Assembly (NCBI GenBank): GCA_018820205.1
Contig: JAHJOK010000033.1
Coordinates: 1-63,407 of the forward strand
Length of the DNA: 63,407 bases
DNA from: Alphaproteobacteria bacterium
GTDB lineage: Bacteria > Pseudomonadota > Alphaproteobacteria > Caulobacterales > Caulobacteraceae
Direction: 5' to 3'
Shown piece after piece: positions 1-63,407 of the stretch; position 1 is the stretch's first letter; each line of letters starts with the position of its first letter. The notes beneath the pieces are model-generated. The model saw nothing but the letters and a program-made list of their open reading frames with translations. It was not told the DNA's origin and searched no databases. The translations under genes and the position numbers were made by a program.

Positions 1-193
1 CGGCCTCGCAATGACCGGCATGATCGGCGCCGGCATCGGCGTCGGCAACATCTTCGGCTCGTTCCTGACGGGCGCCCTGCGCAACCCGTCGGCCGCCGGC
101 TCGCAAATCGGCAACCTGTTCGTGGGCGCCGCCCTGGCCGAGGCCCTGGGCATCCTGTCCTTCGTTCTGGGCATCCTGCTCTACTCGGCCTAA
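1..193 (+). CDS. atpE: ATP synthase F0 subunit c, C-terminal part (5' end outside window)
   Basis: The open frame runs in from the window edge (first full codon at base 2) and ends TAA at 191-193. The visible 63 residues are a glycine/alanine-rich hairpin: first helix [10 protein letters not shown], a polar loop around RNPSAAGSQ, and a second helix [18 protein letters not shown]. The E in AALAEALG is the expected proton-carrying carboxylate of the c-ring. Subunit c forms the rotating membrane ring of F0. It is followed by b' and b, the usual alphaproteobacterial order. The ATG at 11 is internal to the protein and is not its start. Confidence 0.95.
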
Positions 194-209
194 GCGCCGC
201 ATCCGATCA

Positions 210-244
210 GGCGCGGCGCCGGGGATCCGGCCGCCGCGCCTTTT
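210..244 (+). terminator. GC-rich hairpin with T-run between atpE and the b' gene
   Basis: A GC-rich stem with arms at about 210-222 and 227-240, one bulged base and a GGAT loop, is followed directly by TTTT (241-244). It looks like an intrinsic terminator or attenuator inside the atp operon, 17 bases after the atpE stop. Since b' and b continue in the same direction, partial termination or 3'-end stabilisation of the atpE message, rather than a full stop, is inferred. Confidence 0.5.
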
Positions 245-271
245 CGCCTCAGAATTCCAGACAGACGGACC

Positions 272-871
272 ATGGCTGTACAAACTCCCGAACTCGTCCC
301 CGTCGCGCCTGACTCGGCCCATTCGGCCCAGGTCGGCACCGTGGACACGACGCACGCCTCGACCGAGGCCGCGCACGGCGAAGGCGGCGGCCTGCCGCAG
401 TTCGAGTTCCAGCACTGGTTCGGACAGATCGTCTATCTGATCTTCCTGTTCGCCATCCTCTACTGGCTGATCGCCAAGGTCTTCGCGCCGCGCATGCGTC
501 GTGTGTTCGACGAGCGTGAGACGACCATCGCGACCGCCGTCTCGACCGCCCGTCAGGTCCAGGCCGAGGCCGCCGGTCAGGCCGAAGCCGCCAAGGCCGA
601 CGTCGACAAGGCCCGCGCCGAAGCCCGCGCCGCCTCCGTCGCCGCCAAGACCCGCGTCACCGACGAAGCCAACCGTCGCGCCGCCGAAGAAGAATCCGTC
701 GTCAACGCCCGCATCGCCGAGGCCGAGACCGCCATCGGCAAGACGCGCGACGCCGCCATGAAGAACGTCTCGACCATCGCGTCCGACACCGCCTCGGCCA
801 TCGTCGAACATCTGACCGGCAAGGCCCCTTCGGCCGCCGAAACCAACGCCGCCGTCAAGGGAGCCGCCTGA
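272..871 (+). CDS. atpF2: ATP synthase F0 subunit b'
   Basis: 199 residues. A variable acidic N-terminus (1-45) precedes one membrane helix (about 48-68, WFGQIVYLIFLFAILYWLI) and then a long alanine/glutamate-rich coiled coil to the C-terminus. This is the peripheral-stalk b' subunit that pairs with b to hold F1 against the rotor. The extended N-terminus before the helix is typical of alphaproteobacterial b' proteins. The stop at 869-871 is 3 bases before the start of atpF, so the two are probably translationally coupled. The family is often named atpG or atpX in other annotations. Confidence 0.92.
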   Translation: MAVQTPELVPVAPDSAHSAQVGTVDTTHASTEAAHGEGGGLPQFEFQHWFGQIVYLIFLFAILYWLIAKVFAPRMRRVFDERETTIATAVSTARQVQAEAAGQAEAAKADVDKARAEARAASVAAKTRVTDEANRRAAEEESVVNARIAEAETAIGKTRDAAMKNVSTIASDTASAIVEHLTGKAPSAAETNAAVKGAA

Positions 872-874
872 GCC

Positions 875-1390
875 ATGCCCGCCTTCCTGACCGCCCATTT
901 CTATGATCTGGCCGAACCCGAACTGTGGGTCGGCATCGGCCTGCTGATCTTCATCGGCATCTGCCTGTTCGTCGGCGTGCCCAAGCTCGTCGGCGGCGCC
1001 CTGGACGCCAAGGCGTCGAAGATCCAGACCGAACTCGACGAGGCCCAGCGTCTGCGCGCCGAGGCCGAGGCCCTGCTGGCCCAGATCCGTCAGGAAAAGG
1101 CCGCCGCCGAAGCCCAGGCCAAGGATATGCTGGCCGCCGCCGAAGCCGACGCCCGCATCATGGAGGCCGAGGCCAGGACCCGGCTCGAGGAAACACTGGC
1201 CCGTCGTCAGGCCCTGGCCGAAAGCCGCATCGCCTCGGCCGAGGCCCAGGCCTCAGCCGAAGTGAAGGCCGCCGCCGCCGAAGTGGCCGCCCAGGCCGCA
1301 GAAACCATTCTGGCGGCCCGGATCGCCGGGGCCAAGACCGACCCGCTGCTGGACGCCGCCATCGGCCAGATCGGCAGCCGCCTGAACTAG
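875..1390 (+). CDS. atpF: ATP synthase F0 subunit b
   Basis: 171 residues. One N-terminal membrane helix (about 17-37, VGIGLLIFIGICLFVGVPKL) is followed by a charged coiled coil rich in A, E, Q and R (about 45-160). It is the second strand of the F0 peripheral stalk and joins subunit a to delta/F1. It starts 3 bases after the b' gene. It is the last atp gene visible; F1 genes are not in the window, consistent with the separate F0 and F1 operons of alphaproteobacteria. Confidence 0.92.
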   Translation: MPAFLTAHFYDLAEPELWVGIGLLIFIGICLFVGVPKLVGGALDAKASKIQTELDEAQRLRAEAEALLAQIRQEKAAAEAQAKDMLAAAEADARIMEAEARTRLEETLARRQALAESRIASAEAQASAEVKAAAAEVAAQAAETILAARIAGAKTDPLLDAAIGQIGSRLN

Positions 1391-1421
1391 GCGGCCGCCG
1401 TCCGGCTGACGGGTCTTCGGA

Positions 1422-1895
1422 TCAGTGCGCCGTGGCGACGTTCGCCATTTCGCGCGCGGCCCGCTTCTCGCGCGACACCAGCCGGGCGTAGACATTGCCC
1501 AGCACGATGCCGAACACGGCGTGTGTGGCCAGCATCCAGGCGACCATGCCGAACCCGCCCGATCCCTGGAACATCCTCGGATCGCCGAACAGGAAGACCG
1601 ACACCATCAGCACCGCCCAGGCGCCGACGGCGAAGATGATCCCCTTCGTCTCCGGCGTCTGACCGGGCATCCGGGGACACAGGATTCCGAACAACGACCC
1701 CAGGATCACGGTCCCGGCGATGAAGTGGGCGATCCACCCCACGACCAGATTTCCCGGCATTCCGATCAGGCCGGCGACGAACAGCGGAAACGGCTCCACC
1801 CACGGTCCAGCAAACACATTGACGGCTTCCAGTATTGAAACGGCGACCGTGGCGAAGAATCCTGCGATCAGCCCTTTTTGTACGCGTGACATCAT
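1422..1895 (-). CDS. small four-helix integral membrane protein of unknown function
   Basis: About 157 residues with four hydrophobic segments: an N-terminal helix after MMSRVQKG, a second through FIAGTVILGSLFGIL, a third around IIFAVGAWAVLMVSVFLF, and a fourth around MVAWMLATHAVFGIVLGNVYARL. No catalytic motif is visible. It resembles small DUF-type inner-membrane proteins (a DUF6789-like assignment is possible but unverified). I chose ATG 1895 because a GGGAGG-like site lies about 10 bases upstream; a TTG at 1913 is also in frame. It converges on atpF with a 31-base gap. Confidence 0.65.
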   Translation of the reverse strand: MMSRVQKGLIAGFFATVAVSILEAVNVFAGPWVEPFPLFVAGLIGMPGNLVVGWIAHFIAGTVILGSLFGILCPRMPGQTPETKGIIFAVGAWAVLMVSVFLFGDPRMFQGSGGFGMVAWMLATHAVFGIVLGNVYARLVSREKRAAREMANVATAH

Positions 1896-2014
1896 AACGA
1901 TAGCGCCTCCCAACGCTTGTCTTCGTCTCGATAACGCGAGGAGGACTCTACGCCTGTGAGGTCAGGACGCTATTCAGCCATAATCACAACCCTGTGCTTC
2001 GCAGGTGCGAAAAG

Positions 2015-2938
2015 TCAGGCGAATGACACGTTCAGCATCGCCTCTGTCGACGCCCACAACCTGGCTGCGGCACCCTCGTCCAGCGCCGCCGGTTCGGCCT
2101 TCGCCGGCCCAGGCGGCCCCGTCATTTCTCGCAAGCGCGAAACCCCGACATAGGCTCCGCCCTCGACGTTCGGCGCCGTCGCCGCCATCAGGATCGGCAG
2201 CGCACCGCCCGCCGCCGAGTTGCTGATCAGGGGTTCGATGAACGGCCGGTAGATCAGTCGCATCGCAATCCGCATGCCCGGACGCTTGCCCAACGGCCCG
2301 TTGCTGATCAGGCCGGTGCGCGCATAGCCGGGATGCGCCGCCACGCTGGTCAGGCCCCAGCCCTCCGCCCGGCTGCGACGATCCAGTTCCAGCCCGAACA
2401 TCAGCATCGCCAACTTCGACTGCGCATAGACCGGCCAGGCCTTGTAGTCGTCCTGATGGTTCAGGTCGTCGAATGCGATACGGCCCTGGCGATGGGCGAT
2501 CGAGGATAACTGCACCACTCTCGCCTGCCCCGCTTTCAGCAGCGGCAGCAATCGCGCCGTCAGGGCGAAATGGCCGAGATAGTTGGTCGCCAATTGCACT
2601 TCGAACCCATCCACCGTCACTTCACGCGTCGGCAGAGCCATGACGCCGGCGTTGTTGACCAGAATGTCGATCGGGCGGCCTTCGGCCAGCAGCCGATCGG
2701 CAAACGCCGCCACCGATGCCTGGTCCGCCAGATCCAGCGCTTCGAACCGCACGTTCGCAGTGGGAACATCGCGGCATATGCGCCGGATCGCGTCCCCCGC
2801 CCTGGCGGCGCTGCGAACGGCCATCACGACCTCCGCGCCCTTCCGCGCCATCTCCAGCGCGGTCTGGAAACCGGTGCCGCTGTTGGAGCCCGTGACCACC
2901 GCCAGTTTGCCGGTCAGGTCAGGGATATCGTCAGTCAT
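2015..2938 (-). CDS. short-chain dehydrogenase/reductase, retinol-dehydrogenase-like
   Basis: About 307 residues with a Rossmann nucleotide-binding motif near the N-terminus (VTGSNSGTGFQTA), the NNAGV motif, and the active-site Y-x-x-x-K in YAQSKLAML following a conserved serine (VQLSSIAHR). The overall pattern matches the large SDRs annotated as retinol dehydrogenase or protochlorophyllide-reductase-like, usually NADP-dependent with unknown physiological substrates. ATG 2938 gives the canonical SDR N-terminus; in-frame starts at 2950 and 2959 are possible, and none has a strong ribosome site. It lies downstream of gcvPB on the same strand, with no obvious functional link. Confidence 0.85.
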   Translation of the reverse strand: MTDDIPDLTGKLAVVTGSNSGTGFQTALEMARKGAEVVMAVRSAARAGDAIRRICRDVPTANVRFEALDLADQASVAAFADRLLAEGRPIDILVNNAGVMALPTREVTVDGFEVQLATNYLGHFALTARLLPLLKAGQARVVQLSSIAHRQGRIAFDDLNHQDDYKAWPVYAQSKLAMLMFGLELDRRSRAEGWGLTSVAAHPGYARTGLISNGPLGKRPGMRIAMRLIYRPFIEPLISNSAAGGALPILMAATAPNVEGGAYVGVSRLREMTGPPGPAKAEPAALDEGAAARLWASTEAMLNVSFA

Positions 2939-2992
2939 GAAAGAGGCCATGCCGAACAAGTCGGAATGGCCTCACAGGTTCACAAGGTCAGA

Positions 2993-4564
2993 CTACTCCG
3001 CCGCGATGTTCGTGCCTTCCGGCGCGCTCCAGCGGAGCTTGGGCGAACGGGCGGCACGGGTCTCGTCCAGACGCCGCAGCGGCGCATGGAAAGGGGCGCC
3101 CTTGAACCGTTCGACGTCGCCGGCCTTGGCGGCCTGGGCCAGCAGGCGCAGCGCGTGGATGAACCGGTCCAGCTCGGCCTTGGATTCGGTCTCCGTCGGC
3201 TCGATCAGCATGGCCCCGTGGACGACCAGCGGGAAATACATGGTCATCGGGTGGAAGCCCTCGTCGATCATCGCCTTGGCGAAATCGAGCGTGGTGATGT
3301 CGGTGCCCTTGAGCCATTCGTCGTCGAACAGGGCCTCGTGCATGCAGGGGCCGTCGGGGAAGGCGGCCGACATCACGTCCGACAGGCGGGCCTTGATGTA
3401 GTTGGCGTTCAGAACGGCGTCCTCGGCGACCTGACGCAGGCCGTCGGAGCCGTGGCTCATCATGTAGCTGAGGGCGCGGACGAACATGCCCATCTGGCCG
3501 TTGAAGGCGCACATGCGGCCGAACGCCTGGGCGGCTTCGCCCTCTTCACGTTCGATCAGGTCATAGCCGTTGTCGCCGTGGACGACCCAGGGCGCCGGGG
3601 CGAAGGGGGCCAGGGCTTCGGACAACACCACCGGACCCGCGCCCGGACCGCCGCCGCCGTGGGGCGTCGAGAAAGTCTTGTGCAGGTTGATGTGCATGGC
3701 GTCGACGCCCAGGTCGCCGGGACGGACCCGGCCGACGATGGCGTTGAAGTTGGCGCCGTCGCAATAGAAATAGGCCCCCGCCTCATGCGTCAGCCGGGCG
3801 ATCTCGATAATGTCGCGCTCGAACAGGCCGCAGGTGTTGGGGTTGGTCACCATGATGGCGGCCACGTCAGGACCCAGCTTGACGGCCAGATCGGCCACGT
3901 CCACGCGGCCGTCCTCGGTCTGGGCCACCTCGACCACCGAATAGCCGACGAAGGCGGCGGTGGCGGGGTTGGTGCCGTGGGCGGACGTGGGCACCAGCAC
4001 CTTGCGGCGGGCGGCGTGTTCGCCGGACGCCTCATGCGCGGCACGGATGGCCATCAGGCCGCAAAGTTCGCCGTGGGCTCCGGCCTTGGGCGACATGGCC
4101 ACCGCAGGCATTCCGGTCAGGGTCTTCAGCCAGTGGGCGAGGGTGTCCATCAGCTCCAGCGCGCCCTGCACGGTCGAGACCGGCTGCAACGGGTGGATGT
4201 CGGAGAAACCCGGCAGACGCGCCATCTTCTCGTTCAGACGCGGGTTGTGCTTCATCGTGCACGAGCCGAGCGGATACAGGGCCAGGTCGATGGCGTGGTT
4301 CTTCTGCGACAGACGCACATAGTGGCGCATGGTCTCGGGCTCCGACAGACCGGGCAGGCCGATGGGATCGCGACGCACCAGGTCTCCCAGGTCAGAACCG
4401 TCGGTCTTGGGCTCAGCCAGATCGACGCCGGTCTTGCCCCAGCCGTCGCTCTCGAAGATCAGCAGCTCGTCCTGCAGCAGGCCGCGCGCGCCGGTCAGGG
4501 TCGCAGGCTTTGACGTCACGGCGTTCGGGGTCGTCGGGCGGCCAACGGTGTTCATGGTGCTCAT
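2993..4564 (-). CDS. gcvPB: glycine dehydrogenase (decarboxylating) subunit 2
   Basis: 523 residues, the C-terminal half of P-protein as a separate subunit. The PLP-binding lysine lies in NLHKTFSTPHGGGGPG. Together with GcvPA it decarboxylates glycine and transfers the aminomethyl group to lipoyl-GcvH. It starts 2 bases after the gcvPA stop and is the last gene of the gcv operon behind the glycine riboswitch. Length is normal for the two-subunit P-protein type. Confidence 0.96.
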   Translation of the reverse strand: MSTMNTVGRPTTPNAVTSKPATLTGARGLLQDELLIFESDGWGKTGVDLAEPKTDGSDLGDLVRRDPIGLPGLSEPETMRHYVRLSQKNHAIDLALYPLGSCTMKHNPRLNEKMARLPGFSDIHPLQPVSTVQGALELMDTLAHWLKTLTGMPAVAMSPKAGAHGELCGLMAIRAAHEASGEHAARRKVLVPTSAHGTNPATAAFVGYSVVEVAQTEDGRVDVADLAVKLGPDVAAIMVTNPNTCGLFERDIIEIARLTHEAGAYFYCDGANFNAIVGRVRPGDLGVDAMHINLHKTFSTPHGGGGPGAGPVVLSEALAPFAPAPWVVHGDNGYDLIEREEGEAAQAFGRMCAFNGQMGMFVRALSYMMSHGSDGLRQVAEDAVLNANYIKARLSDVMSAAFPDGPCMHEALFDDEWLKGTDITTLDFAKAMIDEGFHPMTMYFPLVVHGAMLIEPTETESKAELDRFIHALRLLAQAAKAGDVERFKGAPFHAPLRRLDETRAARSPKLRWSAPEGTNIAAE

Positions 4565-4566
4565 CG

Positions 4567-5916
4567 TTACGCTCCAGCCAGGATTTTGGTCAGGCTCTTG
4601 GCCAGGATCTGGATGTCGGCATCCATCGTCGTCTCGGTCGCGGCGACCAGCAGCACGTCGTCCATCCCCGCGTCGGGGGCCAGGCGGCTGTAGGGGACCC
4701 CGGCGAGGACATGATGGTTGGCCAGCAGGTCCACCACCTCGGCCGCCGGTTTGGGCAGGCGCACGGCGAACTCGTTGAAGAACCGGTCGGTCAGGATCTC
4801 GACGCCTGGCACGGCGGCCAGAGCATCGCGTGTCGCAAGCGCCTTCTCATGGTTCAGCAGGGCCAGTCTGCGCAACCCCGTCTCGCCCAGCAAACTCATG
4901 TGGATCGTGAAGGCCAGGGTGCAGAGGCCGGAGTTGGTGCAGATGTTCGAGGTCGCCTTGTCGCGGCGGATATGCTGTTCGCGCGTCGACAGGGTCAGGA
5001 CGAAACCGCGTTCGCCATCGGCATCGACGGTCTCGCCGCACAGGCGCCCGGGCATCTGGCGGATCAGTTTTTCACGGCAGGCGAACAGACCCACATAGGG
5101 CCCGCCATAGTTCAGGGCATTACCGATCGACTGGCCCTCTGCCGCAACGATGTCGGCCCCCATCTCGCCCGGAGATTTCAGCAGCCCCATCGACACGGCC
5201 TCGGTGACCACGACGATCAGCAGGGCGCCGGCGGCGTGGGCGGCCTCGGCGATCCTGGTCACGTCGGTCGCGGTGCCGAACACGTTCGGGGTCTGGACGA
5301 CGACGCAGGCCGTGTCGGGGCCGATGGCGTCGATGACGGCGACCTCGGCGTCGACGGCGGCAGCCAGGGCCTGGGTCTCCACGCCGACGGCGTGCACCAC
5401 GGTCTCGGTCGCCCGGGTATAGTGGGGGTGGACCCCGCCCGAGATGACCGCCTTGTTCCGGCGCGTCACCCGCGTCGCCATCAGCACGCCCTCGGCCATC
5501 GCGGTCGAGCCGTCATACAGGCTGGCATTGGCCACCGGCATCCCGGTCAGGTTCGCGACCTGGGTCTGGAATTCGTACAGGTATTGCAGCGTGCCTTGCG
5601 CGATTTCCGGCTGATACGGGGTATAGCTGGTCAGGAACTCGGAGCGCTGGATGACGTGGTCCACGGTCGCCGGGACATGGTGGCGATAGGCCCCCGCCCC
5701 GCAGAAGAAGGGCCGCGATCCGGCCGCGACATTCCTCGCCGCCATCATCGACAGGGCGCGATCGACCTCCAGCTCGCCCATGACGGGCGGCAGGTCGACA
5801 AAGCCGTCGCGCCGCGCCGGCTCAGGCACGTCCACGAACAGGTCGTCGATGGATTTCGCGCCGATCGCGGCGAGCATCGCCGTCCGGTCATCGGGGGTCA
5901 GGGGCAGGTAGCGCAT
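4567..5916 (-). CDS. gcvPA: glycine dehydrogenase (decarboxylating) subunit 1
   Basis: 449 residues with the typical N-terminus [11 protein letters not shown] and the segment [15 protein letters not shown] found in P-protein subunit 1. It forms the heteromeric P-protein with GcvPB and is needed for glycine decarboxylation. It follows gcvH after a 55-base gap that contains a strong hairpin (5941-5959). Spacing to gcvPB is 2 bases. Confidence 0.96.
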
Positions 5917-5940
5917 CGGCGGGGAGGTCCTAGCGAAAGC

Positions 5941-5959
5941 AGCCGACCATCGGTCGGCT
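5941..5959 (-). other. intercistronic hairpin between gcvH and gcvPA
   Basis: A perfect 8-bp inverted repeat (AGCCGACC / GGTCGGCT) with a 3-base loop sits between gcvH and gcvPA. On the minus strand it is not followed by a long U-run, so it may be an mRNA-stability or partial-termination element rather than a terminator. Confidence 0.5.
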
Positions 5960-5971
5960 CCTCAAAGAGAA

Positions 5972-6337
5972 TTAAAGCGAGGCGAGGAAGGCGTCGTACG
6001 CAGCCCGGTCCATCAGGCCGTCGATCTGCGAAGCGTCCGACACCTTGATCCTGGCAAACCAGCCCTCGCCTTCGGCGTCGGCGTTGACGGTCTCGGGGGC
6101 GGTCGCCAGCACGGCGTTGCCCTCGATCACCTCACCCGAAACGGGGGCGTAGACGTCCGACGCCGCCTTCACGCTCTCGACGACGGCGAAGCTGTCGCCC
6201 TTGCCGACGGTCTTGCCGGCTTCCGGGGTCTCGACGAACACCACGTCGCCCAGCTGGTCGGCGGCGTGTTTCGAAATGCCGACCGTGGCGACGTCGCCGT
6301 CCAGCCGAACCCATTCGTGATCCTTGGTGAAATGCAT
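5972..6337 (-). CDS. gcvH: glycine cleavage system H protein
   Basis: 121 residues. The lipoylation lysine lies in [13 protein letters not shown] (about residue 59), inside the biotinyl/lipoyl fold. H-protein shuttles the methylamine intermediate between P-protein, T-protein and dihydrolipoamide dehydrogenase. It starts 10 bases after the gcvT stop. Length and motif are typical. Confidence 0.97.
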
Positions 6338-6347
6338 GGCGGTCTCT

Positions 6348-7478
6348 CTAGGCTTTGGGTTTGCGGTAATAGCGTTGGGCGACGAAGGGCATGTCGATCA
6401 CCTCGGCGGCTGCGGCCTTGCCGCGCACGATGACCTTCAGATCGGTTCCGAGGGCCGCAAAGGCCGGTGGCACGTATCCCATGGCGATGTTGCGACCAAG
6501 GGTCGGCGACGGGCCGCCCGAGGTCACCTTGCCGATGACGTTTCCGTCCATGTCGGCGATCTCGGCGCCTTCACGAGCCGGGGCGCCTTCCTTGACGCTC
6601 AGGCCGATGCGGACGCGCGACGGACCGTCGGCCAGTTCCTTCAGGATGCGGTCGGCGCCGTTGAAATCCGCGGCTTCCTTGCGCGACTTCGAAAAGGCGA
6701 AGGTCAGCGCCCCTTCGACCGGCGACGTGGCCGGATCGATGTCGTGGCCGTGCAGCGGCAGACCGGCCTCCAGACGCAGGCTGTCGCGCGCGCCCAGCCC
6801 GATCGGCTTGACGCGAGCATCCTGCAGGATCGTGTTCCACACCCGCTCGGCGTCCGCCGCCGGGACCGAAAGCTCGTAGCCGTCCTCGCCCGTATAACCC
6901 GAGCGCGAGACGTAGCAGTCGACGCCAAACAGCATCAGGCGGGCGCAATCCATGAAACCGAAATCGGCCAGTACGGGCTCATGGGCGGCCATGACAGCGG
7001 CAGCTTCCGGTCCTTGAACGGCGATCAGGGCGCGGTCGTCCAGAATGGTCAGTTTGACGTCGCCCGACAGGTTGGCACGCCAGAAGGCGAAATCCTCGTC
7101 CTTGTTGCCGGCGTTGACGACCACATACAGGCCGTCGTGGTCAGGCTTTCCGGCCATCAGGTCGTCGATGATGCCGCCTTGTTCGTTCAGCAGCAGGCTG
7201 TATTTCTGGCGACCGCCCTTCAGCGCCTGATAGTCGCCCGGCACGAAGCGCTGGAACTGGGCGATGGCGTCGGGACCGGTGAATTTGCACTGACCCATAT
7301 GCGACACGTCGAACAGACCCGCGTGCTCGCGGGTCCAGCGATGCTCGGCCAGCACGCCCTCGTACTGCACCGGCATGTCATAGCCGCCGAAGCCGACCAT
7401 GCGGGCGCCCAATGCGCGGTGCGCGGCGTTCAGGACGGTGGTCTTAAGGGGGGCGGTCTTCAGCGTTTCATCGGTCAT
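6348..7478 (-). CDS. gcvT: glycine cleavage system aminomethyltransferase (T protein)
   Basis: 376 residues with the conserved N-terminal region [15 protein letters not shown], the segment [11 protein letters not shown], and the C-terminal GCV_T barrel ([21 protein letters not shown]). It releases ammonia and makes 5,10-methylene-tetrahydrofolate from the H-protein-bound intermediate. It is the first gene of the gcv operon; the glycine riboswitch lies about 55 bases upstream. Confidence 0.96.
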
Positions 7479-7533
7479 GCGGTTCAGACTTTCAGGGTCG
7501 CGTGTTGAAGCGGAAAGCTCCGCCGTCCTCGCG

Positions 7534-7738
7534 CCCCCGCTGTCTGGGAAGCCTGAGAGATTCCGGCCGACCCATCCCTAACGACGAGTGAGGCGGCCTT
7601 GCTCCGTCGGCGCGGTCCGGGGACCGACTTTCCAGCGTCCGAATGTCCTCGCGGTCCGTTTGCCTGAGCGTTTCCGGGGCGGTTGCGCCTTCGGCCTCGG
7701 GTCCGGAATCACCGGCCCGATCTCTCCCGCGAGAGCCC
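7534..7738 (-). promoter_or_regulatory. tandem glycine riboswitch, gcv operon leader
   Basis: On the minus strand the order is: a GGGAGAGA-type P1 start (about 7730-7720), GCCGAAGGCGCAA (about 7698-7682), GAAACGCTCAGGCAAACGG (about 7675-7655), a linker with GGACGCTGGAAAG, a second core GACGGAGCAAGG (about 7606-7595), then AATCTCTCAGGC and a closing AGACAGCGGGGG (ends near 7534). These are the conserved core blocks of two adjacent gcvT-type glycine aptamers. The element ends about 55 bases before the gcvT ATG. Glycine binding would raise expression of the cleavage operon, the usual activity of this class. Confidence 0.93.
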
Positions 7739-7847
7739 CCGACCTAGGCCCCGGAACCGGCCTCGAGTCAAGCGTGGGCTTGCTGAGGTAGTGACCTGAT
7801 TTCGATCCGGGTCACGGTGTTGTCTCCGCACGGACAGACGAAGGTCT
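7739..7847. other. spacer between the riboswitch and the downstream inverted repeat
   Basis: Together with the riboswitch and the inverted repeat this makes up the 444-base gene-free stretch between gcvT and the deaminase gene. It should hold the gcv promoter on the minus strand, but I cannot pick -35/-10 boxes with confidence. No credible reading frame is visible. Confidence 0.3.
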
Positions 7848-7903
7848 GCGGACCTCCAGGTCCGCTCTTTATCGACCGCTGGAGAGCGGACCTGGAGGTC
7901 CGC
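7848..7903. repeat. perfect 21-bp inverted repeat, each arm itself near-palindromic
   Basis: Arms 7848-7868 and 7883-7903 are exact reverse complements, separated by a 14-base loop. Each arm contains the nested palindrome GGACCTCCAGGTCC or its complement. It lies 19 bases after the stop of the deaminase gene on the minus strand, so it could end that transcript or insulate the gcv promoter. There is no U-rich tail on the minus strand. The symmetry also resembles a REP-like or mobile palindromic element. Confidence 0.7.
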
Positions 7904-7922
7904 GCTCCGGGTGGACCACGCG

Positions 7923-8930
7923 TCAGCCGAAGTAAGCGTCGATCTCCGCCAGATGTTTGCGCTTCTCGGCGTCGGTCAGGAACGAGCCATCGAAGCTGTT
8001 CCTGGCCATCTGGATGATCTGCTCCCGCGTCAGGCCGACGGCCTCGGCCAGCCGGCTGTAGTTGGCGTTCACATAGCCGCCGAAATAGGCCGGATCGTCG
8101 GAGTTCAGGGTCACGTGCAGACCCCGGCGCAGCATCTCGGGAACCGGGTGGTCCTTCAGGTCATCGACGACGCAGAGCTTCAGGTTCGACAGCGGACAGA
8201 CGGTCAGGGTCATCTGCTCGGCCGCAAGACGGACGATCAGGCTCTCATCCTCCATCGAGCGGTTGCCATGGTCCATCCGGTCGATATGCAGCAGGTCCAG
8301 CGCCTCGTGCACATAGGCGGGCGGCCCCTCCTCCCCGGCATGGGCGCACAATTTCAGGCCCAACTCACGCGCGGCGGCGAAGACCCGGACGAATTTCGAC
8401 GGCGGATGCCCCACCTCCGATGAATCCAGCCCCACCCCGATGAAGTGATGCAGGTACGGCTTGGCCATCTCCAGGGTCGCGAACGCCTCCTCTTCGGTCA
8501 GGTGGCGCAGGAAGCTCAGGATCAGGCCGGAGGTCACGCCCAGTTCGGTCTTCGCCCGATCCATCCCCGCGATCAGCCCCTCGACTACGACGCCGAAGTC
8601 GACGCCCCGGTCGGTGTGGGTCTGGGGGTCGAAGAAGATTTCCGCGTGCCGGACATTGTCCGCCGCCGCGCGCTGAAAATAGGCGAAGGCCAGATCCTCA
8701 AAATCCTGACGCGTCTGCAGGACGTTGGCGCCTGCGTAATAGATGTCGAGGAAGTCCTGAAGGTTGGAAAAATCATAGGCGGCGCGGACGGCCTCGACGC
8801 TGTTGAACGGAATCGACACGCCGTTCCTCTGCGCCAGTTCGAACATCAGTTCGGGTTCGAGACTGCCCTCGATATGCAGATGCAGTTCGGCCTTGGGCAG
8901 GCCGGCGATGAAGGCGGTAAGATCGGTCAT
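7923..8930 (-). CDS. adenosine/adenine deaminase family protein, probably adenine deaminase
   Basis: 335 residues of the metal-dependent adenosine deaminase family. Zinc ligands and catalytic residues are visible: KAELHLHIEGSL near the N-terminus (H-x-H), the CAHAGEEG segment (His and Glu), and NSDDPAYFG (Asp pair). The segment GLDSSEVGHPPSKF replaces the G-x-D-L-A-G-x-E-type stretch of true adenosine deaminases and, from memory, matches the fungal/bacterial adenine deaminase subgroup. Adenine to hypoxanthine plus ammonia is therefore the more likely reaction in purine salvage. It lies 21 bases downstream of the NYN gene on the same strand. Confidence 0.85.
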   Translation of the reverse strand: MTDLTAFIAGLPKAELHLHIEGSLEPELMFELAQRNGVSIPFNSVEAVRAAYDFSNLQDFLDIYYAGANVLQTRQDFEDLAFAYFQRAAADNVRHAEIFFDPQTHTDRGVDFGVVVEGLIAGMDRAKTELGVTSGLILSFLRHLTEEEAFATLEMAKPYLHHFIGVGLDSSEVGHPPSKFVRVFAAARELGLKLCAHAGEEGPPAYVHEALDLLHIDRMDHGNRSMEDESLIVRLAAEQMTLTVCPLSNLKLCVVDDLKDHPVPEMLRRGLHVTLNSDDPAYFGGYVNANYSRLAEAVGLTREQIIQMARNSFDGSFLTDAEKRKHLAEIDAYFG

Positions 8931-8951
8931 GGTCCCTCGCTACCAGCGCGA

Positions 8952-9722
8952 TCAGTTCGACACCACCAGACGCAGGTGGCCGCGCTTGATATCGGGGGTC
9001 GGCGGCGGCGGTCCCGGGGGTGGCGCAGGCGCGCCGTTCATACTCCAGCCCGCCGGGCGTTCCACGAAGCCGGATCGGGTCAGGATACGTTCGGGCAGGG
9101 CCGACCGCTCCAGCATCTCGACCTCGATCTCGGTGCGGGCCTGCGCCCATTCCAGAAGCTGACGGTTGTGGCCACGGCCCGGCGGGGCGACGCTGACCAC
9201 CCGCTTGTCTGGAAAGCCCTCATGCAGGAACCGGGTCGTGGCGGCGTGGTCGCCATCGGTGGTGACGATATAGGCGGTGTCGAAGCGATCGGCGGCGGCG
9301 TCGGCGGCGATGGCTAGCGCAAGATTGACGTCGCTCTGCTTTTCCGTGGCGCTCATCCACTGGTGGCCGCAGGCCTGGCAGTCCTCGCCATGGACGACGA
9401 AATGGCCCATCAGGCAACGGACGTCACGCGCTGTCAGGGCTTCCTCATAGGCCAGCATCGCCTGCATCCGGTCGCGGCGTTGGGGCCGGTGGGCGCTGAC
9501 CCAGGTGACGCCCGCCAGACGTTCCGACGGCGGCAGCAGCGCCCGCCCCAGAGCCTGCAGATCCAGCCACAGCAGTTCGCGCCGGTTCAGGTCCAGAATG
9601 GCGTGGTGCAGGTTGAAGCCGTCGACGTACAACCGGGCGCGTTTGCGGAAGACGGGCAGATGAAAGCCGTCGCGGCGCACCGCCGGCGTCTGCCCCCCCG
9701 TCCTGTTCCCGGACCGCGCCAT
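8952..9722 (-). CDS. NYN (PIN-like) domain protein, LabA/DUF88-type putative nuclease
   Basis: About 256 residues. Conserved acidic residues of the NYN fold are visible: YVDGFNLHHA (first Asp), KQSDVNLALAIAADA (second Asp) and YIVTTDGDHAA (Asp pair). There is also a C-x-x-C pair in DCQACGHQW that may bind zinc. A proline-rich linker (APPPGPPPPTP) precedes a short basic tail. The family is thought to be Mg-dependent ribonucleases; the substrate is unknown. ATG 9722 is chosen because a GAGG lies about 8 bases upstream and longer starts would run into argS. Confidence 0.8.
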   Translation of the reverse strand: MARSGNRTGGQTPAVRRDGFHLPVFRKRARLYVDGFNLHHAILDLNRRELLWLDLQALGRALLPPSERLAGVTWVSAHRPQRRDRMQAMLAYEEALTARDVRCLMGHFVVHGEDCQACGHQWMSATEKQSDVNLALAIAADAAADRFDTAYIVTTDGDHAATTRFLHEGFPDKRVVSVAPPGRGHNRQLLEWAQARTEIEVEMLERSALPERILTRSGFVERPAGWSMNGAPAPPPGPPPPTPDIKRGHLRLVVSN

Positions 9723-9792
9723 ATCTGGCCTCGTCACTGCCCCAAGCGGAACAGTTAACCAGCGGGTAACGCCGGAGTCCGTGTCGCGGACG

Positions 9793-11556
9793 CTACATCC
9801 GCTCGGGCGAATCGATTCCCAGCAGGCGCAGGGCGGTCTCCAGCTGGTCCAGCGCCGTCTGCGAAAGAGCCAGACGCGAGGCGACGGTGGCCGGATCGCC
9901 CGCCGCCAGGACCGGGCAGGCCGCATAGAATTTCGAGAACGCCTGGGCCAGACGATAGGCGTGTTCGGCCACCAGATGGGGGCTGCGCTTTTCATAGGCC
10001 TCGGCCGTGGCCTGATCGAAGGCGTCCAGCGTCAAGGCCAGGTCGCGCTCGGCCGGTTCGGCGATGACGATGGGGCCGGTCTGAATGCCTTGCGCCTCGG
10101 CCCGGCGCAGCAGGGATTTGATCCGGACGACCTGATACAGGAGATACGGCCCCGTCTTGCCCTCGAAGCTCATGAACCGGTCCAGGTCGAAGACGTAGCT
10201 GGTGGTGCGGCTGTTCGACAGTTCGGCGAATTTCAGCGCGGCCACGGCGACCTTGGCGGCGATGTCCTCGAACTCGGCATCCGGCAGGTCGGCGCCCAGT
10301 TCGGCCTCTTTCAGCCGCTCGCGGGCCTTCTCGCGGGCCTGGGTGATCAGGTCGTGCAGTTTCAGGACGCCGCCCGCACGCGTCTTGAAGGGTTTGCCGT
10401 CAGCGCCGTTCATGGTGCCGTTGGCGGCGTGTTCCAGTTGGCCCGGCGTGGCGTAGCCGACCTTGCAGGCGGCGCGGAACACCTGTTCGAAATGGTCGGC
10501 CTGACGCTGATCGACGCAATACAGAATCAGGTCGAAATCCTGATCCCGGCGACGTTGCAGGATGGTGGCCAGATCGGTCGTGCCGTACATGGCCGAGCCT
10601 TCGGACGAGATCAGCAACAAGGGCGGCAGTTCGCGTTTTTCGCCCTCTTCGGCCACGCGGATGATCCAGGCCCCCTGATCGAACTCGGCCAGACCCCGCG
10701 CCTTGATGTCCTCGACCATGGCCGGAATCAGCGGATCGGCGTCGCTTTCGCCGTTCCACAGATCGAAGGTGACGCCCAGGGCGCTGAACTCGCGTTCCAG
10801 CGCGGTCTTCGACACCGCCACGAAATGCCGCCACAGGGCGCGGTAGCCGGGGCGACCGGACTGGAGTTCCGCCGTGGCCTTGCGGGCGCGGTCGCGATAG
10901 TCGGCGTCTTCCTTGGCCTTCGCCGCCGCCTGCGGATAGAGCCGCTCCAGATCGTCCAGCGTCACCGGGCTTTGGTCCGGGAACGGGCCTTCGCCTTCGG
11001 ACAGGAAGCCGTCCGCCTTGCCCTCGTCGCCGACGGCTACGATCAGCAGACCCATCTGGAAGCCCCAGTCGCCGAAGTGGGCGTCGCCCCAGACCGTGTC
11101 GCCCCGGAAGCGGAACAGCCGCTTCAGGCTCTCGCCGATGATGGACGAGCGCAGGTGGCCGACGTGCATCGGCTTGGCCACGTTCGGGCCCGCGAAATCG
11201 ACCACGACCCGGCGCGGCTCTGCGACCTGAGAGGCCCCCGCCATCGCGGCGTCGTCAGCCACGGCCTGGGCGCGCAAGGCCAGGGCGGCGTCGGAGAGCT
11301 TCAGGTTGATGAAGCCGGGTCCGGCGACCTCGACCGTCGTCAGGCGCGGGTCGGCGGACAGGCGTTCGGCGACGCGGCTGGCCAGTTCGCGCGGATTGGC
11401 CTTCATCGCCTTGGCGGCGGCGAGCGCGCCGTTGGACTGGAAGTCCGCCAGATCGGGCCGGTCGGATGTGGTGACGCGCGCCAGCGATGCGTCCACGCCT
11501 TCGGCGGCGAAGGCGGCCGCGACCGCTTCGCCCAGGTCGGTCCTCAGATCGGTCAT
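9793..11556 (-). CDS. argS: arginyl-tRNA synthetase
   Basis: 587 residues. The class I signature appears as HVGH within [20 protein letters not shown]. The N-terminal Arg-tRNA-synthetase additional domain (1-110) and the C-terminal DALR anticodon-binding domain (from about 465; the end reads [10 protein letters not shown]) are present. As in most ArgRS proteins a clear KMSKS is absent. The start at 11556 overlaps the previous stop as ATGA. Length is normal. Confidence 0.96.
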
Positions 11557-12218
11557 TGGTCGGGAGCGCTCGCCGCCTGCCCCGCGTTGATGCGGAAGCG
11601 GCTGCCGGTGCGGTTGAACTCGGCCATCTCGGGCGTGACGTCGAAGCCGACCAGAACCTCGAAATTGCCGCCGCTGGTCTCGGCAGTGGCGCGCGGGATC
11701 AGCACCGACTGTTCCTGGGTCACAGTGGCGACGGACTGACCCTCGAAATCGACCGGCATGTCGAAATATTCCTTGGCCAGCACGGCTGTGTTCCGCTCTG
11801 TCACTGCGATCCAGTAGCGATAGGTGCGCTGGCCGGATGCCGCCTGCGGTCCGCGACCCAGGTTGAACAGGATGTTCAGTTGCACGGTGATCGGCTCGTC
11901 GGACAGGTACGAACAGCCGGCCGTCACCCCCTCGATCTCCCCGGTATAGCCGACGGCGGCGGACGCGGCGCGACCGTCCTCCAACTCCACATAACGGGCG
12001 GCGTCGTAGAGGATCTTCACGAACGGACACGGTCCGGCGTTGGCGACCGAGCGCAGGGGCGCGATGCGGGGGGCGCGGCTGCGGGCGCCGTTGGCTTCCT
12101 GCTGCTCCTGCGGGCTGCGGCCGCGCTGGGAACGCTGGTCCTGGCTGCTCTGGGCGGAAGCGGCGTCGGCCGAGGCGAGAAGCGCCAGGGCGGCAAGGGC
12201 GGCAGTCGCAAGACGCAT
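11553..12218 (-). CDS. exported hypothetical protein upstream of argS
   Basis: 221 residues with a Sec signal peptide ([22 protein letters not shown]) followed by a low-complexity S/Q/R-rich stretch (residues 22-50) and a globular part with two cysteines (GPCPFVK and TAGCSYL). I do not recognise a characterised family. The mature part looks like a beta-rich periplasmic protein of about 170 residues. It overlaps argS by 4 bases, so the two are cotranscribed and probably translationally coupled. Confidence 0.75.
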
Positions 12219-12356
12219 ACGTGTAAAATCCGGAATCTGGGGCGCTGACGCGATCACCGTCAGGCTTCCCGCCTGATAGCGGCTAAAGCGAGGCGTCGCA
12301 AACCTTTGACGGCGTCCGGAGTGGCGACGCAGGCCGGGAACGACTAGGTTCCGACC

Positions 12357-13328
12357 ATGGACCTCATGGCCCCCTCCCCCGCCGTCGCGCTGCGGCCGCT
12401 GACCGTGCGGATGGCGACCCCCCGCGGCTTCTGCGCCGGCGTGGACAGGGCCATCCAGATCGTGGAGCGCGCGATCGCGAAATTCGGCGCGCCCGTCTAT
12501 GTCCGCCACGAGATCGTGCACAACAAACATGTTGTGGACCGGCTGAAGGCTTTGGGGGCCGTGTTCGTCAAGGAACTGGACGAATGCCCGGACGACCGGC
12601 CGGTGGTGTTTTCGGCGCACGGCGTGCCCAAGTCCGTGCCCGCCACCGCCCGAGCGCGTGAACTGCTTTTTCTGGACGCCACCTGCCCGCTGGTTTCCAA
12701 GGTCCATGTCGAGGCGGAGCGGCACCACGCGAACGGCCGCCACATAATTCTGATCGGCCACGCCGGCCATCCCGAGGTGGTCGGCACGATGGGTCAGTTG
12801 CCCGATGGCGCAATCAGCCTGGTCGAGACGGTAGAAGACGCGGAGACATTCCAGCGGCCCGGCGAACAACCGCTGGCCTATGCGACCCAGACGACCCTGT
12901 CGCTGGACGACACCTCGGAGATTCTGCGTGTGCTCAAGGGGCGGTTCCCGGAACTGCCAGACCCGCACAAGGAAGACATCTGCTACGCCACGACCAATCG
13001 CCAGGATGCGGTCAAAAAGCTGGCCGACGGATCGGACCTGGTGCTGGTGGTGGGATCGAAGAACTCTTCCAACTCGGTGCGGCTGGTGGAAGTCGCCCTG
13101 CGCGCCGGGGCCGCCGACGCGCGGCTGATCGACGATGCCTCGCACATCGACTGGGGCTGGCTGGAGGGTGTGTCCACCGTCGGCGTGACCGCCGGCGCCT
13201 CGGCCCCCGAGCCGCTGGTCCAGGCCGTCGTCGAGGCGTTGCGTCAGCGGTTCGACGTCACCCTGGCCGACGATCCGGGCGAGCCGGAGACGGTGACGTT
13301 CAAACTGCCCCGCGCGCTGACCGGCTAA
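12357..13328 (+). CDS. ispH: 4-hydroxy-3-methylbut-2-enyl diphosphate reductase
   Basis: 323 residues with the three cysteines of the [4Fe-4S] cluster in [23 protein letters not shown] and [11 protein letters not shown], plus the conserved [11 protein letters not shown] and [10 protein letters not shown]. It catalyses the last step of the non-mevalonate isoprenoid pathway, making IPP and DMAPP. It is divergent from the exported-protein gene, with a 138-base shared upstream region. Confidence 0.96.
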
Positions 13329-13440
13329 ATCCAATCAAGGCGCGATTCGTCCGTTCGCGGAGGTGTCGCGATCACGGCCGGACTCGTCCCCGTCGACTCC
13401 CGGGTTTATGCTGACGCAGGACGGGTTTCAGGAGGCCGGA

Positions 13441-14484
13441 TTGGATCAACGGACAACGCGACGGCGCGGCGGCGGGCAGACCATCGTCGACGTCGCGAAA
13501 CATGCCGGGGTGTCGGCCATGACCGTGTCACGGGTCGTGAACGGCGAGGCCAATGTGCGCGAGGACACGCGCCGCCGGGTGACCGAAGCCATCCGCGAAC
13601 TTAGCTACTCGCCCAATCCCGCCGCGCGCAGCCTGGCCAGCGCTCAATCGATCCGCATCGGCCTGCTATATTCGAACCCCAGCGCGGCCTATCTGAGCGA
13701 GTTCCTGCTGGGCAGTCTGGATCAGTGCAGCCGCAGCGCGATCCAGTTGATCGTCGAGAAATGCGACGCCGAGGACAGTGAACAGGCCGCCGTCGATCAC
13801 ATGGTCCTGTCCGGCGTCGACGGCGTGATCCTGCCGCCGCCGCTGTGCGATTCTCACACGATCGTCGCTGGACTGGCCGCCGCCGGCATTCCGACCGTCG
13901 TCGTGGCGACCGGACACCCGCCCGCCTCCGCCTCGGCCATCCGCATCGACGATCACAGGGCGGCGGAGACGATGACACGCCACCTGATCGACATCGGGCA
14001 CGCGCGGATCGGGTTCGTGCGCGGACATCCCAACCAGACGGCGAGCCAGTTGCGCTATGACGGCTATGCTGCAGCCCTGTCGGCCGCCGGTCTGCCGCTG
14101 GACCCGTCGCTCGTGGTCCAGGGCTATTTCACCTATCATTCGGGTCTGGACGCCGCCGACGCCCTGCTGGAGCTGTCGACCCGGCCGTCCGCCATCTTCG
14201 CCAGCAATGACGACATGGCCGCCGCCGCTATCGCCGTGGCGCATCGGCGCGGGCTGGACGTGCCCCGCGACCTGACCGTGTGCGGCTTTGACGACACGGC
14301 CCTGGCCACCACGGTCTGGCCCGAACTGACCACCATTCGCCAGCCGGTGGCCGAGATGTCGCGCCATGCGGTGCTGCTGTTGCTGGAGTCGATTCGCCGC
14401 AAGTCAGAGGGGAAGCCGGTGCAGCCCGTGAACGAGGTCATGGACTTCACCCTGATCCAGCGTCACTCGGACGGCGCACCGTGA
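13441..14484 (+). CDS. LacI-family transcriptional regulator
   Basis: About 347 residues. The N-terminal helix-turn-helix reads TIVDVAKHAGVSAMTVSRVVNG, followed by a hinge and a periplasmic-binding-protein-like sugar-sensing domain (ASNDDMAAAAIAVAHRRG, VCGFDDTALA). I prefer TTG 13441 because a GGAGG sits 5 bases upstream; ATG 13408 and GTG 13363 are in-frame alternatives with poorer sites. It stands at the left edge of the xylan/glucuronate block and converges on the transporter/mannonate dehydratase genes. It is a candidate to bind the AGCGCT-centred palindromes found further on, but no site is obvious at its own promoter. Confidence 0.9.
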   Translation: MDQRTTRRRGGGQTIVDVAKHAGVSAMTVSRVVNGEANVREDTRRRVTEAIRELSYSPNPAARSLASAQSIRIGLLYSNPSAAYLSEFLLGSLDQCSRSAIQLIVEKCDAEDSEQAAVDHMVLSGVDGVILPPPLCDSHTIVAGLAAAGIPTVVVATGHPPASASAIRIDDHRAAETMTRHLIDIGHARIGFVRGHPNQTASQLRYDGYAAALSAAGLPLDPSLVVQGYFTYHSGLDAADALLELSTRPSAIFASNDDMAAAAIAVAHRRGLDVPRDLTVCGFDDTALATTVWPELTTIRQPVAEMSRHAVLLLLESIRRKSEGKPVQPVNEVMDFTLIQRHSDGAP

Positions 14485-14548
14485 ACGCCGAACGCGAAGG
14501 CCGCGGGCAGTCGCAAGCTCGGTGAGACAGTTCGCTGATCCTTCCGCC

Positions 14549-16207
14549 TCACTGGTGGATATCGACGTCCTTGCCCTCGCGCACCAGCATCACGCCGACC
14601 ACCGCCGTCAGCACGGCGATGACCACCGGATACCAGAGGCCGTAGTAGATGTTGCCGGTCGCCGCGACGATGGCGAAGGCCGTCGTCGGCAGGAAGCCTC
14701 CGAACCAGCCATTGCCGATATGATAGGGCAGCGACATCGAGGTGTAGCGGATGTTGGTTGGGAACATCTCCACCAGCGCCGCCGCGATCGGCCCGTAGAC
14801 CATGGTCACATAGAAGACGAGCACAAACAGGATGGCGATGGTCAGCGGCTTGTTCACCAGCGCGCTGTCCGCCTTGGCGGGGTAGCCGGCGGTGGTCAGG
14901 GCCGCGCCCAGTCCCGCCTCCCATGAGGTGCGCGCCGGTCCGAATTCGGCGGCCGGCATCGCCTCGCCCCTGAAACTGGACACGACCTCATTGCCGATGC
15001 GGACTTCCGCGACCGTTCCAGCGGGCGCAGCCACGTTGTCATAGGTGATGCCCGCCTTGGCCAGATAGGATTTGGCTACGTCGCAGGATGTGCTGAACGT
15101 GGTCTTGCCGATCGGATCGAACTGGAACGAACAGTCCGCCGGATCCGCGTAGATCGCCACGGGCGATGACGCTGTCGCCGCCGCCAGTTGGGGGTTGGCC
15201 GCCCCGGTGAGCGCATGGAACAGCGGGAAATAGGTCAGGGCGGCGATCAGACAGCCGCCCAGGATGATCGGCTTTCGCCCCACCTTGTCTGACAGCCAAC
15301 CCCAGAAGACGAAGAACGGCGTGGCCAGCAGCAACGCCACCGCAATCATCAGATTGGCCAGCGGTCCGTCGACCTTCAGCGTCTTCTCCAGGAAGAACAG
15401 GGCGTAGAACTGGCCCGTGTACCACACCACCGCCTGACCGGCGGCGAGGCCGAACAGGGCGATCAGAACCAGCCGCAGGTTGGGCCATTTGCCGAAGCTG
15501 TCCTTCAGCGGCGTGATCGATGCCTTGCCCTCGGCCTTCATCCGCTCGAAGGCGGGACTCTCGGCCAGCTTCAGCCGGATCAGCAGAGAGACGCCCAGCA
15601 TCAGGATCGACAGCAGGAACGGAATCCGCCAGCCCCAGTCCAGGAAGGCCTCTTCGCCCAAGGCGTATCGCGTGCCCAGAATGACCACCAGGCTGATCAT
15701 CAACCCCGCCGTCGCCGTGATCTGGATGAAGGACGTATAGAGACCGCGTTTCCCGGGCGGAGCGTGCTCGGCGACATAGGTGGCCGCGCCGCCGTACTCG
15801 CCGCCCAGGGCCAGACCCTGCAACAGCCGCATCAGCACCAGGATGATCGGGGCCGCGATGCCGATGGCCGCATAGTTGGGCAACAGGCCAACGACAAAGG
15901 TCGACAGCCCCATCAGCAGCATCGTCACCAGAAAGGTGTTCTTGCGTCCCCACAGGTCGCCCAGCCGCCCGAACACGATCGCCCCGAACGGCCGGACCGC
16001 GAACCCGGCCGCGAACGCCATCAGGGCGAAGATGTAGCCTGTCGTCTCGTTCACCCCGGAAAAGAACTGGGCCGTGATGATCGTGGCCAGCGAGCCGTAC
16101 AGATAGAAGTCGTACCACTCGATCACCGTGCCCACGGACGAGGCCAGAATGACCAGCCGGTCGTCCTTGCCAATGGTTCGGTCGGCATCCGCCGGGACGT
16201 CCGTCAT
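14549..16207 (-). CDS. MFS transporter, metabolite:H+ symporter type, with a large soluble insertion
   Basis: 552 residues. The N-terminus SSVGTVIEWYDFYLYGSLA and the loop GRLGDLWGRKNTF mark the MHS (sugar/organic acid:H+ symporter) group of the major facilitator superfamily. Between helices near residues 330 and 455 there is an insert of about 120 hydrophilic residues with two cysteines (ADCSF, STSCD), absent from compact MFS proteins. It is the last gene of the mannonate dehydratase/transporter operon (3-base spacing). An organic or sugar acid substrate is inferred from context. Confidence 0.85.
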   Translation of the reverse strand: MTDVPADADRTIGKDDRLVILASSVGTVIEWYDFYLYGSLATIITAQFFSGVNETTGYIFALMAFAAGFAVRPFGAIVFGRLGDLWGRKNTFLVTMLLMGLSTFVVGLLPNYAAIGIAAPIILVLMRLLQGLALGGEYGGAATYVAEHAPPGKRGLYTSFIQITATAGLMISLVVILGTRYALGEEAFLDWGWRIPFLLSILMLGVSLLIRLKLAESPAFERMKAEGKASITPLKDSFGKWPNLRLVLIALFGLAAGQAVVWYTGQFYALFFLEKTLKVDGPLANLMIAVALLLATPFFVFWGWLSDKVGRKPIILGGCLIAALTYFPLFHALTGAANPQLAAATASSPVAIYADPADCSFQFDPIGKTTFSTSCDVAKSYLAKAGITYDNVAAPAGTVAEVRIGNEVVSSFRGEAMPAAEFGPARTSWEAGLGAALTTAGYPAKADSALVNKPLTIAILFVLVFYVTMVYGPIAAALVEMFPTNIRYTSMSLPYHIGNGWFGGFLPTTAFAIVAATGNIYYGLWYPVVIAVLTAVVGVMLVREGKDVDIHQ

Positions 16208-16210
16208 GGG

Positions 16211-17506
<1,296 letters not shown>

Positions 17507-17569
17507 GGTCGCCCTTTCCGGTTTCCTCTTGGGGTCGGGCGCGCGTCTGGCGGCGCGCCTCGGCCGAAC

Positions 17570-18787
17570 TCACCAGTCGTGCATCGTCCCGTCTTCGAGC
17601 CGGTTCACCGGCAGATAGGCGCGCGAATACGGGTGCTTCGCCGCCAGATCTTCGTCGATGTCCACGCCCAGGCCCGGCTCGTTTCCGGGATGCAGGGCGC
17701 CGTTCGCGAAACTGTAGGCATGGGGAAAGACGGCGTCGGTCTCGGTCGTGTGGCGCATGTATTCCTGGATGCCGAAGTTCGGAATCGACAGGTCGAAATG
17801 CAGGGCTGCCGCCATCGAGACCGGCGACAGGTCGGTCGCCCCGTGACAGCCGGTGCGCACCCCGTAGATGTCAGCCAGGGCCGCGATCCGCCTCAGGTGC
17901 GTGATCCCGCCCGCATGCACGACCGTGGCGCGGATATAGTCGATCAGCCGCTCCTCGATCAGCTGTTTGCAGTCCCACAGGGTGTTGAAGATCTCGCCGA
18001 CGGCCAACGGCGTTGTCGTGTGCTGGCGGATCAGGCGGAAGGCGGACTGATCCTCGGCCGGGGTGGCGTCCTCCAGCCAGAACGGGCGATAGGGCTCCAG
18101 ATCCTTGCCCAGCCGCCCGGCCTCGATCGGCGTCAGCCGGTGATGGATGTCGTGCAGCAGATGCACGTCCCAGCCCAGTTCCTCTCGCGCCGCCTTGAAC
18201 AGCGGTTCGACCGAGCGAAGGTATTTCTCCGTGGACCAAAGGTTCTCGGTCGGCAGGTCGGCATCGGCCGGCTCGTAGAATCCGAACGTCTTGGACACGC
18301 CATAGGTCGAGGCCAGACCCGGCACGCCCGACTGCAACCGGATGGCCTTGTAGCCCAGGTCGCGATAGCGCCGAGCCTCGGCCACTGTCTCGTCGATAGT
18401 TGTGCCGTTGGCATGGCCGTACACCAGGACGTCGTCGCGGCACGCCCCGCCCAGCAACTGATACAATGGCAGTCCCGCGGCCTTGGCCTTGATGTCCCAC
18501 AGCGCCATGTCCACAGCCGCGATAGCCGACATCCCGACCGGACCGCGCCGCCAGTAGGCGCCCTTGTAAAGGTACTGCCAGGTATCCTCGATGCGGTGGG
18601 CGTCACGACCGATCAGCAGCGGCACGACGTGGTCGGTCAGATAGCTGGCGACCGACAGTTCGCGCCCGTTCAGGGTCGCGTCGCCGACGCCGGTCAGCCC
18701 GTCCTCGGTCTCGATCTTCAGGGTGACGAAATTCCGCCCGGGACACGTCACGATCACCCGCGCGCTGCGGATCTTCAAGGGCGCCAC
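17570..18787 (-). CDS. manD: D-mannonate dehydratase (ManD type, enolase superfamily)
   Basis: 405 residues. The MLE-like enolase-superfamily N-domain ([19 protein letters not shown]) is followed by a barrel with [20 protein letters not shown] and C-terminal active-site segments ([12 protein letters not shown] and the end [11 protein letters not shown]). The C-terminal segment matches RspA/ManD-type mannonate dehydratases, including Caulobacter ones (from memory). It converts D-mannonate to 2-keto-3-deoxygluconate in the glucuronate pathway. It is first in a three-gene operon and divergent from GH67, with a LacI-type palindrome between them. Other glucuronate-pathway enzymes (uronate isomerase, fructuronate reductase, KDG kinase) are not in the window. 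Confidence 0.88.
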
Positions 18788-18852
18788 CGGTCTCCTCCCT
18801 GCGACGCTGTGCGTCGTCCCTACGGCTTGGTCTGTCGCCAGGCTCGTGTAAT

Positions 18853-18866
18853 GATAGCGCTACCAG
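18853..18866. promoter_or_regulatory. LacI-type operator TGATAGCGCTACCA between manD and GH67
   Basis: 14-bp near-palindrome centred on AGCGCT, 66 bases from the manD start and 79 bases from the GH67 start. The identical 14-mer occurs at 54443-54456, and close variants at 36430-36443 and 51917-51930. It can serve both divergent promoters. Confidence 0.75.
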
Positions 18867-18945
18867 AATGCAGCCGCCTTCGCTTGTCAACGGCGAAGGG
18901 CGTTTGAACAGCGAGAACCCGCCAACGGGTCAGTGGAGGAAGACG

Positions 18946-21111
18946 ATGACGAATCCAGCCTTGGCCGTGCGGATGCTCGCCCTCGCTGCGGCCTTGATCG
19001 GCACACTGGCCGGCGCTCCTGTAAGGGCCGAGGACGGCCATGATCTGTGGCTGCGCTATCGACCGCTCGCGCCTGCACAACAGCAGGCCGCGAGTCCATT
19101 GGGCCGGTCACTCGCGCCCCAGGGCGACAGTCCGACGATCCGGCTCGTGACTGCGGAACTGGCGCGCGGATTGGGAGGTCTGCTGGAGCGCGCGCCGGAC
19201 ATCGCGACGACGCCGCAGCCGGGCGCGATTGTCTATGGCGCGGCGGCTTCCCCCTCGATTGCCGCGCTCGACCTGCCGCTCTCCGATCTCGGCGAGGAAG
19301 GCTATCTCATACGCAGCCTGGATATCGACGGCGACGCCGTCACTGTGATCGCCGCCAACACCGATGTCGGCGTGCTCTACGGCGCCTTCGCCTTGCTACG
19401 CGTGGCCCAGACAGGTCAATCGCTCGCTGATATCGACATCGCCTCGGCGCCGACGGTGAAGCTGCGCGTCCTCAATCACTGGGACAATCTGGATCGCCAT
19501 GTGGAGCGCGGCTATGCGGGTCAGTCGATCTGGGACTGGCATCGGCTGCCCGGCTATACGCCGCAACTGTATGCCGACTATGCCCGCGCCAACGCCTCCA
19601 TCGGCATCAACGGAACGGTGCTGAACAACGTCAACGCCAATGCCCAGATCCTGACCGCGCCCTATCTTGAGAAAGTCGCGGCGCTGGCCGACGTGTTCCG
19701 CCCCTATGGCATCAAGGTCTATCTGTCGGCCCGGTTCAGCGCACCCATCGAGATCGGTGGACTGGACACCGCCGACCCGCTGGACCCCGCCGTCGCCGCC
19801 TGGTGGAAGGCGAAGGCCGACGAAATCTATGCCGCCGTGCCCGACTTTGGCGGCTTTCTGGTCAAGGCCAACTCCGAAGGTCAGCCGGGCCCCCAGGACT
19901 ATGACCGCACCCACGCCGACGGGGCCAACATGCTGGCCGACGCGGTGGCCCCGCACGGCGGCGTCGTGATGTGGCGCGCCTTCGTCTATTCGGCCGAGGA
20001 CGAGACCGACCGCGCCAAACAGGCCTATGCGGAGTTCGTCCCGCTGGACGGCCAGTTCCGCGATAATGTCATTGTCCAGGTCAAGAACGGCGCGATCGAC
20101 TTCCAGCCGCGCGAACCCTTCCATCCGCTGTTCGGCGCCATGCCGCAGACGCCGCTGATGATGGAGTTCCAGATCACCAAGGAATACCTGGGGTTCGCGA
20201 CCCACCTCGGCTATCTCGGTCCGCTGTACGAAGAGGTGCTGCAAGCCGGCACCTGGCGGCCCGGCGAGGGCGCGACCGTGGCCCGCGTCGTCGAAGGCGC
20301 CCTCGACGGCCACGCCCTGACCGGCATGGCGGGCGTCGCCAATATCGGTTCGGACCGCAACTGGTCGGGCAGTCATTTCGATCAGGCCAACTGGTATGTC
20401 TTCGGCCGCATGGCCTGGAACCCCGAGGCCGCCCGCGCCCGGCCGATCGCCGAGGAATGGGCCCGGATGACCTTCTCCAACGACGAACGTTTCGTCACGT
20501 CCGCGGTCGGGATGATGATGGAATCGCGTGAGGCCGTGGTCGATTACATGACGCCGCTGGGCCTGCATCACCTGATGGCGACGGGGCACCACTATGGTCC
20601 CGGGCCCTGGGTGTCGGACCTCGCCCGGCCCGAGTGGAACCCGACCTACTATCATCAGGCCGACCGGGACGGCATCGGCTTTGACCGCACGGCGACCGGC
20701 AGCAAGGCGGTGGATCAATACGCCCCCGAGGTCGCCGCCCGCTTCGCCGATCTGGCGACCGTGCCCGAGGCCGACCTGTTGTGGTTCCATCATGTCCCGT
20801 GGGAGCACCGGATGCGCTCCGGCCGCACCCTGTGGCGGGAACTGGCGGTTCACTATGACCGGGGGGTCGCGACCGTCGGCGACATGCGCACGACCTGGTC
20901 TGGCCTGTCGAACTACGTCGATGCCGAACGGTTCGCCGAGGTGTCCGAGATGCTGGCGATCCAGCAGGACGAGGCCCGCTGGTGGCGCGACGCCAGCCTG
21001 GCCTATTTCAGCGACGTGTCCGGCCGCCCCCTGCCCGAGGGCGTCGCACCGCCCGCCCGGTCACTGGCTGAATACGAGGCGATGTCCTTCCCCCTCGCCC
21101 CCGGCAACTAG
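18946..21111 (+). CDS. GH67 alpha-glucuronidase
   Basis: 721 residues with a Sec signal peptide (MTNPALAVRMLALAAALIGTLAG...). The (beta/alpha)8 centre contains the expected acids: Glu in FLVKANSEGQPGP, Asp in VKNGAIDFQPREP and Glu in MMEFQITKEYLG. Length and signatures fit family 67, which removes 4-O-methyl-glucuronic acid from the end of xylo-oligosaccharides. ATG 18946 is chosen because GGAGGA lies 5 bases upstream and the signal peptide then begins correctly. The end overlaps the GH10 stop by 4 bases (CTAG). Genetic partners are manD and the hexuronate transporter across the divergent promoter. Confidence 0.93.
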   Translation: MTNPALAVRMLALAAALIGTLAGAPVRAEDGHDLWLRYRPLAPAQQQAASPLGRSLAPQGDSPTIRLVTAELARGLGGLLERAPDIATTPQPGAIVYGAAASPSIAALDLPLSDLGEEGYLIRSLDIDGDAVTVIAANTDVGVLYGAFALLRVAQTGQSLADIDIASAPTVKLRVLNHWDNLDRHVERGYAGQSIWDWHRLPGYTPQLYADYARANASIGINGTVLNNVNANAQILTAPYLEKVAALADVFRPYGIKVYLSARFSAPIEIGGLDTADPLDPAVAAWWKAKADEIYAAVPDFGGFLVKANSEGQPGPQDYDRTHADGANMLADAVAPHGGVVMWRAFVYSAEDETDRAKQAYAEFVPLDGQFRDNVIVQVKNGAIDFQPREPFHPLFGAMPQTPLMMEFQITKEYLGFATHLGYLGPLYEEVLQAGTWRPGEGATVARVVEGALDGHALTGMAGVANIGSDRNWSGSHFDQANWYVFGRMAWNPEAARARPIAEEWARMTFSNDERFVTSAVGMMMESREAVVDYMTPLGLHHLMATGHHYGPGPWVSDLARPEWNPTYYHQADRDGIGFDRTATGSKAVDQYAPEVAARFADLATVPEADLLWFHHVPWEHRMRSGRTLWRELAVHYDRGVATVGDMRTTWSGLSNYVDAERFAEVSEMLAIQQDEARWWRDASLAYFSDVSGRPLPEGVAPPARSLAEYEAMSFPLAPGN

Positions 21112-22247
21112 ACCAGCGGCGGCCGGGGCGCGGCCGCCTGGAAGGCCGCCGCCATCGCCTGACGCAAGGGCTTGGCGCGGAAATCGTCGTCATACGGGGT
21201 CGGCCGCTTGGCCAGCCCGTCCTCGCGCGGCCAACGTCCCTGCAGCCAGGTGTAGCGATCCGTCATGCCCCAGGCCATGACCGTATTCAGCTGCGGATAC
21301 TCCAGCATCAGGTCCAGATAGCGCCGTCCCAGGGCCGCGACCTCACGATCGCGCACGACGGGGTCGGCCGGCAGGTTCTTGTCGTGAACGTCGAATTCGG
21401 TGATCGCCAGCTTCAGCCCCATGCCGGTCGCGTCGTCCAGGAAGCGCCGCCATTCGGTTTCCTGCGCGGTGTCGAAACCGACAGAGTCATCGGTGTTTCC
21501 TGACCCGATATGGCTCTGGACGCCCAAGGCGTCGATCGGCACGTCGCGCGATTTCAATCCCTCCAGCAGCCTCAGTACGCCCGCCCGATGGCGCTCGTGC
21601 CCGGCCTCCCAGCTCATATAGTCATTGTAGGCCAGCTGGGCGTTCGGCGCGGCCTCCCGCGCGGTGTGGAAGGCGACATCCAGCGCCGATTGACCCATCG
21701 CCTTCGACAGGCTGGTCTCACGCAGTTCGCCCGTGTCGGCATCGACCGTCTCGTTGATCACGTCCCACGACACGACCTGGGGATAGTGTTCGCAAACCCG
21801 GCGGATGTGGGTTGTCAGAATGCGTTCGGCCTCGGCCCCCGGACGCGATCCAAAGTCGTAGTTGGTCAGCCAGTCGGGGAACCATTGCGGATGGTGCCAC
21901 AACAGGGTGTGACCCCGCATGACCATGTCGTGCTCACCGGCGAAGGCGACGATCGCATCGGCCCGCTCGAAGGTGAAATCAGACGCGTTCGGCCGAAGAG
22001 CCGGCCATTTCATCTCGTTCTCGCAGACCAGGGCGCCGCATTCAGCGGCGATCACTGCCAGATAGCGGTCGGCCTCCGTCGATCCCCGGGCCATGACAGG
22101 TTGGGCGGACAGGGCGCTGCCGAAAATCACCCCCTTGGCGGCCGCCAGAGCGTGCAACGATGGGGCGGGTTGAGACCGGGTTCCGGCTGAGGCGGGAACG
22201 GCCAGCGCGGCCGCAGCGGTCGCGAGCAGGGTGCGTCGGTCGATCAT
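21108..22247 (-). CDS. GH10 endo-1,4-beta-xylanase
   Basis: 379 residues with a Tat-like signal (MIDRRTLLATAAAALAVPASA). Family 10 motifs are visible: MRGHTLLWHHPQWFPDWL, the acid/base Glu in VVSWDVINETVD, and the nucleophile Glu in LKLAITEFDVHD. It hydrolyses the xylan backbone; single-domain, with no carbohydrate-binding module. It is divergent from the GH43 gene across a 59-base spacer with a GntR-type site, and its stop overlaps that of GH67. Confidence 0.93.
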   Translation of the reverse strand: MIDRRTLLATAAAALAVPASAGTRSQPAPSLHALAAAKGVIFGSALSAQPVMARGSTEADRYLAVIAAECGALVCENEMKWPALRPNASDFTFERADAIVAFAGEHDMVMRGHTLLWHHPQWFPDWLTNYDFGSRPGAEAERILTTHIRRVCEHYPQVVSWDVINETVDADTGELRETSLSKAMGQSALDVAFHTAREAAPNAQLAYNDYMSWEAGHERHRAGVLRLLEGLKSRDVPIDALGVQSHIGSGNTDDSVGFDTAQETEWRRFLDDATGMGLKLAITEFDVHDKNLPADPVVRDREVAALGRRYLDLMLEYPQLNTVMAWGMTDRYTWLQGRWPREDGLAKRPTPYDDDFRAKPLRQAMAAAFQAAAPRPPLV

Positions 22248-22293
22248 GTGAAGCTCCGTCGGTCAGGGTTGCCAACCTTATAGAAGAAAGGTC

Positions 22294-22308
22294 AAATGTC
22301 CGACAAAT
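22294..22308. promoter_or_regulatory. GntR-type operator-like site (TGTCCGACA) between GH10 and GH43
   Basis: The sequence around the perfect TGTC-C-GACA palindrome, with A/T-rich flanks, overlaps the GH43 start codon and lies 47 bases from the GH10 start. It is one of six sites in this block with a GTCNGA core and A/T flanks (others at 24642, 29106, 36380, 48463, 55312). Confidence 0.5.
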
Positions 22309-24001
22309 GAAAACACGTCGCACCCTGCCGCTCGTCGCTGCCCTGACCCTGATCAGCGCCTTTCCCGCCGGCGCCCAGACGCAGGCCGCACGTTTTGAAT
22401 CCTTCACCTACGAGGGGTCTGATCCGGCGACCTCCGGCCCGTTGCAACCGGGCCAGTATCGCAATCCGATCCTCAGCGGGTTCTATCCCGACCCTTCGGT
22501 GACGCGGGTGGGACAGGACTATTATCTGGTCACATCGACCTTCAGCTATTTCCCGGGCATCCCGGTCTTCCACAGCAGCGACCTTGTGAACTGGACCCAG
22601 ATCGGCAACGCGATCGACCGGCCGGACCAGCTGGATTTTGGAACCTTGGGCCTGTCGCGAGGCGTGTTCGCCCCGACCATCGAGCATCACGACGGCCTGT
22701 TCTACATCCTGAACACCTGCGTCGATTGCGGCGACAATTTCCTGATCACCGCGACGGACCCAGCCGGTCCATGGAGCGATCCGGTCTGGCTGCCCGACCT
22801 GGTCGGGGGCATCGATCCGGCCCTGTTCGTCGATCAGGAGGGCCAGGCCTGGATCCTCAACAACGGTCCCCCGGAAGGACCGCCCCAGTACGACGGCCAC
22901 CGGGCGATCTGGATCCAGCGGTACGATCTCGAACGACAGGTCACGTTCGGTCCGCGCACGATTCTGGTGAACGGCGGCGTCGACTTCAGCACCAAGCCGA
23001 TCTGGATCGAGGGCCCGCACCTGACGTATCGCAACGGCTGGTATTATCTGACCTGCGCCGAGGGCGGCACCGCTGAGGGTCATTCACAGGTCGTGCTGCG
23101 TTCCCGCGCGCCCGACGGCCCGTTCGAGGCATTCGAAGGCAACCCCATCCTGACGCAGCGCGGCCTGCCCTCCGACCGGCCCTATCCGATCACCTCGGCC
23201 GGCCACGCCGATCTGGTCCAGACACCCGACGGCGACTGGTGGGCGACCCTCCTGGCCGTGCGTCCCTATGGCCCCGACCAGTACAACACCGGCCGCGAGA
23301 CCTTCCTGTTGCCCGTCGACTGGTCCGGCGAATGGCCGATCATCACCGTGCCGGATCAGGTCATCCCCTATGCTGCGGCGCGCCCTGACCTGCCCGAGCA
23401 GCCGACGCCGGACGTTCCGACCAGCGGGCCGTTCCGCGTCGTCGATGACTTCGACGCCGCGACCCTGCCGCCCTGGTGGATGATGATGCGCAATCCGCAC
23501 GAGGCCTGGTTCGACCTGACCTCGTCGCCCGGCGCTCTCAGCCTGACGCCGCGCGCAGTCGATCTGGGCGACAACGCCAACCCGTCCTTCCTCGGCCGCC
23601 GCCAACAGCACCAGTTCGCGACGGCCGAGACCGTCATGGACTGGACCCCCACCCAAGACGGCGACCGTGCGGGCATGGCCGCTCTGCAGAGCGACGACTT
23701 CTGGTATTTGCTGGCGGTCGGACAAGAGAATGGCCGACCCGTCGTCGAACTGCGCAAGCGCACCGGTCCCGAAGAGCCGGCCGACGGCGCAGTGATCGCC
23801 AGCGCTCCCTTGTCAGACCCGGACGATGCCGCGCGCCTGCGGATCACCGCCCGCGCCGACCGCTACGACTTCGCCTATGCGGGCAAGGCGGGCGACTGGA
23901 CGACGCTGGCGGCCGACGTCGACGGCACGGTCCTCAGCACACGGACAGCCGGCGGTTTCGTCGGCGTCGTGTTCGGTCCGCACGCCCGTTCAGCGGACTA
24001 A
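22307..24001 (+). CDS. GH43 beta-xylosidase / alpha-L-arabinofuranosidase
   Basis: 564 residues with a Sec signal (MKTRRTLPLVAALTLISAFPAGA). The five-bladed propeller of GH43 shows all three catalytic carboxylates: Asp in GFYPDPSVTRVG, Asp in LVGGIDPALFVD and Glu in IWIEGPHLTYRNG. From about residue 375 there is a beta-sandwich (FDAATLPPWW...) like the C-terminal XynB domain of GH43 subfamily 12-type xylosidases. It releases xylose or arabinose from xylo-oligosaccharides. ATG 22307 is chosen for the signal peptide. It converges on the next gene with a 4-base overlap. Confidence 0.9.
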   Translation: MKTRRTLPLVAALTLISAFPAGAQTQAARFESFTYEGSDPATSGPLQPGQYRNPILSGFYPDPSVTRVGQDYYLVTSTFSYFPGIPVFHSSDLVNWTQIGNAIDRPDQLDFGTLGLSRGVFAPTIEHHDGLFYILNTCVDCGDNFLITATDPAGPWSDPVWLPDLVGGIDPALFVDQEGQAWILNNGPPEGPPQYDGHRAIWIQRYDLERQVTFGPRTILVNGGVDFSTKPIWIEGPHLTYRNGWYYLTCAEGGTAEGHSQVVLRSRAPDGPFEAFEGNPILTQRGLPSDRPYPITSAGHADLVQTPDGDWWATLLAVRPYGPDQYNTGRETFLLPVDWSGEWPIITVPDQVIPYAAARPDLPEQPTPDVPTSGPFRVVDDFDAATLPPWWMMMRNPHEAWFDLTSSPGALSLTPRAVDLGDNANPSFLGRRQQHQFATAETVMDWTPTQDGDRAGMAALQSDDFWYLLAVGQENGRPVVELRKRTGPEEPADGAVIASAPLSDPDDAARLRITARADRYDFAYAGKAGDWTTLAADVDGTVLSTRTAGGFVGVVFGPHARSAD

Positions 24002-24582
24002 TCCTCGTTGGTTGGCAGCTTGTTCGCGTCGTAATCCTGGCCGAAATCGAGAACCAGCGCCGGGCCCAGTTCGACGGTGTGATCCGCCGTCGCGAGGTGG
24101 ACCGCCAACCCCGTCGATCCTCCGGCATAGTCCTGCTGCGCCACCCCTGAGGCGTAGACCATCTTCCACTCCGGCCCGATTTCGCCGGTCGCCTCGGCGA
24201 TCGCGGCATAGGGGGCCGTGGCCTGCTGGACGCGAACCGGCAGGGTGCTGGTGGTCTGACCGGCCGGCGGCGACGCCAGTCGCGCCCAGACGGCCAGCAG
24301 GATCGTGTCGCCCTGTTTGATCTCGCCGCGAATGCTCATCCCGCCCGAAACGGCCCAGGGTTGGGCCGCCCTGCGCGCCTGCACCGAGATGGCCCGCTCG
24401 CCCAGCACGCCCTCGGCCCTGCGCGGACGCGGCTGGGTCTCGACGCCGTTGATCTGCCAGGATCCGACCGGCGGATTGTTAATGATGTACTGGGTGATGT
24501 CGTCGGCGTCCTGGGCTCGAAGGCTAGCCGCCGTCGCGCCTGTCAGCACCAGGGCTGCGATCAGTCCGATGAAAATACGCAT
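23998..24582 (-). CDS. exported protein with CBM4_9-like beta-sandwich
   Basis: 194 residues: signal peptide (MRIFIGLIAALVLTGATAASLRA), then one domain with the pattern of carbohydrate-binding modules of the CBM4/9/22 type (GSWQINGVE, RAISVQARRAAQPWAVSG, IKQGDTILLAVWARL, EWKMVYASG). No catalytic domain is attached. Such free binding modules may present xylan or glucan to hydrolases or sit with the TonB system. A GGGAG ribosome site precedes ATG 24582. It is divergent from GH9 across a 101-base spacer with a GntR-type site. Family assignment is by pattern only. Confidence 0.65.
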   Translation of the reverse strand: MRIFIGLIAALVLTGATAASLRAQDADDITQYIINNPPVGSWQINGVETQPRPRRAEGVLGERAISVQARRAAQPWAVSGGMSIRGEIKQGDTILLAVWARLASPPAGQTTSTLPVRVQQATAPYAAIAEATGEIGPEWKMVYASGVAQQDYAGGSTGLAVHLATADHTVELGPALVLDFGQDYDANKLPTNED

Positions 24583-24641
24583 GGTTCACTCCCTTGCCCG
24601 AACTCTGTCCGCAGAAGCGTCCGCGTTGACTCGGTTGACCG

Positions 24642-24657
24642 ATTAACTCAGACAATT
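24642..24657. promoter_or_regulatory. GntR-type operator-like site between CBM-like gene and GH9
   Basis: ATTAACTCAGACAATT reads on the other strand as AATTGTCTGAGTTAAT, almost the same as the site at 55312-55326. It lies 27 bases from the GH9 ATG and 60 bases from the CBM-like gene start. Confidence 0.55.
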
Positions 24658-24683
24658 GCGAAACAATAATCAAGGTGGAAACG

Positions 24684-26540
24684 ATGGGTCAGGAACGCGG
24701 CGCGGGTCGCTTCGCATTGTCGATTGCGGCGGTCATGTTGGCGGCCGTCCCGGCCGTGGCGCAGGATCATCCCCTTCAAACCCTGCGACTGAACCAGGTC
24801 GGGTTCGAGACTGAGGGGCCCAAGGCGGCCACGCTCGCCGACCCTCGCACGACGCCCCTGCCCTGGACCGTCGCCGATGAGACCGGCGCGATCGTTTTGT
24901 CCGGCGACACCACCGTCACCGGCCTGGACGCGACATCAGGCGATCATGTCCACACGATCCGCTTCGATGCCGTGCGGACCAGCGGCGACCTGATCCTGAC
25001 CGTCGGCGGCCAGCGCCGGACCGTGCATGTTTCGGCGTCGCCGTTCGCCGACCTGAAGCGCGACGCGATGGTCTTCTTCTATGAGAACCGCAGCGGCGTT
25101 CCGATCGAGGCCGAACACGTCGCCCGCGCCGATCTGGCGCGGCCCGCCGGCCACGCTCCCGATCGCGCGACGTGCTTTTCCGGCGAGGACATGCGCGGAA
25201 ACGTCTGGTCAGGCTGCGACTACACGCTGGACGTCACGGGCGGTTGGTACGACGCGGGCGACCACGGCAAATACGTCGTCAACGGTGGAATCTCGGCCTG
25301 GACCCTGCTGAACGCCTGGGAGCGCGCAGCGACCCAGAGGTTTGCCGAACCCTATCCCGATGGGTCAGCCGACATCCCCGAGGCCGGCAACGGCGTCTCG
25401 GACCTGCTGGACGAGGCACGGATCGAGGTCGAATTCTTGCTGGCGATGCAGATCCCTGAGGGCGCACGTCTCAGGGTCCCTGTCGGCCGGTTCGCCCGTG
25501 ACCAGGCCCTGACGTTCACCGAAATCGACGCAGGCGGACTGGTTCATCACAAGGTGCACGACGTGCGCTGGACCGCCCTTCCCATGGCGCCCGCCGACGA
25601 TCCCGAGACCCGCTATCTGTATCCCCCAAACACCGCCGCGACGCTGAACATGGTCGCCGTGGCGGCCCAGGCGGCGCGGATCTGGAAGACCATCGACCCG
25701 GCCTTTTCCGCGCGCGCGCTCGCTGCGGGGAGACGAGGTTTGGCGGCAGCGCGTCGTCACCCCGACATCTATGCGTTGGGAGACTTCAACGGCGGCGGCG
25801 GCTACGGCGACGACGACCTGAGCGACGAGTTCTATTGGGCCATGGCCGAGATGTTCGTCACGACCGACGACCCCGCGCTGCTGACCGAGTTGAAGGCCTC
25901 GCCCCTGTATCTCACTGCGCCGGGCATGAGCGGCAGAGCCGGCGCCGACATCGGCTGGAACAGCGTCGGCGCCTTGGGCACGATCAGCCTCGCCCTGGCC
26001 GATGACCGCCTGCCCGACGCGGATCGCAACCGCGCTCGCGGCGCCCTCGTCGCCAGCGCACGCACCTATCTGGCCGACGCGCAAACCCAGGGCTATGGCC
26101 ACCCCTTCGCCGGGCCGGACTATAGCTGGGGTTCGAACGGAAACCTGATGAACCGGGCGATGGTGCTGGGACTGGCCCACGACTTCACGGACGAGACCGG
26201 CTTCCGCAACGGCGTCGTCTCCGCTCTGGACTATTTGTTGGGCCGCAACCCGCTGGATCAATCCTATGTCACCGGCTACGGCGACCGGCCGATGGTCAAT
26301 CCGCACCACCGGTTCTGGGCCCATTCGGCCGATCCGGCCTATCCCAAGCCGCCCTCGGGCGTGCTGTCCGGCGGCCCGAACAACACGAACATGAGCGATC
26401 CGGTGGCCCAGACGATGCGCGGCAACTGCCTGCCCCAGAAATGCTGGAAGGACGACATCCGCGCCTTCACCCAGAACGAGGTCGCGGTGAACTGGAACGC
26501 CCCGTTCGTCTGGGTCGCGGCCTTCCTGTCGCCGGACTAG
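24684..26540 (+). CDS. GH9 endoglucanase-type glycoside hydrolase
   Basis: 618 residues: signal peptide, an N-terminal Ig-like domain (LRLNQVGFETEGPKAATLA, to about residue 115) and the (alpha/alpha)6 GH9 catalytic domain. Catalytic residues are visible: the Asp pair in DVTGGWYDAGDHGKY, the His-bearing MVNPHHRFWAH, and the acid Glu near the C-terminus in QNEVAVNWNAPF. The family cleaves beta-1,4-glucans, and some members act on mixed-linkage glucan or glucomannan. ATG 24684 has AAGG 8 bases upstream; a GTG at 24675 is also in frame. The stop overlaps that of the antiporter gene (CTAG). Confidence 0.92.
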   Translation: MGQERGAGRFALSIAAVMLAAVPAVAQDHPLQTLRLNQVGFETEGPKAATLADPRTTPLPWTVADETGAIVLSGDTTVTGLDATSGDHVHTIRFDAVRTSGDLILTVGGQRRTVHVSASPFADLKRDAMVFFYENRSGVPIEAEHVARADLARPAGHAPDRATCFSGEDMRGNVWSGCDYTLDVTGGWYDAGDHGKYVVNGGISAWTLLNAWERAATQRFAEPYPDGSADIPEAGNGVSDLLDEARIEVEFLLAMQIPEGARLRVPVGRFARDQALTFTEIDAGGLVHHKVHDVRWTALPMAPADDPETRYLYPPNTAATLNMVAVAAQAARIWKTIDPAFSARALAAGRRGLAAARRHPDIYALGDFNGGGGYGDDDLSDEFYWAMAEMFVTTDDPALLTELKASPLYLTAPGMSGRAGADIGWNSVGALGTISLALADDRLPDADRNRARGALVASARTYLADAQTQGYGHPFAGPDYSWGSNGNLMNRAMVLGLAHDFTDETGFRNGVVSALDYLLGRNPLDQSYVTGYGDRPMVNPHHRFWAHSADPAYPKPPSGVLSGGPNNTNMSDPVAQTMRGNCLPQKCWKDDIRAFTQNEVAVNWNAPFVWVAAFLSPD

Positions 26541-27745
26541 CCTGGCTTCTCCGACGCATCGAGCAATCGGCGCAATCGCGGCGTCACCATCGGAATGGAC
26601 AGCATCGTCGATCCCACGGCCATCAGCAGCAGGGCGGTGAAGGTCTCGTTGGTGATGATCGCCTTGTCCAGAAGGATGTTGGCGAAGATGATCATGATCA
26701 GGGCCTTGGTCTGAAGCAGCCAGCCGATGATCGACGCCTCGCCCTTCTTCCATTTCAGGATGCGACCGGCGATCCCGACGCCTGCGAGCTTGCCCGTGAC
26801 GGAGGCGACCAGCAGCAGGGCGGCGGCGGCGAACACCGCCACCCCGCCGACGTCCCACTGGGTCCGCAGGCCGGTCGACAGGAAGAACACAGGCATGATC
26901 GCCAGCAGGACATGGTCGCGGAACAGATCCATCCGCTTTCTGTCGAACCAGTCCCCCTCCAGCACCGCGCCCGACAGAAAGGCGCCGACCATGAAATGCA
27001 GCCCCGCCCAGTCGGCCGCGAATCCGCAGGCCGCCAGCCAGATCAGGGCGACGTACCACCGGTCCCGTTCCTGCAGCCTCTGCATCACCCACCGAATCAT
27101 CCAGGTGGCGACGGCGAACCCGATCAGGAACCCGGCCTGACGCCCCACCCTGTCCCAGTCCAGCAGGATCAGCGCCAGCACGCCCCAGATGGCGATGTCG
27201 TCCAGGCTGGCGTAGCGCAGCACCCGCTGCCCCAGCGGCTGTCGCAGGATCTCCAGCTTTTCCATGAACAGCACCAGGATGGGCAGGGCGGTGACCGCGC
27301 AGGCCATTCCGATGCCCAGCACGACCTGCCACGGCGCTCCGTCCGGCCCTACCCAGCCGGGAAAGCGCATCATGAACAGCGCCGCGACAGACCCGAAGAT
27401 CAGCGGCACGGCCAAGGCCAGTCCGGCGGTCACGCTCGTTTCGCCCTTTCGCGCCCAAGCCTGTTTCAGGTCCAGTTCCAGCCCGGCGATCCAGACGAAG
27501 ATCATCACGGCCCACCACGCAATCCCGTTCAGGGCGCCGATCACCTGTGGATTGAAGACGAAGCCGTAATATCCGGGGAAGACCGCACCCAGGACGCCGG
27601 GCCCCAACAGGATACCGCAGATGATCTGAACCACCACCAACGGCGCGTAGTACTCCGTCCGCAGGCCCCTCCAGATCAGATAGGGGACGCTGAAGATCAG
27701 CAGCAGCGCGATCAGGAAGATTTCGCTGGTGGTCATCGCATGCAT
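26537..27745 (-). CDS. CPA2-family cation:proton antiporter
   Basis: 402 residues with about 12 hydrophobic segments and the Na+/H+ exchanger domain pattern: LLGPGVLGAVFPG, VWIAGLELDL and the ion-site-like DDIAIWGVLALIL. No C-terminal TrkA-N domain is present, so it is the short, NapA/KefB-core-only type. It would exchange Na+ or K+ for protons at the inner membrane. Its place between GH9 and the esterase has no obvious link to xylan use. Confidence 0.85.
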   Translation of the reverse strand: MHAMTTSEIFLIALLLIFSVPYLIWRGLRTEYYAPLVVVQIICGILLGPGVLGAVFPGYYGFVFNPQVIGALNGIAWWAVMIFVWIAGLELDLKQAWARKGETSVTAGLALAVPLIFGSVAALFMMRFPGWVGPDGAPWQVVLGIGMACAVTALPILVLFMEKLEILRQPLGQRVLRYASLDDIAIWGVLALILLDWDRVGRQAGFLIGFAVATWMIRWVMQRLQERDRWYVALIWLAACGFAADWAGLHFMVGAFLSGAVLEGDWFDRKRMDLFRDHVLLAIMPVFFLSTGLRTQWDVGGVAVFAAAALLLVASVTGKLAGVGIAGRILKWKKGEASIIGWLLQTKALIMIIFANILLDKAIITNETFTALLLMAVGSTMLSIPMVTPRLRRLLDASEKPG

Positions 27746-27784
27746 GTCTTGATCCTGCGTCGGCGCCCCCGGAAGTCCGGCCGC

Positions 27785-29095
27785 TTACCGTGTAGCTTGG
27801 GTCCACCAGTCGAGAAAGACCGGCCAGTTCGGGCCGCCGGTGTGTCCGCCCTCGTGCTGTCGGAAGGCCAGGTCGCCGCCGACCAACGTCCCCAGCGGCG
27901 GAAACAGGTCACTGGCAAGGGGCCGCGCGCCCAGCAGGGCATAGGCCGGCGAGGCCGCCGCCGCCGCCATGAACATTCCGCGCGGATCGGTCCAGGCGTC
28001 AGCCTGGGGATTGCCTACGCTGATGAAGACCGGACGGGGCGCGCAGAGTGCGATCAGCTGATGGGCGTCGATCGGCAGATCACAGGCGGTCAGCGGTCCG
28101 GCGTATTTCAGATAGGCGCCGGCCATCCAGTGATACTCGCCGCTGGAGGCGACGTTCTCGACCCGCTCGCCGAAATCGCGCCGCATCAGCTTGGCGCCGC
28201 CCTGTCCGGACGAGGCGATGAACCCCGCAGCGAACCGCGGATCGAACGCCATGGCGACCAGCGCCGCCTTGCCGTAACGGGACAGACCAAAGATGGCGAC
28301 ACGCGACTCATCGATCTCCGTCGTCGCCTCCAGCGCATCCAGAACCTGACTGGCTCCCCAGCCCCAGGCCCGCAAGGCGCCCCAGTCGGTCAGGCCCCGA
28401 GGCTGCCCGCCCCCCGCCAACCCGATCACCCCGGCTGCCAGCCCTGCCCCGTCGTCCGCCTGAACGGTGACGGGGGTGTATTCAACGACGGCGTATCCGC
28501 GCGCCAGAACCTGCTCGCGCCAGGTCGGTCGGGCCTCGGGCGGAAAGCGGTCGGTCAGGGCTTTTGGAAAGGCCAGCCCCAGCACGGCCGGAACTGGTCC
28601 CGTCGCGCCGACCGGCAGGCTGATCGTCGCCTCGATGGCCAGCGCCTCTCCGGCGTCACGGCCGATCAGCCGGCGAACCTCGGCTGCTCCATCGACGACC
28701 GGCGCCGCGGTCGCTGTCCAGCGGATATCGGGCGCCGTCGCGGGGATGCGGCCATAGATCTCGTGTTCGAACAGCCGGAGCAGTTCGGCGCGTCGTCTGG
28801 GCCAGGCTTCGCGCGTGACGGCCGACCCGTCGCTCGCCGTCAGAAGCGGCGGCAGCGTCGGACACGGATCGGCTCGCGCGTCGTCATAGTTGACCGCATT
28901 GGGCGCCGTCGAATTCTGTCCGTCCGCGCCCGGTCGCAATCGGTCGATGCCCAGCAGTTTCAGCAGACGACGATGATCCTGTTCGGCCGTCAGCGGCGCT
29001 ATCTGTCGTTCCAAGCCCGGTGTTGCGGCGGGACGCCGGCCGGCCATACCCAACCCCAGCAGCCCCAGGCCCACCTCCCGTCGCGTTCCGTTCAT
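27785..29095 (-). CDS. CE15-type 4-O-methyl-glucuronoyl methylesterase (glucuronoyl esterase)
   Basis: About 436 residues of alpha/beta-hydrolase fold. The nucleophile sits in VAIFGLSRYGKAALVA, the G-x-S-R-x-G-K signature of carbohydrate esterase family 15, and the C-terminal catalytic His in QHEGGHTGGPNWPVFLDWW. A possible Tat signal (TRREVGLGLLGLG) is at the N-terminus. The family cuts lignin-glucuronoxylan esters, which fits the GH10/GH67 neighbours. Unlike the common G-C-S-R version, Leu replaces Cys before the serine. ATG 29107 is an alternative start but lies inside the GntR-type site. Confidence 0.82.
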   Translation of the reverse strand: MNGTRREVGLGLLGLGMAGRRPAATPGLERQIAPLTAEQDHRRLLKLLGIDRLRPGADGQNSTAPNAVNYDDARADPCPTLPPLLTASDGSAVTREAWPRRRAELLRLFEHEIYGRIPATAPDIRWTATAAPVVDGAAEVRRLIGRDAGEALAIEATISLPVGATGPVPAVLGLAFPKALTDRFPPEARPTWREQVLARGYAVVEYTPVTVQADDGAGLAAGVIGLAGGGQPRGLTDWGALRAWGWGASQVLDALEATTEIDESRVAIFGLSRYGKAALVAMAFDPRFAAGFIASSGQGGAKLMRRDFGERVENVASSGEYHWMAGAYLKYAGPLTACDLPIDAHQLIALCAPRPVFISVGNPQADAWTDPRGMFMAAAAASPAYALLGARPLASDLFPPLGTLVGGDLAFRQHEGGHTGGPNWPVFLDWWTQATR

Positions 29096-29105
29096 GACCC
29101 GCCCC

Positions 29106-29120
29106 ATAACTCAGACAAAT
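29106..29120. promoter_or_regulatory. GntR-type operator-like site upstream of CE15 and GH3
   Basis: ATAACTCAGACAAAT, on the other strand ATTTGTCTGAGTTAT, matches the sites at 24642 and 55312. It lies immediately upstream of the CE15 ATG (29095), in the spacer shared with the divergent GH3 gene. Confidence 0.55.
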
Positions 29121-29170
29121 AACCTAGCGCTTGCGCCTTCATGCCTCCAGCTTCAATTCCCGCTTGCAAT

Positions 29171-29184
29171 TGACAGCGTTGTCA
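29171..29184. promoter_or_regulatory. TGACAGCGTTGTCA near-palindrome, probable operator of the GH3 gene
   Basis: A 14-bp element with perfect TGACA/TGTCA arms and a CG centre, of the general LacI-operator layout but different from the AGCGCT motif elsewhere in the block. Its left arm overlaps a TTGACA -35-like hexamer (29170-29175). It is 71 bases upstream of the GH3 start, so a separate glucoside-responsive repressor may act here. Confidence 0.45.
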
Positions 29185-29254
29185 GTAGCGTTCTCAATTC
29201 TGGCATGAAAAAGTCGCCCTTCAAGCGACGACGCCCGGAAACACAGGAAACGCC

Positions 29255-31771
29255 ATGTTCAATCTCGCTCTTGGCCGCCAAGGCCGCCTGCTGTCTTCGG
29301 CCTGCGCCGCGGCCGTTTCAGTCTTCGTCGGATCGACGGCCGTCCAGGCCCAGGATTCGATCCAGATCCACCCCTCGCTGTGGCCTCAGGTCGCTGACGC
29401 CGGTCTGGTCGATGCGGACGTCGAAGCCCGCGTCACCGCACTGATGGCCGGATTGTCGCTTGAGGAAAAGGTCGGGCAGGTCATCCAGGGCGACATCACC
29501 TCGATCAGGCCCGAGGATTTGCGCCGCTATCCGCTGGGCTCGGTGCTGGCGGGCGGCAACTCGGGGCCGGGCGGCGACGACCGGGCTCCGCGAGAGGCCT
29601 GGTTGGCCTTGGCCCAGGCCTATTACGACGTGGCGATGGAGGACCGGCCCGGCCACACGCCGATCCCGCTGCTGTTTGGGGTCGACGCAGTTCACGGCCA
29701 CAACAACGTCTTCGGCGCCACCATCTATCCGCACAACGTCGGCCTGGGCGCCGCGCGCGATCCCGACCTGATCCGCCGCATCGGCGAGGCGACCGGGGCC
29801 GAGCTGGCCGCCACCGGCGTCGACTGGACGTTCGCTCCTACCGTGGCCGTCGCCCGCGACGATCGCTGGGGCCGCGCCTATGAGAGCTATTCCGAAGAGC
29901 CCGAGATCGTCGCCGCCTACGCCCGCGCCGTGGTCGAGGGCCTGCAAGGGGCAAACGGCGGCGACGAGGGTCTTCAGCCCGGGCGCACGGTCTCGTCGGT
30001 CAAACACTACCTCGGCGACGGCGGCACCGACGGCGGCCGCGATCAGGGCGACACGGTCGTCTCGGAACAGGAACTGATCCGCATCCACAACGCCGGCTAT
30101 CCGCCGGCGATCGAGGCCGGCGCCCTGACGATCATGGCCACCTTCTCAGGCTGGAACGGGGCCAAGGTCACCGGCCAGCACGGTCTGTTGACCGAGGCGC
30201 TGAAGGATCGGATGGGCTTCGACGGATTCGTCGTCAGCGACTGGAACGCCCATGGCCAGGTCGAGGGCTGCACCAACGAAAGCTGCGCCCAGGCCTTCAA
30301 CGCCGGGATCGACATGTTCATGGCGCCCGACAGCTGGCGCGCCCTTTACGACAATACGCTGGCCCAGGTCCGCTCGGGCGAGATCACCGAGGCGCGGCTG
30401 GACGACGCCGTGCGGCGAATCCTGCGGGTCAAGTTCAAGGCCGGGTTGATGGACAATCCGCCACCCGTCGAGCGCTCTGGGGCCGGCGACTATTCGGTTC
30501 TGGGCTCTCCCGCCCACCGCGCCCTGGCGCGCGAGGCGGTGCGTGAATCCCTCGTGCTGCTCAAGAACCAGGGCGGCGTCCTGCCGCTCAGCGCGGGCGC
30601 CCGTGTCCTGGTCGCCGGAGACGGCGCCGACAACCTGGCCAAACAGACCGGCGGCTGGACCATCAGCTGGCAGGGATCGGACAACGCCAATTCGGACTTT
30701 CCCAATGGCCAGTCGATCTGGGGCGGCATCGCCGAAGCCGTGGCCGAGGGCGGCGGGACGGCCGAGCTGAACGCAGCAGGCGAATTCACCGAACGCCCCG
30801 ACGTCGCCGTCGTCGTGTTCGGCGAAGACCCCTATGCCGAGTTCCAAGGGGACCGCCCGACGCTGGACTTCGCGCCAGAAGAACCCCTGGCGATCCTGCA
30901 GCGGCTCAAGGCCCAGGGCATTCCGGTCGTTTCAGTCTTCCTGTCGGGACGGCCTCTGTGGGTGAACCCCGAGATCAACGCGTCGGACGCCTTCGTGGCC
31001 GCCTGGTTGCCAGGGTCGGAGGGCGGCGGGATCGCCGACGTCCTGTTCCGCCAGGATGACGCCGACTTCACCGGCAAGCTGTCGTTCTCTTGGCCCAGGC
31101 GCGCTGACCAGTATCGGCTGAACGGCAGCGATCCGGACTACGACCCGCTGTTCGCCTTCGGGTACGGCTTGAGCTACGCCGATGCGGGCGACATGGCCGC
31201 CTTGTCGGAAGATCCGGGCGTGGCCGCCGCCGCCTCCGCGTCGGACATCTATTTCGCGGCCGGCCGCACCCCCGCGCCCTGGGCCTTCTCCTTGCGCGAT
31301 CCGGCTGGCGAGGTCCGCCTGGACGACGGCGCGACGCCGGGCGGCGTTCTGTCGATCCGCCCAGCGGACGCCGGCGCCCAGGAAAGCGGGCGCGCACTCG
31401 TCTGGTCGGGCCAGGGCGCCGCCTCGCTGATGGTTCAGGGGCCGGTCGTCGATCTGCAGCGTCAGGCGACGGGCGACATGGCGATCAACATGCGGTTCCG
31501 CACCGACGTGGCGCCGACCTCGGACGTCACCCTGGGGGTCGGCTGCGGCGGCCCTTGCCAGGGATCGGTCGATATCACCGACCTGGTGGGGGCGGCGCCC
31601 GCGCGCGAGTTCCAGACCATCAAGATCAAGCTCAGCTGCCTGCGCGACGCTGGAGCCGATCTGTCGAAGGTGGAGTGGCCGGTCGTTCTGGCGACCGACG
31701 GCGCACTGGGCCTGACCATCGAGGACCTCAGGCTCGCCCCCAACACCGGCGACGCCATCTGTCCGGCCTGA
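29255..31771 (+). CDS. GH3 beta-glucosidase / exo-1,3-1,4-beta-glucanase
   Basis: 838 residues: signal peptide (to AVQAQDS), GH3 N-domain with the nucleophile Asp in DGFVVSDWNAHGQ, a GH3 C-domain (SLVLLKNQGGVLPL), and a C-terminal extension from about 650 resembling the galactose-binding-like domain of ExoP-type beta-glucosidases. The nearby SSVKHYLGDGGTDGGRDQGD is typical of the cellodextrin/laminaridextrin-active branch. It is probably periplasmic or outer-membrane associated and removes glucose from beta-glucan oligosaccharides. It ends 5 bases before the converging halogenase gene. Confidence 0.92.
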   Translation: MFNLALGRQGRLLSSACAAAVSVFVGSTAVQAQDSIQIHPSLWPQVADAGLVDADVEARVTALMAGLSLEEKVGQVIQGDITSIRPEDLRRYPLGSVLAGGNSGPGGDDRAPREAWLALAQAYYDVAMEDRPGHTPIPLLFGVDAVHGHNNVFGATIYPHNVGLGAARDPDLIRRIGEATGAELAATGVDWTFAPTVAVARDDRWGRAYESYSEEPEIVAAYARAVVEGLQGANGGDEGLQPGRTVSSVKHYLGDGGTDGGRDQGDTVVSEQELIRIHNAGYPPAIEAGALTIMATFSGWNGAKVTGQHGLLTEALKDRMGFDGFVVSDWNAHGQVEGCTNESCAQAFNAGIDMFMAPDSWRALYDNTLAQVRSGEITEARLDDAVRRILRVKFKAGLMDNPPPVERSGAGDYSVLGSPAHRALAREAVRESLVLLKNQGGVLPLSAGARVLVAGDGADNLAKQTGGWTISWQGSDNANSDFPNGQSIWGGIAEAVAEGGGTAELNAAGEFTERPDVAVVVFGEDPYAEFQGDRPTLDFAPEEPLAILQRLKAQGIPVVSVFLSGRPLWVNPEINASDAFVAAWLPGSEGGGIADVLFRQDDADFTGKLSFSWPRRADQYRLNGSDPDYDPLFAFGYGLSYADAGDMAALSEDPGVAAAASASDIYFAAGRTPAPWAFSLRDPAGEVRLDDGATPGGVLSIRPADAGAQESGRALVWSGQGAASLMVQGPVVDLQRQATGDMAINMRFRTDVAPTSDVTLGVGCGGPCQGSVDITDLVGAAPAREFQTIKIKLSCLRDAGADLSKVEWPVVLATDGALGLTIEDLRLAPNTGDAICPA

Positions 31772-31776
31772 CGCGA

Positions 31777-33282
31777 TCAGGCGGCGCAGTGCTCGCTGAT
31801 GAAGGCGGCGTGCAACGGCATGTAGTCGGCTGAGTTCCGGATCGCCTCGGCGGTCTGGATCAGCCGACGTCGCGTCTCCTCAATCGTCAGAACGTCGGCG
31901 ACAGGATCATAGGCCGCCGGCCTGATGTTCTGGCCGATCATCACGGCGAACCAGCTGGTGTCGTTGAACAGTTCCTCGTTCTCGCGGAACACCCGTCCCC
32001 GGCTGCGGAAGATCTCGTATTTTTCCAACAGGCTGTCGGGCAGCGGCATCGACCGGACATGACGCCACAGGTCGGAGTCGTCGCGCTGGGTGGCGTTATA
32101 GTGCAGCACGATGAAGTCGCGGATTCGCTCGGCTTCATAGGCGACGACCCGGTTGTAACGGTCCGTCTCGGCGAGCTGGAAATCCTTCGTCGGGAACAGG
32201 GCCAGAAGGTTGGCGATGCCGCTCTGGACCATGTGGATGCTGGTGGATTCAAGCGGTTCGATGAAGCCTGACGCCAGGCCCAAGGCGACGACATTCTTGT
32301 TCCAGGCCTTGCGCCTGCGCCCCGTGACGAAGCGCAGCGTCCTGGGTTCGGCCAGGGCCTTGCCGTCCAGCTGGCCCAGCAGGTCTTCGGTCGCTGCCGC
32401 ATCGTCGATGAACCGGCTGGAAAAGACATAGCCGTTGCCGGTCCGGTGCTGCAGCGGGATGCGCCACTGCCAGCCGCCGGGACGCGCGGTCGATCGCGTG
32501 TAGGGAACCGGATCGCCGACCTTTTCGCACGGCACGGCCACGGCCCGGTCGCACGGCAGCCAGTTCGACCAGTCCTCATATCCAGTCTTCAGCGCTCCTT
32601 CGATCAACAGCCCCCGGAACCCCGAGCAGTCCACGAACAGGTCGGCCTCGACCTCCCGCCCGTCTTCCAGCGTCACCGATTCCACGAAGCCGTCTGCGGC
32701 GCGCAGGGTCACATCGACGATCTTCCCCTCCATCCGCACGACGCCCTTCGCCTCGGAATACTCGCGGAGGTATTTCGCATACAGGCCCGCGTCGAAATGG
32801 AAGGCGTAGGCGATCTTGGAGAGAGGCGAGCGCCCGGCGTCGATCGGGCGCATGAATTTGCCGCCGTCCGCCGCCTTGGCCTGCAGCGAGTAATCCGTGA
32901 TCGGCGCGGGGTCGCCTGACTGGTTCAACCTCAGCCAGAAGGCGTGAAACGAGACCCCTTCCATGTCGACGCCGAACGGCCCGAACGGATGAAAATAGGT
33001 GTCACCAATCCGGCCCCAGTCGCGAAACTGGATGCCCAGTTTGAACGTCCCCTGGGTCCGGCGGATGAACTCATCCTCGTCCAGGCCCAGCATGGTGTTG
33101 AAGGTGCGAAGCTGGGGGATGGTTGCCTCCCCCACCCCCACGGTTCCGATCTCCTCGGATTCGATCAGGGTGATTTCGGCGTACTGGGGGCCCAGAATCT
33201 TCGCCAGCGCCGCAGCCGTCATCCATCCGGCGGTTCCGCCGCCGACGATGGCGATCCTGCGTATACGGTTGTCCGAAGTCAT
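31777..33282 (-). CDS. tryptophan halogenase-like flavoprotein (third gene of operon)
   Basis: 501 residues of the PrnA/RebH-like FAD-dependent halogenase family. The FAD motif GGGTAGWM (from residue 14), GVGEATIP (49-56), the lysine expected to carry the haloamine (K81 in GTFKLGIQF), the W-x-W-x-I-P signature WQWRIP (271-276) and the Glu/Ser pair in [10 protein letters not shown] (E345-S346) are all present. It therefore looks catalytically competent. It overlaps the preceding halogenase gene by 4 bases. The substrate is unknown; no flavin reductase, needed for activity, lies in the window. Confidence 0.88.
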
Positions 33283-34754
33283 GATTTCTTGAAAGCCTTC
33301 GTCTGTGCGGCCAGCGCCTCGGCGTGGGCGGGCATGGCGTCGGCCGCCTTTGCGATCACCGTCCGCATCCGATCCAGTCGTTCGCGAACCTGGTCCAGTG
33401 TGAGTTGATCAGCGGACGGGTGATAGCGCTGCGGCACGATATTCTGACCCATGAAGACCGCGATCCAGCTCGGCTCCTCGAACGTCTCTTCATCATACAG
33501 AACCACCCGGCCCCGGCTGGCGAACATGCGGATCTTGTGCGCCAGTTCGTCTGGGGGCGCGGTGTTTCGAACCGCATCCCACAACGGCTCGCCCGTCCGT
33601 CCGTTCGCGCGATAATGCAGGATCAACAGGTCGCGCAGCCGGTCGGCCTCGGCCGCCATCAGTCGGTTGTATTCAGCCGCGCTCGCCGCCATCGACCCGC
33701 CCGCCGGAAACAGGCCGATCAGTTTCGAGACCCCGCTCTGCACCAGATGCAGGCCGGACGCCTCGAGTGGCTCCAGCGTCGTGGCCGACAGACCGATGGC
33801 GATGCAGTTGCCGATCCAGCTCCGCGACCGACGCCCGTTCGAAAACGCCAGTCCCGCCTTGTCGCCGCCAAAGCCCGTCGCCGAAATCCGCGCCGACCTG
33901 GTCCCGCTCCGGAGCGGCGCCTTCCACAGCCAGCCGCCCCGCACGGCTCTGGCCTCCGACACCGGCGCGCCGACGGGGCCCGTCGTCATCGAGGCCGCGA
34001 TCCGGTCGCATGGCAGCCAGCGGGAATAGTCGACCCGCTCCCCGCCCATCAAACTTATGATCGCCCCCGCCTGCCCGGTCGCGTCGATGAACAGATCGCC
34101 GTCGAACCGCCGGCCGTCGTCCGAGACCACCGCCGCCAGACTTTCTCCGTCCGAACGCCGCTCCACATCAACCACCGTCGCTACGATCCCCTCCACACCT
34201 CGCGCCAGGGCCGCTGATTTCAGCGCCGCGACATAGGGCGCGACCTCCAGATGAAGGCCGTAGGACATCGTGGAGGCGACAGAACGGGGATCATCCGACG
34301 GCCGGCTGAACCGACCTTTCCGCGCTGCGACGGCGGCCAGTGAGAAATCCTCGAACGGAGTAACCTTGCCCGCCGCTTTCAGCCGCAGCCAGTAGTGATG
34401 AAAGCCCGTCCCCTCCATCACCCCGCCGAATTCGCTGAACGGATGGATGTAGTCGTGATCGCGGCGGGTCCAGTCCCGGAAGTTTGTGCCCAACCGGAAC
34501 GTCGCGTTCGTCCCCGCCATCAGCCTGTCTTCGTCCAGGCCGAGAGATGTGTTGAAAGAATTCAACGAAGGCAGCGTCGCCTCGAACGGCGCCAGCACGC
34601 CCGTATCGCCGACCTCCTTCGCATCCTCCAGCACCCGGATCGACAGCCGCTGGCCGAAAGCTCGCGACAGGGCCGCCGCCGTCATCCAGCCGGCCGATCC
34701 GCCGCCGACGATCACGACCGACCGGGGCGCCGAGGGATCGCCGGGCCCGCTCAC
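33279..34754 (-). CDS. tryptophan halogenase-like flavoprotein, degenerate (second gene of operon)
   Basis: 491 residues, clearly homologous to its neighbours along its whole length ([39 protein letters not shown]). However, the catalytic lysine position is Arg (R87 in ATFRLGTNF), GVGEATIP is replaced by [10 protein letters not shown], the W-x-W-x-I-P signature reads WLWKAP (275-280), and EPLEST reads EPLEAS. FAD binding may persist but normal halogenation is doubtful. Four-base overlaps on both sides keep it tightly coupled to two intact paralogues, suggesting a retained structural or altered catalytic role. The frame is open, so it is not a pseudogene. Confidence 0.85.
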
Positions 34755-36265
34755 GCCCGACCATCCGCCGCACAGCAGGCCCGCACGAAGGCGTCGTGCG
34801 TCGGCATGGCGGCCACATCCCTCTGGATCGCCATGCGCATCGTCTCCATCGCCTCGGCCAACGCGCGTTCAGGCGCACGATCGCTGAGCGGGTCATAGCC
34901 GGCCGGCTCGATCCGCTGCCCGAAATAGACTGCCAGCCAGCTGGGTTCCAGAAACAGACCGTCGCGGTATCGCGCCACCACGCCCCGCTCCTTGAACAGG
35001 GCCATCTTTGCGGCAAGGCTGTCGGGCACGGTCATGGTGCGACAGTGATTCCAGAACGGCGTGTCGTCCCGCTCGGTCGCCTTGTAATGCAGCACCAGAA
35101 AATCGCGGATCCGGTCGTACTCCAGGTCCATGATCCGGTTGAACTCGCCGGCGTCGGCGGGATCGAAGCCGGCGTCCGGGAACAACTCGATCAGATTGGT
35201 GATCGCTGCTTGAATCAAGTGGATGCTGGTCGATTCCAGCGGTTCCAGAAATCCGCTCGACAAACCGATGGCGACGCAGTTGCGCGTCCACTGGCGCCGC
35301 CGTTTTCCGGTCGTGAACCGCAAGAGGCGAGGCTCGGCGCGCGCCGGCCCCTCCAGCCGTCCCATCACCCGCGCCACCGCCTCATCATCCGACAGGAAGG
35401 CGCTGGAATAGACATAGCCGTTGCCGACGCGGTGTTGCAGAGGAATGCGCCACGACCAGCCGGCCTCCAGCGCCGTGGCGCGCGTATAGGGCGTGGAGGC
35501 CTCGACCGTGTCGCACGGCACGGCCACCGCCCGGTCGCACGGCAGCCATTCGGTCCAGTCGTCATAGCCGACCTGAAGAGCGCCCCCGATCAACAGCCCC
35601 CGGAAGCCGGAGCAGTCGATGAAAAGGTCTCCCTCCAGCCGCTCGCCGCGTTCCAGAACCACCGCCCTGACGTTTCCGTTTTCGGGGTCCAGCTCGACGT
35701 TCGCGACCTTGCCCTCGGTTCGAACCACGCCCCGTGCCTCGGCGTGTTCGCGCAGGTATGCGGCATAAAGTCCCGCATCGAACTGAAACGCATAGGAGAA
35801 GGTCGACAAAAGCGATCGCGGGTCATCCGACGGTCGGTCGAATCGGCCCATTCGAGCCGCCACGATCGGCAGGGAGTAGTCGTGTATATCCGCCGCTGCT
35901 CCCGCCCGGCGCATCCTCAGCCAGTGGTGGTGAAAGCCGACCCGATCCATCGAACGGCCATAGGCGCCGAAGGGATGGATGTAGGAATCGCCCAGCCGGG
36001 CCCAGTCGCGAAACTCGATCCCCAGTTTGAACGTCGCCTGCGTCCGCGCCATGAAGACGTTCTCGTCCAGACCCAGTCGTTCATTGAAGCTGCGGATGTG
36101 TGGAATGGTCGCCTCGCCGACGCCGACCGTGCCGATTTCCTCGGATTCGACCAGGCGGATGCTCAGCCCCGGCCGCTTCAACAGCGTGGCCAGGGCGGCG
36201 GCCGTCATCCATCCCGCCGTTCCCCCGCCGACGATGATAATGCGTTCTAAAACTGCCGCCGCCAT
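34751..36265 (-). CDS. tryptophan halogenase-like flavoprotein (first gene of operon)
   Basis: 504 residues from ATG 36265, chosen because the FAD motif then starts near residue 10 ([13 protein letters not shown]) and GGGAG lies upstream; a longer in-frame start exists at 36316. Intact signatures: GVGEATIP, K80 in ATFKLGIEF, WSWRIP, and [10 protein letters not shown]. It heads a three-gene operon divergent from the TonB-dependent receptor, with an AGCGCT-containing site just upstream. From memory, this clade from Brevundimonas and Xanthomonas brominates free indole weakly in vitro; the native substrate is unresolved. Confidence 0.88.
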   Translation of the reverse strand: MAAAVLERIIIVGGGTAGWMTAAALATLLKRPGLSIRLVESEEIGTVGVGEATIPHIRSFNERLGLDENVFMARTQATFKLGIEFRDWARLGDSYIHPFGAYGRSMDRVGFHHHWLRMRRAGAAADIHDYSLPIVAARMGRFDRPSDDPRSLLSTFSYAFQFDAGLYAAYLREHAEARGVVRTEGKVANVELDPENGNVRAVVLERGERLEGDLFIDCSGFRGLLIGGALQVGYDDWTEWLPCDRAVAVPCDTVEASTPYTRATALEAGWSWRIPLQHRVGNGYVYSSAFLSDDEAVARVMGRLEGPARAEPRLLRFTTGKRRRQWTRNCVAIGLSSGFLEPLESTSIHLIQAAITNLIELFPDAGFDPADAGEFNRIMDLEYDRIRDFLVLHYKATERDDTPFWNHCRTMTVPDSLAAKMALFKERGVVARYRDGLFLEPSWLAVYFGQRIEPAGYDPLSDRAPERALAEAMETMRMAIQRDVAAMPTHDAFVRACCAADGRA

Positions 36266-36268
36266 TGT

Positions 36269-36282
36269 CGTTAGCGCTCCCA
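36269..36282. promoter_or_regulatory. weak AGCGCT-type operator upstream of halogenase operon
   Basis: CGTTAGCGCTCCCA matches the TGATAGCGCTACCA motif at 11 of 14 positions and lies 3 bases before the halogenase ATG at 36265, in the 212-base spacer shared with the TonB receptor. Confidence 0.4.
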
Positions 36283-36379
36283 ATCCGGATTGAATGATCA
36301 TGGGTTGGCCCGCCATTGCAAGAGCAGCGGAATATGTTGCGTTGCAGCAAAATCAGGCGCTTACCGCCTTTGTTGTGGC

Positions 36380-36392
36380 ATTACTCAGACAC
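36380..36392. promoter_or_regulatory. GntR-type operator-like site in the halogenase/TonB spacer
   Basis: ATTACTCAGACAC reads GTGTCTGAGTAAT on the other strand, matching the site before the xylonate dehydratase gene (55312) apart from the first bases. It is near the middle of the divergent spacer and could serve both directions. Confidence 0.5.
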
Positions 36393-36429
36393 TTGAAGGC
36401 CGCAAACTCTTGGGGTATGTCTTGGGTAA

Positions 36430-36443
36430 TGGTAGCGTTACCA
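36430..36443. promoter_or_regulatory. LacI-type operator TGGTAGCGTTACCA upstream of the TonB receptor
   Basis: 14-bp palindrome with perfect TGGTA/TACCA arms, 34 bases before the receptor GTG. It fits an operator overlapping the promoter or early transcript. It has the same layout as sites at 18853, 51917 and 54443. Confidence 0.75.
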
Positions 36444-36477
36444 AGACGCTACACAATAACACCTGGGGAGGAACTAC

Positions 36478-39400
36478 GTGCGCCATATCATCTCTACAAT
36501 TGCGCCTGATCACCGAAACAAGTTGGGGCTGATCCGGTGCGGCGTGTCCGCGCTGGCCATCGCATCGGTCATGGCGGCAGCGCCTGCGCTGGCCCAGTCG
36601 CAACCGACGCCTCAGGAAGACGACGACGCGACCGAGGTCGAGGAAATCATCGTCACCGGTATTCGCGGGAGCCTGCAGAGCGCCCAGAACATCAAGCGCA
36701 ACGCCGAAGTGTTCGTTGACTCGATTTCCGCCCAGGACATCGGCGCCCTTCCCGACCGGTCGGTGACCGAGGCCCTGCAGCGCGTGCCCGGCGTGTCGAT
36801 CGACCGCTTCGCCGCCGGCGTGGACCCCGATCACTTCTCGGTGGAGGGTTCCGGCGTCGTCGTGCGCGGCCTGACCTTCGTCCGTTCTGAATTCAATGGC
36901 CGCGACGCCTTCACCGCCAACAACGGCCGTGCGCTCGGGTTCGCCGACGTGCCGTCCGAACTGCTGGCAGGCGTCGATGTGTTCAAGAACCAGTCGGCCG
37001 ATCTGATCGAAGGCGGCATCGCCGGCACGGTCAACCTGCGGACCCGCGTTCCGTTCGATCAGGCGGGCGACCTGCTCTCGGCCTCGGTCGAAGCCAGCTA
37101 CGGCGACTTCGCCGAGGAATGGAGCCCGACCTATTCGGTCCTGGGCAGCAAACGCTGGGACACCGAGATCGGTGAGTTCGGCCTGCTGGCCAACTTCGTC
37201 GATTCCCAACTCAAGTCGCGTGGCGACGGCCAGCAGATCTCGAACTTCTCGCTACGGTCGGACCTCGGCCCGACGCCGGTCTATTTCCCTCGCGGCGCGT
37301 CGTTCCGCTCGCAGGAGTTCGACCGGGGCCGCACCGGATATGCGGCGGCCGGCCAATGGCGCAGCCCCGATCGCACCATGATCGCCACGGCCCAGTTCCT
37401 GCGCTCCGAAGCGACGCAGGCTTGGACCGAACATGCGGTAGAGATTGCGACCGACAACGTCACGTCGAACGGCGATTCCCGCCCTGTCCTGGGCACGACC
37501 TTCGACTTCGGCGACGACGGCGTCTTCACCAACGGCACCATCACCGGCCCGACCGGTTGGCGTGACGACTCCGCAGGCGGACGTGAGAACCGGAACCCCG
37601 CCTTCGGTCTGCAGAGCAACAACCAGCGACGCGACGTCTATTCGGAAAACATCACCACCGATTACGGCTTCAACTTCAAATGGACGCCGACCGATCGGTT
37701 GAAGTTCAACTTCGACATCCAGCGCGTGGAATCCACGGTCGAAAACCTCGACGCCACTCTGTGGGCCTCCACCTATCAGAACGCCTCCATCCAGCTGCGC
37801 GGCGACGACGTGCCGCTGGTGACCTTTCTGCCGCCGTCGGAAAACGGCGTGGTGGTCCAGTGCCCGACGGATGGGACGGACGGCGCAGACTGCCCGCGCT
37901 ACTACAACTCGCCGAACGACAATTTCAGCAATCCGTTCAACAGCTTCGTCCGCAACAACATGGACCATGCCGAGGACAGCGAGGGCGAGCTGACCGCAGT
38001 TCGGCTGGACGGGGAATATACCTTCGACGAGGATAGCTGGCTGGAATCGGTCCGCTTCGGCTATCGCCGTGCGGAACGGGAGCAGACCACACGCTTCTCG
38101 CAGTACAACTGGGGCGTCATCAGCGAACAGTGGGGCGGCGGCGGCCCGGTCTGGCTGACCGACTCCGCCGACGGCGTGCCCGAAGCCAACGGCCTGCCGG
38201 GCACGGCCGGAACCCTGGTCGGTTCGATGTTCGAGACCTTCGCCTTCGACAATTTCTTCCGCGGCGACGTTCCCGTTCCCACCGGCGACCAACCCCGCCT
38301 GTTCTATAACCAGAATATCGTCGAGAACTACGACGCCTACTCTGCTTTCGGCCTTCAGGTCGGCGACGAATGGCGGGCCAGGCTGCTGGATGGGTGTCCG
38401 CAGAACTGGGTGCCTCTGGCGCTGCGCTGCGATGTCGTTCCCGGCACGATGTACCGGCTGAACGAGATCAACCCCGTCGACGAACAGAGCGACGCCTTCT
38501 ACGGCATGCTCCGTTATGCGGGCGAAACCGCCAACGGCGTCAGGCTCAGCGGCAATATCGGACTGCGCTACACGACGACAGACCGTCAGGCCGGCGGGTA
38601 CATCGCCTTCCCGCGCGTCGCCTTCAGCACCGAGGATCAGTGCGCGAACGTGCCGCCCGGCGAGACCGCGACGGCGTTCTGCCGCCTGGTGTCCCCGGCT
38701 GATCGGGCCGCCGCGCGCGCCTTCGCCAACGGCGCCATCACCGAGGACAACAAGGAGACGACGTTCGACTACCTCCTGCCCAGCTTCAACCTTCGGGCGG
38801 AGATCGACGGCGGCAAGGTCTTCCGCTTCGGCTATTCCAAGGCCATCACGCCGCCAGACATCGGCCTGACGCGCAATTTCTTCAACGTGAATCTGTCGGG
38901 CAACGAGCTCGATATCGTCAACGGGCGGCCCACAGGCCGGTTCGCGGTCGGCAATCCGTTGCTCAAGCCGATCCAGGCGGACAGCTTCGACGCCTCGTTT
39001 GAGTGGTACTACGGCAATCCGGGGTCGTTCACGGTCTCGCTGTTCTACAAGACCCTGACCGACGTGATCACCAACGGCACCCAGCGTCAGGCCTTCACCA
39101 ACAACGGCGCCACCTTCGACGCCGTGGTCACCACGCCTGTGAACTCGGATGAGGAGGCGACGGTCAAGGGCTTCGAGGTGGCCTGGCAAGCCCTGCTCGA
39201 CGACTACCTGCCTGAACCGTTCGCCGGTTTCGGCTTCAACGCCAACTACACCTACATCGACTCCGAGGGCGTGCCGCAAAGCACCCTGTCCAACACCGAC
39301 CCGGACGTGGCCGCCGGTCGTGTCGCCAATATCGACACCAGCCTGCTGCCGCTGCAGAACCTGTCGGAACACACGGTCAATCTGGCCGGCTTCTATGAAA

Positions 39401-39690
39401 AAGGCCCGCTGGCGCTTCGTCTGGCCTACGCTTGGCGCTCCGAGTTCCTGATCACGCCGCGTGACGTCATCGTCCCGTTCGCGCCGATCATGAACGAGGC
39501 GACCGGCCAGCTCGACGGGTCGGCCTTCTACTCTGTGACCGACAACATCAAGGTCGGTGTCCAGGCGGTCAATCTCACCAATGAGATCACCCGCACGTCC
39601 CAGGTTCTGAACAACGATCTCCTGCGTACGGGACGTTCCTGGTTCGTCAACGACCGGCGCTTCACCTTCATCGTCCGCGCCACTTTCTAA
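36478..39690 (+). CDS. TonB-dependent receptor, probable xylo-oligosaccharide importer
   Basis: 1070 residues: signal peptide (to ALAQSQ), a TonB-box/linker region (VEEIIVTGIRGSLQSA, typical of carbohydrate-linked receptors of Caulobacterales and Xanthomonadales), a plug domain (DRSVTEALQRVPGVSIDR to about 215) and a 22-strand barrel ending in the aromatic residue of FTFIVRATF. GTG 36478 is supported by GGAGGA 6 bases upstream. It lies in the outer membrane and takes up ligands using TonB energy. The xylan enzymes around it and the shared operator motifs point to xylo- or aldourono-oligosaccharides. A strong terminator follows. Confidence 0.93.
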   Translation: MRHIISTIAPDHRNKLGLIRCGVSALAIASVMAAAPALAQSQPTPQEDDDATEVEEIIVTGIRGSLQSAQNIKRNAEVFVDSISAQDIGALPDRSVTEALQRVPGVSIDRFAAGVDPDHFSVEGSGVVVRGLTFVRSEFNGRDAFTANNGRALGFADVPSELLAGVDVFKNQSADLIEGGIAGTVNLRTRVPFDQAGDLLSASVEASYGDFAEEWSPTYSVLGSKRWDTEIGEFGLLANFVDSQLKSRGDGQQISNFSLRSDLGPTPVYFPRGASFRSQEFDRGRTGYAAAGQWRSPDRTMIATAQFLRSEATQAWTEHAVEIATDNVTSNGDSRPVLGTTFDFGDDGVFTNGTITGPTGWRDDSAGGRENRNPAFGLQSNNQRRDVYSENITTDYGFNFKWTPTDRLKFNFDIQRVESTVENLDATLWASTYQNASIQLRGDDVPLVTFLPPSENGVVVQCPTDGTDGADCPRYYNSPNDNFSNPFNSFVRNNMDHAEDSEGELTAVRLDGEYTFDEDSWLESVRFGYRRAEREQTTRFSQYNWGVISEQWGGGGPVWLTDSADGVPEANGLPGTAGTLVGSMFETFAFDNFFRGDVPVPTGDQPRLFYNQNIVENYDAYSAFGLQVGDEWRARLLDGCPQNWVPLALRCDVVPGTMYRLNEINPVDEQSDAFYGMLRYAGETANGVRLSGNIGLRYTTTDRQAGGYIAFPRVAFSTEDQCANVPPGETATAFCRLVSPADRAAARAFANGAITEDNKETTFDYLLPSFNLRAEIDGGKVFRFGYSKAITPPDIGLTRNFFNVNLSGNELDIVNGRPTGRFAVGNPLLKPIQADSFDASFEWYYGNPGSFTVSLFYKTLTDVITNGTQRQAFTNNGATFDAVVTTPVNSDEEATVKGFEVAWQALLDDYLPEPFAGFGFNANYTYIDSEGVPQSTLSNTDPDVAAGRVANIDTSLLPLQNLSEHTVNLAGFYEKGPLALRLAYAWRSEFLITPRDVIVPFAPIMNEATGQLDGSAFYSVTDNIKVGVQAVNLTNEITRTSQVLNNDLLRTGRSWFVNDRRFTFIVRATF

Positions 39691-39712
39691 CCATCTCCTG
39701 ACGACCAACTCA

Positions 39713-39749
39713 GGCCCCGACGGTTCGCCCGTCGGGGCCTTTTCCTTTA
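39713..39749 (+). terminator. intrinsic terminator after the TonB receptor
   Basis: An 11-bp perfect stem (39713-39723 / 39729-39739) with loop TTCGC is followed by TTTTCCTTTA. It should end most receptor transcripts, so the next gene either relies on read-through or has its own promoter. Confidence 0.9.
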
Positions 39750-39760
39750 TTGCGTTGCGT

Positions 39761-40792
39761 ATGACCTCAACCCGAACATCCAGCCTGCCGGCGCCCGGAG
39801 CCATCGCTGTCAGAGAGGCGACCGACCGCCAGACCTTCGAGCGTGATATCGTGCCCGCCTATGAGCCTGTCGTGATGAAGGGCCAGGTCGCCGACTGGCC
39901 GATCGTTGATGCGGCGCGTGACGGCGACGCGACGCTCGTCGCCCTGTTGAAGGCCGGCGCGACCGATCGGCCGCTTGAGACTTTCGTCGGCGCGCCCGAA
40001 ATCCAGGGCCGGTTCTTTTATAATGAGGCCGTCAACGGCCTGAATTTCGAGCGGCGCCCCGTGCCGTTGCGCGCGACGCTGGATCGACTGATGACCCAGC
40101 GCGACGATGCGGCCGCCGCGCTCTATGTCGGCGCGGCGGCCGCGACCGACTGCATGCCGGGGTTCGAGGCTGCCCATGTCCTCGGCCTGGTCGATCCGCG
40201 CGTCCTGCCGCGTCTGTGGATCGGCAACGCCTCGACCGTCTCCACCCACTACGATCTCTCCGACAATCTCGCCTGTGTCGTGGCCGGACGCCGCCGCTTC
40301 ACCCTGTTCCCGCCCGACCAGTTGAAGAACCTCTACGTCGGCCCGCTGGACTTCACCCTGGCCGGCCAACCCGTCAGCATGGTCGATCTGCGCGCGCCGG
40401 ACCTGGAGCGTTTCCCACGCTTCGCCGAGGCCATGGACCATGCCGTCACAGCCGAACTCGAGCCCGGTGACGTTCTCTACATCCCGCCGCTGTGGTGGCA
40501 TCAGGTGGAGGCTTTGTCGCCGCTGAACCTGCTGGTGAACTACTGGTGGAACGCGGCCGGAGCCCCGCCCTCCCCGTTCGAGGCGCTGGTTCATTCGGTC
40601 ATGACCGTTCGCCACCTGCCCCCGGCCCAGCGCGAGGCCTGGCGCAATCTGTTCGATCACTATGTGTTCGAGACCGACGGCGATCCGGCCGCCCACCTGC
40701 CGCCCGCCAGCCGGGGCGTGCTGGGGCCGATGACGCCCACCTTGGCCAAACGCATCCGTGACTTCCTGACGGCGGGCCTGCGTCGGAACTAG
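39761..40792 (+). CDS. JmjC/cupin_8-type Fe(II)/2-oxoglutarate-dependent oxygenase-like protein
   Basis: 343 residues from ATG 39761 (a TTG two codons upstream is also open). The double-stranded beta-helix carries H163-x-D165 in STHYDLSDNL and the distal H247 in IPPLWWHQVEAL, the facial triad of JmjC-type hydroxylases such as FIH-like enzymes. VVAGRRRFTLFPPDQ precedes a likely co-substrate region. Family members hydroxylate protein side chains or arginine residues; the target here is unknown. It directly follows the TonB receptor terminator and converges with the DUF6445-like gene (4-base overlap). Such cupin genes recur near TonB receptors and Trp halogenases in related bacteria (recalled, not checked). 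Confidence 0.85.
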   Translation: MTSTRTSSLPAPGAIAVREATDRQTFERDIVPAYEPVVMKGQVADWPIVDAARDGDATLVALLKAGATDRPLETFVGAPEIQGRFFYNEAVNGLNFERRPVPLRATLDRLMTQRDDAAAALYVGAAAATDCMPGFEAAHVLGLVDPRVLPRLWIGNASTVSTHYDLSDNLACVVAGRRRFTLFPPDQLKNLYVGPLDFTLAGQPVSMVDLRAPDLERFPRFAEAMDHAVTAELEPGDVLYIPPLWWHQVEALSPLNLLVNYWWNAAGAPPSPFEALVHSVMTVRHLPPAQREAWRNLFDHYVFETDGDPAAHLPPASRGVLGPMTPTLAKRIRDFLTAGLRRN

Positions 40793-41502
40793 GCGGTCGC
40801 TCGATAGGTCAGAAAGATGTTGGCGGTCAGCCGCCCCCGGCGCGGGTCCGCCGACAGGGAGGCCGGGTCCGGGATATGGCCCGAATGCAGGACCCGGCTG
40901 CGGTAGACGATAACCCGGTTGAAGGCGGCCTGGACCAGCCGCGTCCGCACGAACTGCGGCGTGTCCCCGTCGATAAAGGCCGGAGGCGGCGGCTCACGCT
41001 CCAGCTCCGCATCCAGCGCCGACTGGTAGGCCTCCAGCCGGTCCGGCGTCAGAGTCTCGAACCCCGTCGTCCGATGGCGATAGAAGGCCGTGCCGCCCAG
41101 ACGCGGGTCGCACAGATAATGCAGTATGGCGAACTGCAGCGGATCGACCGTGTCGACATGCGGGATCCGCTGCGCCAGGTTCAGCTCTCCCGGCGCCAAG
41201 GTCGCCAGCGAGAAATTACAGGTCGCCCGCCCAAGCGCGACGTCCTCCAGCCCAAAGCCTTTCCGGATCAGTGGGTCCAGCGCCCTCGCCAGACCGCCGA
41301 CATACTCCAGCGGCGCCGGGGCCAGCCGGCCGGGATAGAAATTCTCGCCCGCCGTCGCCTGGCTGAACGTCGCATCTCCGGCCGCGATTTCGACAAGGGC
41401 GGCCGGGTCCGGCAGCGCGTCATCCACGGTCAGAAGCGGCTCGCCCTCATTGCCGAGCCGCTCCAGCTGCGCGCGTTCGGCAAGATCGACCGGCGGGATC
41501 AT
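40789..41502 (-). CDS. DUF6445-like protein, putative non-haem iron oxygenase fold
   Basis: About 237 residues. IPHVDTVDPLQFAILHYL (H115-x-D117) and, near the end, RVIVYRSRVLHSG (H206) followed by RGRLTANIFLTY give the order H-x-D...H...R of 2-oxoglutarate/Fe(II) dioxygenases. From memory the family is DUF6445, often found with Trp halogenases and TonB receptors. No function is established. ATG 41502 is chosen because it lies 8 bases after the preceding stop with AGGGG upstream; an in-frame ATG at 41535 would overlap the deacetylase gene. Confidence 0.7.
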   Translation of the reverse strand: MIPPVDLAERAQLERLGNEGEPLLTVDDALPDPAALVEIAAGDATFSQATAGENFYPGRLAPAPLEYVGGLARALDPLIRKGFGLEDVALGRATCNFSLATLAPGELNLAQRIPHVDTVDPLQFAILHYLCDPRLGGTAFYRHRTTGFETLTPDRLEAYQSALDAELEREPPPPAFIDGDTPQFVRTRLVQAAFNRVIVYRSRVLHSGHIPDPASLSADPRRGRLTANIFLTYRATA

Positions 41503-41509
41503 CACGCCC

Positions 41510-42412
41510 CTAGGTGCACAGGGCGGCCAATTCATTCAACACGTCGGCCCGTTCCGGCACGGCGATCCCGGCGGCCCGCGCTTCATTCTCCAGCGTCAGC
41601 GGCGCGGCCGTGTCAGCAGCCTCGCGGTCAGTCTCGTAGAAGGGGTCGGACATCGCCGCTTCCAGCGACACGAAGGTGACGCCCCTCGCCTGATACAGCT
41701 CCAGCAATCGCGGCATCATCCGGGCGTCGAACGCCCCCGCATGCATCAGCAGCACATAGGGAATGTCGCGGCCGTAGAGGCGATCGGACAGCGCACGCGA
41801 CGCGGCCAACGCCTCGTCGGCCCCGGCCAGAAACAGGGTCTCCATCCGCGCCACCGCCGCCGCATCGCCTGTCTTGCGGCAGCGCTCATAGGTGTTGTTG
41901 TAGGCCCAGTCGCTGAAATCCATGGTCACGCTGGCGACCTTGTAGCCGTGCTCGCGCAGAACCTCTCGCCCCGCCCGACGAACGGCCGGATCGCGACCTT
42001 CGGCCAGGAACGGATAGCGGAACCAGCGCCAGTCCGAGCCGTCCGCCATGGCCTCAAGCACCGGCTCGTTCCTGACCAGTTCGGCCTCGAACGCCTCGGC
42101 GCCGATTTCATCCAGATTGGCGTGGGCCCAGCCGTGGTTGCCCAGCTGATGGCCCGCATCCCGCCAGATCTCCAGCACCGCGCGATCGGCCGGCTCCTCC
42201 TCCAGTCGGCTGGCATTGACGAAGCCCATCGCGGGAACGGCGCCCGCATCGGCCAAGGCCGCGACAAGCCGTCCGATCACGCCGATCCGCGTCTCGCCCG
42301 GCGGCAGCGGCGCATGCGCCGGCAGGTCGTCGAACGTCAGCGCCACCTCCTGCGCTGTCGCGGGGACAGCGAACGCCAGAACCGACAGGGCGCCGATCAG
42401 GGTCTTGCGCAT
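41510..42412 (-). CDS. polysaccharide deacetylase (NodB/CE4-type), exported
   Basis: 300 residues: signal peptide (MRKTLIGALSVLAFAVPATA), then the NodB fold with the metal/catalytic motif VALTFDDLPAHAP and the H-x-x-x-H motif in LGNHGWAHANLDE, followed by RWFRYPFL. A divalent-metal N- or O-deacetylase. In this locus an acetyl-xylan esterase role is plausible, but peptidoglycan or chitin deacetylation cannot be excluded. ATG 42412 has GGAGG 5 bases upstream and overlaps the stop of the SGNH gene by one base, indicating coupling. Confidence 0.85.
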   Translation of the reverse strand: MRKTLIGALSVLAFAVPATAQEVALTFDDLPAHAPLPPGETRIGVIGRLVAALADAGAVPAMGFVNASRLEEEPADRAVLEIWRDAGHQLGNHGWAHANLDEIGAEAFEAELVRNEPVLEAMADGSDWRWFRYPFLAEGRDPAVRRAGREVLREHGYKVASVTMDFSDWAYNNTYERCRKTGDAAAVARMETLFLAGADEALAASRALSDRLYGRDIPYVLLMHAGAFDARMMPRLLELYQARGVTFVSLEAAMSDPFYETDREAADTAAPLTLENEARAAGIAVPERADVLNELAALCT

Positions 42413-43653
42413 CACGGCCTCCGCTCGAAAAGGCTCAACGGCACGGCGTCGCCCATGGCGCGATAGCCGTCCATGGAGGGATGCAGCCCGTCGTTATCCA
42501 GATCGGCCTTCAGATGGTCAGGCCGCGCAGGATCGCGCAGGATCGCGTCGAAATCGATCACCGCGTCGAAATTTCCAGGCGTTCGGATCCAGGCGTTCAC
42601 CGCCTGACGATCCGCCTCGGTCTCCGGCCCCGGGTGATAGTAGGCCGAGCCTGCGAACGGCATGATTGTCGCTCCTATGGCCATCACGCCCCGGTCGCGC
42701 GCGCTCTGCACGATCTGCGCATAGGACTGGATCATGTCGCGCACGATCGCCGCATGGGCCTCGGGGCTGGCGGGCCCATCGCGGGTCAGAACGCCCAGGT
42801 CGTTGACCCCTTCCAACACCACGACATGGGTCACCCCCGACTGGGCCAGGACGTCGCGGTCGAACCGCGCCGCCGCATTGGGCCCCAGCCCGTCCAGCAA
42901 CATCCGGTTGCCGCCGATGCCCAGGTTCAGAACCGCCGCATTCTTCAGCCCCGGCGTCTCCCGAAGCCGCTCGGCCAGCCGGTCGGTCCAGCGGAGATTG
43001 GTGTCCGGCTCAACGCCGTATCCATCAGTGATCGAGTCACCGAACAGGGCGATCACGGCCGGCGCCTGCCCCTCCACATCGACCGCCGCGAGCAAATACC
43101 AGCGCACCACGGCATCCGCATCATTCAGAACGTCCGCCGCGACCCGGTCGCCGACGACGACAAAGGTCGTGGTCCTCGATCCTGGATGTCCAGTCCGTTC
43201 GGCCGGCAGCTCGGCGACGTGCAGACTGATCGCCAGATCAACCCCGGCCTCGACCCTCATCGCCACCGGATCGGACAGGTATTCCGCCCCCGGCGGCACC
43301 GACACCTCGGCCTGTCCGCCGAAGCGCAGCGGCCGGCCGGAACCGGGCACGACCGTCGACTGCCCGGGCGCAACGGCCAGCGCCACCTGTCCGCCTGCGA
43401 TCCTCAATGGCGTGCGTCCGAACCGGTTGGAGACCCGCACCCGCACGCGGTCTCCGCCCCCCGACAGGCGTAAAATCTGACGCAGGGTCACGTCTTCGGT
43501 CACCGTCAGGGCATTGTCGCCCTCGGCGATCATCTGCGCGGAGGCCCAGCTGGCCTTCCATCGCGTCCCTGCGTCCTGTGCCGCCACGGGTCCCGCAAAC
43601 ACCAGCGCCGAAGCGATCAGAACTCTCAGCAGAACGCGACCGAAACCTGTCAT
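42412..43653 (-). CDS. SGNH/GDSL-family esterase, exported; candidate acetylxylan esterase
   Basis: 413 residues: signal peptide (to PVAAQDA), an N-terminal beta-domain (about 30-200) and a C-terminal SGNH hydrolase domain with block I IALFGDSITDGYG, block III LEGVNDLGVL and block V DGLHPSMDGY (catalytic Asp and His). It resembles rhamnogalacturonan or acetyl-xylan esterases. With the downstream deacetylase it could remove acetyl groups from xylan. It is divergent from the fourth halogenase gene. Confidence 0.85.
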   Translation of the reverse strand: MTGFGRVLLRVLIASALVFAGPVAAQDAGTRWKASWASAQMIAEGDNALTVTEDVTLRQILRLSGGGDRVRVRVSNRFGRTPLRIAGGQVALAVAPGQSTVVPGSGRPLRFGGQAEVSVPPGAEYLSDPVAMRVEAGVDLAISLHVAELPAERTGHPGSRTTTFVVVGDRVAADVLNDADAVVRWYLLAAVDVEGQAPAVIALFGDSITDGYGVEPDTNLRWTDRLAERLRETPGLKNAAVLNLGIGGNRMLLDGLGPNAAARFDRDVLAQSGVTHVVVLEGVNDLGVLTRDGPASPEAHAAIVRDMIQSYAQIVQSARDRGVMAIGATIMPFAGSAYYHPGPETEADRQAVNAWIRTPGNFDAVIDFDAILRDPARPDHLKADLDNDGLHPSMDGYRAMGDAVPLSLFERRP

Positions 43654-43741
43654 ACAAACACCTCGAAGCCAGGCCGAACGCTAGCGCCGCACGGTTGAGA
43701 TGGCGAGCGGATTTGGCCTTTTGTCAGACTTTTCACCGGCT

Positions 43742-45274
43742 ATGGTTGGCATGATGCAGACACCCGGCTCCCCTTCCCCCCACACCCTTCGCCATGTGCT
43801 GGTCGTTGGCGGCGGCACGGCAGGCTGGATGGCGGCGGCGGCCCTGTCGCGCCTGATCAGCAATGGCGTGACCCGCGTCTCGGTCGTCGAATCCGAGGAC
43901 ATCGGCACGGTCGGCGTGGGCGAGGCGACCATCCCCCCGATCCAGAGCTTCAACGGCCTGCTCGGCATCGATGAAGCCGACTTCATGCGCGCGACCCAGG
44001 CCACGTTCAAACTGGGCATCGAGTTCGCCGACTGGGGCCAGATCGGCGATCGCTATATGCATCCGTTCGGCGGCTTCGGCGTCGATATGGAGGCCGTCCA
44101 GTTTCATCAGCACTGGCTGCGTCGCCGGGCCGGGGGCGATCCGACCTCCCTGTGGGACTACAGCCTCAGCACCGTGGCCGCCCACGCCGGACGCTTCGTC
44201 AAGCCCGGCAGGGACGCTCCATCGGCCTTGCAGACGTTGAAATACGCCTATCATTTCGATGCCGGCCTCTACGCCGCCTATTTGCGCCGCCATGCGGAAT
44301 CGAAGGGGGTGGTCCGTCACGAGGGCCGCATCGTCGATGTCGCCCTGCGCCCCGCCGATGGTTTCGTCGACGCCGTCACCCTGGACGACGGCCGCCGCAT
44401 CGAGGCCGACCTGTTCATCGACTGCTCGGGCTTTCGCGGCCTGATCATCGAACAGGCTCTGGGCGCCGGCTACGAGGACTGGTCCCACTGGCTGCCCTGC
44501 GACCGGGCGCTGGCCGTTCCGACCGCCAGCGCCGGGCCGCTGAGCCCCTACACCCGCGCCACGGCGGGCAGCGCAGGGTGGCGCTGGCGCATCCCGTTGC
44601 AGCACAGAACCGGCAACGGTCATGTCTATTGCAGCAGCCATATCTCCGACCACGACGCCCATGCCGAGTTGATGACGGGACTGGATGCCGAGCCCCTCGC
44701 CGACCCCCGTCCCTTGCGGTTCGTCACCGGCCGTCGAAAATCTCAGTGGGTCAGGAACTGCGTCTCGCTGGGCCTGTCGTCGGGGTTTCTGGAGCCGCTG
44801 GAATCGACCTCGATCCACATGATCCAGTCGGGGGTGTCCAAGCTGATGACGATGTTCCCGGACGACCGTTTCGACCCGCATCTGATCGCCGAATACAACC
44901 GCCTGTCACAGCTGCAGTTCGAACAGATCCGCGACTTCATCATCGCGCATTACAAGGCCACCCGCCGCGACGACACGCCATTCTGGCGTCAGGTCCGCGA
45001 CATGGAGATCCCCGAAACCCTGTCGCGCAAGATCGACCTGTTCCGCGCCACCGGCCGCCTGTTTCGATACGAGGACGAACTGTTCAGCGAAGCCAGCTGG
45101 ATCGCCGTCCTGCTGGGTCAGGGTATCATCCCCAACGCCTACGAACCCCTCGCCGACGCCGTCGACCGGCCCCTAGCTGACCGCCGCATGGACGCCATCG
45201 CTAAGGTTATCCGCGACATCGCCGCCGACATGCCGGAGCATGAGGCGTTTATCGCGCGGTATTGTCGGGCCTAA
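43742..45274 (+). CDS. tryptophan halogenase-like flavoprotein (fourth copy)
   Basis: About 510 residues with the complete signature set: [21 protein letters not shown]90 in ATFKLGIEF, WRWRIP, and [13 protein letters not shown]. It is more like the first and third halogenases than the degenerate second. Start uncertain: ATGs at 43700, 43742, 43751 and 43754 are in frame without a clear ribosome site. It is not in the halogenase operon but divergent from the SGNH/deacetylase pair and overlapping the aldose epimerase stop by 4 bases. Substrate unknown. Confidence 0.85.
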   Translation: MVGMMQTPGSPSPHTLRHVLVVGGGTAGWMAAAALSRLISNGVTRVSVVESEDIGTVGVGEATIPPIQSFNGLLGIDEADFMRATQATFKLGIEFADWGQIGDRYMHPFGGFGVDMEAVQFHQHWLRRRAGGDPTSLWDYSLSTVAAHAGRFVKPGRDAPSALQTLKYAYHFDAGLYAAYLRRHAESKGVVRHEGRIVDVALRPADGFVDAVTLDDGRRIEADLFIDCSGFRGLIIEQALGAGYEDWSHWLPCDRALAVPTASAGPLSPYTRATAGSAGWRWRIPLQHRTGNGHVYCSSHISDHDAHAELMTGLDAEPLADPRPLRFVTGRRKSQWVRNCVSLGLSSGFLEPLESTSIHMIQSGVSKLMTMFPDDRFDPHLIAEYNRLSQLQFEQIRDFIIAHYKATRRDDTPFWRQVRDMEIPETLSRKIDLFRATGRLFRYEDELFSEASWIAVLLGQGIIPNAYEPLADAVDRPLADRRMDAIAKVIRDIAADMPEHEAFIARYCRA

Positions 45275-46113
45275 GCGGCCGTCACCCGCATCGACATCGC
45301 CATCGTCGCCGCCGGCGCCAGCGTCGCCAGCCCCGCGCTCTCGCTCTCCGGCGCATTGACCGCGTTGGGCCGGTGCGTCACCGGCTCCAGACAGACGAAG
45401 CCTTCGCCCTCGGGCGCATAGACATGCAGACGCGAGACCGGGCTCGTCATCTGCACCGTCCGGTCCGCACCGATCACCTCGGCCACCCCGGTCCAGCCGT
45501 CATAGGCGTTGTCGACGAAAGGAACCGAGGCCCGCGCCACGCCGTCCCGCCAATCCACCAAATCAGACACGGCCACCCGCCGGTCCGGGATCAGCGTCTC
45601 GCCGACCCACACCGACGCCGCTTCCAGCCGCACCCTGTCCCCCGGACCGGTCGCTAAATAGGGATGCAGCCCCAGCCCACCCGGCATCGGCGCCGTGTCC
45701 TCATTGGTCAGCGACAGGCTGACGCTCAGCCCGGTCTCGTCGAGCGCGATCACCTGTTCTGCGCGCCATGCCCAGGGCCAATCGCCCGCTGCCACTGACA
45801 AGCCCAGCCGCACCGACGCGGAGTCCGCCCCGATCACCGTCCACGGCGTGCGCCATCCCGTCCCGTGCAGCGCGTGCGGCTCGAACCCGGGCGTGGGCTC
45901 CAGCACGATGTCCCGCCCCACCCAGCGGAACCGCCCCTGGTCGATCCGGTTCGCAAACGGCACAAGCGGAAAACAGCCGGTGTCCAGCGGGCTCGTCGCC
46001 CCCACCGGCGTCGGCCGGAACACGGGTTCGCCTCGCCAGTCCAGTCGTCCGACCGCGCCGCCCAGTTCAGGAAGCACCTCGGCCATCCATGCCCCGGCGG
46101 AAAGCCGGATCAC
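45271..46113 (-). CDS. aldose 1-epimerase family protein
   Basis: 280 residues of the galactose mutarotase fold. FANRIDQGRF, HALHGTGWR with the catalytic-type His, GLGLHPYL and a late Glu (VCLEPVTHRPNA) are visible. It would interconvert alpha and beta anomers of xylose or related aldoses, feeding the beta-anomer to xylose dehydrogenase. It overlaps the lactonase gene by 4 bases and is the last gene of the xylose operon. Confidence 0.88.
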   Translation of the reverse strand: MIRLSAGAWMAEVLPELGGAVGRLDWRGEPVFRPTPVGATSPLDTGCFPLVPFANRIDQGRFRWVGRDIVLEPTPGFEPHALHGTGWRTPWTVIGADSASVRLGLSVAAGDWPWAWRAEQVIALDETGLSVSLSLTNEDTAPMPGGLGLHPYLATGPGDRVRLEAASVWVGETLIPDRRVAVSDLVDWRDGVARASVPFVDNAYDGWTGVAEVIGADRTVQMTSPVSRLHVYAPEGEGFVCLEPVTHRPNAVNAPESESAGLATLAPAATMAMSMRVTAA

Positions 46114-46964
46114 CAGCGGAACAGGTTCTGCGGCAAGCCCGGACGATCCAAGGCGACGCGATACAGCCCGCCCAGCGCCGGTTGCTCCCCGCGCTTGTCG
46201 GCGTTGTTCAGCCAGCCTGTGGTGCAGTACAGCGACTTCAGATCGTCGCCCCCGAACGCGGCCTTGGTCACGGTCATCACCGGCATGTCGATCTTGCCGA
46301 TCCGCTCGCCCTGGGGGCTGAAGCGGGCCACGCCCCAGCCGTTGAACAGGCCGACGTGTACAACCCCGTCAGCGTCCACGCTCGGCCCGTCGGCGTATCC
46401 GTCGGTCGTTTCCGCGAACAACCGCTTGTTGGTGATGACGCCGTCCACATGGTCGAAGGCGTAGATGCGCTTCTCGATCGTGTCGTTGTGATAGAGGGTC
46501 CGCCCGTCGGGGCTCAGCGCTGGGCCATTGGTGACCCGATAGCCGTCGTCGTGCCGGGCGATCTCGCCGTCGGCATAGCGGTAAAGGGCGCCCGAAACGC
46601 CGGCCTCGCTGTCGTCCATCGACCCGAACCAGAGCGACCCGTCGGGAGCGACGAAACCATCGTTCAGCCGGTTCTGCGGCCGATCGGGCTCCACCGTGGT
46701 GACGAAGGCAAACTCACCCGTCGCGGGGTCGAACCGGTGCAGCCCGGTCCGCACGCCGCAGACCAGCGATCCGTCCTCCGATGGCAGGGCGAAGCCGATC
46801 TGGTCCGGGGCCTCGAACGAGGTCTTGGCCCCGTCATCGACGCCATAGCGATGCAGCCGCCGTCCCTTGATGTCGACGAACCAGACGCAGCGCTCCCGCG
46901 CCGACCAAACCGGGCCTTCGCCCAGTTCAGCCTGCAGGTCCCAGAGTAGCTCGGGTTCGCCCAC
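46110..46964 (-). CDS. xylC: xylono-1,5-lactonase-like SMP-30/gluconolactonase family protein
   Basis: 284 residues of the six-bladed SMP-30 propeller. The metal-binding residues are in LGEGPVW (Glu), RLNDGFVAPDG (Asn) and YADGPSVDADG (Asp). The sequence is close to remembered Caulobacter XylC (CC_0820). It opens D-xylonolactone formed by xylose dehydrogenase. The start is GTG 46964, 5 bases after the dehydrogenase gene. A general sugar lactonase is the alternative. Confidence 0.85.
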   Translation of the reverse strand: MGEPELLWDLQAELGEGPVWSARERCVWFVDIKGRRLHRYGVDDGAKTSFEAPDQIGFALPSEDGSLVCGVRTGLHRFDPATGEFAFVTTVEPDRPQNRLNDGFVAPDGSLWFGSMDDSEAGVSGALYRYADGEIARHDDGYRVTNGPALSPDGRTLYHNDTIEKRIYAFDHVDGVITNKRLFAETTDGYADGPSVDADGVVHVGLFNGWGVARFSPQGERIGKIDMPVMTVTKAAFGGDDLKSLYCTTGWLNNADKRGEQPALGGLYRVALDRPGLPQNLFRW

Positions 46965-46969
46965 GACGA

Positions 46970-48412
46970 TCAGCTCCAGCTATAGGCGGTCTTCTGCTGG
47001 GTGAAGAACTCTACCGCCGCGAAGCCCTGCTCGCGGGCGCCGTAGCTGGACTTCTTCGAGCCTCCGAACGGGACGTGATAATCGACGCCGGCGGTGGCCA
47101 GGTTGACCATCACCATTCCCGCCTTGGCCCGGCGCTGGAAGTCGCGGGCGTGTTTCAGCGAGGTCGTGGCGATGCCCGCCGACAGGCCGAACTCGACCCC
47201 ATTGGCGATCGACAGCGCTTCTTCATAGTCCTTGACACGAATGGTGGAGGCCACCGGCCCGAAGACCTCTTCGGTGTTGATCTGCTGGCTCGCGTCGGTG
47301 TCGGCGATCAGGGTCGGCTGGACGTACCAACCGGGGTTGTCCAGGTTCAGCCGCTCGCCGCCGGTGACGATCCTGCCCCCCGCCGACTTTGCGATATCGA
47401 TGTATTTGTAGCTGGTCTCCATCTGGCTCTCGGACACCGCCGGCCCCATCTGGGTCGACGGATCCAGCGCGTCGCCGACCTTCAGCGCGCGGACCTTCTC
47501 GCCCAAGGCCTGGACGAACCGGTCGTGGATGCCGTCCTGAACGATCAGGCGGCTGGAGGCGGTGCACCGCTGGCCGGTGGCGAAGAACGATCCGTCCAAG
47601 GCGATCATCACCGCGCGGTCCAGATCGGCGTCGTCCAGAACGATCAGCGGGTTCTTGCCGCCCATCTCCAGTTGCACGCGGGCCTGGCGCTCCATGGCGC
47701 CCTTGCCGACGCCGGCGCCGACCTGTTGTGAGCCGGTGAAGCTGAGACCGTCGATGTCCTTGTGAGCCACAATGGCCCGGCCGACATCGCCATCGCCGAT
47801 GACCATGTTCACGACGCCCTTGGGCAGACCCGCCTCGTGCAGGATAGCGATCAGCGCCTCGGCCGTGGCCGGCGTCGGGCCGGCGGCCTTGATCACGACG
47901 GTGTTGCCGAAGGCGATGGCCGGAGCGATCTTCCAGGCCGGAATGGCGATGGGGAAGTTCCAGGGCGTGATCAGGCCAAACACGCCGACTGCCTGACGAT
48001 AGGTCTGAATCTCCACACCGGGTCGGACCGACATCAGGTTCTGGCCGTGGACGCGCAGCGCCTCACCAGCGAAGTATTTGAGGATGCGCGCCGCCCGCGC
48101 CGTCTCACCGATGCCTTCGGGCAAGGTCTTGCCCTCTTCGCGCGACAGCAGCCGACCGACCTGCTCCTTGCGGTCCATCAGGATGTTGGACGCCCGGTCC
48201 AGGATGTCGGATCGCACCTCGGGACTGGCTTCGGACCAGGCGGGAAAGGCCGCCTTGGCCGCGGCGACGGCAGCGTCGACCTCGCCGGCCCCGCCCTTGG
48301 GCGTGCGGGCGACGATCTCGTTGGTGTTGGACGGGTTGTGGCTTTCACCCGGCCGGTCGGCGTCCACCCGTTCGCCATTGATCCAGTGGGAAAGGTTCAG
48401 CGTGTCGGTCAT
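46970..48412 (-). CDS. xylA: 2-oxoglutarate semialdehyde (2,5-dioxovalerate) dehydrogenase
   Basis: 480 residues of the NAD(P)+ aldehyde dehydrogenase superfamily: TPWNFPIAIPAWK, FTGSQQVGAGV, the general-base Glu in QLEMGGKNP and the nucleophile Cys in TGQRCTASSRL. It resembles alpha-ketoglutaric semialdehyde dehydrogenase of the Weimberg pathway, called XylA in Caulobacter nomenclature (not xylose isomerase). It oxidises the last intermediate to 2-oxoglutarate. A hairpin terminator lies between it and the transporter gene upstream. Confidence 0.9.
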   Translation of the reverse strand: MTDTLNLSHWINGERVDADRPGESHNPSNTNEIVARTPKGGAGEVDAAVAAAKAAFPAWSEASPEVRSDILDRASNILMDRKEQVGRLLSREEGKTLPEGIGETARAARILKYFAGEALRVHGQNLMSVRPGVEIQTYRQAVGVFGLITPWNFPIAIPAWKIAPAIAFGNTVVIKAAGPTPATAEALIAILHEAGLPKGVVNMVIGDGDVGRAIVAHKDIDGLSFTGSQQVGAGVGKGAMERQARVQLEMGGKNPLIVLDDADLDRAVMIALDGSFFATGQRCTASSRLIVQDGIHDRFVQALGEKVRALKVGDALDPSTQMGPAVSESQMETSYKYIDIAKSAGGRIVTGGERLNLDNPGWYVQPTLIADTDASQQINTEEVFGPVASTIRVKDYEEALSIANGVEFGLSAGIATTSLKHARDFQRRAKAGMVMVNLATAGVDYHVPFGGSKKSSYGAREQGFAAVEFFTQQKTAYSWS

Positions 48413-48430
48413 GGGTATCGCCTCGTCGTT

Positions 48431-48459
48431 AAAACGGGGCGGCGAGGGAGCGCCGCCCC
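48431..48459 (-). terminator. hairpin terminator between xylose transporter and xylA
   Basis: Arms 48436-48444 and 48451-48459 (GGGGCGGCG / CGCCGCCCC) with a 6-base loop. On the minus strand the stem is followed by GTTTTAA. It lies 27 bases after the transporter stop and would reduce read-through into xylA. Confidence 0.75.
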
Positions 48460-48462
48460 TTC

Positions 48463-48477
48463 AATTGTCGGACTAAT
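48463..48477. promoter_or_regulatory. GntR-type operator-like site upstream of xylA
   Basis: AATTGTCGGACTAAT contains a perfect GTC-G-GAC core with A/T flanks and matches the sites at 22294 and 55312. It is 51 bases from the xylA start but on the promoter-distal side of the hairpin, so a promoter here would put the hairpin in the xylA leader. Confidence 0.5.
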
Positions 48478-48485
48478 AGATAGGG

Positions 48486-49913
48486 TCAGCCCTGCATATC
48501 TTCCAGTTCCTTGCCCTTGGTTTCCTTGATGAAGGAGCGGACCAGGAAAATACTGATCACTGCGGACACGGTGTACAGGGCATAGGTGCCCGCCAGGCCG
48601 ATACCGTCCGCCAGTGCCGGAAAGCTCTGCACGACCAAGTAGTTAGCGCCCCATTGGGCCAGACCCGCAACGGCCAGCGCCGAACCTCGCATCTGGTTCG
48701 GGAACATCTCGCCCAGCATGACCCACATGACCGGGCCCCAGCTGAAGTTGAAGAAGATCACATACAGGTTGGCCGCGACCAGCGCGGTCAGGCCGGCCGT
48801 TTCGTTGAGCACCAGATTGCCGGCGGCATCAGCGCCGGCGCCGCTGAAGGCCCAGGTCATGGCGCCGAGCGTCGCCGCCATGCCGACCGAACCGATAAGC
48901 AGAAGCGGCTTGCGGCCGACCTTGTCGATGACAGCCAGCGCCACAAGCACCGCCGCGATGGACACGGCGCCGGACAGGATGTTGCGTTCCAGCGCCACCT
49001 CTTCGGACACGCCAGCCAGACGCCACAGGGTCTCGCCGTAATAGAAGATGATGTTGATGCCGACGAACTGCTGGAAGGTCGCCAGCATGATGCCGGCCCA
49101 GACGATCGGGCGGAAACCGAACTTGCCGATGACATCCTTAAAGCTGGGCTTGTGACCTACGACGAAGCTGGCGCGGATTTCACCCAGTTTGCGATCCGCC
49201 GCATCGGGGCCGAACAGCTTGGTCATCACTTTGCGCGCCGCGTCGTCCTTGCCCTTCATCACCAGATAGCGCGGGCTTTCCGGGATCAGGAACAAAGCGA
49301 ACAGGAAGATGGCCGCAGGCACGGCCTGGGCCAGGTACATCCACCGCCACGCTGTCGTACCGCCGATTTCGCCAAGGCTGCTGCCGGCCTTCTGGGCCAG
49401 GAAATAGTTGACCAGGAAGGCGGCGGTCAGGCCGCTGATGATCATCACCTGCTGGACCGTACTCATCCGCCCGCGAATGTTGGCCGGTGCGACCTCGGAA
49501 ATATACAGCGGCGACAGGACGCTTGCGGCGCCCACCGCCATGCCGCCGGCGAAGCGCGCGGCGACGAAGATTCCGTGCACATCGGTGAACCCCTGGATCA
49601 GGGCGCCGACCAGGAACAGCACCGCCGCCATGATCATCACCGAGCGGCGACCGACCAGGTCGGCCAGACGTCCGGCGAAGAATGCGCCAAAGGCGCAACC
49701 GATCAGCAGAGAGCCGACGGTGAAGCCAAGACCGTTCGCATCAAGATTGAAATGTTCCTGCAGCCCGGCCTGCGTCCCGTTCACGGCTCCGCTGTCATAG
49801 CCGAACAACAAGCCGCCGATCGTCGCCACCGCGACGATGGCTATGATGAAACCCAGGTTGACGCGGTCCGCCCCCGCGATACCGGGGCCGTCAGCCCCTG
49901 TCGGTCCAGCCAT
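48486..49913 (-). CDS. MFS sugar porter, probable D-xylose:H+ symporter
   Basis: 475 residues of the sugar-porter family: GGLLFGYDSGAVNG, GRLADLVGRR, the PESPRYLVMKG segment after helix 6, and a C-terminal motif near KETKGKELEDM. Twelve helices are expected. Position in the xylose operon indicates D-xylose uptake, as for XylE-like proteins of Caulobacter. ATG 49913 is preceded by GGGAGG; an in-frame TTG at 49919 is less likely. Confidence 0.9.
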   Translation of the reverse strand: MAGPTGADGPGIAGADRVNLGFIIAIVAVATIGGLLFGYDSGAVNGTQAGLQEHFNLDANGLGFTVGSLLIGCAFGAFFAGRLADLVGRRSVMIMAAVLFLVGALIQGFTDVHGIFVAARFAGGMAVGAASVLSPLYISEVAPANIRGRMSTVQQVMIISGLTAAFLVNYFLAQKAGSSLGEIGGTTAWRWMYLAQAVPAAIFLFALFLIPESPRYLVMKGKDDAARKVMTKLFGPDAADRKLGEIRASFVVGHKPSFKDVIGKFGFRPIVWAGIMLATFQQFVGINIIFYYGETLWRLAGVSEEVALERNILSGAVSIAAVLVALAVIDKVGRKPLLLIGSVGMAATLGAMTWAFSGAGADAAGNLVLNETAGLTALVAANLYVIFFNFSWGPVMWVMLGEMFPNQMRGSALAVAGLAQWGANYLVVQSFPALADGIGLAGTYALYTVSAVISIFLVRSFIKETKGKELEDMQG

Positions 49914-49962
49914 TCTCAATCCTCCCGCGGGCTCTGTCGGCCCAGATTTACGGATCGTCGGG

Positions 49963-50721
49963 TCAACGCCACCCGGCGTCCACGAAATATTCGTGTCCTG
50001 TAATGAAACGTGCGTCGTCAGAGGCCAGGAACATCGCCATCGCGGCGATATCCTCGGGCAGGATCCGGCCCTTCAGGCATTGGGCGGCCACGATCTCGGC
50101 CTCGCCTTCGGGCGTGTACCATTTCTCCTGTCGAGGCGTCTTGACGTTGCCTGGCACGATACACGCGACCCGGACGCCATCGACGCCAAGCTCACGCGCC
50201 AGGGCCCGCGTCATGCCCTCGATGCCTGCCTTGGACGTTTCGTAGAGCGACAGGTCGGGCAGCCCCAGATGCCAGCTGATCGACCCCAGGTTCAGGATCA
50301 CGCCCTTGCCGGCGGCTGTCATGGCCGGAGCCACGGCCTGGGCGGCGAAATACAGATGTCTCAGGTTCACCGCGATCCGGTCGTCCCAGTAATCGGGCGT
50401 CACCTCCGCCAGGCTATGGCGATCATCGTTGGCGGCGTTGTTGACAAGCACCTCGACCGGTCCATGCGCGGCCGCGACGTCGGCCAGACACGCCTTCAGC
50501 GCCGGAATATCGGTCAGGTCGCAGTGCATGAAGACCGGCGCCGGGAATAGCAGCGACAGCCGTTCCTCGAGCGCCCGCGAGGCCTCCATCGCGACATCCA
50601 GGAAAACCACGCGCGCGCCCTGACGGGCGAACGCCTCTGTCATGCCGGCGCCGATGCCGGAGCCCCCGCCGGTGACGACGACCAGCTTGTTCTTCAGGGA
50701 GGGATAGACGGCCTTGCTCAC
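49963..50721 (-). CDS. xylB: D-xylose 1-dehydrogenase (NAD+), short-chain dehydrogenase
   Basis: 252 residues. The Rossmann motif VVTGGGSGIGAGM, NNAANDDRH, serine in GSISWHLGL, and catalytic Y-x-x-x-K in LYETSKAGIEG are present. The C-terminal PGNVKTPRQEKWYTPEGE is nearly identical to remembered Caulobacter XylB (CC_0821). It oxidises D-xylose to xylonolactone, first step of the Weimberg pathway. GTG 50721 overlaps the xylX stop (GTGA). Confidence 0.92.
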   Translation of the reverse strand: MSKAVYPSLKNKLVVVTGGGSGIGAGMTEAFARQGARVVFLDVAMEASRALEERLSLLFPAPVFMHCDLTDIPALKACLADVAAAHGPVEVLVNNAANDDRHSLAEVTPDYWDDRIAVNLRHLYFAAQAVAPAMTAAGKGVILNLGSISWHLGLPDLSLYETSKAGIEGMTRALARELGVDGVRVACIVPGNVKTPRQEKWYTPEGEAEIVAAQCLKGRILPEDIAAMAMFLASDDARFITGHEYFVDAGWR

Positions 50722-51878
50722 GCGGACACTCCAAGCAGACCGCGGGCGGCCAGGTTACGCATCAGTCCCGATATCCCCAGCGTCCAGGGCGGCGCCTGTT
50801 CGCTGGTCGTGACCGTATTCTCAAGAACGCCCAGCCGTTCGGACGCGACCCGCACCCGGTCGCCCATATGGTGGGTGAACCCCTGGCCCGGCGCATCGCG
50901 GTCCTGGATCGGGGCGAACATCGTGCCCAGGTAAAGAGCGAAGCCGTCGGGATACTGGTGCGCCTTGCCGACCGTCTGGCCGATCAGATCCAGCGGATCG
51001 CGGCTGATCAGGCTCATCGAGCTGGCGCCCCTCATGACGAAGCCGTCTTCGCCGCGAACCTCGAGCGAGATTTCGGCGGCCCGCAAATCGTCCATCGTGA
51101 AGCCGTCGTCGAACAGACGTACAAACGGGCCGAGCGCCGCCGAGGCGTTGTTGTCCTTGGCCTTGCCCAGCAACAGGGCGCTTCGTCCCTCAATGTCTCT
51201 CAGATTGACGTCATTGCCCAGCGTGGCGCCCACAGCCCGACCGTCGGCGGCGCACAGTATCACCACTTCAGGCTCGGGATTGTTCCAGTCGCTGTCGGCC
51301 CGCACCCCGACGAAATCGCCCCAACCGACCGACGACAGCACCGGCGTTTTGGTGAAGATTTCCGCGTCCTTGCCGATGGCGACTTCCAGATACTGCGACC
51401 ACAGACCGTCGGCGATCAGGATGTCCTTCAGCTTCATCGCCTCGGCCGATCCCGGCTTCACGGCCGACAGATCTGCGCCGACCCGTTCGGCCAGTTGCGC
51501 GCGAATCTCGTTGGCCCGCTGGGCGTCGCCCCGCGCGCGTTCTTCGATCACCCGTTCGACGGCCGAGACCGCGAAGGTGACGCCCGAGGCCTTCACGCAT
51601 TGCAGGTCCAGCGGCGACAGCAGATGGGTCGCCCCGGCCGAAGCCGGATCCCAGGACACCGCGAAATCCATGTCCTCCAGCGGACCCAGATCAACGCCCT
51701 GCGCCTCGGCCAGACCGGACGTCGCCACCGCGTCGGCGGTCGTCGCCGCAAAGTCGGAAATGTCCAGCACGCGGCCCTCGCGCACCAGCACCGGGGTGGG
51801 GCCCACAGCCAGTTCCACGCGCCCCAACAGCAGCGCGTCACGCCAATCGGCCGGCAGATGATCCGTTACGCCCGTCAT
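50718..51878 (-). CDS. xylX: 2-keto-3-deoxy-D-xylonate dehydratase, fumarylacetoacetate hydrolase family
   Basis: 386 residues. The C-terminal half has the FAH fold with metal ligands around EPEVVILCAADG and GNDVNLRDIEGRS. It matches XylX/AraD1-type dehydratases that convert 2-keto-3-deoxy-xylonate to 2-oxoglutarate semialdehyde. It is first in the xylX-xylB-transporter-xylA-xylC-epimerase group and has a LacI-type palindrome 39 bases upstream of its ATG. Confidence 0.88.
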   Translation of the reverse strand: MTGVTDHLPADWRDALLLGRVELAVGPTPVLVREGRVLDISDFAATTADAVATSGLAEAQGVDLGPLEDMDFAVSWDPASAGATHLLSPLDLQCVKASGVTFAVSAVERVIEERARGDAQRANEIRAQLAERVGADLSAVKPGSAEAMKLKDILIADGLWSQYLEVAIGKDAEIFTKTPVLSSVGWGDFVGVRADSDWNNPEPEVVILCAADGRAVGATLGNDVNLRDIEGRSALLLGKAKDNNASAALGPFVRLFDDGFTMDDLRAAEISLEVRGEDGFVMRGASSMSLISRDPLDLIGQTVGKAHQYPDGFALYLGTMFAPIQDRDAPGQGFTHHMGDRVRVASERLGVLENTVTTSEQAPPWTLGISGLMRNLAARGLLGVSA

Positions 51879-51916
51879 ATTCCCCCGCCAGAGCCTTCCT
51901 CGGCCCGGTCATTGTT

Positions 51917-51930
51917 TGGTAGCGCTATCA
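51917..51930. promoter_or_regulatory. LacI-type operator TGGTAGCGCTATCA upstream of xylX
   Basis: A 14-bp near-palindrome centred on AGCGCT, the reverse-complement form of the 18853 and 54443 sites (TGATAGCGCTACCA). It is positioned to control the xylose operon. Confidence 0.75.
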
Positions 51931-51975
51931 TCGGAGAACCGCCCCCGGTGTCAAGCGCCGATCCCGTGATTCAGC

Positions 51976-54405
51976 TCAGGTCGAAACCGTCAGTGTGGTC
52001 GTCTTCAGGTCTCGGGAGTTCGGACCCGCGCTCAGGGTGAACGTCCCTGGTTCGACCACCCGATGCATGTCCTCGTCCCACAGCGACAAATCTCGCGGCG
52101 AAATCTCGAACGACACCGTGGTCCGGGCGCCTGGAGCCAACGTCACCCGCTGGAAATGCTTCAGCTCCAGCACAGGTCGAGTGATCGAGGCGAAGTCGTC
52201 GGTGACAAACAGCTGCACCACCTCGTCGCCGGCGCGGGAGCCGATATTGGCGACATCGACCTCCACCATGACGTGCTCGAATCGACCGATCGTCGCCTTG
52301 GCCAGACGCGGCGCCGAGATGTCGAAGGTCGTGTAGGAGAGGCCGTAGCCGAACGGATAGAGGGGGCTGGTCTCGCTGAACAGATACCCTCGCCGCGACG
52401 TCGGCTTGTGATTGTAGAAGATCGGCAGTTGTCCCACGCTGCGGGCGATCGACACCGGCAGCTTGCCGCCCGGATTGACCTTGCCCAACAGGACGTCGGC
52501 GATCGCGTGGCCGGTCTCCTGTCCGAGGTACCAGCCCTCGACGATCGCTGCGGCGTTCTCGGCCAGATAGTTTGCAGACAGCGGACGGCCGTTCAGCAGC
52601 ACCACCACCGTGGGCTTGTTCAGGGCGAAGATCGCGCGGGCCAGATCGTTCTGCTGACCGATCAGGTCCAGCGTCGCCCGGTCGCCCAGGTGTTCATCAG
52701 CCCAGGCCTCGCGGCTGGTCTGTTCGTTGTCGCCCAGCACCATGACGATGGTGTCGGCGTTGCGGGCGACCTCGACCGCCTCCTCGATCAGGCGCGCATT
52801 GACCTCGGGCGAGACCAGATCGACCGCGTCCGCGCTCCATGAGCGGCTTTCGGTGATGCGCACAGCCTCGGCGTAGTCGATCTCGAACCGGCCTTCCGCC
52901 GCCGCCTGCAGGCCTTCCAGCACGCTGACGACATGGCGCGGCACGTCGCTGTAGCCCCCGATCGGCGTGTCGCGGGCGTGGGTTCCCAGAACCGCCATCC
53001 GCTGGATCTTCGAGGGGTCGAGCGGCAACAGCTCGCCCTCGTTTTTCAGAAGTACGACCGCCTTCTGGGCCGCCTTCCGGGCGAGGGCCACCGCATCGGG
53101 CGTGGCCGTCAGCGCATCGGCGCGGCGGGCGTCGACATAGGGGTTCTCGAACGCACCGGACAGGAATTTCATCGTCAGCAGCCGTCGCACGGCCGCATCG
53201 ATGTCGGCGATGTCCACCCGACCGTCGCGGACCATCTCCGGCAGTTTGATATAGCCCTCGCCGTCCGGCAGTTCGATATCGACCCCGGCGTCCAGCGCCC
53301 GCGCCGCCGCCTCTTCGATGGTACGGAACATGTGGTGGCGGGTGTTCAGTTCACGGATGGCGAAATAGTCTGAGACCACCGCACCGCGGAAGCCCCACTC
53401 ACCGCGCAGCACGTCGTGCAGCAGCCAGCGGTTGGCGTGCGACGGCAGGCCGTCGATCTCGTTGTACGAGGCCATCACCGACATGACCGGCAGTTCGGTC
53501 ACCGCCCGTTCGAAAGGCGGGAAGAAATTCTCGCGCAGCGTCCGCTCGGAGATGTTCGCCGGACCGACATTGGTGCCGTTCTCCGGCTGACCATGGCCGG
53601 TCATGTGTTTCAGCGTCACGAACACCTTGTCGGGCGCCAGAGGCAGATACTCGCCCTGATACCCCTTGATCGCGGCCAGACCCATTTCAGCGACCAGATG
53701 CGGATCTTCGCCATAGGTCTCCTCGATCCGACCCCAACGCGGGTCGCGCGCCACGTCGACGACAGGAGCCAGCGCCAACATGGCGCCCCGCGCCCGCATC
53801 TCGCGTGCGGCGACGGCGAAACACTGCTCGACCAGCGCCGGGTCCCAGGTCGAGGCCAAGGCGATCGACTGCGGGAAGCTGGTGGCGCCGCGCGCGACAT
53901 AGCCGTGCAGCGCCTCCTCATGCAGCAGCACCGGAATGCCCAGACGGGTGTTCTCGACGGCCCAGCGCTGGGCGGCGTTGACGTAGTCGGCGGTCTCTCG
54001 CCCCGTCCGGTTCGGGGCGTCGCCGGCCTGGCCCGCCGCGCCGTTCGCCGCAGGGTCGACGCCGCGCTTGTCCTGCGGTCGCGAAATCTGGCCGATGCCG
54101 TGAGGAAAAGCCTCCATGGCGCGCGCCGCCACGAAATCTCCAGCGGCGTTCTGGATGGCTCCCTTGCCTTCCCAGATGCCGATCATCTGCGCGACCTTTT
54201 CCTCGACCGTCATCCGGCTGAGCAGGTCCTCGACCCGCCGCTCGACCGGCAGGGAGGCGTCGCGATAGGGGGCGTCGCGCGCCGGCTTGGCGCTGTCCTG
54301 CGCAAAAGCGACCCCGCGGGTCGTCGCCAGGGCGAAGACCGAAACGAAGCTGGCCAGAACGGTCCGACGCCCGAGCGTCACGGTTCCCCGATGTGGAGCG
54401 GTCAT
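51976..54405 (-). CDS. GH3 beta-xylosidase/beta-glucosidase, Tat-exported
   Basis: 809 residues: a twin-arginine signal (GRRTVLASFVSVFALA), the GH3 N-domain with the nucleophile Asp in GAVVSDYFAIREL, the GH3 C-domain (KAVVLLKNEGELLPL) and a C-terminal fibronectin-III-like domain (VEVDVANIGSRAGDEVVQLFV). BglX-type length and order. Context with the xylose operon favours beta-xylosidase activity on xylo-oligosaccharides. GGGAGGAAG precedes the ATG. An AGCGCT palindrome lies 37 bases upstream. Confidence 0.92.
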   Translation of the reverse strand: MTAPHRGTVTLGRRTVLASFVSVFALATTRGVAFAQDSAKPARDAPYRDASLPVERRVEDLLSRMTVEEKVAQMIGIWEGKGAIQNAAGDFVAARAMEAFPHGIGQISRPQDKRGVDPAANGAAGQAGDAPNRTGRETADYVNAAQRWAVENTRLGIPVLLHEEALHGYVARGATSFPQSIALASTWDPALVEQCFAVAAREMRARGAMLALAPVVDVARDPRWGRIEETYGEDPHLVAEMGLAAIKGYQGEYLPLAPDKVFVTLKHMTGHGQPENGTNVGPANISERTLRENFFPPFERAVTELPVMSVMASYNEIDGLPSHANRWLLHDVLRGEWGFRGAVVSDYFAIRELNTRHHMFRTIEEAAARALDAGVDIELPDGEGYIKLPEMVRDGRVDIADIDAAVRRLLTMKFLSGAFENPYVDARRADALTATPDAVALARKAAQKAVVLLKNEGELLPLDPSKIQRMAVLGTHARDTPIGGYSDVPRHVVSVLEGLQAAAEGRFEIDYAEAVRITESRSWSADAVDLVSPEVNARLIEEAVEVARNADTIVMVLGDNEQTSREAWADEHLGDRATLDLIGQQNDLARAIFALNKPTVVVLLNGRPLSANYLAENAAAIVEGWYLGQETGHAIADVLLGKVNPGGKLPVSIARSVGQLPIFYNHKPTSRRGYLFSETSPLYPFGYGLSYTTFDISAPRLAKATIGRFEHVMVEVDVANIGSRAGDEVVQLFVTDDFASITRPVLELKHFQRVTLAPGARTTVSFEISPRDLSLWDEDMHRVVEPGTFTLSAGPNSRDLKTTTLTVST

Positions 54406-54442
54406 GTGTCTTCCTCCCTGATCTCGCCGGTTGATCCCGCGA

Positions 54443-54456
54443 TGATAGCGCTACCA
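54443..54456. promoter_or_regulatory. LacI-type operator TGATAGCGCTACCA between GH3 and GntR genes
   Basis: Identical over 14 bases to the site between manD and GH67 (18853-18866). It sits in the 128-base spacer between two divergent genes and could control the GH3 gene, the GntR regulator, or both. Confidence 0.75.
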
Positions 54457-54533
54457 CACGATAGGCCGGGATTTCCGCACGGGTCAACGGGGATCATCGG
54501 TTATAGAAGGGGAGTCGTTGTCACAGGTCGCCG

Positions 54534-55313
54534 ATGCCCGCCGCCACACCTTCCGCCCCAACCGCCGGTCGCCCCAAGCCCGGTTCCGAACGTCTTCACG
54601 GCGCCATCGCTCGAAATCTCGGCGTGGCCATTGTCTCCGGCGTCCACAAACCCGGCGACATTCTGGGAAACGAGATCGAACTCAGTGAACAGCTGGCTGT
54701 TTCGCGCAGCGCCTATCGCGAGGCCATCCGCATCCTGGCGGCCAAGGGTCTGGTCGAAAGCAGACCCCGGACCGGCACCCGGGTCCTGACCATGGATCGC
54801 TGGAACCTGCTGGATTCCGACGTCCTGTCGTGGTTCTTCGCCTCCGAGCCCAGTCCGGTGATCGTCAACGGCCTGTTCGAACTGCGGATGATCGTCGAAC
54901 CCGCCGCCGCCGCCCTCGCCGCAGCCCGCCGGTCGGACGGCGATCTGGCGGAAATGCGCACGGCGCTAGAATCGATGGAGCGGATGACGCTGAAGACCGA
55001 AGCGGGGCAGTCCGCTGATCGCGATTTCCACCAGGCAATCCTGACCGCCACGGGCAACCCGCCGCTGATCAGCCTGGCCTCGACCATCGGCGCGGGCGTG
55101 CGCTGGACGACTCTCTACAAGCAGCGCAAGCGCCGCCTGCCGCCGGACCCCATGCCGGAACACTGGGCCGTGTACGAGGCCATCGCGGCAAGCGACACCG
55201 AGGCGGCGCGATCGACCATGGCGGCGTTGGTCGCTCACGCCCTCGAACAGACCGAAAGCGCCGCATCGATCAAAACCGCCAAGCCTGTTGCAGTCGGAAG
55301 GCCGCTTCGATAA
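54534..55313 (+). CDS. GntR/FadR-family (FCD domain) transcriptional regulator
   Basis: 259 residues. The N-terminal winged helix reads GNEIELSEQLAVSRSAYREAIRILAAKGLV; an all-helical FCD effector domain follows (RMIVEPAAAALAAARR, DRDFHQAILTATGNPP) with histidines suited to metal/ligand binding. FCD regulators usually sense sugar acids such as gluconate, galactonate or uronates. The gene is divergent from GH3 and 33 bases upstream of xylD. It is the best candidate for binding the GTCNGA-core motif that recurs in the block. The ribosome site is weak. Confidence 0.9.
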   Translation: MPAATPSAPTAGRPKPGSERLHGAIARNLGVAIVSGVHKPGDILGNEIELSEQLAVSRSAYREAIRILAAKGLVESRPRTGTRVLTMDRWNLLDSDVLSWFFASEPSPVIVNGLFELRMIVEPAAAALAAARRSDGDLAEMRTALESMERMTLKTEAGQSADRDFHQAILTATGNPPLISLASTIGAGVRWTTLYKQRKRRLPPDPMPEHWAVYEAIAASDTEAARSTMAALVAHALEQTESAASIKTAKPVAVGRPLR

Positions 55314-55336
55314 TTGTCTGAGTAATCCCCAGACAA
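55312..55336. promoter_or_regulatory. GntR-type operator-like site before xylonate dehydratase
   Basis: AATTGTCTGAGTAAT (55312-55326) overlaps the regulator stop codon. A second half CAGACAA (55330-55336) is the exact complement of TTGTCTG 9 bases away. It lies 10 bases before the xylD ATG, positioned for repression. Confidence 0.6.
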
Positions 55337-55346
55337 AGACCCGTTG

Positions 55347-57131
55347 ATGACAAAGCCCCTTCGCTCGCGCGCCTGGTTCGACAACCCCGACAATCCCGAC
55401 ATGACGGCGCTCTATCTGGAGCGCTATCTGAACTATGGCCTGACGTTGGAAGAGTTGCGCTCGGGCAAGCCGATCATCGGCATCGCCCAGACCGGATCGG
55501 ATCTTGCGCCCTGCAACCGCCACCATATCGAGCTGGCCAAGCGCGTGCGCGAGGGAATCCGCGAGGCTGGCGGCATCGCCATGGAGTTCCCGGTCCATCC
55601 GATCCAGGAAACCGGTAAACGCCCTACTGCGGGTCTGGATCGCAACCTCGCCTACATGGGTCTGGTCGAGCTGCTTTACGGCTATCCGCTGGACGGCGTC
55701 GTCCTGACCGTCGGCTGCGACAAGACCACGCCCGCCTGTCTGATGGCCGCCGCCACCGTGGATATTCCCGCCATCGCCCTGTCGGTCGGCCCGATGCTGA
55801 ATGGCTGGCTCAAGGGCGAACGCATCGGGTCAGGCACGATCATCTGGAAGGCCCGCGAGATGATGGCTGCAGGCGAACTCGACTATGAGGGGTTCATCGA
55901 CCTGGTCGCCACTTCGGCCCCCTCGGTCGGCTATTGCAACACCATGGGCACGGCCTCGACCATGAACTCCCTGGCCGAAGCTTTGGGCATGTCCCTGCCC
56001 GGCTCGGCCGCCATCCCCGCGCCGTACCGCGAACGCCCTCAGGTCGCCTATCTGACCGGCAAGCGGATCGTCGAGATGGTCCACGAGGATCTGAAGCCGT
56101 CCGACATCCTGACGGCCGACGCCTTCCACAACGCGATCGTGGTCAACTCGGCGATCGGCGGTTCGACCAACGCCCCGATTCACATCACGGCCCTGGCGCG
56201 TCACTCGGGCGTCGAACTGCCGATCCAGGACTGGCAGACCCACGGCCACGCGGTGCCGCTGCTGGTCAACCTGCAGCCCGCCGGCAAATACCTGGGCGAG
56301 GACTTTCATCAGGCCGGCGGCGTTCCCGCCGTCGTGTCCCAACTGATGAGCCAGGGCCTGATCCGCGAGGGGGTCATGACCGTCAATGGCAAGACCATGG
56401 GCGAGAACTGCAAGGCCGCCGAGATCCTGCTGCCCGACGTCATCCGCACAATGGAGGAACCGCTGGTTCCCGATGCCGGCTTCCTGGTCCTCACCGGCAA
56501 TATCTTCGACAGCGCCATCATGAAGACCAGCGTCATCGCCGCCGAATTCCGCGATCGCTACCTGTCCAACCCCGCCGATCCCAACGCCTTCGAAGGTCCG
56601 GCCGTCGTGTTCGACGGGCCTGAGGATTATCATCACCGCATCGACGATCCCGCCACCGGCATCACCGAGCGCAGCGTGCTCTTCATGCGCGGCGCCGGAC
56701 CGATCGGCTATCCGGGCGCGGCCGAGGTCGTGAACATGCGACCGCCCGCCCACCTGATCAGACAAGGCGTGACCGCCCTGGCCTGTATCGGCGACGGTCG
56801 CCAGTCCGGCACCTCGGGGTCGCCCTCGATCCTGAACGCCTCGCCCGAGGCGGCGGCGGGCGGGAACATGGCCCTGTTGAAGACCGGTGATCCGATCCGC
56901 GTCGATCTGAACACCTGCCGCGTCGACATCCTGATCTCCGACGCCGAACTGGCGGAACGCCGCGCCGCCCTGGAAGCCGCCGGCGGCTTCGCCGTCCCCG
57001 CCTCCCAGACGCCGTGGCAGGAGCTTCAGCGCGACACGGTCGGTCAGCTCTCGACCGGCGCCGTGCTGGAGCCAGCCGTCAAATACCACCGGATCATCGA
57101 CCGGTTCGGCAATCCGCGCGACAACCACTGA
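55347..57131 (+). CDS. xylD: D-xylonate dehydratase (IlvD/Edd family)
   Basis: 594 residues. The three cluster cysteines are in LAPCNRHH (C56), [10 protein letters not shown] (C124) and [11 protein letters not shown] (C197), the arrangement of [2Fe-2S] sugar-acid dehydratases. The sequence is close to remembered Caulobacter XylD (CC_0819). It dehydrates D-xylonate to 2-keto-3-deoxy-xylonate, the step between the XylC and XylX products. It is separated from the other xyl genes and on the opposite strand, behind the GntR gene. ATG 55347 preferred; TTG 55344 is adjacent. Confidence 0.93.
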
Positions 57132-57149
57132 CGGCGGCCCCGGGGCGTT

Positions 57150-57788
57150 CTATCGGCCCGGGACCACCGACCCTCCGTCAATGGCCAGCAGGGCCTGACA
57201 CAAATCCTCCACGTCGCGCCGGTCGTGAGAGACGACGACGATGCGAACGCCTGCCTCGTCACGCAGGCGAATCAGATAGGGGATCAGGGCGGCGCGGCGT
57301 CGTTCATCCAGGCCGGTGAACGGTTCGTCGAGCAGCAGGATTTTCGGACGGGGCAGAAGGGCGCGAGCCAGGGCGGCACGGCGCGCCTCGCCTCCGGACA
57401 GGCTGGCGGGCCAACGATGCTCGAACCCTTCCAGATCGACCAGACGCAAGGCCTCGTCCACCGACATCGGATCCGTGGCGTAGGGCCGGGCGAAGCCGAC
57501 GTTCGACCCGACACGCAGATGCGGGAACAGCCGCCCGTCCTGAAAGACATAGCCGACCCCGCGATGGTGCGCCGGTGGCTGGATGCCGACGCCTGTATCG
57601 ACCAGGGTCTCGCCGTCGATCACGAGCCGCGCCGCGCCCACCGGCGTCAGGCCCGCAAGCCCTTGCAGCAATGTCGTCTTGCCGGCGCCGGACGGCCCGA
57701 CCACGGCGATGGCCCTGACCGCCGTCTCGAAGGCGACGTCGAGGTGAAACTCGCCCCGCTGGGCCCTGACCCGGAAAGCGATGCTCAT
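57150..57788 (-). CDS. modC: molybdate ABC transporter ATP-binding protein
   Basis: 212 residues: Walker A GPSGAGKTTL, signature LSGGEARRAALARAL, Walker B ILLLDEPFTGLD and the switch His in VVSHDRRDV. It is shorter than full ModC (about 350) because the C-terminal molybdate-binding (TOBE/MOP) domain is absent. ATG 57788 overlaps modB by 4 bases. It energises molybdate import with ModA and ModB. Confidence 0.88.
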   Translation of the reverse strand: MSIAFRVRAQRGEFHLDVAFETAVRAIAVVGPSGAGKTTLLQGLAGLTPVGAARLVIDGETLVDTGVGIQPPAHHRGVGYVFQDGRLFPHLRVGSNVGFARPYATDPMSVDEALRLVDLEGFEHRWPASLSGGEARRAALARALLPRPKILLLDEPFTGLDERRRAALIPYLIRLRDEAGVRIVVVSHDRRDVEDLCQALLAIDGGSVVPGR

Positions 57789-58429
57789 CGGGGCCGTCGC
57801 GTTCTGGCGGATCGCCGATTGATCCATTCGGCGATGAACAGGGCGCCGATCGACACCAGGATCGAGAGGACGGCCAGCCGGATCGCGGGGGTCTCTCCAT
57901 TCGCGCGCTGGAGCGCCGTATAGATCGCGACCGGCAGGGTCTGGGTCTCGCCCGGGATCGAACCGGCGAAGGTCACCGTGGCGCCGAACTCGCCGAAGGC
58001 CCGGGCGAATCCGAGCAGCACGCCGGCGACCAGTCCCGGAATGGCCAGCGGCAGGGTCACCCGAAAGAAGACGTGCAACGGCGGCGCGCCCAGGGTGGCT
58101 GCGGCTTGTTCCAGGCCATGATCGACCGCCTCGAGCGAGACCCGCAGAGGTCGAACCACAAGAGGCAGGGCCATGACGCCCGCAGCGAGCGCCGCGCCGG
58201 TCCAGTGAAAGGCCAGGGTGACGCCGAACGTCTCCCTGAGCCACCCGCCGACCGGACCCTGCACGCCGAACACCAGCAGCAGGACCAGACCCGTGACGAC
58301 CGGCGGCAGAACCAATGGCAGGTTCACGACCGCCTCGAGCAGCCATTTCCCGGGGAAACGTCCGCGCGCGAGCAGCAGGGCCAGACCCAGGGCGACGGGC
58401 ACGACACCGAGCAGCGATGCGGCCGCCAC
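57785..58429 (-). CDS. modB: molybdate ABC transporter permease
   Basis: 214 residues from GTG 58429, with the permease signature region ATLGAPPLHVFFRVTLPLAIPGLVAG and LGFARAFGEFGATVTFAG typical of ModB. Recognisable ModB sequence (LTTFESQALALSLRVAA) continues upstream in frame for about 20 codons, but no ATG, GTG or TTG start occurs before the modA stop TGA at 58517-58519. The true start may be an unusual codon or modB may be translated by coupling from modA. Confidence 0.85.
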   Translation of the reverse strand: MAAASLLGVVPVALGLALLLARGRFPGKWLLEAVVNLPLVLPPVVTGLVLLLVFGVQGPVGGWLRETFGVTLAFHWTGAALAAGVMALPLVVRPLRVSLEAVDHGLEQAAATLGAPPLHVFFRVTLPLAIPGLVAGVLLGFARAFGEFGATVTFAGSIPGETQTLPVAIYTALQRANGETPAIRLAVLSILVSIGALFIAEWINRRSARTRRPR

Positions 58430-58516
58430 CCGCAGCGACAGCGCCAGGGCCTGGCTTTCGAACGTGGTCAGGGGCTCAAACAGGGCGCCGGCCCTCGCAA
58501 ATCCGAAAGTCCGCGA

Positions 58517-59317
58517 TCATGCGAGCGGCTCGAAGCCGTAGCGATTGAAAATGGCGCCCGCCGCCGGGGAGCGAAGATAAACCAGGAACGCCTTCGAGGC
58601 CGGTGCGGCGCCGACGGTCACGGCGGCGGGATAGACGATGGACGGCTGCTCGGCGGAGGGCGGATCGGCCACTACGCGGACCTCGTCGAACCCGGTCGCG
58701 TCGCTGCGATAGACGACGGCCAGTTGAGCCTCTCCGCGCGCGACGAACGCTCTCGCGGCCCGGACGTCCGCCGCCGTGACGATGGACGGCTGCAACCCGT
58801 CCCAAAGTCCGGCCGTCTGCAGCCAGGTCCGGGCATAGGCGCCGGCCGGAACGCTCTCCGGATCGCCAATGACCAGCCGACCGCCTGTCCGGGCCAGCCA
58901 GGCCAGAGGTTCGCCTTCGATCTCCGCCTCGGCTGCGGTGATGAGGACGAGGCGATTGCCGAGCAGATCGACGCGGCTGTCCGGCTGGATTCGACCCGCC
59001 GTCTGAAGCCGATCCATCCAGGATGTATCGGCCAGCACCACGACCTGGGCCGGCGCGCCGGCCTCGACCTGACGCGCCACCGCGCCGCTGGCGGCGAAGG
59101 ACAGGCGAACGGGCTGACCGGTCTCGCGCTCATATTCCGAGGCGATCTCGCCCAGGGCGTCGGTCAGGGAAGCGGCGGCGAAAACCGTCATCGGCGCCGG
59201 CGTGGCAGAGTCGGTCGGCGAACAGGCGGCCATCGCCATCAGGGCCAGAGCGCCGAACAGGCCGAGGCGTCGAGACCGTGACCGGAGGTCCGGAGGCGGC
59301 GACGCGAATCCTGTCAT
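58517..59317 (-). CDS. modA: molybdate ABC transporter substrate-binding lipoprotein
   Basis: 266 residues. An N-terminal signal ends in a lipobox (ALMAMAACSPT), so the protein is probably lipid-anchored in the periplasm. The ModA pattern follows: VFAAASLTDALGEIASEYE, RLSFAASGAVARQVEAGAPAQVV (oxyanion-binding serines) and VVYRSDATGF. It binds molybdate or tungstate. The stop is in the same frame as modB with 29 intervening open codons. Confidence 0.92.
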   Translation of the reverse strand: MTGFASPPPDLRSRSRRLGLFGALALMAMAACSPTDSATPAPMTVFAAASLTDALGEIASEYERETGQPVRLSFAASGAVARQVEAGAPAQVVVLADTSWMDRLQTAGRIQPDSRVDLLGNRLVLITAAEAEIEGEPLAWLARTGGRLVIGDPESVPAGAYARTWLQTAGLWDGLQPSIVTAADVRAARAFVARGEAQLAVVYRSDATGFDEVRVVADPPSAEQPSIVYPAAVTVGAAPASKAFLVYLRSPAAGAIFNRYGFEPLA

Positions 59318-59388
59318 GTCGAAATCCCCCCGACCTTCGCTTCGGCCCTGCGGCGCGTCAGATCCCGGCGCACTCCGCCGAGTTTTCG

Positions 59389-59473
59389 TGGTGCGGGCGG
59401 TCGGACTTGAACCGACACTCCTTACAGGACCCGGATTTTAAGTCCGGTGCGTCTACCATTTCGCCACGCCCGC
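59389..59473 (-). tRNA. tRNA-Leu (UAA)
   Basis: 85 bases including encoded CCA. The acceptor GCGGGCG pairs with CGCCCGC; anticodon loop CTTAAAA gives anticodon UAA between CCGGA/TCCGG stems. A long variable arm (CCTGTAAGGAGTG) and GGTTCAAGTCC T-arm are class II features of leucine tRNA. Confidence 0.96.
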
Positions 59474-59486
59474 ATTGGTCGAGACC

Positions 59487-60932
59487 TCAGGGTGCAGGAT
59501 TAGCGGTCGGGCGCATCGCGCGGAAGTCCACGTCGGAATCCGCGACCAACCAGACCAAGGCGGCCCAGGCGGCGACGTTCTGGCGAAGTTGCTCGGGATC
59601 GATCTTGTCGAGGGTGTCGTCGGCGGTGTGGTGCAGGTCGAAATACCGCAGACCATCCTGCTTCAGGCCAAAGACGGGCACACCGGCCTGAACGATGGGG
59701 CCGATGTCGGCCCCGCCCTGGGTCTCCGGCGCCCCCGTGCGCAGGACCCCGATGGGATAGAGGACCTGATTGGCCGCATCGGCGAACGGGCCGGTCTGGG
59801 CCCCTATGGGCAGTTGCAGGGCGTAGACGCGATCGGCCCCGAAATCGCTCTCGCCGGTGAAGACGTGGTTGGCGATGTCTTCGGCCGACAGACTGCGCAG
59901 ATAGGCGCCGCCGCCGTTGCCGGTCTCGGTCGGCTGGGCGACCTCTTCCGAGCCGTACAGGATGACGCGAACGGTGCGGGCGGTGCGGCCCTGTTCGGCG
60001 ATGGCCTTGGCCGCCGCGATGGTGATGGCCCCGCCTGCGCCGTCATCGATGGCGCCTGTGCCCAGATCCCAGCTGTCCATGTGCGAGCCCAGGACGATGA
60101 TCTCCTCGGGCCGCTCGTCGCCGGGCATGTCGCCGATGACGTTGTGCGAGGTCGTCTGATAGGTGTGGGCGCTCGAAAACAGGCGCAGGCGGACAGGATC
60201 GCCATACGACACCAGGCGGCTGAGCTGGTCCGCGTCAGGGGCGCTGAGGGCGAACCCCGGCAGGGCCACGACGCCGTCGACGTAGCGGGTGGTGCCGGTG
60301 TGGGGCATCCGATGTTCGTCCGACCCGGCGGACCGCATGATGAAGGCCGAGGCGCCCTTGGCCGCCGCCACGGAGGGGCCGGCGCCGCGAATGCGCGTGA
60401 GGGGGCCATAGCCGGCGCCCGACTGCATGGCGACCAGCTGGCCCGCGTCGACGTAGGCGATCTTGCCGTTCAGCGAGCCGTCGGGAACCGCCATCAGGGC
60501 CTCCAGCGAGGCGAAGCGGACGACCTCGGCCTCGATGCCGGCCTCGGGCGTCCCGGGCGAATGACCCAGGGCGGCCACGACCAGGGGCTGGGGGTTGTCG
60601 CCCAGGATGGACGCGCTTTCCTGACCGCGCTCCCATCCGATCAGAGGGAATGGCTGGATGTGGACGTTCTGAAAGCCGAGATCGCGCATATAGCCCGCAG
60701 CCCACTGCGCGGCGGCGGTCTCGGAGGGCGAGCCCGCAGGGCGCGGGCCGAACCGGGTCGTCAGCTGGGTCACATAGTCCATGGCCACGGTGTCGGTCAG
60801 GGCTGCGTCACGAACCTGTTCGGCGGCTGCGACCGTCTGTGCATCCTGCGCGGCAGTCGGCAACGCCAGGACGGCGGAAATCCCGATGGCGGACACCAGA
60901 CCGATTATCGAACGACGAACGGGCACCAGCAT
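59487..60932 (-). CDS. exported M28-family metallopeptidase
   Basis: About 481 residues: signal peptide, an inserted PA-type domain (about 130-240) and a co-catalytic zinc peptidase domain with ligands in LGSHMDSWDLGTG, AIDDGAGGA, LYGSEEVAQP, GESDFGAD and FDLHHTADDT. An aminopeptidase or carboxypeptidase of the glutamate-carboxypeptidase II-like branch; periplasmic. ATG 60932 preferred (GGAG 9 bases upstream) over an in-frame start at 60959. Confidence 0.9.
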   Translation of the reverse strand: MLVPVRRSIIGLVSAIGISAVLALPTAAQDAQTVAAAEQVRDAALTDTVAMDYVTQLTTRFGPRPAGSPSETAAAQWAAGYMRDLGFQNVHIQPFPLIGWERGQESASILGDNPQPLVVAALGHSPGTPEAGIEAEVVRFASLEALMAVPDGSLNGKIAYVDAGQLVAMQSGAGYGPLTRIRGAGPSVAAAKGASAFIMRSAGSDEHRMPHTGTTRYVDGVVALPGFALSAPDADQLSRLVSYGDPVRLRLFSSAHTYQTTSHNVIGDMPGDERPEEIIVLGSHMDSWDLGTGAIDDGAGGAITIAAAKAIAEQGRTARTVRVILYGSEEVAQPTETGNGGGAYLRSLSAEDIANHVFTGESDFGADRVYALQLPIGAQTGPFADAANQVLYPIGVLRTGAPETQGGADIGPIVQAGVPVFGLKQDGLRYFDLHHTADDTLDKIDPEQLRQNVAAWAALVWLVADSDVDFRAMRPTANPAP

Positions 60933-60959
60933 GGGGCAAACTCCGATGACTGCGACCAA

Positions 60960-61211
60960 ACCCCGGCCGTTTCAGCCGGGATCGGGAGGGATTTGAGACG
61001 GCGACAATCGAAAAACAGGGTCTGGATAGTCTGGAATGTCTGGAATCGAGAGGAAACCAGCACACTGCGATGAGCCATTATAGGCGGACCACAGGACGTG
61101 GTGGGTTCAGAAGCTGAGAAATATTTTCGTCGTCGTCTTCGGGCCTGTCCGAGGGACAGTGGCTTGCGACCTGAAGATGACCGGGTCTGCTCGCTAGCCG
61201 TGGAACCTGCG
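60960..61211. other. gene-free spacer between lpxC and the M28 peptidase
   Basis: No coding frame stands out. It contains three short direct TCTGGA repeats (about 61020-61045) and a weak 6-bp hairpin (CTGTCC/GGACAG, about 61145-61159) after lpxC that may help terminate its transcript. Confidence 0.35.
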
Positions 61212-62111
61212 TCAGCCGACCTGGGCCAGTTGCGGTTCCAGAACCACCTCGCGCCAGGCGTGGGGGGCCGCCAGCAGGGCGCGGACCAGCAGGTTGTTCA
61301 CCGCGTGACCGGCCTTGTAGCCTTCATAGCGGCCCAGCAGCGGGGCGCCCATGACATAGAGGTCGCCGATGGCGTCAAGCGCCTTGTGGCGCACGAACTC
61401 GCGTTCCATGCGCAGGCCGCCGGGATTCAGGATGTCGTCGCCGTCGATCACAACGGCATTTTCCAGGCTGCCGCCGCGGGCCAGGCCGGCCTGACGCAGG
61501 GCCTCGACCTCATGCGCGAAGCCGAAGGTGCGGGCGGCCATGATCTCGTCGCGGAAGGTCTGTTCATCGACGACGAAATCGACGACCTGATTGCCGATGA
61601 CGGGGGAGTCGAAATCGATCTCGAACCGCATCTCATAGCGGTCGCACGGCAGCAGGGCCGCGTGCTTGTCGCCGTCGGTGACGTGTATCGGCTGGAGGAT
61701 CTCGATATAGCGCACCGGCGCCGCCTGGCGACGGAAGCCCGCACGGTCCAGCAGTTTGACGAACGGCAGGGCCGATCCGTCCAGGATCGGCAGTTCCGGA
61801 CCATCGACCTCGACCACGACATTGGAAATGCCCAGGGCGCAGAAGGCGGCCATCAGATGCTCGATGGTCGACAACTGAACGCCAGCCGCGTTCTGGATCA
61901 TGGTGTTCAGGCGCGCATCGACCACGGCGTCCCCGGACACGACGATGCGGTTGTCCCGGTCGGTGACGTCGGTGCGGACGAAGACGATCCCCGTCCCGGT
62001 CGGCGCCGGACGGATCGCCAGACGGACACGCTTGCCCGTGTGCACGCCCACGCCCGCACAGATGGCGGGGGCGATCAGCGTCCGTTCGCGATGATCGTGA
62101 CGTGGCGGCAA
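61212..62111 (-). CDS. lpxC: UDP-3-O-acyl-N-acetylglucosamine deacetylase
   Basis: 299 residues with zinc-site and catalytic motifs: GVGVHTGKRV, STIEHLMAAFCALGI (His), and FVRHKALDAIGDLYV (His and Asp), plus the late GHAVNNLLVRALL. It commits UDP-GlcNAc acyl intermediates to lipid A synthesis. It lies downstream of ftsZ on the same strand behind the ftsZ terminator, the usual neighbourhood of lpxC at the end of the division cluster. Confidence 0.96.
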   Translation of the reverse strand: MPPRHDHRERTLIAPAICAGVGVHTGKRVRLAIRPAPTGTGIVFVRTDVTDRDNRIVVSGDAVVDARLNTMIQNAAGVQLSTIEHLMAAFCALGISNVVVEVDGPELPILDGSALPFVKLLDRAGFRRQAAPVRYIEILQPIHVTDGDKHAALLPCDRYEMRFEIDFDSPVIGNQVVDFVVDEQTFRDEIMAARTFGFAHEVEALRQAGLARGGSLENAVVIDGDDILNPGGLRMEREFVRHKALDAIGDLYVMGAPLLGRYEGYKAGHAVNNLLVRALLAAPHAWREVVLEPQLAQVG

Positions 62112-62237
62112 ACTGAACTCACCGGTGAATGCCGGGCGCGGGGAGGCGCACAGGCCGAGGCTGGAGTGCTACCGGGGCGGCGCGCCAGCGGAAACCAAAG
62201 TCGGGTTTCGAATTGTTTCGATCCCGGTAACCTTTGC

Positions 62238-62275
62238 CATAAACGAAGAACGCCCCGGGAGGTCCCGGGGCGTTC
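62238..62275 (-). terminator. intrinsic terminator after ftsZ
   Basis: Near-perfect 13-bp stem (62248-62260 / 62263-62275, GC-rich) with a tight turn, followed on the minus strand by TTCGTTTATGG. It lies 24 bases after the ftsZ stop. Confidence 0.85.
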
Positions 62276-62298
62276 TCAAGGCGGGGCGTAGGCCCCGT

Positions 62299-63407
62299 CT
62301 AGTTGGCCAGACGGCGCAGGAACGAGGGAATTTCCAGGTCGTCTTCGGCGCTGGTCGGTTCCGGCGCGGGCTGGGCGGTCTGGCGCAGCTGCGGCTGAGG
62401 ACGGGCCGGCGCGGCGGGGGCGTAGGCCGTCTGGGCGCGCGGCTTCTTGCCGAACAGGCTCCAGCCCGATTTGCGGTGATCGCGGTCGTCGTAGGCCGGT
62501 TCCTCGACCGCCTGCGGAGCGGCCGCGGCGGGCGCGCGGTCGAAATACAGGTCGCCCTGCTCGACCGGCTGAGCGGCGCCGAGGCGGCCGTGGTCCTGTT
62601 CGAACGCCTCGACCCAGGGATCGACGATGGGGTCCAGACTGCGCGTTTCCTCGGCCACGTGGATCACGGGCTCGGGCGTGCGGGCGACCGGCTCAGGGGC
62701 CTGAAAGGTCGGCACGACGGGCGCGGGCTCCGGGGCGCGATAGGCCTCGGCGGCCGCCGGTTCGCGGCGGACGGGCTCGGCATAGGTCGGCTCGGCGCGA
62801 GCCGCCGGAGCCGCAGGCGCTGTGCGGCGCGGGTCGTGGAAGGCGGGCTGGCGCGTGGCGGCCGGCTCGAGCTTCTGGGTCGCGACCTCGTCCATGCCGG
62901 TGGCGACCACCGAGACGCGGATCTTGCCGTCCAGGGCCGGATCGAAGGCCGCGCCGAAGATGATGTTGGCGTCGCCGTCCACCTCGGCCGAGATGGCGTT
63001 GGCGGCTTCATCGACTTCCAGCAGGGTCATGTCCAGGCCACCGGTGATGTTCACCAGAACGGCCTTGGCGCCCTTGAGCGAAGTCTCGTCCAGCAGCGGG
63101 TTGGCGATGGCGTTCTGGGCGGCCAGCAGGGCGCGGTCGTCGCCCGACGCCTCTCCCGTGCCCATCATCGCCTTGCCCATCTCGGACATGACGGCGCGGA
63201 CGTCGGCGAAGTCGAGGTTGATCAGGCCCGGCAAGATCATCAGGTCGGTGATCGAGCGCACGCCCGAGTGCAGCACCTGGTCGGCCATGCCGAAGGCGTC
63301 GGCGAAGGTCGTGCGTTCGTTGGCGACGCGGAACAGGTTCTGGTTCGGAATGACGATCAGGGTGTCGACGTAGCGCTGCAGCTCGGCGATGCCGGCCTCG
63401 GCCAGAC
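62299..63407 (-). CDS. ftsZ: cell division protein FtsZ, C-terminal part (N-terminus outside window)
   Basis: The open frame enters from the window edge and ends at 62299; 369 residues are visible. The first part belongs to the GTPase/C-terminal tubulin-like domains: [44 protein letters not shown], and [10 protein letters not shown] long proline/alanine/glutamate-rich linker (about 200 residues) follows, ending with the conserved tail [15 protein letters not shown] that binds FtsA/ZipA-like partners. Long linkers are typical of Caulobacterales. The ATG at 63288 is internal. Confidence 0.96.

Follow-up and report, generated by a model that had tools for sequence, protein, structure and literature searches.

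Halogenase and TonB receptor genes are grouped in a way that is not due to chance, and the window analyzed here (the whole stretch of 63,407 nucleotides of Caulobacteraceae DNA, from a Brevundimonas-like genome) holds such a group. Four genes of the halogenase family are combined in it with a TonB-dependent receptor gene and the genes of two predicted 2OG-Fe(II) oxygenases. A plausible, tentative reading is that the enzymes modify side chains of the receptor polypeptide in the cytoplasm, before export. The fuller proposal is more doubtful: three active halogenases, one dead halogenase, and two protein hydroxylases would form a dedicated system that decorates the nascent receptor (an RTX-type surface protein in relatives) in the cytoplasm, and this would be the native role of BrvH-type halogenases. 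These halogenases have structures and no known native substrate, and the tie to the receptor provides a concrete candidate. Should the proposal hold, it would add the chemical tailoring of nutrient receptors to outer-membrane biology, a layer that was not found in the literature searched. To our knowledge, no halogenation of a bacterial outer-membrane protein has been known before. The literature search likewise returned nothing on such a halogenation, and no paper that ties halogenase, JmjC, DUF6445, and TonB receptor genes together.

HAL3 (34751–36316), HAL2 (33279–34754), and HAL1 (31777–33282) are read in this order on the minus strand, divergent from the gene of the 1070-aa TonB receptor (36478–39690, plus strand). 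The receptor is followed by the JmjC gene (39755–40792, plus strand), which overlaps tail to tail with the DUF6445 gene (40789–41535, minus strand). A polysaccharide deacetylase gene and a GDSL hydrolase gene separate the latter from HAL4 (43700–45274, plus strand). The preliminary description, which was made from the letters alone, had already reported the three-gene operon, the JmjC/cupin_8 and DUF6445 genes behind the receptor, and the fourth halogenase; the open reading frames lie where it had placed them, and the Pfam and TIGR01782 profiles match. The receptor reaches 681 bits with TIGR01782 (curated cut-off 310 bits), contains the plug and barrel domains (PF07715 and PF00593), and has an N terminus that, judged by eye, resembles a signal peptide. 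The xylan setting is also found as described, with GH67, GH10, GH43, GH9, GH3, glucuronyl-esterase-like, sugar transporter, lactonase-like, and dehydrogenase genes in the window. The claim that biosynthetic genes are absent stands as far as NRPS and PKS genes are concerned: the Pfam scan, which covered 22 of the 48 window proteins, showed neither.

The four halogenases are distinct paralogues, and all exceed the Pfam cut-off for PF04820 (21 bits) by a wide margin. By their sequences, HAL1 (paralogue D, 670.7 bits), HAL3 (paralogue A, first of the run, 661.4 bits), and HAL4 (paralogue C, 678.1 bits) are members of the flavin-dependent halogenase family with intact motifs, which comprise GxGxxG, the catalytic lysine, WxWxIP, the glutamate, and the halide-site ESTS. 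In the PDB, each of the four proteins is matched best by BrvH from Brevundimonas BAL3 (PDB-ID: 6FRL), with E-values of 2.1e-157 for HAL1, 4.6e-159 for HAL3, and 8.9e-167 for HAL4. These three share with BrvH the lysine, the glutamate, and the halide-site residues. HAL4 clusters with the third gene of four-gene runs (support 85).

HAL2 (paralogue B, 415.7 bits) carries an arginine in place of the catalytic lysine, and its WxWxIP position reads WLWKAP. The same arginine is present in 20 of the 20 best-ranked database proteins, HAL2 included. In runs of at least three halogenase genes, the second gene alone is without the catalytic lysine in 25/25 cases. The lysine-less genes form one clade in the tree, to which the lysine-less genes outside of runs (L035 and L038) also belong; the lysine-less row L099, whose reading frame is split and damaged, was excluded from the count. 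HAL2 is predicted not to halogenate, since it has arginine at the position of the catalytic lysine and the K83A variant of BrvH is inactive (PMC5945002). A decaying pseudogene is ruled out by dN/dS values of 0.21, 0.18, and 0.27 in three comparisons, which indicate purifying selection (the HAL1 row of L226, at a contig end, is not an orthologue and was dropped). A halogenase operon that is common to Caulobacterales and Sphingomonadales and retains a predicted dead paralogue as its second gene poses a new enzymological question.

The JmjC protein (Cupin_8 227.9 bits, with a JmjC_2 match) is predicted to be an FIH-like 2OG-Fe(II) protein hydroxylase. Its best sequence matches in the PDB are FIH and JMJD5, and the alignment with FIH (E 3e-20) places its HxD motif and distal histidine on those of FIH. 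In contrast to FIH and JMJD5, it is bacterial and linked to an outer-membrane receptor. The DUF6445 protein (260 bits), whose closest known counterparts are OGFOD1/Tpa1, PHD2, and bacterial P4H, has no sequence match in the PDB at E 1 or better. Its predicted model takes on the double-stranded β-helix fold of 2OG oxygenases with an HxD...H motif and an arginine, which suggests a P4H-like 2OG-Fe(II) oxygenase. When the model is ranked by VIA-align, the top rows act on proteins and small-molecule enzymes come within 2 to 3 Z of them; the small-molecule oxygenases PasI (13.1), SnoN, and PolD (both 12.7) tie with the lower rows, P4H and PHD2, and by Foldseek E-value the best rows are small-molecule oxygenases. 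Proteins are the substrates of the closest PDB sequence hits of the JmjC protein and of the leading VIA-align hit of the DUF6445 protein, which fits the proposed action on a protein.

Co-occurrence with receptors beyond chance, on which the preliminary description had made its proposal depend, is observed. Across 13 genomes, a TIGR01782 receptor is located no more than 5 kb from 39 of 48 halogenases, compared to 1.3 expected. Counted by site, the values are 29/34 and 0.99, with five of the 34 sites having no such receptor within this distance; conversely, 48 of the 78 TIGR01782 receptors lack a halogenase in this range. One halogenase from the same genome as the window (L015, C58) overlaps an acyl-CoA-dehydrogenase-like gene and has no TIGR01782 receptor within 5 kb. 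Around the 64 DUF6445 loci with 8 kb available on both sides, a halogenase is found within 8 kb in 57 and a TonB-type receptor in 52, and 60 have either of these or HlyC at this distance. At least two strong halogenases accompany the orthologous receptors of the host genus in 11 of 12 extended loci. The twelfth locus, with two short halogenase fragments only, is a second copy in a genome that has a complete set elsewhere. Close relatives of the receptor (≥86% identity) and HAL2 are confined to the same 5 of 131 genomes (Fisher p 3e-9, uncorrected for kinship). DUF6445 is not obligatory, as 10 of the 12 receptor-orthologue stretches yielded no DUF6445 and, of the nine genomes in the genus that have DUF6445, five lack HAL2.

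The surroundings of these pairs vary. Among 61 of 66 neighboring proteins at halogenase–receptor loci (five at or near locus ends were dropped), the families listed, 25 of 58, include α-amylase (8), GH3 (4), GH97 (2), GH10 (2), and a fucosidase and three peptidases with one each; from a second list of 78 proteins, 51 were scanned, hand-picked to cut near-copies. Because the neighboring enzymes differ, a single ligand is not the common factor. At three further loci (L060, L063, and L114), a halogenase, DUF6445, and HlyC occur with a large RTX-repeat protein, and a receptor was not found there. HlyC modifies its protein substrate in the cytosol, ahead of secretion, and SapC is linked to S-layer export in Campylobacter. 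The HlyC reaction is an acyl transfer and not a halogenation, and HlyC was not seen in the module of the window. A search with the HlyC of L114 against 240 Alphaproteobacteria returned none at E 1e-15, in a set that had no genome known to hold HlyC.

Of the three substrates that were proposed earlier, the receptor itself fits best: enzymes of these families also adjoin receptors whose neighbors, some of them peptidases, point to different glycans, and they occur at three RTX loci where no receptor was found. An aromatic ligand keeps support from the xylan genes, and the module leaves little space for the gene of an exported peptide. In the favored mechanism, the targets of HAL1, HAL3, and HAL4 would be exposed indole or phenol side chains, which would be halogenated, probably with bromide, at an open active site like that of BrvH. 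Hydroxylation of side chains, the reaction of FIH and P4H-type enzymes, would fall to the JmjC and DUF6445 proteins, and HAL2 may serve as a noncatalytic partner, e.g. in a heterodimer that would bind the receptor while it is unfolded. The FAD motif starts at residue 14 in HAL1, 17 in HAL2, 30 in HAL3, and 37 in HAL4, so that a signal peptide would hardly fit in front of it; this agrees with a reaction in the cytoplasm. The modification could tune how the receptor, which is exposed at the surface, binds its ligand, folds, or endures; in three relatives, the RTX-repeat protein would take the place of the receptor. A functional model is MibH, a peptide tryptophan halogenase. The substrate of MibH is a lantibiotic precursor, and no gene for such a precursor was identified here. 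MibH is reported to accept tryptophan only inside its cognate peptide (PMC5945002) and to share 26% identity with Xcc4156 (PMC7336383). For BrvH and Xcc4156 the two reports describe open active sites and an unknown native substrate, for which the authors suggest a peptide (PMC5945002, PMC7336383). A second halogenase gene adjoins brvH (PMC5945002), similar to the multigene set here. Unlike here, no JmjC or DUF6445 partner and no lysine-less paralogue is mentioned in the available parts, and the word TonB is absent from both papers (PMC5945002, PMC7336383).

In a raw comparison of 74 halogenase-linked receptors with 48 others, Trp986 is present in 78% versus 25% and Pro1003 in 73% versus 15%; 17 duplicate sequences, four uncertain labels, and one of 34 stretches that had no receptor above 200 bits were left out. 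Over 12 independent receptor pairs, none of the 11 positions tested (Trp986, Pro1003, Asp413, Arg142, Asn399, Asp364, Ser125, Phe990, Tyr984, Tyr844, and Trp552) is significant, with few pairs differing and low power. Trp986 scores 0.6 same and 1.5 opposite, and the best position, Asp364, scores 3.0 same and 0.2 opposite (median p 0.25). The enrichment of Trp986 and Pro1003 was therefore dropped as evidence for a target residue. With no target residue shown, modification of the receptor is what we infer.

It is rather unlikely that the enzymes instead halogenate or hydroxylate aromatics (ferulate or lignin stubs) on imported glucuronoxylan oligosaccharides in the cytoplasm, for removal or catabolism. 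The window does contain GH67 and a glucuronyl-esterase-like gene, and GH67/GH10/esterase genes lie beside 17 of 25 multi-halogenase sets compared to 2 of 39 other halogenase loci, as a ligand-specific role predicts; owing to this tie of the multi-halogenase form to glucuronoxylan genes, the idea is kept. However, other pairs stand by α-amylase, GH97, fucosidase, or peptidase genes, which suggests no aromatic ligand. One Caulobacter pair lies at the end of what we take to be a GlcNAc operon, the RTX loci also fall outside this explanation, and genes for the catabolism of aromatics did not appear in the scan of 22 of the 48 window proteins. That the flavoproteins act in the cell as monooxygenases or folding factors rather than halogenases, and are linked to receptors by regulatory cotranscription, is very improbable. 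In its favor, the lysine-less HAL2 is under purifying selection, and the HAL proteins weakly match the profile of QhpG, a flavoprotein that modifies a protein. These QhpG matches reach 24.7–36.6 bits, far below the cut-off of 240 (LodB: 21.8 bits against 400). Also against this reading stand the BrvH residues retained in HAL1, HAL3, and HAL4 and the inactivity of the lysine-to-alanine variant.

An unlikely alternative between these two has the enzymes produce or inactivate a small, diffusible compound similar to indole, or a peptide whose gene lies elsewhere, with uptake or signaling via the receptor. TonB receptors can import peptides. The reported slow bromination of free indole by BrvH and the action of Xcc4156 on indole and its derivatives are in line with such a role (PMC5945002, PMC7336383). 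The lack of NRPS and PKS genes among the scanned proteins speaks against it, and the RTX loci are left unexplained. For the precursor gene of a RiPP cluster, the module offers gaps of 5, 161, 64, and 46 bp, with the remaining neighbors overlapping; the short open reading frames that cross the largest gap reach up to 80 aa. This divergent region (36317–36477) is probably a shared promoter. A 126-bp aligned stretch that starts in it (36379–36504) is 85% identical to locus L228.

The TonB-dependent receptor of the window (TIGR01782 type, 1070 aa, 36478-39690, plus strand) is accompanied by four genes of the flavin-dependent halogenase family PF04820, HAL1 to HAL4. HAL3 (34751-36316), HAL2 (33279-34754), and HAL1 (31777-33282), all on the minus strand, are joined by 4-bp overlaps into one run that is divergent from the receptor gene and lies 161 bp away from it. 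The 3′ side of the receptor harbors, in order, genes for two predicted hydroxylases, an FIH-like JmjC/Cupin_8 protein (39755-40792, plus strand) and a P4H-like DUF6445 protein (40789-41535, minus strand), followed by a deacetylase, a GDSL hydrolase, and HAL4 (43700-45274, plus strand). The module is surrounded by GH67, GH10, GH43, GH9, GH3, and a glucuronyl-esterase-like gene; this is a glucuronoxylan region. Every element of the arrangement given in the preliminary description, from the divergent halogenase run to the JmjC, DUF6445, and fourth halogenase genes behind the receptor and the xylan context, was located at these coordinates. The receptor-linked halogenase/hydroxylase module with its dead paralog is real and conserved.

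In a tree of 148 halogenases the window genes fall into four groups (support 99 for HAL3, 99 for HAL1, 100 for HAL2, and 85 for HAL4), each of which has counterparts in Sphingomonas and Phenylobacterium runs that take the order A (HAL3), B (HAL2), C (HAL4), and D (HAL1). HAL4 stands apart in the window, yet it is the third gene in those runs. All 25 runs with at least three genes, including that of the window, have a second gene without the catalytic lysine (an arginine in HAL2), and every other gene retains it. The lysine-less genes form one clade even when the active-site columns are removed (17 rows, support 99). The catalytic glutamate is also lost from the second gene in the 23 runs outside Brevundimonas and is kept in HAL2 and at locus L022. 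HAL2 is under purifying selection (dN/dS 0.21, 0.18, and 0.27). The closest solved relative, BrvH (PDB-ID: 6FRL), is described in PMC5945002 as a dimer whose activity is abolished by substitution of the lysine with alanine; because of these two properties, HAL2 would be the dead subunit of a heterodimer.

The grouping of halogenases with receptors is not due to chance. Halogenases (PF04820, E 1e-90 or better) occur in 14 of 150 Pseudomonadota genomes, including the source assembly GCA_018820205.1, in which seven of eight PF04820 genes cluster, at distances of up to 5 kb, around three of the seven receptors that score above the TIGR01782 cut-off. The preliminary description had proposed neighborhood statistics, and these place co-occurrence far above expectation: in the 13 other genomes, 39 of 48 halogenases have a TIGR01782 receptor (E 1e-90 or better) no more than 5 kb away, whereas a Poisson estimate that used rounded genome sizes gives an expectation of 1.3. 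Counted by site, the figures are 29 of 34 against 0.99, and a halogenase is found that close to 30 of the 78 receptors. Five of the 34 sites have no such receptor within 5 kb, and neither does L015 in the source assembly. A scan of named genomes for DUF6445 gave 109 relatives; from the best 80 of these, 64 loci with 8 kb on either side were counted, partly with profiles derived from these very loci, and contained, at a distance of at most 8 kb, a halogenase in 57 cases, a TonB-type receptor in 52, both in 49, and a Cupin_8 gene in 21. Halogenase, receptor, and HlyC genes are all missing from four loci (L028, L047, L080, and L081).

Within the genus, receptor relatives (E 1e-180 or better) were found in 17 of 131 genomes with 18 matches. 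Of these matches, 17 come from genomes other than the source assembly, and 12 of them were extended into stretches that span 12 to 19 kb and in some cases stop at a contig end. Two or more strong halogenases are present in 11 of the 12, a Cupin_8 gene in nine, and DUF6445 in two. The exception, L227 (G505:C1:3359001-3378000), carries a second receptor copy with Cupin_8 and DUF6445 and just two short halogenase fragments, in a genome that holds a complete set at L228; L227 is a natural deletion experiment. HAL2 and receptors of 86% identity or more occur in the same five of 131 genomes (uncorrected for kinship). The distribution of the gene set is patchy: HAL2 (E 1e-150) is found in one of 99 genomes sampled from the family, and DUF6445 occurs in nine of the 131, four of them with HAL2. 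DUF6445 and the lysine-less gene are absent from many of the 12 extended stretches, so the constant pair consists of the receptor and the predicted active halogenases.

Modification of the receptor by these enzymes is tentatively our best explanation, at somewhat less than an even chance. None of 11 candidate target positions was significant over 12 independent pairs in a low-power test that allowed for ancestry. The main rival is modification of the ligand. Xylan genes adjoin 17 of 25 multi-halogenase sets versus two of 39 other halogenase loci and three of 16 loci without halogenase (3 of 5 versus 1 of 27 in a second survey), a tie that fits both a ligand-specific and a receptor-specific role. 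Among 61 neighbors of receptor–halogenase pairs, the 25 of 58 families listed include MFS transporters (the commonest, 9), alpha-amylase (8), GH3 (4), GH97 and GH10 (2 each), and GH1, fucosidase, and peptidases M13, M3, and DPPIV (1 each); because these families differ, no single ligand is common to the pairs. At three loci, L060 (2-14264, Sphingomonas parva), L063 (7855-20655, Roseovarius), and L114 (7483-17998), a halogenase and DUF6445 adjoin an HlyC-family gene and an RTX-repeat protein with a minimum length of 2370, 3094, and 2417 aa, respectively, the last with one weak repeat match. No TonB receptor was found within these stretches, and L060 additionally encodes HlyD and an ABC exporter. 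Modification by HlyC-type enzymes takes place in the cytoplasm, ahead of secretion of the RTX protein. The simplest factor common to the receptor and RTX loci would be a substrate protein that is exported.

According to PMC5945002 and PMC7336383, the substrates that BrvH and three halogenases from Xanthomonas brominate are indoles and not free tryptophan; there, the native substrates are given as unknown and a peptide is proposed. The main text of a halogenase-gene survey (PMC8269204) does not mention receptors by word search. A literature search for the gene combination, with most subscription papers outside its scope and absence thus unproven, returned nothing pertinent and no use of the term DUF6445.

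Several further loci were observed. Six Caulobacter loci (L054, L055, L061, L064, L070, and L071) carry a distinct halogenase clade (motifs FKQGIKF/FKQGIRF and WTWDIG) accompanied by DUF6445, at the terminus of what appears to be a GlcNAc phosphotransferase operon. At L015:8535-11185 (contig C58 of the source assembly), a PF04820 gene with no receptor nearby overlaps an acyl-CoA-dehydrogenase-like gene, a neighbor identified by eye; its product keeps the catalytic lysine and glutamate, reads WQWRIA at the WxWxIP motif, and perhaps has another role. In sister modules (L016:12374-13099 and L043:10748-11485), a SapC gene separates the receptor gene from that of Cupin_8, and the fairly confident model of SapC (pLDDT 88) had no convincing match among solved folds. 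The receptor–SapC–Cupin_8–halogenase operon of L016 (contig C79 of the source assembly) adjoins an 869-aa ORF (7097-9706) whose predicted glucokinase, PAS, HisKA, HATPase, and response-regulator domains make it a fusion of sugar kinase and hybrid sensor kinase. On contig C20 of the same assembly, a DUF6065 gene (L018:6649-7503) lies immediately behind another TIGR01782 receptor, itself without a halogenase, and DUF6065 is possibly a further receptor-linked accessory family.
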